Positions 1 to 64,000 of a stretch of 64,000 nt of DNA are shown here, one piece after another; the first letter of the stretch is position 1; each line of letters begins with the position of its first letter. The notes beneath the pieces are model-generated. The model was not told where the DNA came from and did no database searches. It worked only from the letters and a program-made list of their open reading frames with translations. Source of the DNA: Siphonodentalium dalli (Eukaryota > Mollusca > Scaphopoda > Gadilida > Siphonodentaliidae); contig CP136067.1 of assembly GCA_032622095.1 (NCBI GenBank), forward strand, positions 133,489,990 through 133,553,989, in the 5' to 3' direction. Position numbers and translations under genes: made by a program.

Positions 1-1209
1 ATTTCCAGAAAAAATAGCGACTATTTTACGCAGTGGTCAGCCCTCCATCACATACAGTGATATACCATGATCATCATGACAACATCGACATGAGACTGTT
101 GGTACACTCATGACCCAAATAACATTTCCAAAGGTACCGTAGTTCGGAACGCTCAATAATTAAAGTTAAAACATAAACTGTATACAATTAAAATTACTTG
201 TGAGTGCCGAGTAGCACATGTTGAAAGCGAATAACTGACGCCCCTGGCATTAGCATGAGGACGGAATCTTCCTGTGAGTGAATCAGACTGATGTACCGGT
301 ATCATTTAGTGATGTATTCATGGGGGTGTGGAATTAATCCGGCACCACGTGCGACAGTAAGTTGTCACATTGTTATTATCTTCCCAAGGCGGATGCCGGG
401 CGGTAATATCAAACGATTATTTGCATGCATTTGATGTCATCGAGTAGGAATCACTAACAAGCCACATGTTGACAGATGACACAGTAAACTAAAAATCACA
501 GTGTTTATAAATAGACGAGTCACACTTGACAGTGTGACTCGCTATTCCTCAATATATAGAAACATCACGTGTTAACAACAGTTAAGTATGTGTGTTTAAA
601 GTGCTTTTGATTCAAATTGATTGACATTCTGGTATACGATGACTGAAGATGGAGGAGGTGACTAACTTGTTTGATAGAACCATCCGAACCAATCAGAGTG
701 CTCTATGGGCGGGATTTGTATCTGCTGTCATGGGCAGAGAAAATGTCAACAATTTATGCGGGACATTGTAGTTGTTATTAAACGCAAGTTCAACTTCTGA
801 AAAAGATTGAGTTTGGCATATTGAAATTGAAATTGCCGTCATTGACTCAAATGGATTATGGACTGATTCCGTAAGGCACGGTAACGGAATCAAACAAATA
901 TTGAGGAAATCTTGTGAATGCAACGAAATATTAAATCGTTTTGCCAGGGTTTTTGGGGAATGTAATCTAAACTTTTTTGCAACCAGGTTATCGCAATATC
1001 GGTTCTTTGCCGACAATATTTTGTAATTTAAAAGACAAATTGATATGGAGTTTGGTTCACGTACAAGACTTATCGGTATCTGTATCGGATCGGCCGATAA
1101 TTCTACTGAAAATATCGGCTATCGGTTTTTACCGATAACCCCCGTATCGTTACATCACTAGTTGTGATTCATTTGTGACATGATCAACACTTTAATAATT
1201 GGGACTAGA

Positions 1210-1640
1210 CCATGTGTTGCTTTAAAGACATATTATGTACTTATATCATTGAATAAAACCAATCAGTTAGTATCAAAACACTATCCCCATTGGGAGAATG
1301 TAGCAATGAACTAAGATTGTCGAAAGTTCCAACCACATCCACTATAACATTTCAGAGAACACAATGTTGGAACTATGCATAAGCGTAAATATTTACTACT
1401 TTATTCGGGACGCTTTATTTGGCATAAACATTACAGCAATGATTGTGCCAATAATAGTCACTGCGTATAATTCGTTAATAAGAATGAAGCTGTTTTCTGA
1501 CTGGATTTTATATATGAAAATAACTTATTTTGGCATAAGGATGTCTTATTCCTTTTCGGAACACCTCAGTGGAATGTTTCACATCACTTTAAACTATATT
1601 AGCAGTTCTTCCAGAGTGTTTCCACATCAGTGACATCACT
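1210..1640. repeat. Dispersed repeat, copy 1 (related to 53405-53795)
   Basis: The segment shares collinear blocks with 53405-53795. These include AAAGACATATTATGTACTT, a CGGGACGCTT block, and GGAATGTTTCACATCACTTTAAA versus the almost identical block before 53790. Both copies are followed within a few tens of bases by a TTAACCCTTT MITE. No open frame is shared by the two copies, so I call it a non-coding dispersed repeat of unknown class. Confidence 0.6.
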
Positions 1641-1789
1641 TTAACCCTTTCATGATGGGAGCTGCTCTGGTGCAGCATTTAAAATCCTGTGCCAGTACAT
1701 TCTCCTATGGGAGATTCACATATACAAGGGAATGCATTGGGACAGGGTTTTCTCAAAATTTCAGCAAACTTCAGTCATGGAAGGGTTAA
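1641..1789. mobile_element. TTAA-flanked MITE, CCCTTTCATGA end type (P2)
   Basis: The element begins TTAA-CCCTTTCATGATGGGAGC and ends CAGTCATGGAAGGG-TTAA, with inverted ends and TTAA on both sides. It holds a degenerate copy of the palindromic module (CATTCTCCTATGGGAG...GGAATGCATTGG). TTAA target duplications are the hallmark of piggyBac-superfamily transposition. No transposase is present. Confidence 0.75.
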
Positions 1790-1837
1790 TAATTAGTACT
1801 AGACCATAACATTTCGCTTTAAACTTTATAATTGCAG

Positions 1838-2036
1838 TTCTTGCTGGAGCTTTGCTTGAAAGAGCGGAGAAATTATTAGACAGAGGAATTCATCCGATCC
1901 GTATCGCCGATGGTTACGAGATGGCAGCTAAAATAGCTTGTGAACACCTGAACACAATCACGGAAACACTTCCCATTGATGCCAACAGTACAGATTTATT
2001 AGTGAAGCTAGCCATGACCACACTGGGCTCCAAAAT
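1838..2036 (+). CDS. CCT5: CCT5 exon (equatorial-to-intermediate region, from V111 equivalent)
   Basis: The acceptor is ATTGCAG at 1831-1837 and the donor is GTAAGT at 2037. The exon starts in phase 1 (a split Val codon) and ends with two bases of an Ile codon. It encodes [17 protein letters not shown], then [15 protein letters not shown], and ends TTLGSK. It aligns without gaps to the human CCT5 segment [17 protein letters not shown] through TTLGSK. In family structures this is equatorial helix plus the start of the intermediate domain. Confidence 0.96.
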
Positions 2037-5000
2037 GTAAGTAAGGCCAAACAAAATTAATACTGTTTTTCAGACACTTGCTGGGGCTGTAACTATACAT
2101 TTTCTCATGATACGAAACGTATAATGATTCAGTATGTATTGCAGTACGGTGACCGTAATGGAGATGTACTGATATTCATTTTTTTAGAGGTTTTGATAAT
2201 CGATAATCTGTCGTCAATAATCAACTATAATCGATTAATCGTACCTTATATAATAATATTAATACAGGGTTTCCGCTATACCGGCAGGGGGTCCCCTTGA
2301 CGGCCCCGTTCCCCTCGCCAAGTTTCCCCCTCCTGCCATACCCCAGGACATACTGCATGTCTATAAAGGTATAAAGATGTTTAAATCTTCTGAATTTTGT
2401 TGGAATAGGACTAAGGAATTTTAAAAGGTGAATTTATTTTATATCTTGTGAGTGTACACACTCTAAACGCGTTGTTATACAGAAAATTGAAACGGGAAGT
2501 GATCAGAACTGACATCGATAGAAGCTATGCCTTTGAGGCTGGTTAGTTACGTTGGGGTTAGTACCCGGTTATGTTATGCAAAAGAGCAGTATTTTAATCG
2601 TACCTGTCATGTTTTATACCGCAAAATATACTGTTCACTTTGTAATAGAGCGAGAGAGAAATGTGGGAGTAGCCGCACCGGGCATCAAGGCATCTTACCA
2701 CTGCCCACAAAGAATACTCATCAGCCAGATATGTAATCAGCCTTCTATATTTACACTACAGCTGCTAAAATATATTCCGATTACGTTATGCATCCAAAAT
2801 ATCTGCTGGGTCTTCCACAGTGAGCACGTTTAACTCGGGATCCAAATTACTGGTGTTCTGTACTTCGTAAATTAATTTATATCTAATAAATTTACTAGTT
2901 TTAAAGTTACAGGTACACAGGCCTTTCCATTAGTCTAATTTGGGGACACCGAACAAACCTGCCGGACCATGGTTCCGGCAGGTTTGCGAAAATTTGAGAT
3001 TTCAAGTCTACGAAACGCCATTTCCTGGCTTCTCAGACTATAATAAGTATCTATTTCAACCTAATTGTATTGAATTGAATCTTTCATTTCTAGTCCATTT
3101 CACATTTTCAGAGCAATATACAAGGTCACATCCAGAAAATTGTTTCATACAGTACCATTTACAGAATTGGATATCAAACTCATCATCCCAAAACACTTTT
3201 TGACTTTATTCTTGTGCATAATTCTAATATATTATTAAGTCAATTATTTAATAAATATAATTTTAGTATCTAATTCTTGTTGCTGAATGTGTTCAAAATT
3301 ATGTGAACTTAAGTGCTAACTTAAGTTATGTATATTGTGACAGTCACAAACTGATGAAAATATAAATAAATGAATTGATTAAAAATTAAATCTAAGGCCA
3401 AAATTTTTTATTTTTCTGCTTTACGTATTTTTTTAACCTTGTTTTGGTAGGGTCGGTCGGAAAAAAAAATAAAAATAAAAATGCTCGAATCATTTTTTTT
3501 TTTTGGACATTCGCTAAGGTTGTAACTGTGTCTTTATAATTCTCTGTCAGTCATTTATAGAGAACACTTTTCGGATGTATATCACAAAATTCAAATCCAG
3601 TACTATTATTTGAAACATAGCTCAGATTATTGAATAATATTGAAAAAATCCAGAAATAAAGGGTTTGTTTTTGTTCAACATTTTAATTATTGAATAAATG
3701 GACTCCCCCATTCAGTTATAATGTATACATTGAAATAGTCCATTATTCATCTGGATGGATGTCATGGAAAAATAAGTAGCCGACAGATAATATATTTGCA
3801 GAAGGATTCCTATTAGTTGGTGGGAAATGTTCACATAATAAGTTTAGAACTTGTTGAACTTATTATCTGAACCTTTCCTGAGGAATCTACTTGTCTGGTC
3901 AATGAGTATTTAGTATAGAGAGGTTAATAAACACATGGGAATGGTGAGATTAGTGGTACCGGTAGTGATAAATAGTGAATGTGCAACTTGAGCAAACCCA
4001 CATACTCTTCAGTCTTCAGTCATAAAGATCACCGTAAATTCCCAGGAATACAAAATGTATTCTAAAGGCCATTTAAAGTTTTAAAGAGATGTCAAGATTT
4101 ATAGAAAGCAAACAGGTATCTTGGTGGCCAACACATATAAACTCAAGCTGACTTCTCAGTTTTCATGGATGTAGTTAAAAGTAATTAAAGCCAGAGATAT
4201 CTATAGTTGGTGTGTCCTATGCATCTTTAATCAGTGAAATGTGGTTAGATAATTTGTTACTGATAAGCAGAAACAGCTGTCGGCTGTGAAAATAAAAATA
4301 AAAATTATATTTGATTTTTATTTCCTTGTCGGGCCATATAAAACAGGGTCGGCGGATCCGTAAAGCAGGAAAATAAAAAAGTTTGGCCTAATCAACTTAT
4401 CAAGAATGAAGTTGATGATGAAATCGTGTATTTAATAATATATATGGATTTTGGGATGATGGTTATTAACCAAACACTAATTTGCTAAATAACCCCTTAT
4501 TGAACAGAGTGAACAAAATGACTGACAGTCGCCGGTCGGCTCACTTTCGGTTTCAGTGAAATTTTCACTTTCAGTTTCCTTCGTTTTGTCAGTTTCGCCA
4601 GCGGCAATGTTTGTAAAGAAGGATGTTATGGGCGCAGTTTGACTGTCTTCCTCTTTTCGTTTGCGTTTGGAAGAGTATGTACCGCTCGTTTTATTGTGAG
4701 ACTTGCCACTTGTTCGAGGCCTCCCTCGCGAACTCATGATTATTTTCAAAATTTTATTCTAAAATCAAAGCTGAAACATTCGTATCTTTCCAAGACAGAA
4801 GAGTGTGATAATTTCAAAGGGGGGTAATTCACTATTAAATTAGAACTCGTATTCCGCGTTTTACAATGTTCCGATTTTGATTTCCGTTTCCGTTTCCGAT
4901 CGAAAAAAAAAATGTGTTTAGTCTGTCAAAAACATCGATAAAACAATAAAACAAACTCTTATTTTGGGGACTTTGTCGTAATTTGGGGACACCGGTAGTC

Positions 5001-8000
5001 GGCTTGAATTGGGGGGAATGATAAGGCCTGGGTACATGTATAAGGTTTGATAGCTTGGCACTTGGGCAGAAATGGAACAAAACAATCTGCCATTTCTACT
5101 CTCACACGATTCTATTGGCCGATATAACGAATGTAGTTCAACCAGTGCTAAAACAGGCTACTTTTACCTTGATTTTTCCCCTTGACGGCTACCGGCCCCA
5201 TTCCCCTACCCCCTAGCGGAAACCCTGATTAATAACATCAGTGGAAGTATTCCATAATATGGCCTATTTGCCGGTTGCTGGTTAACTGCTGTCACTAGTT
5301 GTTTTTAAAAACCGCGATTTTTCCAAAATAACACCGCGATACAATGTATGCGGTTTTTAGTCGAGTTTTTTTCCAAAACTCGACTTATAGTTTGATGAGG
5401 GGCGGGCGGGCGGGCGGCCTGTTTTGCTTATAACTCAACCGTTTATTGACGGATTAAATTTTTTTTTGGTGTGTCAGTACATATCCATGCACGTAAGCTG
5501 CAGACAAAAAATCTGGTTCGTCCGCGCATTTATTACAGAGTTATGGCCCTTTGCCATTTTTCACTGATTTTAGGCTCGTTAGCGCAACAACTTCAACAAA
5601 CGTTATCTGATTCGATTGAAATTTGGGATATAGGTGTCTCCCAAGAATATCTCGGACGAGTTCGAAAACCGGCCTGGTCCGATAAAATTTGATAAGAGTT
5701 ATGGCCCTTAATTAGTCATTTTTCACGAATTTTCAGCTCGTTAGCGCGATAACTTCAACAAACGTTATCCGATTTGATTGAAATTTGGTATATAGGTGTC
5801 TCCCAATAATATCTCGGTCGAGTTCGAAAACCGGCCAGGTCCGATAAAATTTGATAGAGTTATGGCCCTTAATTAGTCATTTTTTCACAAATTTTCAGCT
5901 CGTTAGCACGATAATTTAACAAACATCATCCTATTTGATTGAAATTTTGATATATAGGTGTCTCCCAAGAATACCTTGGACAAGTTAGAAAACTGGCCCG
6001 GTCCGATAAAATTTGATAGAGTTATGGTCCTTAAGTAGTCATTTTGTACGAATTTTGAGCTCGTTAGCACGATAACTTCAACAAACGTCATCCGATTCAA
6101 CTTAAATTTGGTATATAAGTGTCTTCCAATAATCCTGGACGAGTTCGAAAACCAGCCTGGCCCAATAAAATTTGATAGAGTTATGGCCCTTAATTAGTCA
6201 TTTTTCGTGAATTTTTAGCTCGTTAGCGCGATAACTTCAACAAACGTCCTCCGATTTGTTTAAAATTTGGAATAGACATACTTGCCAAGAATATTTCGGA
6301 CGAGTTCGAAAACCAGCCTGGCCTGATAAAATTTGATATGAGTTATGGCCCTTAATTAGTCATTTTTCGATTTTACCTATTAATTAGTCTACCGATACTG
6401 ATGCACACCAATTGGCGGTAGCCACCGGCGGTAAGCCACCGAAAACGAGACACAGCATCTCTGATGCCACCTCTTGTATTGAATATTATTTTACTATTGA
6501 AAAATATCACGTAAAATCAAATTTTAAACGAGAGATATAACACTCCGGGTTTTCGTTATTAGGGATTAAAATTCTACACACTATCGCCAGGCAGTAAATG
6601 AATATTATAATATCCCTGATGTCATAGTTGCGAAGGTAGCTTCAAGGGTAATTTTAAGGCATCAAATGTGAAAGGTCAGAGTGTGCACTTCATTTAAACC
6701 AGTGGAGACATATAAATTATGTGCAGTTCATCAAGATACACAGTTACGGAAACATATTGCTTTGACAATTAAATCACATGAACTAAATTTAATCAACATA
6801 TGAAAATAGAGAATGGGAGATGGATCATATAGTGTATCAAATGTTTGTGATGACATAGTTCTTGAATCAAATTGTAAACTGTGATGCAATGAAATTTTGT
6901 TGAATCGTTGCAGGCCTGAGTTTAGTGTGCTTGTCATTTGCAGAATGAGGTCCCCATTTTGTATGGCCTCATCTGATATGGGAGACATAGGCTAGATTGA
7001 AGTTCCTAAATGGCGAATATTGTGATGTTACATACACCCATATAGAGAAATTAAACTAAAAAAGAAATAGAATCTGATGAAGGTTCTATAGAAATGCGAT
7101 AATAAAGAAACTTTCCAGAGAAGATGAGGCCTAAGCAGAATGATGTCCCCAGAGGGTGAACTTAGTGATGCTAGCCTGCTATGCAGGATAGCATCACTAA
7201 ATTCACCCTCTGGGGACTTTCATTTTGCAAATGGCAGACACACTAAACTCAGACATGGAATCTTTACAGGCCTAACACCCGCCCCGTCATAAAAATATGG
7301 CTTGGTAATTGCTTAGTGTAAGACCTACTAAAAATTAAAAATATCAGGGCTGGCGATCTAGAAAATCCAGGAGGGCTATTAATAGCCCTCCTAGATATGC
7401 CTAGGAGGGCTATAGCCCTCCTCAACTTTTAAAGTTATGATTTATTTTATCTGAGTTACTACTACCGTTAGTTTGTCTATTTTTGATGTTGTATAACTCC
7501 ATTTAAATTAATTTTCTTCATGTGGAAACAAAGTGTCCATAGAGTTGTGAATGTCAAAATCCCCCACAGTAATTATGGTAATAAAATGGTTTTATATGTT
7601 GTGATAATCTATATGTACAAGAAACAAAATGTAAGAGTATTTGTACTCAACAATTTGTCAGTCGGTGCCCAACCCATGCAACGGAATTGGGTGAGTTTGT
7701 CCACATTAAAAGCATTCTCCATGAAAGTGTAATTTTACGTAAAAAACACAATCAAGAACAATATTAAATCCAGTATATTTGCACTTGAATATTGACTGCT
7801 TTTTCTCTCAAAGTAATCCATATTCCATTGTCGATCGCAGACTGCAGCGGTCAAGTCGCTATCTATAGATTTACTGGGTGTTTGCAATTGGGGACATAGA
7901 AAATAGTTTCTGAACTTTAATAATTGAATAACAGTGTAAACTAGAATACGTGGATACATTTAGCTAATTATATTAAAATATTGTCAATCGAAGCGATAAA

Positions 8001-11000
8001 AGACGGCTGCAAGCTAAATACAATTTTCACTGATAGGAACCGGAAACGGAACGAAAGGTTGAACTTAATTGGGACAGTGACATTTGGTTCTCACTATCCA
8101 CAAACATGTGTCATTTTATCCAGTGAAATATATTGTAAGCTCAATCTTATGAAGAGAAATTATTTATTTTGGTCATAAAATGTGTGAGAATCGATCAAAA
8201 GATCAGATTTACGAAACAGTTCGTTCCGGAATTGACTGATTCCGCTATAATTCCCATTTGACATTACCGTCAAGTCACGCATGCGCACAGTCCCCACACT
8301 GTACAATATAATTACGATTTCGATGCAGTATTTTACTCATTAAACACAATAAAATAACTAAATAATAAATGTCCTATCGTAGACGAGGCGGGCTATAAAA
8401 AGCCCGCCTTGGAAAATTCTAGGCGGGCTGTAGGCGGGCAGCCCGCCAGCCCGCCTTGAGATTTCCAGGCCTGAAATATACCTGCCGTAAAACTGCCGAC
8501 AAACTACTGACCATTTATCCAGACAAATTTCAACTTCTTTTCAACATTTCCCTAGAGTATTTCTGATATTAGATGTTTTATTTTTGGTTTGTTTAAATTG
8601 TATGCTTCGTGCTATACAACAGACTGTTACATGCACACTCCGCAATGTTTGGTGATGATTCGGGAGTAAACATATAAAAACCTGTCTGTTGTCATAAAAA
8701 GTTAGAATAAAAGCCTGCCAGGTAATTCTGTGCCTAAATAAATGAATTTAAAACTTGCCTGTCTGGCCATTTAAAAAAAAACTTTTTGAGAAACAGATAA
8801 TTCAGCTTTGTTTGCCAAGATTGGTGCTTAAAGATGCCCTGACCAATTTGACTTTCTAAAGTCGAAGTTTTGACATGTGTTGAAACCATCTTCTGTCGCC
8901 CTAAAGTGGTTTAGTTAAACTTCGTTAAGTCGAATCGCAAGGGACCATTGGATTACTTCGAGTTATCCGTGTGTTCGACTTAATCATTTCGACCATTTGG
9001 TGACCACAAATTCCAACTAGTTGAATTCATTTCGATCCGAAAATAATTGTTTTCAACCGTGTGCACGCTATATACCCACGCTAAATCAATAGGCAGTAAC
9101 TATGCTGATCACGTACAGCAGACAAGATGATATTTGTTCAGATTATTTATTGAATAATATAACAAAAACACAGAATATGATAAGAAAACGTCAACAAATT
9201 TGCGGTAGAAATAAAAAAAGTACATTTGACCCGAAAGTGATTACAATAGTATTTACAAAAATTGGGATTCAGGATTGGAAGTGACTGTGATCAGGGACTG
9301 TGGTTTCTGCATGTATCTAGTCGTTGATTCTTTCTATAGTTTATCGCTGATTCCCAGCATTTTCATAAGGTCGTCGGCCGTGAGATAACATGAGATAACG
9401 CATTACAATGAATGAAATTATTCTCTGTATCAGGCGGTTTAAATACTAGTATGATTTTCATTTCGTCTGTCAACACTACTAATCCTCACACGGGGGGGGG
9501 GGGGGGGGGGGGGGGGGGAATTTCACAGCTTTTTTGGCAATTGAATAGAAGCACACTGAGTTATAATCACACGGCGATGCATCGCCAACGGCGCTTCGAC
9601 TTAACCATTGTAATTAGTGTTATAAGCTGGCTGGTGGGACAAAATTTTGTTTCGACTTAAGCGGAATTTCGACTTATCCACGTTCGACTTAACCGTGATT
9701 ATTCTAATGGCTTTGTTCACACGCTCAGCCGGGACCAGGCAATGGCTTCGACTTAAGTGGGGTATTCGAGTTGCCGACTTTCAACTTAACAAAGTTTGAC
9801 TATAGTAAAATAGTGTTCGCAATTTTGTGTCCTTTCAGACCCCTTCCCTCTCCCACACCCCCCCCTGTATTTGTTAGCTCTCTCCTTTTCATCTGACATT
9901 CCTCATTTTAGAGTTAACAGATGTCACAAGCAGATGGCCAAAATAGCTGTCAATGCCATCCTGTCACCCCCCCCCCCCCCCTTGTCTTATCAGCCCCTCC
10001 CCATTCATACACTCCCTCTGCATTTGTTAGCTCCTCCCCTAATTATGTGACATTCATCATTACAGAGTTAACAGATGTCACAGGCAGATGGCGGAAATAG
10101 CTGTCAATGCCGTTCTGTCTGTAGCTGACCTCGAGAGGAAAGATGTTGACTTTGAATTAATAAAGATGGATGGAAAGGTCGGAGGGAAACTGGAAGACAC
10201 AATGTTGGTGAAAGGTGTTATAGTGGACAAAGATATGAGTCACCCACAGATGCCTAAAGTAAGCACCCCCACCCCCATATATCTCAGCTATCATGGTCAG
10301 ATTTCAATGATCATTGGTATGCTTATGGATTTTGTCCACTCATTTGTTGCAGAGTTACAGTAATGTCCTAAATAATCAACTCCTTAACCACAGCAGAATT
10401 ATGGGTAATTTTTCAGGATTTAGTCGAAAATATGGCTTGTTGCCATTAATTGGAAAGCTCCCAGTGAGAGCTTTCCGATGAATGGCAACAAGCCATATTT
10501 CTAACTAAATCCTGAAAAATTACCCATAATTCTGCTGTGGTTAAGGAGTCTATTATTTGGGGCATTGCTGTATTGGCCCTTGGAGTGAAAATCCTTTCAT
10601 GCCACCTTTAGATCTCTGTATTTTATTATCGTAGATCATGTTGAATGATTTTTAGTATGCTCACAAGGAAGCACGGAAGGAACAATATGTAAGAGGTTTT
10701 GTCCATTCATTTCTTATCCATATGGGAGACTCACATATATAAGAGAATGCATTGGCACAGGGTTTTCAAAAAATTTCAGGAAGCTCCCTGTCATGGAAGG
10801 GTTAATATTAACCTGTCAAATTCCTTGAGAACATGTTTTATTTCATCATAAAATTTCTATGAAATCTGGTAATTATATAGAGGTTATGTACCCTGGATAT
10901 TTCATACCATTCATTGAGCTCACGAGTGTGTGTCGGGCGGCATCGTTTGATGTGAAATTGCAACTTTTGGCGAGGGCGTGCACTTGTAGTTCTCGGTGGG

Positions 11001-14000
11001 TCGCAGTATAAATTATATCACATACCGGTATTCCTATCTAATCGTTATTCGGAAGAAAACATTCATGGTGTTGGAAAGTTGACCTCTAAATATGTTTGTT
11101 TGGTTATATACAGAGGTTAACATTGTAACATAATTATTTCAAGTGATCGAATTCGGTGTCCTTGTTAGTTTATTCCCGATACGGTAGCAATAAAGAGCGT
11201 TTGTCTCACTTTTGTGCGACAAATATTTATAAATAGCTATTACGTGCACAACATTTTAAAGATCGAATGTGGCGGTTCGCACATAATATTATTCCAATAC
11301 CAAAATAGATCGATAAATATCTGAACTACCTTCTGCGAGCATTATGTAAGCCAAACGGACGCATTGAAGTAATGGAAATACAAGTGTCCAAAACAGCCAT
11401 TCGCGCGTCACGTGTGTAGTTTTACTAATAGCACCATCAACAAAACACAAATATTTATTTCACCCATTGAGGCCAGTTATAAAAAGACATGACGACATCT
11501 TAATTTAAGTGCCCCGTGCTCTATATTAACAAAGTCTGCCAGCTGCAGTATGACGTAATCAGTGACACGTGCTTTTGCGCAGAATGTGTGTTTTTCCTGG
11601 ATATACGGGAGTTCCACTTTGTGTCTTTTATTGCTAAGACAATAATTCCCGTTATACGAACTAATGGTGTTTGTGATTTGCAGTTAATGAGTGTCAATAA
11701 AGTTAATAACGATATTTATTCTGGGGACTATTTAAATAGTGTCGTTATCATTCAATTTAGGGATCACGTACATCTGAACATTGATATAAACTGTAGATAC
11801 AGGATTTATCGAGCTGTCTAAAATGGCCGAAATCATTTGTTCCCTTCCCGATAACAAACACTGATTACAAATAGTGTCATTTATGGGAATTATTGGCAAT
11901 AAAACGAGCCTAGAAATGTTATTGTAATATTTTAATATTCTCATTAATTGAAAAATGACTCTCAAAGTAACTTATAATTACCTTTACTTAATCTGGAAGC
12001 CCGTTATAATGGGCATATTTCCCGATAATCGGCTTTCATCTATTTCAATATTTTAATAATACACTTCACGGTACACAATCATGGACGGGGATCGTGAAAA
12101 CGGCCGTCCTATTTTGGAAGATTGACGGTCAGCCATCGAATCCCGTCATTAACCTCGTTACAAAAATGCTACCGCGTAGCGGTAATGTCACCGCGTTTGT
12201 GCGGTGCATTACCGCGTGCCACCGCGCTATCAACATTCGTTACCGCTGGTAGTGCGGTGGTACCGTGAACGTCGCGGTGGTACCGCGGTACGCGCGTGGT
12301 TGTGCAACCGCGAATCTGCGGTATGTCGCGGTATTGCACCGCGGTATGAACGCATGTACACCTCGTTAAAACAGGTCGCTTAATTTGAGCAGTGCTGTAT
12401 GTCAAAAACTATGCAGCCATGCTCTGCATATAGGCTAATGATCATTATAACATCGGGAGACTTTGCCACTGGTCCCGATAGCTCCTTAGTAACGGTTACT
12501 AAGCACCTACTTGGAATTTCAGGAAAATGCAAGTTCTATGGTTGATATCTATTTTACTCATTAAGCTCTACTTTAGCTGAAATTCGAATTTACTTGATTT
12601 TACAGCTATACACGAAGCGTGGAGATTAACTGTGGTCAGAATATTGATGGTGAATGTTGGGGTTCAGTCGCTGTACTGAAGTTGGCCAAATATAACTGGC
12701 GTGGGAAGTGTGAAAGCAAAGCCTATACCGCTATAGTAAAGATCTCAGCTGAGCCGAAATGTCCATTTATCAGTAGCACAAATCCTGCGAAAACACAGAT
12801 TCTCTCAGTGCATGTGGGATATACTCCGATGAAAACGATTGAGTTAACGCACAACTACTATCTATACCTGTGTATGTGTGACACTACATCCCGTTATGAT
12901 GTTGTTTTAAAAACTGTCAGTGGACAACAAGACAGACAAGTATCAAATAAAACAATAATATAATATGTCATCACATCGTGAACTGTCTGTTGTGATTATT
13001 TTCTTTTGATTCAACAGGCTGCATATTATCGAAATTACAAAACCATTCGACACTTACTTTTGCCAATTACTGTATCTTGATGCATAACTATATCATATAT
13101 TGCATCTATTAAACCATGGATAGTTACAGTGGGTCAAACACTAGTGTTAGTCTACATATATAGTTGCGCACGATTGCCAATAAGTGATATTACAATCAAC
13201 GTTTGAGCATAACACAAAATTCTCCATAGGGTTAAGTGTTAAATTTTGATCGCAACTGTACCCAGCAAGAATCATCTGATCACATCCATTCTTTTTAAAA
13301 CTACGTCTGTGTTTCATACTTAGTATTTTTTAGGATATCAGTACGCGCGTATCATAATACGCAAAATGACGCCATTTACAATCTCCATAGGGCTCAGTGT
13401 TAAAATTTTATCACAACTGTAGCCAACAAGAATGAACCGATCACATCAAAATTTTCAAAAATACATTTAAAGGTCATATCTAGTAGTTTGGAGAAGTTTC
13501 AAATCGCACCGATCACCATACGCCAAATGACACCATCTATCGTTTTCTGTAAATACGAAACGCTCTCTAAATTATTTTGACCCCCGATTTAGGCCGTCCC
13601 ACCAAAATTCAAGAATGGAAACAAGTGAATCCTGAAAACACACCTACTAGGTATTCATAATCCGTTTTCAGATCACTTTTAACAAACCAAAAATGCAAAA
13701 TGACATAAGTAATCCGACTAGTATATAGATAGATATAAATAGATATATACTATAAAAAGGTACATACATATATCAAATATATCAACAACAGTAAATTGAA
13801 ATATTCATTGTACATATATATCATTCTGGTAAATCTCTATATGATGTACGGAGAGTACAATGTCATATATTTATGTAATTCTTTATTCCAGATTTGATGT
13901 ACGGGTAGTACAATGTGATAATTGGCCAATTTTTATAGTGGAATACATTAGTTTATATCAAAACAATGTTCTCCTTACATTTTCTTAACCTGGGAAGGCA

Positions 14001-17000
14001 TAATAACCCATGCTAACTATGGGCATGATCCCCATAACAAAAAATAAAAATAAAACCCTCGCTACCTCATCGATTCTCAAAAAAAATTGCCTGAGAATCA
14101 AAACCCTTTTTTTTTGGCCTTATGTATACATTTCCCACATTAACACGTACTGTGTCTTGATGATTTTGCTTACCTGATTTCCAGTTTCTAGCAAACTCCC
14201 TGTCTACGCTGAGCTGATCTGTGTTAGCTTTCAGTCCTCATTGTTGCACTAACATCTTGGCATGCAGATCTAGACACCTGTCATGTTTTTCGATGTGACT
14301 GGTCGCAGAATCTGCTAAAAAAATACCCATTTTCAACCTTTGTGATAGTCTGTTGTCAGGATTATCACCCTGATAAGAATGGGACAGAGTGAAAGCGAAA
14401 ACGTCGGAGCATGCGTTCGGTTGGAGTGTAACCACTTATTAGCTCAACTTACTTTGTAAGTTTGAGCTGTTGGTGTTCGTCGTCCGCGTGTGCGTGTGTC
14501 CGTCAACAATTTCCTTTGGTGCGGGCTACAGGTCGTATTTTAGTGGGATCTTTATGAAATTTGTCATGAATGTTGACATTTACATGTAGATGGGAACGAG
14601 TCATTTTAGGATCATTCGGCCAAGAAACATGGCCGCTGGTGGCCATCTTGGATTTTACTCTTTGCATCACTAAATCCTTTGACACATCCTACAGACCACA
14701 TCTCTGATCCGATCATCACCAAACCTCATATGGATCATCGGGGTGACCTCTAGATGGGAATGAGTCATTTTGGGGTCATTCGGCAAAAAAATATGGCCAC
14801 CAATGGCCATTTTGGATTTTACTCTTTGTATGACTAAATATTTCTACAAAATCCATTAGCATGGGTTATAGAACGATCTGTTTGTTTGATCTTTATGAAA
14901 TTTGTCATGGATGTTGACATTGACATGTAGATGGGAACGAGTCATTTTGGAGTCATTCGGCAAAAAAACATGGCCGCCGGTGGCCATTTTAGAATTTACT
15001 CTTTGCATCACTAAATCCTTTGGCACACCCTACATACCACATCCCTGATCCGATCATTATGAAACTTGTCATGAATGTTGATATTGACATGTAGATGGGA
15101 ACAAGTCATTTTGGGGGTCATTCAGCCAAAAAAACATGGCATGTGGCGGCCATCTTGGATTTCAAAATTGAATCCGTTGACTCGGGGCTACAGGCCGTAC
15201 TGTTTGTCTGATCTTCATAAAATTTTCATTGATGTTGACATTGAGATGAAGATGGGAACGAGTCATTTTAGGATAATTCGGCCAAAAAACATGGCCGCCA
15301 GCGGCCACATTTCAATTAGCACCTTTCCTAATTCCTCCATTTACTGTCAATCATTAAATTATTCCCCGACCTAAATTGAACTACAGTGTCATTGACACTT
15401 TCATCTTTAATCCATGTTAACCCTTTCATGACTGGAACTTTCTGCGAAATCCCTGTGCCAGTGCATTCTCTTATATATGCGAGTCGACCATAGTCGCCTC
15501 GCATATATAAGGGTATGCATTGACCTAACAAATTTCAATTATTTTTTATAATTGTTAAAGAATGTAAGAACAAATTATCAATAATGTAAGAAAAATTATC
15601 AAAAATTATCAAATTGTTTTTATTTAAATGTAAGAAAAAGTGATAGAAAATGATAAAATTGTAAAAAAAAGTCAGAAAAAATGAAAAAATATTGTTCCAG
15701 AATGTAAAAGAAAATTATAAAAAATGTTAAAAATTGTTAGGCCAATGTATTCTCTTATATATGTGAGGCGACCTATGGTTCTGTCATCAGAGGGTTAAGG
15801 CTAATGTAAAAAAAATGCTATATTATCACCCCTCCCGACCCTATTTTTGGATGCCCTCATTTTTTTATTTGGATAAATTTGATGTAAGCCTTTTTCTCAT
15901 GCCTTGGTTTAAAAAAAATTTTATTTCCAAATCAGAATGTCGGAGAGTTATAAACATACAACAGAACATACAATGATACGATAGAATTGGATGAAAGTAT
16001 ACGGAATTAAATTGGACAACAAGCATAATTTAGCATATGACGTTTGTATTTTCTGTTTGAGTTACCTTTATCTCAATTTATCTGGAAATATTGGTGTTTT
16101 CATCTGCCTGGTTAGATCTCAGCCATGCCTGTCATTTGCAGAATGAGGGCCCCAGTGTGTGAATGTAGTTATGCTTTCCCGCATAGCGGGCTATCATCAC
16201 TAAATTTACCCTCTGGGGACGTCATTCTGCTTAGGCCTCTTATATATAGAATTCATAATCGAGGTGATATTTTGTTTCTCTGTAGATCTAGACACCCGAC
16301 TCATGTTTCCCGATGTGACGGGTCGCAGTATCTACTAAACTAAACCCATTCTCAACCTTTGTTGTTAGTCTGTTAGGACTAGTGACCCTGATATGATTGG
16401 GACAAACACAGCTGCAAGAAAAAATCTGGGCCTATTCATATCTAAAATTTCCAAAGTTATGCTTGAGAAAATTGACCTCAGTAAAATTCAAAATACTGAC
16501 TCAATGAGCCCTAGATTAGCTCTCAATGCAATGAATTAAAAAAAAATTCCAGGGGGAGAACCCCCCCACCATCAGCAAGGGGACACACCCTCCCGAACTT
16601 CCCCCGCTCAGGCCTTTGGGATATGCTTTTGGCCTATCATTGCCCGTTAATAGGTGTCCCCAAAAAATCCCTGAATCCTTCACTGCCTAAGTCTTAGCTA
16701 TATAGGTTTCTATTCATGAATATTTTGTTTCCCTGTAGATCTAGACACCCGACTCATGTTTCCCGATGTGACGGGTCGCAGTATCTACTAAACTAAACCC
16801 ATTCTCAACCTTTGTTGTTAGTCTGTCTGGACTAGTGACCCTGATATGATTGGGACAAACACAGCTGCAAGAAACAATCTGGGCCTAAGTCTAAATATAT
16901 TACTATTTATTGAATACTATTGAATATTTTGTTTCCCTGTAGATCAAGACACCCGACTCATGTATCCCGATGTGACGGGTCGCAGTATCTACTAAACTAA

Positions 17001-20000
17001 ACCCATTCTCAACCTGTGTTGTTAGTCTGTCAGGACTAGTGACCCTGATATGATTGGGACAAACACAGCTGCAAGAAAAAATCTGGGCCTATGTCTAAAT
17101 ATATTACTATTCATTGAATACTATTGAATATTTTGTTTCCCTGTAGATCAAGACACCCGACTCATGTATCCCGATGTGACGGGTCGCAGTATCTACTAAA
17201 CTAAACCCATTCTCAACCTTTGTTGTTAGTCTGTCAGGACTAGTGACCCTGATATGATTGGGACAAACACAGCTGCATGAAAAAATCTGGGCCTATGTCT
17301 AAATATATTACTATTCATTGAATACTATTGAATATTTTGTTTCCCTGTAGATCAAGACACCCGACTTATGTTTCCCGATGTGACGGGTCGCAGTATCTAC
17401 TAAACTAAACCCATTCTCAACCTTTGTTGTTAGTCTGTCAGGACTAGTGACCCTGATATGATTGGGACAAACACAGCTGCAAGAAAAAATCTGGGCCTAT
17501 GTCTAAATATATTACTATTCATTGAATACTATTGAATATTTTGTTTCCCTGTAGATCAAGACACCCGACTCATGTTTCCCGATGTGACGGGTCGCAGTAT
17601 CTACTAAACTAAACCCATTCTCAACCTTTGTTGTTAGTCTGTCAGGACTAGTGACCCTGATATGATTGGGACAAACACAGCTGCAAGAAAAAATCTGGGC
17701 CTATGTCTTAGCTATATAGATTTCTATATTTCAATATTTTGTTTCCCTGTAGATCAAGACACCCGACTCATGTTTCCCGATGTGACGGGTCGCAGTATCT
17801 ACTAAACTAAACCCATTCTCAACCTTTGTTGTTAGTCTGTTAGGACTAGTGACCCTGATATGATTGGGACAAACAAAGCTGCAAGAAACAATCTGGGCCT
17901 AAGTCTAAATATTACTATTCATGAATATTTTGTTTCCCTGTAGATCTAGACACCCGACTCATGTTTCACCATGTGACAGTATGAATGTTGAAGATATGAT
18001 ATTGTCTCTAATCGTTATTCATGAATTCATATTTTCAAATATATATGACTTCCGTTGTTGGTTACATGATTTTCCATTCTTTTTGATGACTGCTGAAGAG
18101 TAATAATTCTTTGTACTGGTATTTTCATGTGCAGATCTAGACACCTGTCATGTTTTTCAATGTGACGGATCGCAGAATTTGCTAAATGTATTCCATTCTA
18201 AACCTTTGTGATTATCTGTTGTCTGGACTAATCACACTGATAAGGATGGGACAAACACAGTAAATATAAAACTGAAATGACTAATCTCATTCTTTGATTT
18301 CAAGCATGATGCAGCCACTATTCCTTTGAGATTATGAATGTTTAACTTCCCACATACTATGTAATGTTGTTAATTTGAAACATAAGTTCTGACCATGGCC
18401 ATTTTGGACAAGTTGCCTGGGAAGCAGACACCAGATAATACAAGTGCACAACGATTCCTATTTGGGGGAATTGTTTTAGATAATAAATTCACCAAAACGG
18501 GCCATGTTGAATTTATTAGCTGATCATTTCCTAAGGAAACTACTCTTCAATGAAAGTTAGTTAAGATAGTGTTAAAATGACTTGCCTAATCTGATTCTTT
18601 AACCCTTTGAGTGCCAGGGGCCGATATTATCGGCCCTAAACCTACACAATAAGTCTTAAAGAATATAATAAAATATATTAAAATTGTAAAAAATTGTAAA
18701 AAAAAAAATGTTAGGCCAATGCATTCTCTTATATATGCGAGGCGACCTATGGTCGACTCGCATATATAAGAGAATGCATTGGCACAGGGTATATGGGTTG
18801 ATACAAAAATCGGACCTGGCACTCGAAGGGTTAATTTCATGCATGATCAAGCCACTATTATTTTTTGATATATGAATGCGTATTTTCTCCCTTGCTGACT
18901 AATGTTATCAATTGACATTCTGACTATGGGTCTTCGAAATGCTTTAAAATGTGTTTTATTATTCATTTCTGTTCACGTTTGTTTCCCTGCAGATCTAGAC
19001 ACCTGTCATGTTTTTTTATGTGTCAGGTCGCAGAATTTGCTAAACTAAACCCATCTTCAACCTTTGTGGTCGTCTATTAACCCTTTACCCAACAGAACGC
19101 CCAGAAACGCCCTAACAGCCTAAATTATCTTCGGTCTGTCTCAATAAAACCATGGAAATATGGGTATCATTGGAACCGGCTCATTGAGCACATTGTGATA
19201 GTTACAGTTATGCCCTGTGCCAATGCATTCTCTTATATATGCGAGTCGACCATAGGTCGCCTCGCATATATAAGAGAATGCATTAGCCTAAACAAAACTT
19301 TTTTTTAACACTTTTTACCATTTTTTCTTTAATATGTGTTAAGCCAATGCATTCTCTTATATATGCGAGGCGACCTATGGTCGACTCGCATATATAAGAG
19401 AATGCATTGGCACAGGGCCCTTCTGTTGGGTAAAGGGTTAATAGGGCGATCACCCTGATCCGGATGGGACAAGAAAGAAATTCATACACAAGTCAAGTGT
19501 ATACATGTACATCTCTTAAGATGCATTTGTCAACATTTTTGTAAACAAAAATCTCCAGGGCTAATTCTAGATGCTGGATGTTGTCTTATTTGTGGCATCA
19601 AAATAATATTAGTATACCACCCATGGTCAAGTGGTCCTGAATAGAGTTACAACCCATGGTCAAAAATGATCCGGCTATTGTGCTAATTGCTATGATTCTG
19701 TTAGGGAAAACTGATGCTCTTAACCCTTTGAGTGCCAGGTCCGATTTTTGTATCGACCCATATACCCTGTGCCAATGCATTCTCTTATATATGCGAGTCG
19801 ACCATAGGTCGCCTCGCATATATAAGAGAATGCATTGGCCTAACAATTTTTCATCATTTGTTATTATTTTTTACAATTTTTTACAATTTTAATAATTTTT
19901 TAAAAATCTAAAAAAAAAAAGAGAAAATGTTTTTTATTTTTTTAGGGCCGATTTTACAGACCGTATATTAGGGCCGATGAGATCGGCCCCTGGCACTGAA

Positions 20001-23000
20001 AGGGTTAAGATTTAGTAATATTATTATTTCTGAAGTGTTCGGATAATCTGAACATATCTATGAAAATCCATTAATATGTGTATCAAACATTCCAAGAACT
20101 TAAACCTATCATAGGTCTCCCATAAATTATAAGGCCTAAGCAGAATGAGGTCCACAGAGGCTGAATTTGGTGATGCTAGCCTGCTGTACAGGATATCATC
20201 CCTTAATTCACCCTCTGTGGACCTCATTCTGCAAATGTAAGACTTCCTTACACTGATTCAAGAAGAATCATTTTGGTTGGAAACTTTACAATTAGTGCAA
20301 TAATTTTGATTGTTAATTTTTCACAGTCTGTAAAAGATGCAAAGATCGCCATTTTGACGTGTCCATTTGAGCCTCCAAAGCCAAAGACAAAGAACAAGTT
20401 AGAGATTAGCTGTGTCGAAGATTACCTGAAACTCAAAGATTACGAGACAGAAAAGTTCAATGAGATGATTAAACAGGTTAGTCACAGTGGTTATATATCT
20501 GCTGTTATGCCTTGGATATATATATGGATCAGACATGTTTACTTTCCCAACCTTTGGCGGGATTCTCACAAAAGCCAGCCTTATCTTCGCACACCCATGA
20601 TCGGGAAACAGATTCTCCCGCATTCAATAAAAAACGAAAGACAAATATTTTAGTCCATGGGCTGGTAGGATCCTCAGGCTGTTAGGACCCATCATACACA
20701 CTCCCCCTCCCACTACTAGACTTCTTTAGTATTTTCATGTACACTAATGTGTATTGTTCAGAAAAAAAATTGTTATGTAAGTGATGTCACTTTGATTGGA
20801 TTTTTGACAGGTGACATGTCATTTTGTAGGTATTTGATTACTCTATCGACTGGTAGCAAACAAATTACGGCATCACCAGAGGAGCAATTCCTAGAATCTC
20901 GAATCCTGGCAGTCTTTATTAGAGATTTTGCAGTCTATTGATAATTTTTTGACACTGTTATTTGTATGTGTGGCTGTCCATTATCCTTTCATGCTAAAAA
21001 AAAAAAAATTATTTGTTGAAATCATGGGAATCAAGCCTTAAAATAAGTGGCCGGACACTTGACAAATGTCCCGACGCCGGATTCGCATTTTTCAAATTTT
21101 CCCCAGAAGTCGGACAAACGCTCTTTATTGCTACCATATCAGGAATAGACTACCACGAAACGCTTCTTTTCTGCTNNNNNNNNNNNNNNNNNNNNNNNNN
21201 NNNNNNNNNNNNNNNNNNNNNNNNNNNNNNNNNNNNNNNNNNNNNNNNNNNNNNNNNNNNNNNNNNNNNNNNNNNATATGGTGGTAGCATAAAGGCTTCT
21301 ATTAGTTATATTATAACTTATATACACGTATGTTGATGCAACTGCGACAAACTTTCACATGACTTATATGGATACGCTCACCCCTACATGGTGTTAGTAA
21401 CAGAACAGGGCTCAGAGCAAATGAGGATTTATATAACCTTAGAATTGAGTGTGAAATTGGCAAGCATGTTGTGGTCAGGGTGGGAAAATTTGCAATATTT
21501 AATGTTGTAAAAAATGTGACATTTGAGGAGAGGAACATAACTGGGGGATAATACACCACTATTTGTTTCATTTGGCATTATTTCGGGTGATAAAAAGACA
21601 TGTCAGGCGTACTTATAAAATGTCAGACCATGTCCATTTGGTGCCTGACAAAATGTCACACACACGAATAAAAATTATTTTAAGGCTTGATGGGAATGCA
21701 CCTGGTAGAAATGATATAAAATTTGTAACATATTTTAAACTACACTGAATTGAATCGATTCGCATGGCCCTAAACGTATGCTCTATGACATATATGTGAG
21801 GAAATCATATGTTTTTGTTATACATGTAGGTAAAGGACAGTGGAGCTAACCTCGTAATCTGCCAATGGGGATTCGATGATGAGGCTAACCATCTGTTATT
21901 ACAGAATGAACTTCCAGCTGTCCGATGGGTCGGTGGACCAGAAATTGAGGTATAGTTTATAATCTAGTCTAGAAAATGGATGTTAGAGCGCACATACTCC
22001 TGCAAACCTGGAACTGGTTGCGGGGTTTCACATAACCAAGCCTGAGAATTGTCTGCCGGCCATTTGCAGAATGAGTTCCCCAGAGGGTGAATTAGTGATG
22101 CTACCCCACACAGTGGGCAAACATCACCAAATTCATCCTGTGGGGACTTCATTCTGTATGGCCTCATTTGCTATGGGAGGCCAAGACTCAGATTTAAGTT
22201 ACCAGATGGTGAATATTGTGATGTGCACCCATTGGGCACCTCAATTATGCATTTGTGTCATCTGTCTATTTGGGGATATATAGAATCTTAAACTAAAAAA
22301 GAAAAAGTTTCTAAAGCAACCAAAAACTTGTTAACTTGATAATAAAGACACTTGAAAATAAAGAGAAGATTAGGACTAAGCAGAATGAGGTCCCCTGAGG
22401 GTGAATTTAGTGATGCTAGCCCCTCTGGTGACCTCATTCTGCAAATGTTCAACACCATATTCTCAGGCATGCACATAAACAAGCCCTGTCAACCAATTTT
22501 TACTAGAGTTATAGCCATCTGAAAATCAATGACACAATTATTGTTTTTCTACCATTTTATTCTCAAGTTAACAGGGGGGGGGGGGGGGGGGGGGGCGGAA
22601 AAAAACTGCGGGAAAACAATGTACCGGGGGGTGGGGGGGGGGGGGTACCTAGGCATAAAAAATTTGCATGTAATTTTTTTTCCAAATATGTGTTTCAGAC
22701 TCACAACTTAAATTTTCTCTCATTTTATAGAATATGGATTAACCTTAATATCCAATCATATATACATGAGTAGTACAATCCACCTAAAACAATTTTGGAT
22801 AACCACTGTCTTGGTTTACATGTGATATTGACCCCATTAACCCTCTTAATAATGCCGACTATGTCAGTGTCTACCAGTCGAATGCAGAATTCAACCCTGC
22901 GATCGCTTATCTGGCAAATTTTTACTGCAGAACTATCCCATGTATTCTGATGTATTAAACAATTTCTCCTCCAATGGTATCAGAAAACAGTTATATGCTG

Positions 23001-26000
23001 GTATCTCACTCATCTCATTTGCATCTTTTTCAAAGTCGAGGTAATGACTAGTTGTCATTTTTTAAAGTGCATACAAAGCGTTCGTTGCGATCACCAATAT
23101 ACATGTTTGTACATGTCATGACATCACGAGGTACAAATCTGCGTTTCTACTCTGTTCTACTGGTAGACAATGACCATTTTAGTCATAATAATCTAAACTA
23201 AGTTACCAAGCACCTTCTCGTGAATTGTATGCTCCGGTGTTTTTTTCGGTTTCCGGTCAAACGAGTTGTTGTCTGGCTGGGGTAGATTTGATTTTTCCGG
23301 TGGGGCCGTTGTTTTTTTCGGTTTCCGGTCAAACCGAGTTGTCCGGCTGGGGTAGATTTGATTTTTCTGGTGGGGGGGGGGGGGGGGGGGGGGGGGGGCA
23401 AATGGTCAGTGGAAAAAAACTGCAGTTTTTGCTGTTTTTTGGGGGGGGGGTGGGGGCGGGTACCCAAACGGAAGAAAACAGTTTTTTCCACCCTGTGTCT
23501 GCAGTTTTTTTCCGCCCCCCCCCCCCCCCCCCCCCCCACCCCCCCCCCCCTGAAGTTAACGCTGTCTTTACTGAATGCTCATTGATGAGTAGTTCCCTTA
23601 GGAAATCTTCAGATAATAAGTTCAACAAACGGCCATAGGTTTGTTGAACTTATTATCTAAACATTTACCACCACGGAATTGGAATCCTTCTGCACCTGTA
23701 TTATCTTTCGTTTGTCTGTCGTTTACTCATTTTCCTGAACACCCCCTCCAAATGAATAAAAGACCATTCCAATATATACTTCTATAACTGATGGGAAAAT
23801 CCATTTAGTAAAGAAAGAGTTGAGCTATTGATTACATATCTGTTTTGACCAAGTGTCTTATTGCCTAGGCTTGAGAGCACAGAGAATTTCTGGTGGCTCT
23901 ATGAGCTAACTGGACCAGACACTGTGCAATATCAATGTTAGATGGCTTCCTGATTCCTGACCCAGTCATGAACTGTGGTCGGAGTTGAAGCTGCTTCAAC
24001 ATATTTTTCAATACTCTTTTGTCTTGAAGAATTTTCACAAGAAAAAACGATATAGTGTGTCCAAACGAAGGGTTGATTATTTCCCGTCTTTCTATTTGTC
24101 TTGGGATTTGTGTGTCCTTTGTTTCATGCATCTTGCCATCTGTGGACACAACTTTATCCAAACTTTTAGACCTCTATTATGTGGTCCATGTTCATATATT
24201 GGTATCAGTGCATCTATGAGTGAAAACTTCAGATATATTTTGTTTGATTTATTACCCCTTAATGAATTTGAAATGTTTTGAATATTTTTGATGTCAATTT
24301 TTTTAAAGCTTTGCACATATAATTATATTTGTCAGCATAACAACCTGTCACCTGCGATTGTGACATTGGTTTGAGTCATTTTGACAAAGTTATTGACCTT
24401 TGCCTTTTTTTCGACTCAGAATTGATTGAACATTTACTTTCTGATTTATTGTCTTTTTAGATTTTGTGCCCAATACTTTAACAATGCCTATCCTGTTTGT
24501 ATTCCCAAGTGCACATTGGTGGGGTATCATTTGGCTAGTTTAATATATGGATTTTCATAAATTTTCATTGTTATAATTCGTGTTTTCTTGTATTAGTGTT
24601 AAATTCTGTGTAGATTACCAGTAAGTTCTTTTGATTCGAGTTGCTCAGAGAATTTCTGTCATTGTTTATACGATGAACAGACCAGACACTGTGCGATATT
24701 AAACTCAGTCTGGTCTCTGTGAGTCTCACTGCTTCAGAGCTCTGAGCACGATGACTGGCTGTGACATCTGTAGTGTTGTACTATAGGATGCATCCTGATC
24801 ATAAGGCTACAAGGTGTCCAGTTCTGTGTTCATCATCAGTTTCATACTGATTCGTTCTTGAAAATCAGGAGATAACCTGTTTATTGATCGCTGAGGCCTA
24901 AAAAAAAAATAATGATGTTTCCGGTAACGGTATTCATGTATAATATTTGCCTGTCAGCACACATTCTATAACAGGACACAATGAGCACATTATTGGAAGC
25001 GATAATGAAGCACTGGCTAGTATATTTAATAAAAAAAGATTGCGACATCAACTGACCCTTGTACAAAAGGGTGCCGCCATCTTAACAGTATGTATGTACA
25101 GTAGCAAAAAAAGAGGTTACCATATATTCATTCCTTGTGGTTTTGCTCAGAGAATTTCTGTCATCCTTGTATTATGGGCTGACATTTGTGAAGATTTTTG
25201 TACGTGTTACACATAATTTTGGTCATCTCTTGTATTTTGGGCTGACTTGTGTAAAGGTTAATATATTTTCTAATGAATTGAGTTGCACAGAGAATTTCTG
25301 TCATCGTTTATAGGATGAACAGACCAGACACTGTGCAATATTAAACTCAGTCTGGTCTTATGAGTCTCACTGCTCAGAGCTTTTGAGCATGAACACTGAC
25401 TGTGACATTAGCATTTTTGTACGTGTTACATGGAATTTCGATCATCTCTTGTATTTTCAGCTGACATATGTAAAGGTTAATATATTTTCTAATGATTCGA
25501 GTTGCTCAGAGAATTTCTGTCATTGTTTATACGACGAACAGACCAGACACTGTGCGATATTAAACTCAGTCTGGTCTCTCTGAGTCTCACTGCTCCAGAG
25601 CTCTGAGCACGATGACTGGCTGTGACATCAGCAGCTTTGTAGTGTAGCTCACATATAACACCGGCCTGAAATTTATGTTGTCATATGGTTGGTAGGTGGA
25701 ACGACATTTATGTTGTTTTCAATAGTTTTTTGATGGTGCTGTATTTGCACATACATAGTTGCAAAATCAGCCGACTAAATGAAGAGTATCTATAGTTTTG
25801 TGTAGACTTGGGGGTTTGTGTTAAAATGTTTCACCTTAACCCTACCATAACTGGAGTTTTCTGAATTTTTTTGAAAAACATGTACCAATGCATTCTCTTA
25901 TATATGTGAGGCTCCATATGGGCAACTCGTACATATAAGTGAATGCACTGGCACATGATCTGCTGCATCAGCACAGCTCCTGTCATGAAGGGTTAATACC

Positions 26001-29000
26001 GCTTTCAATCACACTTTCGAAAAAGACAACTCAATAATCAATTGGAAAGTATAAGTGTGGCATGTAAAATTGTCATTTGAAGATTTAGTGTCACTATCGT
26101 CATGGGAAATTCACGAGTAGTTTTACTTTCTAATCACGGTGTGTTCTGGCAGCTGAAATGTGGTTGCATCTGTTTTTCTTTGGAGACTTGTACTATTTCA
26201 GAAAAAGGAATTTTCCTTTATTTCTTCAAGAGAAAGTTACTATGGAAAGCTTCACTTCATTCACTTCTGTTTAATATTGCTTCGCATCATTCCGTTTCTC
26301 TGGTTTCGAATAGAAATTGGACCAACCGAACCTGGAAGTTTTCGTATCTATGAGGAAATAACAAAGTATCCTACAAAAATAGCATTGACTCGGTATCACA
26401 GATTGACATCAATGAGGTATTTAACCGATAGGTTTCATAACATTTGAAAGTTGGTATTCACAAGCTTCCAGCAGTTCTCAACACCTGTGATATCAGATGA
26501 TATCTACAGGTCGCAATACTGCAATATTAATATACCACAGTCTGCCTTATTCTGGTGGCTATTGGTTACCAAAGCATGACTGTAATTATATTATATATTA
26601 ATACAGATATTTATTACACTCCTATGCCCGATTTACATTGAAAATGCTGTTAATTAAAAATGGTAATGTCACCAGTGAATTATGTCATTTCCCGTGACGT
26701 CATTAACGTTACATCGCTTACTGATATAGACTGAATTTTCAATGGTTGATCTTTCTCCACATCGGGACTTTCATGCATTAATTCTTTGTGTTTTAATCGT
26801 ATTTGGCGAACCAAACTGATGCAGAAGTGTAATAAATAGAGAAATCAATTAGTTCCGAGAATTACATTCAATAATTCACTAGAGGCGAGAGATGTTTGGG
26901 TAAGAAACTCATGCGCTAACACGCACTCGTTTCTTACCGATGTCTCTCGCCTTTCGTGAATTATTTAACGTAATTCTCTGAACCAATTGATTACTCTCTA
27001 TATATTGTTCCACATAATATTTCTTAGATTCCTTTGGATGATGAGAAATACATGCTTGATTATCAAGCTGTTATCAACACTTGTTATATTTACTATCAGC
27101 AGGTCGCAATACTGTAACATTAATAACGCAGTCTATCTTATTCTGGTCACCATTGGTTACCAAAACATGACTCTAACATATATTCTCAAGTTTCACAAAC
27201 TCTTAATATATTGTTCCACATAACAGTTCTTCAATTCCACGTGATAAGGGGAAATCCAAGCTTTAATATCAATGAAATGAATATTTGTTTGTAAATTGCG
27301 GTATTCAAATATCAAAATCACATTTGAATATTCGTCTGCCCTAAAAAGAGTACTTAAGTCATGCAAATACATCAAGCCTAACGATCAGAGCACGTCACGT
27401 CTAACGATCAAAGCACGTCGCTCGAGCAGCAATGATAGCATCCTGAATGTGATGCGATCCTCTCGTCACAATCCATGTTCCTCTCATGTGCATACACAGC
27501 GCGCCATGTATGTGTCGGCCTGCTTTACTGATTATGTTACATCGCTAATGCGTCTGACAACACGCACAAAAATAAGATTATGAAAAGTTAATAGTTTCTA
27601 TACAAGAATTGTTATCTTTATATAGAGTAAGAATTTGTATTATTTCTCCAAGCAGTTATCAACACCTGCAATATCTGATGATATCTACAGGTCGCAATAC
27701 TGCAACATTAATACACCACAGTCTACCTAATTCTGGTGGCTATTGGTTACCAAAACATGGCTGGGTAACATATTCTAGTGGTTCATAGATTATATTGTTC
27801 CAAATAACAATTCTTAGATTCCACTGAATGAGAGGAAATCCATGCTTTAATATCCAGCAGTTATCAAATCTCGCCATACTTAATAATCTGCAGGTTGCAA
27901 CACTGCATCATTAATAGCGCAGTCTATCTTATGCTGGTCACCATTGGTTACCAAAACATGACTCTGTAACATATATGCTCAGGGTTCACAGACTATATAT
28001 TGTTCCAAATAAATAACAATTATTCAATTCCACGTCATGATGGGAACTCCAAGAATGAATATCTAGTATTTCTCAACACCTGTTATATATGATGATTTGT
28101 GTAACATTAATAACACAGTCTAACTTATTCTGGTCACCATTGGTTCCAAAACATGACTGGGTATTACACAAATTCAGTTTCTGTTTGATCTCGAAATGAG
28201 TTGAAATTTTCATGAGTACAAGCTAGAATTCCTAGATTATTCTCATTTGATGCCATAAATTTAAGACTACCATCTCTTATTGCAAATCATGATTATAGAA
28301 TTATTGCTATCTTTTCTTTCGTATTGTTATAGCAACACCAGAATTCCTGTCTTTTCAGGCTGGTTGTTTTAGGGACTCATAGAAGTTTTGTTATTTCTTT
28401 TTATTCCCTTTATCCCTTTCATGACTGGAGCTTCTTAAAATTTTGCAAAAACCCTGTGGCAATGCATTCTCTTATATATTTGAGTCTATATGGGAGCCTC
28501 ACATATATAAGAGAATACATTGGCCTAACAATATTTACCTTGACCTTGTAAGCCAGTGGATTCTCTTAGATATGCGAAGCTCCCTATGACAGACTCGCAT
28601 ATATATGGGAATACATTGCCACCAGGGTCTTTAATGCTGCACCAGCACAGCTTTTGTCATGAAAGGGTTAATAGTAATTGGGTTCTCCTGTTATCTAGCT
28701 CATTGCTATATTTATTCAATGTATAATTTCCCTCGTTTCCAGCTCATTGCCATAGCAACAGGAGGAAGAATTGTCCCCAGGTTCGAGGAGCTGAAGGCTG
28801 AGAAGCTAGGTAAAGCTGGAATCGTACGAGAACTGGCCTTCGGCACAACTAAGGATAGAATGTTAGTTATTGAAGACTGTCACAACTCACGAGCCGTCAC
28901 CATATTCGTCAGGGGAGGTAACAAAATGGTGAGTAAAATATACGAGCCTTCAGTATATTCTTCAGGGGAGGTAATAAAATCTAAGAGTATACTATAATAT

Positions 29001-32000
29001 GGTGAGCCGTCATATTCGTCTGGGGGACATAATAAAACGGTGAGTAGAATATTTTTAGGTTTCGTACAGGTTCTTGAAATTGATTAAATTTTGGACTGTT
29101 GCATTTTCTGACCTGGAGACCTTTGAAAACAGGGATTTTTGGTTAAAGGTACTCATTCCGATCAGACAGTCCCCATACCATCAAGATACAACAACAACAT
29201 TTCTTCAAAATACACTTTAGTTATCAGAATCGACTTGTTGCAACAAAATAATGCTAATCACTGTCAACTATGGTATAAAAATTCCAAAACTTGTTATTTA
29301 TCAACATTTTGTTCAAAGTATACCAAAATTTGACCGTATTACCACTTGAGTTTAGAGTTATTCATCTTCATCCACAATTTTGTCCGAGACCCTCCATCTG
29401 ACCACATGTTTCTGGGCCACATATTATTACACATCTCGAGAAATAACAAACTTCAAAAATCGATATCTGATCACTCTTGAGCTTTGAAGGGTGGGTTCCT
29501 CATCTTGAATAAAATATTTGTTTACCCCCGAAGCCAAAGAAATAGTAATTTAGGAGCATCTGATCGGATTGAGTACCTTTAAAGTCTTTAAAAAGTGCTT
29601 GACAGGGTTATATTATATTTGTTCAGAAATTGACGTAGACTCTTGCATTCCAATGGTAGAGAATGACTTGTCATTTACATTGTTACGCATAAAGGGCCAT
29701 TGGTCCATCACATGATTTTAACATTTGAGACATCTGTTTGTGGTGTAATTTTATGTTATAATGATCCCATTTAGTCTTCTAGTTCACCCTGACTTGATGG
29801 TCGTAGTGGGCAATCAGTTCACTGCATACAGTTGGTGTGCTTTTCTGTTGATGAAGTGATGTGGAATACTCCATGATGTGTTCATATAAGGATTAACTGT
29901 CATGTGGACTGTTTTTTATGGAGATGTAACCTTGAGGTAAGTGGTCATAACTTGGGTTTTACATACAAGTTATGACCACTTACCTCGCGGTTACATCTCC
30001 ATAAAAACAGTCCACATGGCAGTTAATCCTTATTAGCTCAACTTTACTTTGTAAAGTTTGAGCTATTGCCATGGCTTGGTATCCGTCGTCCGTGTGTGCA
30101 TGTGTGATGCGTCAACAATTTCCTTTAGCACGGGCTACAGTTCGTACCTTTGGTCCAATTATTATGAAATTTGTCATGGATGTTGACATTGACATGTAGA
30201 TGGGAACGAGTCATTTTGGGGTCATTCGAAAAAAAAAAAATGGCCGCCAGCGGCCATCTTGGATTTCAAATTCAATCCATTAGCACGGGCTACAGGCCGT
30301 ACTGTTCATCTTATTGTCATGAAATTTGTCATGGATGTTGTTAATATTGACATGTAGATGGGAACGAGTAATTTTGGGGTCATTCGGCCGAAAAACATGG
30401 CCGCCAACAGCCATCTTGGATTTTACTCTTTGTATGACTAAATGCTTTAGCACGGACTACAGGTCGTACCTTGAGTCTGATCATCATGAAATGTTTCATG
30501 GCTGTTGAAATTGGAATGTAGATGGGAACGAGTCATTTTGGGGTCATTCGGACATTCGAAAAAACATGGACGCCAGTGGCCATCATTGATTTCAAAATTC
30601 AATCCATTAGCACAGGCTACAGGTCTTACTGTTCATCTGATCATCATGAAATTTGTCATGGATGTTAATATTAACATGTAGATGGGAACGATTTATTTTG
30701 GGGTCATTCGGCCAAAAAACATGGCCACCAGCAGCCATCTTGGATTTTACTCTTTGTATGACTAAATCATTTAGCACGGGCTACAGGTCGTAATTTTAGT
30801 CTGATCATCATATAATTTGTCATGGATGTTAACAATGACATGTAGATGGGAACGAGTCATTTTGGGGTCATTCGGCCAAAAAACATGGCCGCCAGCAGCC
30901 ATCTTGGATTTTACTCTTTGTATGACTATATCCTTTAGCACGGGCTACAGGTCGTACCTTTAGTCTGATCATCATGAAATTTTTCATGGCTGTTGAAATT
31001 GGAATGTAGATGGGAAAGTCATTTTGGGGTCATTCGGACAAAAAACATGGCCGTCAGCAGCCATCTTAGATTTTACTCTTTGTATGACTAAATTTTTAAG
31101 CTACAGGTCGTACCTTTAGTTTGATAATCATAAAATTTGTCATGGATGTTAATAATGACACGTAGATGGGAACGAGTCATTCGGCCAAAAAACATGGCCG
31201 CCAGCTGCCATCTTGGATTTTACTCTGTGTATGACTAAATCCTTTACTGCTCATTTTTAGCTCAACTTTACTTTGTAAAGTTTGAGCTATTGCCATGGCT
31301 TGGTATCCGTCATGCGTGTGTGTGTGTGCGTGATTCGTCAACAATTTCCTTTAGCACGGGCTACAGTTCGTACCTTTGGTCCAATTATTATTAAATTTGT
31401 CATGGATGTTGACATTGACAAGTAGATGGGAACGAGTCATTTTGGGGTCATTCGGGAAAAAAACATGGCCGCCAGCGGCCATTTTGGATTTCAAAATTCA
31501 ATCCATTAGCACGGGCTACAGGCCGTACTGTTCGTCATATTGTCATGAAATTTGTCATGGATGTTAATATTGACATGTAGATGGAACGAGTAATTTTGGG
31601 GTCATTCGGCCAAAAAACATGGCCGCCTGCAGCCATCTTAGATTTTACTCTTTGCATGACTAAATCCTTTGACACGGGCTACAGGTCGTACCTTTGGTCG
31701 GATCATCATAAAATTTGTCATGGATGTTAACAATGACATTTAGATGGGAACGAGTCATTTTTGGGTCATTCGGACAAAAAATATGGATGCCAGCAGCCAT
31801 CTTGGATTTACTCTTTGTATGACTAAATCCTTTAGCACGGGCTACAGGTCGTACCTTTAGTCTGATCATCATAAAATTTGTCATGGCTGTTGAAATTGGA
31901 ATGTAGATGGGAACGAGTCATTTTGAGGTCATTAGGACAAAAAACATGGCCGCCAGCGGCCATCTTTAATTTCAAAATTTAATCCATTAGCGCGGGCCAC

Positions 32001-35000
32001 AGGTCGTACTGTTCGCCTGATCATCATGAAATTTGTCATGGATGTTAATTTTGACATGTAGATGGGAACGAGTAATTTTGGGGTCATTCGGCCAAAAAAC
32101 ATGGCCGCCAGCAGCCATCTTGGATTTTACTCTTTGTATGACTAAATCTTTAGCACGGGCTACAGTTCGTACCTTTAGTCTGATCATCATAAAATTTGTC
32201 ATGGATGTTAACAATGACATGTAGATGGGAACGAGTCATTTTGGGGTCATTAGGACAAAAAACATGGCTGCCAGTGGCCATCTTGGATTTCAATATTCAA
32301 TCCATTATCACGGGGTACAGGTCGTACCTTTGGTCTGATCATCATGAAATTTGTCATGAATGTTAACATTGACATGTAGATGGGAACGACTAATTTTGGG
32401 GTCATTCGGCCAAAAAACATGGCTGCCGGCAGCCATCTTAGATTTACTCTTTGCATGACTAAATTCTTTGGTGCGGCCTACAGGTCGTACCCTTGGTCGG
32501 ATCATCATACATTTTTTAGCTCAACTTTACTTTGTAAAGTTTGAGCTATTGCCATGGCTTTGTCGTCCGTCGTCCGTGTGTACGTGTGTACGTGTGTGCG
32601 TGTGCGCGTGTGTGCGTGTGTACGTAAGGCGTCAACAATAGAGGCTACAGGTCGTACCTTTGATCGGATCATTATGAAATTTGTCATAGCTGTTGACATC
32701 AACATTTGTACCGGAATGATTCATTTTGGGGTCATTCGAAAAAAAAACATGGCCGCCAGCGGCCATCTTAGATTTCAAAATTCAATCCATTAGCACGGGC
32801 TACAGGCCGTACTGTTCGTCTGATCGTCATGAAATTTGTCATGGATGTTAATATTGACATGTAGATGGGAACGAGTAATTTTGGGGTCATTCGGCCAAAA
32901 AACATGGCCGCCAGCAGCCATCTTCGATTTTACTCTTTGCATGACTAAATTCTTTAGCACGGGCTACAGGTCGTACCTTTAGTCTGATCATCATGAAATT
33001 TGTCAAGGATGTTAACAATGACATGTAGATTGGAACGAGTCATTTTGGAGTCAATCGGCCAAAAAACATGGCCGCCAGCAGCCGTCTTGGATTTTACTCT
33101 TTGCATGACTAAATCCTTTAGCACGGGCTACAGGTCCTACTTTTAGTCTGATCATCATAAAATTTGTCAAGAATGTTAATAATCACATGTAGATGGGAAC
33201 GAGTCATTTTGGGGTCATTCGGCCAAAAAACATGGCCGTCAGCAGCCATCTTGGATTTTACTCTTTGTATGACTAAATCCTTTAGCACGGGCTACAGGTC
33301 GTACCTTTAGTCTGATCATTATAAAATTTGTCATGGCTGTTGATATTGGAATGTAGATGGGAACGAGTCATTTTGGGGTCATTCGGACAAAAAACATGGC
33401 CGCCAGCGGCCATCTTGGATTTCAAAATTTAATCCATTAGCACGGGCTACAGGTCGTACTGATTGTCTGATCATCATGAAATTTGTCATGGATGATAATA
33501 TTTACATGTAGATGGGAACGAGTAATTTTGGGGTCATTCGGCCAAAAAACATGGCCGCCAGCAGCCATCTTCGATTTTACTCTTTGCATGACTAAATCCT
33601 TTAGCACGGGCTACAGGTCGTACCTTTAGTCAGATCGTCATAAAATTTGTCATGGATGTTAACAATGACATGTAGATGGGAACGAGTCATTTTTGGGTTA
33701 TTCGGGCAAAAAACATGGCCGCCAGCAGCCATCTTGGATTTTACTCTTTGTATGACTAAATCCTTTAGCACGGGCTACAGGTCGTACCTTTAGTCTGATA
33801 ATCATGAAATTTATCATGGCTGTTGAAATTGGAATTTAGATGGGAACGAGTCATTTTGGGGTCATTCGGACAAAAAACATGGCCGCCAGTGGCCATCTTT
33901 GTTTTCAAAATTCAATCCATTAGCACGGGCCACAGGTCGCACTGTTCGTCTGATCATCATGAAATTTGTCATGGATGTTAATATTGACATGTAGATGGGA
34001 ACGAGTAATTTTGGGGTCATTCGGCCCAAAAACATGGCCGCCAGCAGCCATCTTGGATTTTACTCTTTGTATGACTAAATTCTTTAGCACGGGCTACAGG
34101 TCGTACCTTTAGTCTGATCATCATGAAATTTGTCATGGATGTTAACAATGACATGTAGATTGGAACGAGTCATTTTGGAGTCAATCGGCCAAAAAACATG
34201 GCCGCCAGCAGCCGTCTTGGATTTTACTCTTTGCATGACTAAATCCTTTAGCACGGGCTACAGGTCCTACTTTTAGTCTGATCATCATAAAATTTGTCAA
34301 GAATGTTAATAATCACATGTAGATGGGAACGAGTCATTTTGGGGTCATTCGGCCAAAAAACATGGCCGTCAGCAGCCATCTTGGATTTTACTCTTTGTAT
34401 GACTAAATCCTTTAGCACGGGCTACAGGTCGTACCTTTAGTCTGATCATTATAAAATTTGTCATGGCTGTTGATATTGGAATGTAGATGGGAACGAGTCA
34501 TTTTGGGGTCATTCGGACAAAAAACATGGCCGCCAGCGGCCATCTTGGATTTCAAAATTTAATCCATTAGCACGGGCTACAGGTCGTACTGATTGTCTGA
34601 TCATCATGAAATTTGTCATGGATGATAATATTTACATGTAGATGGGAACGAGTAATTTTGGGGTCATTCGGCCAAAAAACATGGCCACCAGCAGCCATCT
34701 TAGATTTTACTCTTTGTATGACTAAATTCTTTATCACGGGCTGCAGGTCGTACCTTTAGTCTGATCATCATAAAATTTGTCATGGATGTTAACAATGACA
34801 TCTAGATGGGAACGAGTAATTTTGGGGTCAATCGGCCAAAAAACATGGTCGCCAGCAGCCATCTTGGATTTTACTCTTTGTATGACTAAATCCTTTAGCA
34901 CGGGCTACAGGTTGTATCTTTAGTCTGATCATCATAAAAATTTTCATGAATGTTAATAATGACATGTAGATGGGAACGAGTCATTTTGGGGTCATTCGGC

Positions 35001-38000
35001 CGAAAAACATGGCCGCCAGCAGCCATCTTGGATTTTACTTTTCTCTTCATGTCTATAAACTAGTATTAGACATTCAACTTTCCACATTCCTAATCGCTCC
35101 ATTGACTGTAATACATTAAATTATTCCCTTTCCAAGTTGAGCTACAGTGTCATTGACACTTTCATTCATGGATGTTAACAATGACATGTAGATGGGAACG
35201 AGTCATTTTGGGGTCATTCGGCAAAAAACATGGCCGCCAGCAGCCATTTTAGATTTTACTCTTTGTATGACTAAATCCTTTAGCACGGGCTACAGGTCTT
35301 ACCTTTAGTCTGATCATCATGAAATTTGTCATGGCTGTTGAAATTGGAATGTAGATGGGAACGAGTCATTTTGGGGTCATTTGGACAAACAATATGGCTG
35401 CCAGTGGCCATCTTGAATTTCAAAATTCAATCCATTAGCACGGGCTACAGGTCGTATCTTTGGTCCGATCTTTATGAAATTTGTCATGAATGTTGACATT
35501 GTCATGTAGATGGGAACGAGTTATTTTGGGGTCGTTCGGCAAAAAACATGGCGACCAGCCGCCATTTTGGATTTCAAAATTCAATCCATTGGCGCGGGCT
35601 ACAGGTCATACTGCTTGTCTGATCATCATATTGACATGTAGATGGGAACGGGTCATTTTTGGGTCATTCGGCCAAAAAAAATGGCCACCAGAAGCCATCT
35701 TGGATTTAACTCTTTGCATGACTAAATCCTTCGGCGTGGCCTACATGTCGTAGCTTTGGTCACATCTTCATGAAATTTGTTACGGATGTTAACAATGACA
35801 TGTAGATGGGAATTATTCATTTTGGAGTCATTTGGCCAAAAAACATGGCTGCCAGCTGCCATCTTGGATTTTACTCTTTGCATGACTAAATCCTTTGACA
35901 CAGGCTACAGGTCATATCATTTGTCAGATCATCATGAAATTTGTACTGGATGTTAATAATGACATGTAGATGGGAACGATTCATTTTGGGGTCATTCGGC
36001 AAAAAACATGGCCGCCAGCAGCCATTTTGGATTTTACTCTTTGTATGACTAAATCCTTTAGCACGGGCTACAGGTCTTACCTTTAGTCTGATCATCATGA
36101 AATTTGTCATGGCTGTTGAAATTGGAATGTAGATGGGAACGAGTCATTTTGGGGTCATTTGGACAAACAACATGGCTGCCAGCGGCCATCTTGAATTTCA
36201 AAATTCAATCCATTAGCACGGGCTACAGGTCGTATCTTTGGTCCGATCTTTATGAAATTTGTCATGAATGTTGACATTGTCATGTAGATGGGAACGAGTT
36301 ATTTTGGGGTCGTTCGGCAAAAAACATGGCGACCAGCCGCCATTTTGGATTTCAAAATTCAATCCATTGGCGCGGGCTACAGGTCATACTGCTTGTCTGA
36401 TCATCATATTGACATGTAGATGGGAACGGGTCATTTTTGGGTCATTCGGCCAAAATAAATGGCCACCAGAAGCCATCTTGGATTTAACTCTTTGCATGAC
36501 TAAATCCTTCGGCGTGGCCTACATGTCGTAGCTTTGGTCACATCTTCATGAAATTTGTTACGGATGTTAACAATGACATGTAGATGGGAATTATTCATTT
36601 TGGAGTCATTTGGCCAAAAAACATGGCTGCCAGCAGCCATCTTGGATTTTACTCTTTGCATGACTAAATCCTTTGACACAGGCTACAGGTCGTATCATTT
36701 GTCAGATCATCATGAAAGTTGTACTGGATGTTAATAATGACATGTAAATGGGAACGAGTCTTTTTGGGGTCATTTGGCAGAAAAACATGGCTGCCAGCGG
36801 CCATCTTAGATTTTACTCTTTGCATAACTAGGCCTTTCAACTTTCCACATTCCTAATCACTCCATTGACTTTAACACATGAAATTATTCCCTTTCCAAGT
36901 TGAGCTACAGTGTCATTGACACTTTCATTTACACTCCTTTTTAATCTCTCAATTCATTGCTCATCACAAAAAATTACCTTCTTTACAAAGTTGAGCTATA
37001 GTGTCATTGACACTTTCATATTTATATACATTTAGCGAAAAAGCCACTTTTGTAAATGTTTTTAAATCGAAAAGTGTATCGTGACAAAACAAGCCCAAAA
37101 TATCCCATAACACCCTTGGCAAAAGTTAACAGGAACAATTTCTCTTTATATTGAAACCCGATGATGTATTAAGTCAATCCTGCGCGAGTCCAAATGCGCC
37201 CAAAACATTGCGCGTTCTTCTTTCCGAAACTGATGACGTGTCGATGTAATTATGAGGCTGCAGTTATGAGCTGTTGCGCGTTCACCGAGAAATAAATGCA
37301 ACTAGCCACGTGGGCGCCGACCAATCAGAAAGCTGGATTTAGTGATAATCACACTTAGTATGTAAATATAATGGAATAGCACACAATAATGCCAAATTTA
37401 ATTATTTTCATAAATGTTATATCCAAATCGATTCCGGTAGGCAGAAAAGAGCCTGAAGGCAATATTTATTTCACCAGTATCCTGCTCACTACTAACGTAA
37501 TATTCTTGATTCTTTGTTAGATAATTGAAGAAGCTAAGAGGAGTCTACACGATGCATTGTGTGTGATTAGGAACATTGTGAAGGATAACAGAATAGTGTA
37601 TGGTGGAGGAGCGGTTGAAATTTCCTGCTCGTTGGCCGTAGAACAAGCTGCCGATAAGGTGAATCTTTATAGTCACTAAAATTTCAAGCTAAGTACAGTA
37701 ATGCCCTAAATAATCGACTCCTTAGCCACAGCAGAATTATGGGTAACTTTTCAGGATTTAGTCGGAAATATGGCTTGTTGCCAACAAGCCATATTTCTGA
37801 CTAAATCCTGAAAAGTAACCCATAATTCTGCTGTGGTTAAGGAGTCGATTATTTAGGTCATTACTGTAACGCAGGGCCAGTGCTCTGATAAGGTGAGCTC
37901 TTGGTGTCTATTCACGAAAGGTTCAGTCTAAATATGACTGAATAAGTTGCTTTCTTGGTCTAGATTTGATTTGTTTCATGACATAAATTTAATACCAGAT

Positions 38001-41000
38001 ATTTTGGCCAAGCAATTCTGCCTGTTCATGTTAGTCGTGTACAAGCCTTGAAATAGTGTGCCTGTCATTTGCAGAATGAGGTCCCCAGAGGGTGAATTTA
38101 GTGATGCTACCCCGCATAGTGGGCTAGCATCACCAAATTCACCCTCTGGGAACCTCATTCTGCTGAGGTGTAAGCAGAATGAGGTTCTCAGAGGGTGAAG
38201 TTGGTGATGCTAGCCTGCTATGCGGGGTAGCATCACTACATTCACCCTCTGGGGACCTCATTCTTCAAATGACAGACATACTATTAAAGGCTTGTACACA
38301 ACCAACATGAACAGGCAGAATTGTGCTCGGCCAAAATATCCGGTATTAAATTTAGTGGCAGCTCATTCTTTTGTTCATGGCTAACCCTTCCATGACTGAA
38401 GCTTCCAGAAATTTTGCGAAAACCCTGTGCCAATGCATTCTCTTATTTATGCGAGTCTCCCATAGGAAGCCTCGCATATATAAGAGAATGCCTTGGCCTA
38501 ATAATAGTTACCTTGACCTTGTAAGTCAGTGCATTCTCTTATATATGCAAAGCTCCCTATGGGAGACTCTCATATATCAGGGAATACATTGGCACAGGAT
38601 CTTTAATGCTCCACCAGTGCAGCTCCCATCATTGTTGGGTTAAATAACTGTCATAGTCGTCACACTAGTCCAGTGTAAAACTTGAAATGACTAGCATTGT
38701 AGTAATACCATAGTCTTATATTTCCGATCAGATGATTCGGATTCGACAATGATGATTCCATGAAAGTTGCTGATATAACAATTGGTTAATCAAGTAAAGG
38801 TCTACACAAGTGGAAACTAACAAGAAAATGTGTCAAAACAATAGTACTATGACAAAGCTTTGAACTTTTAGAACAAAACTTGTTTATATTTCAGATCTCC
38901 ACGTTAGAACAATATGCCATGAGAGCATTCTCGGAAGCTTTAGAGGCTGTACCTCTCGCGCTTGCAGAAAACAGTGGTTACGCTCCAATACAAACGTTAG
39001 CGGAGATCAAATCTCAACAACTTATACAGAACAATCCCAGACTGGGTATCGACTGCCTCGGCAAGGAAACAAACGGTAAGCTATATTTTAGGGAGCTGCA
39101 TTAGCACAGTCGTTTAAGCGACGTGGTAGAAGGACTTTAAGGCCTGCTTAATTTTCGATCACATTATATAAAATATATGCTATATTATATACCATTTGAA
39201 AGAGGAAGCTACAAAACATTGTATTATCAACTTATCGGTGTAATAAACTGTGAACATGTTGTTTTTGTTGAGGTACCGACATGTGTTCTGTGCTTAAGTT
39301 TCATCTGGACTTTCCTGCAAAGTCTATTATCTTCTATCTATTATAAAGGGGAATAAATAAATGAAAAGTGAAATGGGCAAATGTTTCTATGATTTCAGCT
39401 ATTTTCTATTGCTCTACGGGCTCCTTCTGCGACACAGGCGATCCAAACGACGATGAATTATAGTATTTTAATCATATTTTATGGCATAGATTGTTATTAA
39501 AACGTAAATCAAGGCAATATTAAAAAAAACTATAATTGGTGACTCGAAAATTAAATGGGCCTTTAAAATCTGATGAGAATCAGAACCATGATTCTCGGTT
39601 TGATTCTCATATTTAAAAAGCAGATTCGCTGTAGAAATGCTATATTTTGATTCTTGCAAATTTTGATGGATTTTAAGGCCTGGCACCGTGCCGACTACCT
39701 CACAGTGAAATGGAAACTTCTCTGCAATAATTTCTGCATGAGTTTGAATCCACCCTGTGTTGCAAAAATCAGGTCATTTTGTCTAGGCAAACCACCCTAC
39801 ATGCGGGATTGCCTGCCCCCTTTGGTTCATAATTTGACCCAATGATTGGCCAACTAGTAACTATGGTGATTGCATCATTCAACTTTACTTTCCATTCATT
39901 TCTGGTGTTCAGATTTAGAAAATTCAATAAGTTTAAGAAAAATAAGACAATATGAAGGTTACTTTCCATGAAGACAATTAGATATGCTAATTAACATTAA
40001 TTTAAAATTTGCTTTCCTGGATCATTTACAGATAAATGTTGTGATTTATCGATAGGAAGTTATTATTGTTCGGTTAACCCCTTTACCCAACAAACCGGCC
40101 AAAAACGGCCAAATAAAGCTGCAACAGCCTAAATTATCTTGGGTCTGTCTCAATAAAACCATACAAATATGGATATCATTGGAATCGGCTCATTGACCAC
40201 ATTGTGATGGTTACAGTTATGCCCTGTGCCAATGCATTCTCTTATATATGCGAGTCGACCATAGGTCGCCTCGCATATATAATAAGAGAATGCATTGGCC
40301 TAAAAAAAATCTTTTTTTTAACACTTTTTACCATTTTTTCTTACATTCTTTAACAATTTTATAATTTTTAATGTGTTAAGCCAATACATTCTCTTATATA
40401 TGCGAGGCGACCTATGGTCGACTCGCATATATAAGAGAATGCATTGGCACAGGGCCGTTCTGTTGGGTAAAGGGTTAACAAGTTAGGTCTTTCATTTGGA
40501 GTCTTGATTGATTATGACTTTATACAGACCTTGGATAAATTGTTGCACTCAATGTGAACTTGTTAGGTCATATTGAGAACGTAATGGTAAATCTTCCTGA
40601 TTTTTACAGACATGAAGGAACAACATGTTGTTGAGACATTGTCAGCGAAGAGGGCACAGTTCTTGCTCGCCGTTCAACTCGCCAAAATGATCCTGAAAAT
40701 TGATGATGTAAGGATATCTGGTGGTGATGATGGTATGGTAAGTATCTGCTACAGATATCAAAGATACTATCTATGGTATCTAAATTTTAAAAAATGTTTC
40801 AACAATAAACATAACATGCTATTAACAGTAGACTACAAAATCTTTGCTGCATTGCACAGCTGAGTATATTACTCTTCAGATGGTCTGAAGTCATTATAAA
40901 TTTTATAGATTTAATAGAGATGTCAAGATTCAGCATAAACAATACCAGCGATTAGTTGACAGCTCTGCTAGATAATTGATATTAATGGGTCAGCAGTGCG

Positions 41001-42960: not shown

Positions 42961-43160
42961 TAATAGAGAGTTAGAGAAACAGGTCATTCATCACTCATCT
43001 CCGAAAGCTGTCTCCATTCCATCTGACCACACCAACGTGCTTACTTCTGCAGCAGATCTCGACAATTTGATTAATTCATGATTTTGATGGTATTTTTCCT
43101 GTTTATAGTAAATGTTTGAATGGTAGTAAACTGAATAAATCATATTCCTTCTATCCCGGA
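42958..43160 (+). other. CCT5: CCT5 final exon: stop codon and 3' UTR
   Basis: The acceptor CTCTTTCAG ends at 42957 and the next triplet in frame is TGA. The stop therefore lies at the exon start and the exon is otherwise 3' UTR. AATAAA at 43134-43139 would place cleavage near 43155-43165. A second AATAAA at 43363-43368 could give a longer UTR. An open frame to 43081 ([15 protein letters not shown]...) exists in another phase but does not continue the chaperonin. Confidence 0.75.
43134..43139 (+). terminator. Polyadenylation signal AATAAA (CCT5)
   Basis: The canonical hexamer lies ~175 bases after the stop codon in sense orientation, followed by T-rich sequence. The use of this rather than the signal at 43363 is inferred. 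Confidence 0.55.
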
Positions 43161-43169
43161 TCAAAACTG

Positions 43170-45114
43170 TTTTGCAATCTGCATCCGGGACATTCTGGCC
43201 ACGAAATTGACTCCATGGACTGGATTTAATATTTTGATATCTCTAGACTCTATGATTGAAAATTAAAATAATCATTGCGATGTGTTCATATCAAAATGCA
43301 TTGCTCTTTGTACCAATACATGTCATTGTCCTCTCTGTGATGCCATGATATCTGATCTAAAAAATAAATCTTGTATCACGGAAAAACACCTCTGACCATT
43401 CAAGCATATCTGATCTAAAAAAAAAATCATTGAAATTTCATTTTGTTGCTAATTTATTTGCTTTGAATGGGAACAAAATACATTTTCTCTTCATTTTCTG
43501 CGCATAAATAACAATCGTCCTATCTACCATTACCTCATTAGGCCAAAGAAAAATATATTTGGTTGGGGTTTCCAAACCTGCCTACCCTAAGTTTTTGTTA
43601 TGGTTTCAAGAAAATATTTTGAATTTTTTTGGTTAAATGTTTTATGAAAACCTGAAGAAAAAAACAGTTCAAATGTCTCGTAATGTGTTAATTATCAAGA
43701 CAAAGCATTTTGTGAATTACAGTTTATACCAATGAATGAAAATTAATCAGATTGAAGATAAAATACACAATTAAAACTTGGATTTGTTTTATTTTAACAT
43801 ATTCTTATGGGTTTTCTGACGCCCATAAGAATATGTTTAAAAAAATATCAATTAAAAACATAAAATGTTAAGCTTTATACATACCTTAATTGTTTGGCAC
43901 CAACCAGACAGTTTTCTTTGGACTTCAGATGCATTTGTAAGCTGCCCTATACTCAGCCCTGTTAATTAGTGTCGGCTATCAACTGAGTTGAAGCAAATTC
44001 CAAGGCAAAAAGAAATGTTTGGCCGAGGCATTTCAGAGCACTTGCCAATGTTTTGTGCAAAATAGAATCAATTTGCTGCAGACATTGTCAGTGTCACACT
44101 ATGGAAGTCTGTAGACTTAGGGAATATCTTGATAATCAGAAACTTTAAGCCAGATCCAAACAAAATCTGCCATGATAATGGACCAAGTTCCAATTGTAAA
44201 CTGAAGATAAATGTGTAGAGCATGCAACTATGAGGATCCTAGGCTTTTTATCTGAGGTTAACCTTCTGGCCCAGGCATTTTTTTTTAGCCTTGGCAAATT
44301 TCTGCTAATTAACAAGGCTGCATTCTCCCACCATGTTCATTCTGAATGATCGGTTTATTTATTTGAATGTTTGTTTATACAATATACTTATATTGATTTT
44401 TATAGTGCTTGTGTGTATGTTAGGTCATCATGAGTACCTGGCTCACAAAAATAAAAATATCAAACTTTATACGATCTTCATGTTCTCAATCCATAATGTT
44501 TCTCACAGGGGTCAGTAAACATAGGAACCATGCAGCCCTTGATATTCCCCCAAATTCAAGGCCTTTGACGTGGGTTCATTTTAAATAAGATAAATTTTTA
44601 TACAAGCCTGTGGTATAAAAACAATTATTAAGAAGTGCATTTAAATTGACTTGGTTCTAATTTTCATTGGTGACCAAAATGTCCCCTGAAGGAAGTGGCA
44701 GTTTTGAAGGATTTATGGTTGATATTCACTCAGGTACCCAAATCTCGATGGATCTGAAAAGTTGAAGGGTCATTCCGTCATCTTGATATCTCATGCATAT
44801 CTCCAATATGTGAGTTTCAGATCTCTAAACAAAAGAATTTGATTTTACCAATATGGTACAAAGTACCTATTCACTAAATATGTTGCACATCTTCAATGTG
44901 TCTAACAATTTCCTGAAGTTTTAGGTACATAGGGAACAGATTGTTGATTTAAGTTGCACCAAGTGCATATTCACAAATAACTTTTCAAAGTCGAGAAAGG
45001 TTTAATAACTCTAAAATAAAACAAAAAATCCTTTGACAATGCCTGTTGCACATCTTCAATGTGTCAATAACAATGTCCTGAAGTTTTAGGCAAATCTGAT
45101 ACAAACTGTAGTAG
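43170..45114. other. No gene recognised
   Basis: AT-rich sequence with short ORFs only. ATTCTTATGGGTTTTCTGAC, CCCATAAGAAT at 43800-43832 forms a small hairpin (ACATATTCTTATGGG pairs CCCATAAGAATATGT). Nothing else was identified. Confidence 0.6.
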
Positions 45115-45530
45115 TTGCTTTTATGTTTACCCATACCATAGTATGGTAAACATAGTGTCGTTGTCCCGTCGTTCGTCCGTCCGTCTGTCTGTCTGTCCGT
45201 AGACACTTTACGAGTAATGCGATAACTCAAACATTGTTTATCCGATCGGAACCAAATTTTTTCTAAGGGTTTCTCAGTCCAAAATACAGATCGAGTTCGA
45301 ATTTGGGTTTGATCCGAGTTTTTGTTACAGAGTTATGGCCCTTTTTCAACTTATAATTCACGCATTCTGCCATAACTGAAACATTTTTTATCTGATTGGA
45401 ACCAAATTTGGTATGTGAGTTGTTTCACAGCCCAAAATACAGATCGAGTTCGAATATGGGTTTGATCCGATTAATTTTAAAGGAGTTATGACCCTTTTTC
45501 GAGAGAAAAAAAAATTCAATTTTTTTTGGA
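45115..45530. repeat. Pearl/HINE-like tandem element C
   Basis: The head hairpin ATGTTTACC...GGTAAACAT (45123-45153) precedes a GTCC/GTCTGTCTGTCC microsatellite (45170-45200). Two cores (CCGATCGGAACCAAATTTTT, CCCAAAATACAGATCGAGTTC split, GAGTTATGGCCCTTTTTC) repeat at ~130-150-bp spacing. It is the same layout as families A and B with different sequence. GAGTTATGGCCCTT is shared with family B. Confidence 0.65.
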
Positions 45531-47222
45531 TTTAGCTGCTTGCTAAATTTAGCATATACAAATATTAAATTTTGTTTGAACTTTAATAACAATAGAAGAA
45601 AAAAAAAATTGACTCTTTCATTTATTTTAGTTTTATACGATTAATTAGGTGTGATATCCTGTTTTGAAAATATGAAGATTTTATTGCAATAGTTTCATGT
45701 AATATAATGATATCAATAAATTACCATGTGATCATCCAACATCCAGAGTATATGAGAGGATATTTTATAGATGTTGTCATTCCAAGTGAAATCTGTTATG
45801 AAATGAGTGATGACATATGATACAGGGCTCTGGTGGGTCAAGATAAACAACACTGGTGGCTTGCTGTTTGTTTATTCTAACTGTCAAATTGATTAATGGC
45901 AGCATAAGACTGGTGTTTTTCCTATTCTTGAAATTTCATTACAGGGTGAGATGAGGGTCCCCCTCACCTATATAAGTGTCTTCTAAATTCCATTAATTTG
46001 CTTCAAAAATAATTAACCCTTTCCCAAGGTTTCCATAGACACATGCTATAATGAACATGGACTCTTCCTCATATCTCTTAATATCTATTGGGTATCTTTG
46101 CACACTATTCACTTCTATCATTTTTGGTATTGACTGATTAATTGATTTTTGAAAAATATATTAACCCTTCAGACACGTGCTTTCAATTTGGAATTAAAAT
46201 AACAGCTGATAGCCAATATGATTTATCTATGCAATGGGAAACAGGCAGATAAATATACATGACTATTGTAAGTGATGACTTGTTTTGAAAATCAATATGG
46301 TAGATGTCAGTATTTCCAGGAACCTTATTTTCCCATTTGTTCATATTTTCATGGTTGATTGAATTTTAGGGGCCACAGAGCACTTGGAAGATTAACATTG
46401 AAGGTTGTGTCTTTTAGTGTGCAAGCTACTTGTAAAACATTGTAATGTGTGAAACCATTTAATTGAGGGCTAACTTACTTACTTTTATATGAACAATTTA
46501 GTGGTCATAGGGGCCAGCATCACTTTTAAATTGTATAAACTACATATATTATTGAAAACCATACACCCTTGTTATGAAACACTTAATCTTATTTAATACA
46601 CAGGTCAGATCTGATCTTATATCTGTCCATGTTTGATAAACAAATAATGGGGAGGGGGGGGGGGGTAATTAAAGTACCATTCAAATATGAGATGGAATCC
46701 CCTACATGTATGTCGTTCTAAGCAGTCTGGCTTGTCAACAAATTATAATTGCTCTTCAGAAGTGAATAAATTTTGAATATCTGGCATGTCAAAAGTGGCA
46801 AAGATAGGGTTTTATCACTTTTGCTTCCAATGAGTTAACTTAAACTCCTCAACATGTCCTCCGAAATCACTAAACCATTGGGTCTCACAGTGAGAGGTCC
46901 TTGGGTGAATAGGGACAGAGTTATGAGATTTAAAACTACTCCTCTTCACCCCAAATACCCTAGCCTTTCTTAAGACAATTTATTTGAGCTTTTGATTTAA
47001 AGTTGGGTACTGATATATGGATTAATTCCTGTGATCATATCTTTGACAAATTATCAGTTATGGCTAATCGCTATCGCCAAGGTATGGGTTAAACATCTGC
47101 CGATCGTGATCGGCCTCTCGTCAGTTAAGGTGGACCAAGATCATTTCTATAGTCCCCCGAGCTTTAAAAAAAAGTCTTTACGATAGCTATCCAATAATGA
47201 GATTTCGCATATTGAAACCATT
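45531..47222. other. No gene recognised
   Basis: AT-rich single-copy-looking sequence. A G-run lies at 46650-46665. No ORF with a recognisable domain and no repeat family of this window was seen. Confidence 0.6.
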
Positions 47223-49912
47223 ATTAGCTCAACTTTACTTTGTAAAGTTTGAGCTATTGCCATGGCTTTGTCGTCCGTCGTACTTGTGTGCGTGTGTACG
47301 TAAGGCGTCAACAATGCAGGCTACAGGTCGTACCTTTCGTCGGATCATTATGAAATTTGTCATAGCTGTTGACATCAACATTTAGACCAGAATAATTAAT
47401 TTTGGGGTCATTCGGAAAACAAAACATGGCCGCCAGTGGCTGTTGAAATTGGAATGTAGATGGGAACGAGTCATTTTGGGGTCATTCGGACAAAAAACAT
47501 GGCCGCCAGCAGCCATCTTGGATTTCAAAATTTAATCCATTAGCACGGGCCACAGGTCGTACTGTTCGTCTGATCACCATGAAATTTGTCATGGATGATA
47601 ATATTGACATGTAGATGGGAACGAGTAATTTTGGGGTCATTCGGCCAATAAACATGGCCGCCAGCAGCCATCTTGGATTTTACTCTTTGTATGACTAAAT
47701 CCTTTAGCACGGGCTACAGGTCCTACTTTTAGTCTGATCATCATAAATTTTGTCAAGAATGTTAATAATGACATGTAGATGGGAAACGAGTCATTTTGGG
47801 GTCATTCGGCCAAAAAACATGGCCGCCACCAGCCATCTTGTATTTTACTCTTTGTATGACTAAATCCTTTAGCACGGGCTACAGGTCATACCTTTAGTCT
47901 GATCATCATAAAATTTGTCATGGCTGTTGAAATTGGAATGTAGATGGGAACGAGTCATTTTGGGGTCATTCGGACAAAAAACATGGCCGCCAGCAGCCAT
48001 CTTGGATTTCAAAATTTAATCCATTAGCACGGGCCACAGGTCGTACTGTTCGTCTGATCACCATGAAATTTGTCATGGATGATAATATTGACATGTAGAT
48101 GGGAACGAGTAATTTTGGGGTCATTCGGCCAATAAACATGGCCGCCAGCAGCCATCTTGGATATTACTCTTTGTATGACAATTCTTTAGCACGGGCTGCA
48201 GGTCGTACCTTTAGTCTGATCATCATAAAATGTGTCATGGATGTTAACAATGACATGTAGATGGGAACGAGTAATTTTGGGGTCATTCGGCCAAAAAACC
48301 TGGACGCCAGCAGCCATCTTGGATTTTACTCTTTGTATGACTAAATCCTTTAGCACGGGCTACAGGTTGTACCTTTAGTCTGATCATCATGAAATGTGTC
48401 ATGAATGTTAATAATGACATGTAGATGGGAACGAGTCATTTTGAGGTCATTCGGCCGAAAAACATGGCCGCCAGCAGCCATCTTGGATTTTACTCTTTGT
48501 ATGACTAAATCCTTTAGCATGGGCTACAGGTCGTACCTTTAGTCTGATCATCATAAAATTTGTCATGGTTGTTGAAATTGGAATGTAGATGGGAACGAGT
48601 TATTTTGGGGTCATTCGGACAAAAAACATGGCCGCCAGTGGCCATCTTGGATTTAAAAATTTAAATCCATTAGCACGGGCCACAGGTCGTACTGTTTGTC
48701 TGATGATCATGAAATTTGTCATGGATGATAATATTGACATGTAGATGGGAACGAGTAATTTTGGGGTCATTCGGCCAAAAAACATGGCCGCCAGCAGCCA
48801 TCTTGGATTTTACTCTTTGTATGACTAAATTCTTTAGCACGGGCTGCAGGTCGTACCTTTAGTCTGATCATCATAAAATGTGTCATGGATGTTAACAATG
48901 ACATGTAGATGGGAACTAGTCATTTTGGGGTCATTCGGCCAAAATACATGGCCGCCAGCAGCCATCTTGGATTTTACTCTTTGTATGACTAAATCCTTTA
49001 GTACGGGCTACAGGTCGTACCTTTAGTCTGATCATCATAAAATTTCTCATGGTTGTTGAAATTGGAATGTAGATGGGAACGAGTTATTTTGGGGTCATTC
49101 GGACAAAAAACATGGCCGCCAGTGGCCAACTTGGATTTAAAAATTTAATCCATTAGCACGGACCACAGGTCGTACTGTTTGTCTGATGATCATGAAATTT
49201 GTCATGGATGATAATATTGACATGTAGATGGGAACGAGTAATTTTGGGGTCATTCGGCCCAAAAACATGGCCGCCAGCAGCCATCTTGGATTTTACTCTT
49301 TGTATGACTAAATTCTTTAGCATGGGCTACAGGTCGTACCTTTAGTCTGATCATCATAAAATTTGTCATGGATGTTAACGATGACATGTAGATGGGAACG
49401 ACTCATTTTGGGGTCAATCGGCCGAAAACATGGCCGCCAGCAGCCATCTTGGATTTTACTCTTTGTATGACTAAATTCTTTAGCACGGGCTACATGTCAT
49501 ACCTTTAGTCTGATCATCATAAAATTTGTGATGAATGTTAATAATGACATGTTGATGGGAACAAGTCATTTTGGGATCATTCGGCCAAAAAACATGGCCG
49601 CCAGCAGCCATCTTGGATTTTACTCTTTGTATGACTAAATTCTTTAGCATGGGCTACAGGTCGTACCTTTAGTCTGATTGTCATAAAATTTGTCATGGAT
49701 GTTAACGATGACATGTAGATGGGAACGACTCATTTTGGGGTCATTCGGCCGAAAACAAGGCCGCCAGCAGCCATCTTGGATTTTACTTTTCTCTTCATGT
49801 CTATAAACATGCATTAGATATTCAACTTTCCACATTCCTAATGGCTCCATTGACTGTAATACATTAAATTATTCCCTTTCCAAGTTGAGCTACAGTGTCA
49901 TTGACACTTTCA
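47223..49912. repeat. Pearl/HINE-like tandem element A, copy 3 (~2.7 kb)
   Basis: The head TTAGCTCAACTTTACTTTGT at 47223 is followed by a short GTGTGCGTGTGTACG tract, ~16 cores of ~160 bp, and the tail CAAGTTGAGCTACAGTGTCA, TTGACACTTTCATT ending ~49912. The head sequence is closest to the head at 32516 (both have TTTGTCGTCCGTCGT... and ACATCAACATTT). Pairs of cores repeat as larger units around 47580-48120. Confidence 0.8.
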
Positions 49913-50952
49913 TTATATAAACATTACTGTTACAGTGGCATTACCGATCGTTGTCCAATAAGATTCCAAAGTGTAATAAAAACTTGACATTAAACAGGAA
50001 AAAGTTAAAGCATTGACAAATATTCTGATACTAGTAATATTTTAAGACTGTCACTGAAATAATTGAACTTATTAAGTGATTAGCAATGTTTTTTGACATG
50101 TCACTTTAACAGTTTTGTTTACAATAATTGTTTCAGCATACAATATTTAGTTATCTGAGAACTTTCAATAATGAATATAAGAACGTTTTATCTATATCTC
50201 CATGTTTTTCCATTAGTGATGTTTTTAGATATATTTTTTTTGGTACATTTATCCACTGGGAGTGATATGGGGTACCAAAAATGAAGGTGAGAATTTGCCA
50301 TTACATAGCTCGCTGAAGCAAGCACATTTGAAGCAATGAACCCTCATACTGATGTCGTGCCTCCATAAATCTGATATATTTGTACCGGTAATCGCATGAT
50401 CACATACAATTTCGGAGGAAGTGCATTGTGCTGTTTCATTATATTAATTGTAGATCTGTTCTGTGAATATTCAAACTCATGTTCGGACTGATACGCTTCC
50501 CAACTTTCAGTGAAAGGGCTTTCTTTTAAGGAAGTCCCCATAGCCGAGGTGATTGGGTCCACAGGTCCCGGACACATTTAGTCATGACACTAAAAGTACC
50601 TATACATATAGACAAGGTTCCAAACTCCTGAAATGCAGAATTTCCACATATACTCCAATAAGTGGCCAGAAATTCAGCAATATACAAAAACTAAAATTAA
50701 TAATGAAACTCATTCATTTTGTTAATATGAGTCAACCATATACAGCTAGCGACTGGAGATATCTTCCATGAGGAGAAAGGACAAAAAAAGTGGTCGAACT
50801 TGACTCAGTCTGGTCACACGACACCATATTAATTGGTAATCTGTAAATATTAGAAAAAGGACATGAGACCAGACAGTCTTGTTCGACCAATTGTTTTCAC
50901 CGGTCTCCGATGTTTTCAGGGAAAATATCTCCACTGTCCCTGACCAAACATG

Positions 50953-51726
50953 CAGTGTTCGCCCTGGCCCAAAATTCTTTGTAGCCATTATTTTAGCTAC
51001 TTGTGCAATTTTGTTAGCCACTTTTGAAAAATTTAGCCACATACTGTGGGATAAATTAGCACATCGCGGCATCGTTTTACATAATCCACCAAACGCTTGG
51101 AATGCTTCATGACAACTTGTCAAACGGCTCAAACAGTTTGGTCAAACTAGAGTAGATCTCCGAGTCCTCATTATCAGCGAATCTACTATTCAAATTATCT
51201 CCAGAACAGACGCAAACTTCCTGCAGGCTGACATTGCAACCTGTCTAAGTTTAGGTCCATCTTTAATGTCATGTCCGGGAGTGTCATTTCCCATTCAATG
51301 CTGTCCACTGCATTAACGTCAATGAAATGTGAGAAGCTTTTGAATTGGGCGTATATATGACTTCACTCTTTTGGAATCAGTTTAAAACACCGTAAAATAA
51401 AGCCCTTTTGTTACACAAGAAGCCATTATATAAATCTATCTCTAAACGATCACTAATTAATTGCCCAGGGCGTGAAACTGACGCCCGATAGTATAGCTAA
51501 TCGAACACATCCGTAATCTCATCCTTCTCGTCAGCTCTCGCGAATAACATTAAGTTGTCTTGTGCTAAGCCGGTTAATTTCTTTTGTTTACAATAAATTG
51601 TCGTTCAGTCTGCGGTCGACACGAAAAATGCCTGTAGCCATATTTTTAGCCACCAGCATATTTATTTTAGCCACTTCGTATTTTTTTCGCAATTTGATAA
51701 AATGCCTAATGGCAGGGCGAGCACCG
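50953..51726. mobile_element. hAT-like element, CAGTGTTCGCCCTG ends
   Basis: The left end CAGTGTTCGCCCTG (50953) and the reverse complement of the right end (CGGTGCTCGCCCTG) match. An exact 8-bp direct repeat CAAACATG flanks it at 50945-50952 and 51727-51734. TTAGCCAC motifs repeat near both ends. No transposase ORF; non-autonomous. Confidence 0.8.
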
Positions 51727-51808
51727 CAAACATGGTGATCCATATATCAAATTATAGGGAATAATTATAAAGATGTTGTGAATGGTAATAGTTGTCATGG
51801 CATGGTAA

Positions 51809-52394
51809 CAGGGTTCGCGCTGCCACTTGCCAAATTTGCCAATGGTAAAAATAATTCACATTTGGGAAAAAATATTTTCATTTGGCAAGTCACTTTTTAA
51901 TTCCTCTATAAAGTTGAAAAATATCAGTCAATCAATACCATTCATTTTAGGAGACTATTACAATAGAATTATATTAGTGGTGTTTTATATGGTTTCGGAA
52001 AAGTTAACACCTCCATTAAGATGCAGTTAATCTGGTAACATTATTATCAATGGGTGGATGCATGGATTACCAGTATTTAGTGTGGTGGTGGTGTTTACAA
52101 AGTTATCCTCTTGTGATGTTCCCTTGTGATGAAGCAACTCTTCTACCATTTTATTGTTCGGTGATTGGTTTATTGTTGTAAGATAAACCACAATAGAGAT
52201 GCGAGTATAATTAGTAACTAACTGCTTTCCTATCAATATCAAACGTTGTTCAAACCGCGAGTGTCGAAACATAAAACTCAAACAAGGTTGAAGAAAATGA
52301 TACTATCAGGGATAACATTTGGCAAATTCTGATAGAATTTGGCAAAAAATATTTTCATTTGGCAAAAGTAAATTTTGGTCCAGCGCGGACCCTG
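51809..52394. mobile_element. hAT-like element, CAGGGTTCGCGCTG ends
   Basis: The left end CAGGGTTCGCGCTG and right end CAGCGCGGACCCTG are inverted with one mismatch. An exact 8-bp direct repeat CATGGTAA flanks it at 51801-51808 and 52395-52402. ATATTTTCATTTGGCAA is repeated just inside both ends in direct orientation, near 51870 and 52350. Interior ORFs are short and unrecognised. Confidence 0.85.
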
Positions 52395-52402
52395 CATGGT
52401 AA

Positions 52403-53230
52403 TAGTTGTCAAGAAACAAATGTAGTGCAAAGACTTTTATTAAAATATTCAAAACATTAACATATCTCAAAAACAGTCTCCATACAATTTGTATTTACAC
52501 ACATGTATATACAATATATATTTTTATAATAAATTAATATAAAATCTGAATCAATTTCGCGGAGCCTTCTATCATAGGTGTCAGGAATTGTTTCCTGAAG
52601 TATTGAATTGGGAGCCATTTATAAACAGTTTTATCTCACAAAAACAGTTTTTTGTGCATCCAGAACTTTCTCTGAATAGAAATGGCTGATATCTCAGGAA
52701 CTGATACATAACTCAAAAGAAGCCTCCTATTTATAGGAACCAGTCCATGGTACATTGGGAGCCTTCTATAAATAGAACAGGTCAATGTCACAGGAATGAG
52801 TTCATGGTTATGGTTATTAATAGAATAACCTGATGTCGCAGTCAATGGAAAAATAATCAAATCACATGTATACATAAAAGATTGGAATCTATATAAACTT
52901 TGCATTAAACATAACTTATAATAAATAAGGTTGCAATGAAGAAATATAGATATAGCTGGTGACTTATAATGGATGTGAAGTATTCTTAAAAGGCAATAGT
53001 TAAATATAATATTAGATCCTAAATTATTATAAATATAAAAGGAAAAGATAAAATAAATAATAAAACGCAACACACTGATGCTCATAATTTTGGAGAATCT
53101 TTGAGATTTTTTAAAGTGTCAATTTCTATAATTAGTAACTTATATTCTCTCATTTCGACCAAGTTGAGAATATGATTTCAATAACACGTGCACAGACACA
53201 AAGCTGAAAATATGGATTGAGAAAATCAGT
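52403..53230. other. No gene recognised
   Basis: AT-rich. The 149-residue minus-strand ORF at 52636-53085 is rich in I/L/F/Y/S as expected from AT-rich noncoding DNA and shows no domain. GCCTYCTATWWATAGGA-like short repeats occur around 52563-52770. Confidence 0.5.
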
Positions 53231-53292
53231 ATTATAACAATGTGTATACTAACAGTAATAATGATTAATGAAGCATGTATTATCACAGATAT

Positions 53293-53372
53293 AGGTCAAA
53301 GGTCACACGTGGATGGAAATGTTAGTCAAAGGTCACTAGTGGACGGAAATGTAGTCAAAGGTCAGAAATGGA
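53293..53372 (+). promoter_or_regulatory. Three GTCAAAGGTCA motifs in a ~30-bp tandem repeat (DR1-like)
   Basis: AGGTCAAAGGTCA (53293-53305) is a perfect direct repeat of AGGTCA spaced by one base, the consensus bound by HNF4/RXR-type nuclear receptors. Two further AGTCAAAGGTCA motifs follow at ~30-bp intervals within a tandem GTGGATGGAAATGTTAGTCA-type unit. No promoter or gene next to it was identified, so a minisatellite containing the motif by chance is equally possible. Confidence 0.35.
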
Positions 53373-53404
53373 AAGAACTAAGATCGACACCACCTGAGAA
53401 TATG

Positions 53405-53795
53405 ATATTTGTTAAAGACATATTATGTACTTGTTCGGGTGCGTTAAACTGACAAGTTAGTATTCAGGTGCTATGCGAACTGGAGGAATGTATGATTCTA
53501 CTAACATCACCGAAAATCTCAAGCAAATCGACCGCACCACTCCATAGAAAACATTGTCTGAACTACGCTAAATTGTAAATATATACTACTCGAATCGGGA
53601 CGCTTCTATCGGCGATAAACTAACGAAAACGATTTCGACATCAGCAGTCACTGCATTTAATTAATATATAAGAATGATGGTGTGTGTTGTCAATTTAGAT
53701 ATAATATTTGTAAAAATAACTACTTTGAACAAGATTATTCTCCATTTCTATTTGATCACCCTAATGGAGTGTTTCACATCACTTTAAATAGATTT
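53405..53795. repeat. Dispersed repeat, copy 2 (related to 1210-1640)
   Basis: AAAGACATATTATGTACTTG, CGGGACGCTTCTATCGGC and GAGTGTTTCACATCACTTTA occur in the same order as at 1213-1600. The MITE P1 at 53826 follows, as a P2 MITE follows copy 1. Confidence 0.6.
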
Positions 53796-53825
53796 TGGGA
53801 AGCTTGAAATTTACTAAGGAATTTA

Positions 53826-54214
53826 TTAACCCTTTACCCAACAGAAGGGCCATGTGCCAATGCATTCTCTTATATATGCGAGTCGACCATAGGTCGCCTC
53901 GCATATATAAGAGAATGCATTGGCTTAACACATTAAAAATTATAAAATTGTTAAAGAATGTAAGAAAAAATGTTAAAAAAAGATTTTTTTTAGGCCAATG
54001 CATTCTCTTATATATGCGAGGCGACCTATGGTCGACTCGCATATATAAGAGAATGCATTGGCACAGGGCTAACTGTAACTATCACAATGTGGTCAAGGAG
54101 CCGGTTCCAATGATATCCATATTTGTATGGTTCTATTGAGACAGACCGAAGATATTTTAGGCTGTTGAAGCTTTATTTGGCCGGTTCTGGCCGGTTTGTT
54201 GGGTAAAGGGTTAA
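53826..54214. mobile_element. TTAA-flanked MITE, P1 type
   Basis: TTAA-CCCTTTACCCAACAGAAGG to CCGGTTTGTTGGGTAAAGGG-TTAA. Both palindromic modules are complete (53858-53925 and 53995-54061). ORFs reading [20 protein letters not shown] on either strand are translations of the module. Confidence 0.88.
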
Positions 54215-55272
54215 GGGATCTATTACTACAGATGGTTATGACATTGACCAAGTATGATAGTATGATATCTTCTGTCATTCATCAAGTTACCTGGATATAA
54301 ATAGAACGACACAAGTGTGTGAACATGTTAATGTTATCACACAAGTTTGTTGTGACGCGATGGTAAAACGAGAATTGGAGATTCGAGTTTTATATCGCGG
54401 CACGACAAACGAGTGCAATAATGTTAACATATTCACAAAAACTGTTGTTCTATGTTTATTGCACACTCTGAAGATTTTAGTTTGTAATATACTAAAACTT
54501 ACGTCAATATTGTTTATTTAATTGAACAAACGTGTGCTTAATAATACCTAATAATTTAATGAAGAAATTGTCTGTTAAAGTTGACGACGCCAATGACGTT
54601 GTTGACGTAATCGGTTTGTATTGTTAAAAAACAATACTCAAATTTGTTATTGAATGTTTTGAAATCTTCTGCATTTTGCTGTATTTCACACAAATAAACC
54701 ATTGGGTGTGAATATAAAATTTTATGAATGCTCATTTGTGCAAAAATGTATGGTGCATACATCCAGGTGCCGGCACTTTAAAATTGAGAATTTGTTCAGT
54801 GACAGACAGATACTAACACCATGAAGATGACAACTTGGTTCAACAACCAAATCTACACTATATTATAGAATCTATATTTACTATCATACTTAATGTCTTG
54901 CAATCGTTATGAAAAAGAGTACAATGACAAAAATGATGCTCACACAGTTTATATACAAGTTATCACAGCCTTGCTTCGACAAGCCCACGTTACCATGTTG
55001 CCATGGCGATATCTGGTCACGGCAGTGTCCAAATATATTTGCACTTATTCCATCGGCACTGAAGTTAGAACACCACTCCAAAACATGAAAATAATCTTAA
55101 CGATACAAAATCGCGGGCCCATTTGGGTGTTATGACAGAGATATTTCAATATTATGAATACCTATTAGTTAATTGAGGTAAAGATTGATGTGAACTATAG
55201 AGCTGAGAAATCTCGTCACCACATTACTCAATAGTAAGACTGTGGTCTCTTTCATTTAGCTCAGTAAATTAA
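54215..55272. other. No gene recognised
   Basis: Several 60-80-codon ORFs on both strands, none with a recognisable motif or splice context. No repeat family of the window was recognised here. Confidence 0.55.
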
Positions 55273-55687
55273 TTAACCCTTTACCCAACAGAACGGCCCT
55301 GTGCCAATGCATTCTCTTATATATGCGAGTCGACCATAGGTCGCCTCGCATATATAAGAGAATGCATTGGCTTAACACATATTAAAAATGATCAAATTGT
55401 CAAAGAATGTAGAAAATATTATAAGAAAAAATGGTAAAAAGTGTAAAAAAAAAGATTTTTTTTAGGCCAATGCATTCTCTTATATATGCGAGGCGACCTA
55501 TTGTCGACTCGCATATATAAGAGAATGCATTGGCACAGGGCATAACTGTAACCATCACAATGTGGTCAATGAACCGGTTCCAATGATATCCATATTTGTA
55601 TGGTGTTATTGAGACAGACCGAAGATATTTTAGGCTGTTGAAGCTTTATATGGGCGTTTTTGGCCGTTTTGTTGGGTAAAGGGTTAA
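55273..55687. mobile_element. TTAA-flanked MITE, P1 type
   Basis: TTAA-CCCTTTACCCAACAGAACGG to CCGTTTTGTTGGGTAAAGGG-TTAA. Two palindromic modules; the side segment is oriented as in 42287 and 53826. Confidence 0.88.
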
Positions 55688-55975
55688 TGCACTATTCAAT
55701 GAAGTCTAATAGCAACATATAATGCAGCATTATTTTACTTTCTTAACTTTCTTGTATCATTATTTTTTTATTTTTTTCAAAATAACCAGAATTCAGAGAA
55801 TAGTATATGTGACATGTGATCTAATTGTATCTTCAAGTTCTTTTCATTAATATATCATAACCTCATAATTAGATATTCAATAATCAGAATGTAATTTCTG
55901 CACAACATGTATGGAAAGGTGTTCTAACTTCGAGAATAAGGAAGATGTCCAGACTATTCCACTTGTGTTGTGGTC

Positions 55976-56221
55976 TTCACCCTTTCATGACAGGAGCCGC
56001 GCTGGTGCAGCATTAAAGACCATGTGCAAGTGCATTTTGTTATATATGCGAGTCTCCCATAGGGAGCCTTGTACATATCCGAGAACACACTCGCTATATT
56101 GTTAGGCCAATGTATTTTCTTATATATGAGGCTCCCTATGGGAGACTCGCATATATAAGAGAACGCATTGGCACACGGTTTTCAAAAAAAATTCAGGAAG
56201 CTCCAGTCATGGAAGAGTTAA
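55976..56221. mobile_element. TTAA MITE, P2 type
   Basis: The left flank is TTCA (mutated), then CCCTTTCATGACAGGAGC; the right end is CCAGTCATGGAAGAG-TTAA. Two modules with several substitutions. A second CCCTTCATTTCC follows the right TTAA but lacks a partner. Confidence 0.65.
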
Positions 56222-56273
56222 CCCTTCATTTCCTAAATTGACTCAATGATTAATTTCTGGACTAAATGCTGAG

Positions 56274-56526
56274 CAAGCCTTGAAATAGTGTGTCTGTCAT
56301 TTGCAGAATGAGGTCCACAGAGGGTGAATTTAGTGATTCTACCCCTCATAGCTGGCTACCATCACTAAATTCACCCTCTGGGGACCTCATTCTGCTTTCA
56401 ACTCAGCAGAATGAGGTCCCAGAGGGTGAATTTGGTGGTGCTAGCCCGCTATGCGGGGTAGCATCACTAAATTCACCCTCTGGGGACCTCATTCTGCAAA
56501 TGACAGGCACACTATTTCAAGGCTTG
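56274..56526. mobile_element. GAATGAGGTCC family, double fold-back
   Basis: AAGCCTTGAAATAGTGTGTC at the left and GGCACACTATTTCAAGGCTT at the right are inverted. Between them two fold-back units are joined by a TTTCAACTCAG spacer, giving a ~250-bp palindrome. ORF 56290-56577 is its shadow. Confidence 0.75.
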
Positions 56527-56639
56527 ATGCTGAGATTGAAATTATCCTTCATTCAAGCTCCACTAATTGTTTGCTAAAGTTTGGTTACACCAGACACTAA
56601 ATGAGCTAAATTTAGATTTCAGAAAGGAATCTAAAAGAA

Positions 56640-57690
56640 AGTTGTCAAAACATCTGTCTTGTATAACTCGGTGACTTGAGAGATTTTTTCTCATTTTGTA
56701 ATTTAGAACAATGATGACTGTTTTTTTTAACCCTGATCTAGTCTAGCATGGAATATGTCTGGACATTTCTTTATTTTCAATAAAACTCACTCATATACAA
56801 GGAAAACAAGCATAATGTATGAAGCTCAGATTTCGAGGTTGATGATGTATGAGGTGTTTTCTAGCAATGTCCCTTCAATTTTCAAGCAAAATCAATATTT
56901 TTGAAAAATTCAGCACTAGGAAAAATATTAAAATATTATTAGAGAGGCCACATTCAGGAATGATTAAATTTATCTAAAAAAAATAATTATATATTGCCAT
57001 CATGTCAAAATCTGAGCTACATTTCCATACATATGCTATTGGAAGAAAATTTAATGATGAATGAGAATGGATGGAATTAATATATGTGGTCAGGGACAGG
57101 CCCACCTTGGAATTTCCAAATGCACCCCCTCTCGCTTTGAAGCAGACCAAAATTTCCCGAGTACAAAAAATTCAATTTGCACCCCCACACCCCTTGGATT
57201 GGAATTTTCCAACTGGTACTTAAAATTCCAAATGTTAGGATATTCCAACCTGACATCCCCAACTGATGGCAATTCATTTCTAACATTTGACAAAATTTAG
57301 GAAAAATCTGACAATTGATCAAAAACAACAGATGTCACACTACGGTAAATCCTGGTTGGAAAAAATTTAACCTATTATTGGTTTGAAAAAAAAGGGTCAC
57401 TAAATTAAATGCCTGTGTTCTCAGGCAATTACATATAGGAAATTGGATGAGGGAGGGAGGTCTTTTATTTTATTTTTCCAAGAATTTTAGAAATTAATGC
57501 ATATAGAGGTAATTTTATGGTAAACAAACCTACAATTTTCCAAGTAATGTATAGAATATATCCTCCAATGCCTTTTAACCATTAATTATTCAACAAAAAC
57601 CTATCTAAATTTCAAATTGTGGATAAATTGGGGAATGATATTTGAACTCTGAAACTTCTGGATAAAATTGCAAATAATTTTTTTTTATTA
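56640..57690. other. No gene recognised
   Basis: AT-rich sequence. Overlapping ORFs on both strands at 57061-57328 share no recognisable domain. A partial GGAATTTCCAAATGCACC.../...GGAATTTTCCAACTGG arrangement gives weak inverted repeats only. Confidence 0.5.
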
Positions 57691-58195
57691 AGCCATCTTT
57701 TTGGTGATGAGGGAACCGGAGGTGTCTGAGAACACAATATTTCTATTTATCACATAATTTGCCCATAAAAGCAGTTTCATAATTATCGATAAGAGACACA
57801 TTTAATATCAGCGCGTGCGATGACGTCACATCGTTCTTCAAATGACTTGCGATCGCTGCGGTTTTTATCGTTGTTTTCCATGGATATTTCGCATTGCTTC
57901 GCGTTTATTTGATCATGTGATAAAAAGTATCTCACACTCGTCCTATTTTATACGTAATTTATCAACCTCGTCCACTAAATTCTCGGTAAACCTCGGCTCA
58001 AATCGAATTTAGTGAACTCTGTTGATAAATTCCGTATAAAATAGAAACTCATGTGAGATCCTCTATTTATTTGATGAAGCCATCTTTTTGGTGATGAGCG
58101 AGGTGCCTGAGAACACAGTATTTCTATTTATTTGATGAAGCCATCTTTTTGGTGATGAGGGAGGTGTCTGAGAACACAGTATCTTTGATTTATTT
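57691..58195. repeat. ~63-bp unit in three copies around a fold-back insertion
   Basis: GAAGCCATCTTTTTGGTGAT, GAG...GAGGTGTCTGAGAACACAGT is present at ~57691, 58077 and 58138. Between copies one and two lies a fold-back: TTTTATACGTAATTTATCAA, CCTCG...CACTAAATTC pairs with GAATTTAGTG...TTGATAAATTCCGTATAAAA (57948-58046). Confidence 0.7.
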
Positions 58196-58356
58196 GGCCT
58201 AAACTCACCTAACTAGAAACATATAAGACAAAAACATAAAATCCTGATCAAATAAATGAATGAATAATTTTGCAGGTAGCCTCATATATCAAACAATGCT
58301 ACAATATTATATTTTTGTATTTTGTATCAATATCCATATATGTGATTGAATAATTA

Positions 58357-58490
58357 TTAACCCTTTCATGACGGGAGCTGCGCTGGAGGAGCAGCATTAA
58401 AGATCATGTGCCAGTGCATTCTCTTATATATGCAGGTATCCCTTATAGAAGAGAATGCACTGGCTTACAAGGTCAAGGTAAATGTGAGGC
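58357..58490. mobile_element. Truncated TTAA MITE, P2 type (left half)
   Basis: TTAA-CCCTTTCATGACGGGAGC and GTGCCAGTGCATTCTCTTAT are clear. The second arm is shortened (AGAGAATGCACTGGC) and the right terminus is missing. Confidence 0.6.
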
Positions 58491-58777
58491 TTCCATTAAT
58501 AACAATGAAAATAATTAAAATAATAAATATTGATAACTAAACATGCATAATAAATATTCAAACCTTTATAAAAACACAATATAATCTGATAAATATAGCG
58601 AATATTATACAAAGTAAACTATAATAATGAATACACTACTTAATATGCCAAACAACCACATAATTTAAAGGGACCCAAGGCACTCACTGTGGGTAAACAT
58701 CACCACCAAGAAGAACATGGAGAAATAGATCAACTTTCTTGATCAAGCCTTGAAATAGTGTGTCTGTCATTTGCAGA

Positions 58778-59025
58778 GCTCTTTCCATCAATGTATCACA
58801 TTATTATAATCAATAAATTTGAAAAATGATCAAGGAAATATGGGTTGATACAAAAATCGGACTTGGCACTGAAATTTATTGATTATAATAATGTGATACA
58901 TTGATGGAAAGAACTCTTAGAGCTCTTTCCATCAATGTATCACATTATTATAATCAATAAATTTGAAAAATGATCAAGGAAATATGGGTTGATACAAAAA
59001 TCGGACTTGGCACTGAAAGGGTTAA
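58778..59025. repeat. Duplicated and inverted block ending in a P3 MITE end
   Basis: GAGCTCTTTCCATCAATGTA through GGTTGATACAAAAATCGGAC, TTGGCACTGAAA occurs at 58778-58873 and again at 58919-59015. Between them part of the block is present in inverted form (TTTATTGATTATAATAATGT, GATACATTGATGGAAAGA). The second copy ends CACTGAAAGGG-TTAA, the right end of the P3 MITEs. It is a rearranged P3 derivative. Confidence 0.7.
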
Positions 59026-59129
59026 CAAATAGGAAATCAAACATGTCAAAAATCTCAAAATACCAATATTGATGAAAATATTTTCAAATTTTGGGGATAA
59101 AATCAAATAATTATTTATCAATGCCTTTA

Positions 59130-59560
59130 TCAAGGCTTGAAATAATGTCTGTCATTTGCAGGATGAGGTTCCCAGAGGGTGAATTTAGTGACGTTATCCT
59201 GCACAATGGGATTTCACCACTAAATTCACCCTCTGGGAACTTCATTCTGCTTAGGCCTCAACTGCTATGGGGGACCTAGGATCATATTAAAGTTCCCCAG
59301 TTGAAGTTTGTGACCCATTAGTCACATCGATTAAGCATTTTATCTTCTGCACATTATGGGATATAGAAACTGAACAGAAGGGAAAAAGTAACTCAAACCT
59401 ATGTTAATTTGAGGCTATAGATACTTCCCAAAAGATTAGGCTGTGAAGAATGAGGTCCCCATAGGGTTAATTTGGTGATGCTAGCCCATTGTGTGGGGTA
59501 GCATACTAAATTCACCCTCTTGTGACCTCAATCTGCAAATGACAGACACACTATTTCGAA
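59130..59560. mobile_element. Composite GAATGAGGTCC element with two terminal fold-backs
   Basis: The left fold-back (59150-59255) and right fold-back (59450-59540) bracket a middle containing GGGATATAGAAACTGAACAG and TTGAGGCTATAGATACTTCC, shared with 22200-22380 and 41265-41300. It ends GACAGACACACTATTTCGAAG. Confidence 0.65.
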
Positions 59561-60154
59561 GCTCCCATCAGTTATTGGACAATAGGCTAGATAATTGAGC
59601 AGCTCTGTCCAAAAGCAAGTCAATGGTTTGAAAACTCAAAAACTTATGATTTCCTCAGCCAAAGATTGTGAAAATAATCAGATTCATTACTGAATTTGTT
59701 TTTTTTATCTCAGAAATACTGAATGAAATTACAATACCTTGGAGTTGCCATACATTTCAATGAATAAAATACAACTGAGATTAAAATATACAAGATACTG
59801 TATATTATAATGGAATAGTGGTGAAAATAAATAATAAATAATAATAAATATAATGCTAAAAACATTCTTAATGTTTGTAGAAATACTAATGACTGCATTT
59901 TATATTTATAATACAAGTTTAAGATAGTTTTAACTAAAAGGACCACAAAAAGGCCCTTTGAAAATTGGTAAAATTCACAGCAATCTAAGCAAAACATATA
60001 AAATGATTTCCTCAATCCATATAATCATGTAATCAAATGAAAAAAGTGTGAAAGAGTTTTCCCAGCTAAAGTAAACTGTTGTCATTATAAAACAATTAAA
60101 TGTTATCAGAAACAAAGAGAGTCAGTGAGATATATGAAGCTTGTGTACTATACT

Positions 60155-60357
60155 CACCAAGCCTTGAAATAGCGTGTCTGTCATTTGCAGAATGAGGTCC
60201 CCAGAGGATGAATTTAGTGATGCTACCCCACATAGCGGGCTAGCATCACCAAATTCACCCTCTGGATACCTCATTCTGCTTAGCTGGGTAGCATCACTAA
60301 ATTCACCCTCTGGGGACCTCATTCTGCAAATGACAGACACCCTATTTCAAGGCTTGA
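60155..60357. mobile_element. GAATGAGGTCC family, double fold-back with internal deletion
   Basis: AAGCCTTGAAATAGCGTGTC and GACACCCTATTTCAAGGCTT form the outer arms. The second unit has lost its left arm (CTTAGCTGGGTAGCATCACT junction), so the palindrome is asymmetric. Confidence 0.7.
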
Positions 60358-60449
60358 TATTGTCCCAAGCTGCATGTGCCACGGATAGCCATTGTCTGCT
60401 ATGGCATTGATTGCTTTATAGGATCATCATTTGCTAACCTTGGGTGTTA

Positions 60450-60640
60450 CAGTAATGCCCTAAATAATCAACTGCTTAACCACAGCAGAATTATGGGTAA
60501 CTTTTCAGGATTTAGTCAGAAATATGGCTTGCTGCCATGCATCGGAAAGCTCTCACTGAGAGCTTTCCGATGCATGGCAACAAGCCATATTTCCAACTAA
60601 ATCCTCAAATGGCATTGAGATTGCGGAGTCGATGTTGCTA
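60450..60640. mobile_element. Fold-back MITE (CAGTAATGCCC family), decayed right end
   Basis: TA-CAGTAATGCCCTAAATAATC starts the left arm. The arms meet at AAAGCTCTCACTGAGAGCTTT. The right arm is intact to AACTAAATCC and then degrades (TGCGGAGTCGATGTTGC) with no TA terminus. Confidence 0.7.
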
Positions 60641-61085
60641 ATGAGTCACATTTCATGAAGGTTGGTCAATGGCGGAAATTTAAATTTCTGGTATAGTTAC
60701 ATTGACCTCATATACGTACAGTCAATGAAAGTTCCCCTGCATTCTAATCACAGTGACGGTATGCAGACCAATAAGGTAATGCTTGTGTATCAACTAATAG
60801 ATACAGGCGACAGATCGCCAAAAAACGTGACATGAGGATACACCGGCAATGCCTTGTCATTTTAAAAGAATGAACAAGTTTTGCTTGTGTATATACTTGG
60901 ATACAAGTGTGTATAATACAAAAGCATTGTACATCTCACCGTGAATAACTAAAGAAGCCAGATGCAAGTTGCACCTGAGGGCAATTTATATGCTAATAAT
61001 GTTCAGCAGGATTCCTTCATTTAATATTATTCATTTTGGGGTAAACAAATTTGAACATAAGAATTGTCTATTAGTCACTGGGTCC

Positions 61086-61340
61086 AAGTCTTGAAATAGG
61101 GTGTCTGTCAATTGCAGAATGAGGTCCCCAGAGGGTGAATTTAGTGATGCTACCCCGCATAGCGGGCTAGCATCACCAAATTCACCCTCTGGGTACCTCA
61201 TTCTGCTCAGGTGTAAGCAGAATGAGGTCCCCAGAGGGTGAATTTGGTGATGCTAGCCCACTATGCGGTGTAGCATCACTAAATTCACCCTCCGGGGACC
61301 TCATTCTGCAATTGACAGACACACTATTTCAAGGCTTGAC
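61086..61340. mobile_element. GAATGAGGTCC family, near-perfect double fold-back
   Basis: TCTTGAAATAGGGTGTCTGT and ACAGACACACTATTTCAAGG bracket two fold-back units joined by TCAGGTGTAAG, the same centre as in 37984-38355. The left and right halves pair over ~120 bp. Confidence 0.8.
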
Positions 61341-61680
61341 TGGGTCAGTATGAGTGTTCATTGCTTCAATGTGCGTTAAGAAAGTCTCATTTGAAATGGG
61401 CCATGCTATGATTGGAATATTTTAGTAACAAATCACATCTGTTTCTTTAGCCATTATTGAGATATGTATTTTTATATGAGACACATCACTGAAAACCGCT
61501 TAACAAGAGCGGAAAAATTCAATTTAATATAACATTATTTTTGCTTGAGGCACAGTACTGAAAGCTTAATGATAGTGATTAAAATTCCAATCAAATGCAA
61601 CAATATTGAGGCACAGTACTGAAAGCTTAACAATAAAGCTTAACAATATTTAACAATATCCAATCAGATTTAACAACGTA

Positions 61681-61883
61681 CAGTAATGCCCTAAATAATC
61701 GACTCCTTAACCACAGCAGAATTATGGGTAATTTTTCAGGATTTAGTCTGAAATATGACTTGTTGCCATTCATCGGAAAGCTCTCGGTGAGAGCTTTCCG
61801 ATGAATGCCAACAAGCCATATTTCTGAATATTTAACCCATAATTCTGCTGTGGTTAGAGAGTCGATTATTTAGGGCATTACTG
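61681..61883. mobile_element. TA-flanked fold-back MITE (CAGTAATGCCC family)
   Basis: TA-CAGTAATGCCCTAAATAATC to ATTATTTAGGGCATTACTG-TA. The arms of ~95 bp meet at AAAGCTCTCGGTGAGAGCTTT. A short deletion occurs in the right arm near 61828. Confidence 0.85.
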
Positions 61884-62024
61884 TATACATGTGAAAGTGA
61901 GCAAAGTCGCACAACAAATTGCTGCAAATAAGGCAACTCTTCGTAGGTTCAACCACAGGCCACGAATGTTAAAACCTAGTTTTCCAAATAACACAGACCA
62001 AGGTGTAATCCCTTCTATACTAAA

Positions 62025-62275
62025 GCATCAGTGATGAGTAGTTATCCCATAAGAAATTTTCAAATAATAAATTCAACAAACGACCAGTTTGTTGAACATA
62101 TTATCTAAAAATTTCCCTCAATAAATAGGGCTCCTTCTATACTTTTATTTATCTGTTGTCTGCTTTTATCACCTTATCATCCCTTCAAATCAATAATAGA
62201 CCATTCCGATGTACATTTTTTAACTGACTGGGAGAATCCATTTCTTCATTATAGAGAGGGTTAATTCTTCATCTT
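62025..62275. mobile_element. Fold-back element related to 23577-23830
   Basis: AAATAATAAATTCAACAAAC, GACCA, GTTTGTTGAACATATTATCT forms the palindrome. Flanking blocks GATGAGTAGTTATCCCATAA and AATAATAGACCATTCCGATG match the 23.6-kb copy in order. Confidence 0.6.
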
Positions 62276-62612
62276 CATGAGCCAGGACAGACTCTGGTAA
62301 AGACAAAATTTATTTTGCTCACAAATTCTCTTTATTTAATCAGGAGCACTTTTATTGCCAATAATTAAAGATTAAAGAATGGGTGAAATTACGGGCTGGT
62401 TTTTTAAAATTCAAATCTATAAACCTTCCTAACCTCACCCATTCTTGACATTTCCGGTTATTACTTTAAGTTTGGGATTTTAAATTCATATTTCAGGAAT
62501 ATACACTACTTATTATATTATATAATGGATTGTTTTCTATAAAAATTATCTGACATAGAAACTAAAATTGTGTATTTACACAAAGGAAGAAACTGTTATT
62601 TTAAGAGGTATA

Positions 62613-62786
62613 CAGTAATGCCCTAAATAAACGACTCCTTAACCACAGCAGAATTACGGGTAATTGTTCAGGATTTAGTCGGAAATATGGCTTGTTGTCA
62701 TTCATCAGAAAGCTCTCCGACGAAATCCTGAAAAGTTACCCATAATTCTGCTGTGGTTAAGGAGTCGATTATTTAGGGCATTACTG
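62613..62786. mobile_element. TA-flanked fold-back MITE (CAGTAATGCCC family), loop deleted
   Basis: TA-CAGTAATGCCCTAAATAAAC to GATTATTTAGGGCATTACTG-TA. The right arm is missing the part complementary to GGAAATATGGCTTGTTG, so it is shorter than 61681-61883. Confidence 0.85.
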
Positions 62787-62910
62787 TAGATTGAGATTTA
62801 TGGCCTGTGGTTTATCACAGAAACAAGGTTTTTGGTAGGTGCTTGTTCTTCATTGTTATTAGCATTCAACATTCGTAATAATACCAATAATTCAATTCCT
62901 CATTTCACAG

Positions 62911-62966
62911 GCATGGTCCTGAAACCCCGCATGTGCAACCTTTTTAATCGCGTTTTGCAGATTGCG
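62911..62966 (+). other. Exon-like segment between good splice signals
   Basis: CTCATTTCACAG precedes and GTAAGTTTAT follows a 56-base stretch with higher GC than its surroundings. One frame is open and starts with ATG near the acceptor (MVLKPRMCNLFNRVLQIA). It could be a small or 5'-UTR exon of a gene that continues past the window, or chance. There is no homology I recognise. Confidence 0.2.
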
Positions 62967-63512
62967 GTAAGTTTATATAAACTTGGTCCGAACTGAGATC
63001 TAACATGTCCGTTTCCGGATTCAAATTTCACGTTCGTCATGATGAATAATTGGTCTGTAGACTCATTAAAAAATGTGCCCATGATACTTTATTGGGTGAA
63101 ATAAATCATGGAGACCTTAAACTAACTTTTGTGAACATTTGGTTGGGTAATAATGGCCATATTAAATCCAAAGTTAGCCGATCCAGGGGTGGAATGCTTC
63201 GTTGGCGTGTGCCCCAGAAATAAGAAATAAAAAATTAAATTCAAAAACGCACACCCGCGTACTGTTCAAAATGTTTCAGCCTGAGAAATGGGAAATTGAC
63301 TCTTTGTATTGGCTAAAGACCAGCTCCATCTTAAAATATTGTAAATGAAAGACCTGTGTATGATACATATATCATTATATACTGATTGAATTTAACACCT
63401 GGAGTTCAGTGCATGGAGGGAGGTCAGGTAAGCCTAAGTAAATAAAACAAATATTTGTTCTCAGGCATCCTTGTTATTAGAGAGGGCTTCAATAAAAACT
63501 TATATTTATATA

Positions 63513-63775
63513 TTAACCCTTTCATGATGGGAGCCATGCTGGTGCAGCATTAAAGATCCTGTGCCAGTTCATTCTCTTGCATATGCGAATCTTCTATAGG
63601 GAGCCTCACATATATAAGAGAATGCACTGACGTACAAGGTCAATGTAAATATAATTAGGCCAATGTATTCTCTGATATATATGAGGCTCCATATGGGAGA
63701 CTCTCATATATAAGAGAATGCATTGGCACAGGATTTTCACAAATTTTCAGGAAGCTCTAATAACGTAAGGTTTAA
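63513..63775. mobile_element. TTAA-flanked MITE, P2 type, two modules
   Basis: TTAA-CCCTTTCATGATGGGAGC to GCTCTAATAACGTAAGG-TTTAA-like end with TTAA at 63772-63775. Both modules are present with substitutions (CATTCTCTTGCATATGCG...; CCAATGTATTCTCTGATATA...). Confidence 0.7.
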
Positions 63776-63972
63776 CTGAACATTTTCCATATGCTCAAAC
63801 CTTGAGTTATATATGAATATATCATCAATAGGCTTATGTTGGAAATAATTGTTTTCACCAATTGGCATGGGACAGGAAATGTTACTATTTTGAAAACATC
63901 GTAACATTTTGTATTGAATATTTATCTTTTAAAACAAATTTATGTAAAAACTGTAACACAAGCCTGATTATA

Positions 63973-64000
63973 GTGTGCCTGTCATTTGCAGAATGAGGTC
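63973..64000. mobile_element. GAATGAGGTCC family element, cut by the window end
   Basis: The last bases, GTGTGCCTGTCATTTGCAGA followed by ATGAGGTC, are the beginning of the fold-back family. The rest lies beyond the window. Confidence 0.65.

Follow-up and report, generated by a model that had tools for sequence, protein, structure and literature searches.

Animals mostly carry one snoRNA per intron, according to the part of PMC11028025 available to us. Huang et al. 2005 and Liang et al. 2002, as cited in the available part of PMC2780460, described host-gene introns with several snoRNAs each in Drosophila and rice. The same portion of PMC11028025 covers SNORD115/116-type repeats, in which C/D snoRNAs are tandemly multiplied along with the repeated introns of noncoding genes from imprinted loci, and SLERT, an H/ACA-ended sno-lncRNA from an intron with two snoRNAs. 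Human SNORA15 appears in the accessible part of PMC6466398 with 18S-1367 as its target and CCT6A as its host gene.

We analyzed a 64-kb window (the whole stretch of DNA studied) from the scaphopod Siphonodentalium dalli. The gene of interest was identified as CCT5; its exons come from a tblastn exon map and its intron boundaries were read from the sequence. As shown in Table 1, three RNA families (A, B and C) occupy two CCT5 introns, and every copy is on the plus strand, which is the CCT5 sense strand. The preliminary description had reported about 20 sense-strand units in these introns; we found 18 near full-length copies in the places given (A1–A9, B0–B3 and C1–C5; 106–128 nt, C5 being the shortest through a deletion), together with one interrupted copy (A10) and two partial ones (A11 and a B copy). 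The end point reported earlier, 28172, fits the position of the C5 ACA. Units of all three families have the layout hairpin-ANANNA-hairpin-ACA, as in box H/ACA snoRNAs. An exact ANANNA stands in the hinge of 17 of the 19 units (the 18 plus A10; the exceptions are A9 and C4), and 18 units (all but C1) carry ACA at the assigned 3′ end, next to the base of the 3′ hairpin, which confirms the earlier reading of the anatomy.

Table 1. Positions of the two CCT5 introns and of the H/ACA-like units within the window.
Feature	Position	Strand	Remarks
CCT5 intron with family A	10259..20326	+	tblastn exon map, boundaries read
A1	14264..14389	+	intact H/ACA unit
A2	16282..16407	+	intact
A3	16735..16860	+	intact; opens 204-bp tandem array
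A4	16939..17064	+	tandem copy
A5	17143..17268	+	tandem copy
A6	17347..17472	+	tandem copy
A7	17551..17676	+	tandem copy
A8	17749..17874	+	copy at array edge
A11	17940..18045	+	truncated (about the first 40 nt); remaining model match weak; family A model (R1) E 0.12
A9	18131..18256	+	divergent; without exact H box
A10	18989..19474	+	divergent, both arms present; interrupted in apical loop of 3′ hairpin
CCT5 intron with families B and C	21950..28742	+	tblastn exon map, boundaries read
B0	23877..24004	+	divergent SNORA15-like; Rfam RF00398 28.1 bits, E 0.015; B model R3
B1	24643..24769	+	SNORA15-like; without own Rfam match; B model R3
partial B copy	25142..25260	+	B model R3, E 8e-4
B2	25285..25410	+	SNORA15-like; Rfam RF00398 32.0 bits, E 0.0018; B model R3
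B3	25504..25630	+	SNORA15-like; without own Rfam match; B model R3
C1	26471..26590	+	both hairpins well folded; without ACA; 3′ end assigned by us; C model R2
C2	27067..27181	+	boxes retained; 5′ hairpin degenerate
C3	27652..27773	+	best C copy, with both boxes and a strong 5′ hairpin; C model R2
C4	27857..27974	+	H box lost; 5′ hairpin weak
C5	28066..28171	+	deletion in 5′ hairpin; ACA at 28166-28168

CCT5 is well supported as an intronic snoRNA host for families A and B. The support is weaker for C, because most C copies are damaged, so the earlier claim of three multiplied families stands firmly for two of them. Like the Drosophila and rice clusters, as far as they are covered by the source available, CCT5 holds several units in one intron, but here a single family is present nine to ten times in one intron and the other holds two families. 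Given those clusters, the CCT5 set is a strongly amplified case of a known phenomenon. The arrangement had been called unusual for an animal, which agrees with the one-per-intron rule but has to be qualified by the Drosophila clusters. Judged against the available part of PMC11028025, local tandem multiplication of one family recalls SNORD115/116, whereas the CCT5 units are H/ACA and sit inside individual introns of a protein-coding gene; the presence of two or more H/ACA units per intron recalls SLERT, whereas the CCT5 introns hold many units and might, as a possibility, yield a snoRNA-ended long RNA. In a literature search that covered a minority of journals, CCT5 was not described as hosting snoRNAs; the one paper in which CCT5, snoRNA, host gene and intron occur together, PMC11186191, concerns retroviral Gag.

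Paired stem changes had been noted in the preliminary description, and in family A structural covariation exceeds both shuffled and slid controls. RNAalifold on nine A copies returned the H/ACA layout. In the model-fitted alignment, pairing holds in 98.1% of cells, and both sides have changed in 5 pairs; neither value was reached by any of 500 shuffles, and slid controls gave 0–1 such pairs. The number of further pair types was less striking (reached by 30 of 500 shuffles). A3–A7 are an almost identical tandem array with a 204-bp period, so family A amounts to only about four independent sequence types. These four were aligned by hand over 27 pair columns, with the upper part of the 5′ hairpin omitted. 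In 11 of the 12 directed comparisons, more pairs were retained than random substitution would leave (≤470 of 20,000); A1 to A9 failed (8525). Doubly compensated pairs taken alone were significant in 6 of the 12. The terminal G-C/A-U changes of A are matched by compensating changes across the hairpin. Family A probably gives rise to a stable H/ACA RNA. The amplification includes the recent 204-bp array, whose end was placed by TRF at 17977, inside A11; the earlier statement that the paired stem changes have no simple repeat explanation was only partly right, A3–A7 being a plain tandem array.

Judged by its sequence, family B is a SNORA15-like H/ACA snoRNA. The Rfam model RF00398 matched two of the four B copies (B2 and B0), both below the gathering score of 47, and we therefore call B SNORA15-like and do not file it as a SNORA15 member. 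An antisense SNORA41 match on B2 (E 0.34) marks the noise level of this relaxed search. The 5′ pocket of B is invariant across the four copies and pairs with UGUCUGG-UU-AAUUC (7+5 = 12 bp) exactly at U1367 of the 1869-nt human 18S, which is the listed SNORA15 site. Shuffled B guides reached the same score anywhere in 3 of 200 cases and at the U1367 site in 0 of 100,000; since 15 pocket variants were tried, the 3 of 200 is not decisive without the SNORA15 prior. For the 11 pairs of the B 5′ hairpin, random substitution matched the retention in under 5% of trials in all six comparisons with B0. The B model matched no A or C unit. B thus has in common with SNORA15 the two-hairpin form, the 5′ pocket complementary to 18S U1367 and a host gene for a CCT chaperonin subunit. 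It differs in its diverged 3′ hairpin, in its score below the cut-off, and in its four copies in one intron of CCT5 rather than CCT6A. With a SNORA15-like guide in another CCT gene than in human, it becomes testable whether the host changed from one CCT paralogue to another deep in animal evolution.

The other 14 pocket variants had no above-chance target in the human set (18S, parts of 28S, 5.8S, U1, U2, U4, U5 and U6). Scans of viral contigs for eukaryotic rRNA had no match. Where tested against the human set and two non-animal 28S contigs, the A and C pockets also gave nothing above chance. The earlier term "guide" is backed for B by its 18S complementarity and not for A and C. Possible sites, 18S U109 and 28S "UAUCNGG-UA-AAG" for the 3′ pocket of A among them, were looked at and are not claimed.

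Family C is mostly damaged (C2, C4 and C5 have degenerated, and the ACA is missing from C1), and C3 is its best candidate. Pair retention in C failed in 2 of 10 comparisons. Besides C1–C5, the C model (R2) had seven matches, A1 and A10 among them, and it also matched antisense C sequence (E 0.18, 0.75 and 4.7). The family A model (R1) had seven matches besides A1–A10, including A11 and, at full length on the plus strand, C1 (E 0.023), C3 (E 0.07) and B2. A and C have a common 5′ hairpin core, ACACCUG...CAGGUCGCA.

Folded hairpins fell in the lowest 5% of their own shuffles in 15 of 26 cases, including both hairpins of C1, the 5′ hairpin of C3, the 5′ hairpins of B0–B2 and the 3′ hairpin of B0. 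The remaining 11 were not distinguished from shuffles: the 5′ hairpins of A4 and B3, the 3′ hairpins of B1–B3, C3 and C5, and both hairpins of C2 and C4. Two hairpins, each with a pocket, are present in A by RNAalifold and pair counts; C2 and C5 lack this form, and it is weak in C4, in the 3′ hairpin of C3 and in the 3′ hairpins of B1–B3. By hand count, 31 of 81 pairs vary; only 4 are kept through two-sided change, 15 are kept through one-sided change, and 16 have a broken cell. By the rule given in the accessible part of PMC8522698, an H/ACA box sits 15 ± 1 nt away from the uridine that is modified. As a proxy for this spacing, the distance from upper stem to box is 14 nt in B HP1; 15 in HP2 of A, B1/B2, C3 and C4; 13 in A HP1 and C2 HP2; 12 in C3 HP1; and 17 in C5 HP2.

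At gathering cut-offs, an Rfam scan of the whole window had no match, so that a scan at curated cut-offs misses the entire CCT5 H/ACA set. At E 0.5, no H/ACA family was matched in 1-14200 or 28200-64000. A generic H/ACA descriptor gave 6 plus-strand and 5 minus-strand matches (shuffles, 0–3 per strand), recovered one of the 18 units (B2) and did not separate the strands. By eye its other five plus-strand matches have no H/ACA fold, and one is a MITE-like palindrome.

We consider it very probable that CCT5 is an intronic host in which three H/ACA families of pseudouridylation guides were copied locally, each copy afterwards being retained or lost individually. The families would have multiplied in the DNA by tandem and short-range duplication. 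Once the CCT5 intron is spliced out or cut, their RNAs would be freed, assemble with dyskerin, NHP2, NOP10 and GAR1 into H/ACA particles and guide pseudouridylation, with B directing 18S Psi1367 through its 5′ hairpin. The anatomy, the covariation in A, the conservation specific to the unit in several pairs of A and of B copies and the match of B to human 18S are observed; we infer expression, RNP assembly, modification and what A and C do. Should the copies be expressed, CCT5 would offer a clear case of H/ACA guides amplified locally in an animal other than an insect.

The copies could instead be mostly dead pseudogenes, one or two functional ancestors among drifting tandem repeats without output, as the damage in C1, C2, C4, C5, A10, A11 and the partial B copy would suggest. 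However, the unit was less diverged than the aligned flank in 7 of 11 overlapping copy pairs: the unit persists where flanks have drifted apart in A2 against A3, A7 and A8, A3/A8, A1/A9, B1/B3 and B1/B2, and the guide is invariant in four of four B copies. We regard general decay as unlikely. B2/B3, C2/C4, C3/C4 and C1/C3 have no such extra conservation, and in A3–A7 unit and spacer are about equally similar. Gene conversion restricted to the unit could mimic selection.

Rather improbable is a dosage-amplified poly-snoRNA transcript with A and C as lineage-specific guides. Several units per intron would be separated by endonuclease, as in polycistronic clusters, or would stay joined as long RNAs with an H/ACA particle at each end; A and C would then serve sites or RNAs without modification in vertebrates.

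We give very little credence to a mobile structured repeat (SINE- or MITE-like, snoRNA-derived or unrelated) that landed in these introns repeatedly by chance. CCT5 introns are rich in palindromic MITE-like repeats and H/ACA-derived retroposons exist, but all copies are in sense orientation, R1–R3 found no convincing further copy in the 64 kb on either strand, and no poly-A tail or target-site duplication is evident by eye. RNA-mediated copying was considered because several old copy pairs have little in common beyond the RNA itself; DNA duplication is preferred because the younger copies also have flanks in common. A series of cassette exons, or some other repeat with a role in coding or splicing, is hardly credible: A2–A8 and A10 start like a 3′ splice site (TTTGTTTCCCTGTAG directly before ATC), but by eye the reading frames are broken and vary from copy to copy, no conserved donor is seen, and the terminal changes are the compensatory ones described above.

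Several ages stand together in CCT5: the fresh 204-bp array, diverged but compensated copies, decayed copies, and A10, split by a TTAA-flanked, transposon-like insert of 363 bp (19081-19443).

The 3′ part of CCT5 lies on the + strand of the window. Exons were placed with human CCT5 as the query, and their edges were then read in the sequence. The protein of the joined exons was matched to CCT5 in the PDB. Within the 120 best-ranked of 7742 relatives, top matches show 82–83% identity; molluscs make up most of the nearest named ones (Liolophura 80%, Pinctada 81%, Mytilus 80%), which makes the animal mollusc-like. A partial copy of the start of the exon at 10067–10258 is found at 9913–9966, ~150 nt upstream of that exon.

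CCT5 introns that contain the candidate snoRNA families
Feature	Position in window	Strand	Source
CCT5 intron with family A	10259–20326	+	exon map
CCT5 intron with families B and C	21950–28742	+	exon map

The candidate box H/ACA units form three families: A (nine complete copies, the interrupted A10 and the truncated A11), B (four copies and one partial) and C (five copies). One covariance model was used per family, and matches to its own copies are by construction; a search of both strands of the 64 kb gave no convincing further A, B or C copy. In the RNAalifold structure of the nine A copies, two pocketed hairpins flank a hinge that contains the H box, and ACA comes after the second hairpin. 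In the 18 units plus A10, an exact ANANNA is present in 17/19 and the ACA in 18/19. The second hairpin of family C has the lower stem CAGUC/GACUG and the upper stem UGGU..ACCA. The C model lacks the 3′ end because its source alignment, the first made for C, stopped 10–15 nt before the ACA. At 19081–19443 a TTAA-flanked element interrupts the apical loop of the 3′ hairpin of A10; its inverted ends could let it extrude as a giant loop. Since a 10-bp upper stem folds once this insert is removed, A10 was probably functional prior to insertion.

To compare the structure with chance, we used shuffled, slid and substituted alignments. The model-fitted alignment of family A is biased towards its own structure and its copies represent few independent types; 98.1% of its cells pair and five pairs are changed on both sides, and neither value was reached in 500 shuffles. 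The value for further pair types was reached in 30/500. Controls slid by 1–3 columns gave 0 or 1 both-side-changed pairs and 30–44% pairing. With a MAFFT alignment, RNAalifold reported two doubly changed pairs. A hand alignment added A10, with its 3′ hairpin read across the insertion. Here pair retention exceeded random substitution in 11/12 directed comparisons (at most 470 of 20000), A1 to A9 being the failure (8525 of 20000), and doubly compensated pairs alone were significant in 6/12. The 5′ hairpin of family B passed the pair-retention test in all six comparisons with B0. For family C, eight of ten comparisons fell under 5%; C1 to C2 and C1 to C4 failed. Counted by hand over all helices, 31 of 81 pairs vary: four are kept through changes on both sides and 15 through one side, and 16 pairs have at least one broken cell. 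On folding, 15/26 hairpins were in the lowest 5% of shuffles. The 11 outside that range comprise the 5′ hairpin in A4 and B3, the 3′ hairpin in B1–B3, C3 and C5, and both hairpins in C2 and C4.

The unit was significantly less diverged than its aligned flanks in 7/11 chosen copy pairs, which are not independent. A2 and A3 differ at 2/126 positions in the unit versus 18/82 in the flanks, and B1 and B3 at 4/127 versus 24/75. No significant unit-over-flank conservation was seen in B2/B3, C2/C4, C3/C4 or C1/C3. In the tandem array A3–A7 the spacer is about as similar as the unit, a pattern as in a fresh duplication. An alternative to selection as the cause of unit conservation is gene conversion confined to the unit.

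Over 64 kb the family A model gave seven matches besides A1–A10: C1 (E 0.023), C3 (0.07), B2 (0.14), A11 (0.12), two stretches rich in palindromes (0.029, 0.17) and a site at 53937 (1.5). The seven matches of the family C model besides C1–C5 include A1 (0.16) and A10 (0.26), and three others are antisense to C sequence. The family B model matched no A or C unit in the 64 kb. A 5′ hairpin core, ACACCUG...CAGGUCGCA, is common to A and C, which may be ancient paralogues. In several old pairs the BLAST homology ends near the predicted RNA ends (A1–A2, -1 and -3; A3–A9, -1 and +4; C1–C3, -6 and +5). It extends further in A1–A8 (-44), A1–A9 (-20) and A9–A10 (-30), and in young pairs the flanks are homologous along with the unit.

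In an Rfam scan with relaxed thresholds, the SNORA15 model matched B2 (32.0 bits, E 0.0018) and B0 (28.1 bits, E 0.015), both on the sense strand; B1 and B3 were not among its matches. Ranked below were an antisense SNORA41 (E 0.34) and two matches to unrelated families. At E 5, the scan of 14100–28300 also gave a Plasmodium snoR11 match (E 0.7), which lies on a palindrome. No H/ACA family appeared at E 0.5 in 1–14200 and 28200–64000. Because the scores are under the curated cut-off of 47, the candidate family B is SNORA15-like rather than a set of filed members.

The B pocket is invariant in all four copies and pairs by 7+5 bp as UGUCUGG-UU-AAUUC. Its target is exactly U1367 of the 1869-nt human 18S used as reference. 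Shuffled guides scored at least as high somewhere among 1160 uridines in 3/200 trials, and at U1367 in 0/100000. PMC6466398 lists human SNORA15 with CCT6A as host and 18S-1367 as target. Since 15 pocket variants were tried against targets, the weight of the B match rests on this site being known from SNORA15; target pairing by itself is no proof of modification. For one SNORA15 copy of X. tropicalis, an 18S site equivalent to yeast 1136 is predicted, which PMC8522698 describes as unmodified in any species; this site is taken to be different from U1367. None of the other 14 variants (12 of A and C, two of B) matched the human reference set above chance.

L001 and L002, two contigs assigned to bacterial MAGs (Gammaproteobacteria DT_94; Thermodesulfobacteriota DHS20C13), are eukaryotic 28S rRNA. 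At its end L002 carries GGGGTTT-type repeats, which resemble ciliate telomeres.

We propose that CCT5 transcription and splicing would release the introns, that H/ACA proteins would bind each unit, and that unit ends would be trimmed or cut to three nucleotides past the ACA. B would guide pseudouridylation at 18S U1367. Because end-trimming alone would leave the several units of an intron linked, either endonucleolytic cutting between them or long RNAs with snoRNA ends would be expected. Such long RNAs are known from two-snoRNA introns, and one snoRNA per intron is usual in animals, as outlined in PMC11028025. Intronic snoRNA clusters are known in rice and Drosophila (PMC2780460). In chicken, PMC2653536 gives ~90% of H/ACA snoRNAs as singletons and almost all snoRNA paralogues as products of intragenic duplication. 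What sets CCT5 apart is how far H/ACA units are amplified locally, together with their mixed ages and the presence of a SNORA15-like guide.

Large arrays of a 164-bp tandem repeat (TCCTTTAGCACGGGCTACAGG...) occupy 30121–36814 and 47454–49787, in and beyond CCT5, and degenerate similar sequence lies at 14480–15320, between A1 and A2. Near-perfect palindromes (CCAATGCATTCTCTTATATATGCGAG...) recur at 15447–19843, 25874 and 40223; when Rfam is scanned at relaxed thresholds, they give sub-threshold matches to numerous miRNA models. Such matches at 42299, 53856 and 55295 may have the same palindrome cause. The palindromes are probably MITEs rather than miRNA genes. A second palindromic family of ~100 bp (GCAGAATGAGGTCC...) is present at 16138, 20140, 22065, 38071, 56303, 60233 and 61114.
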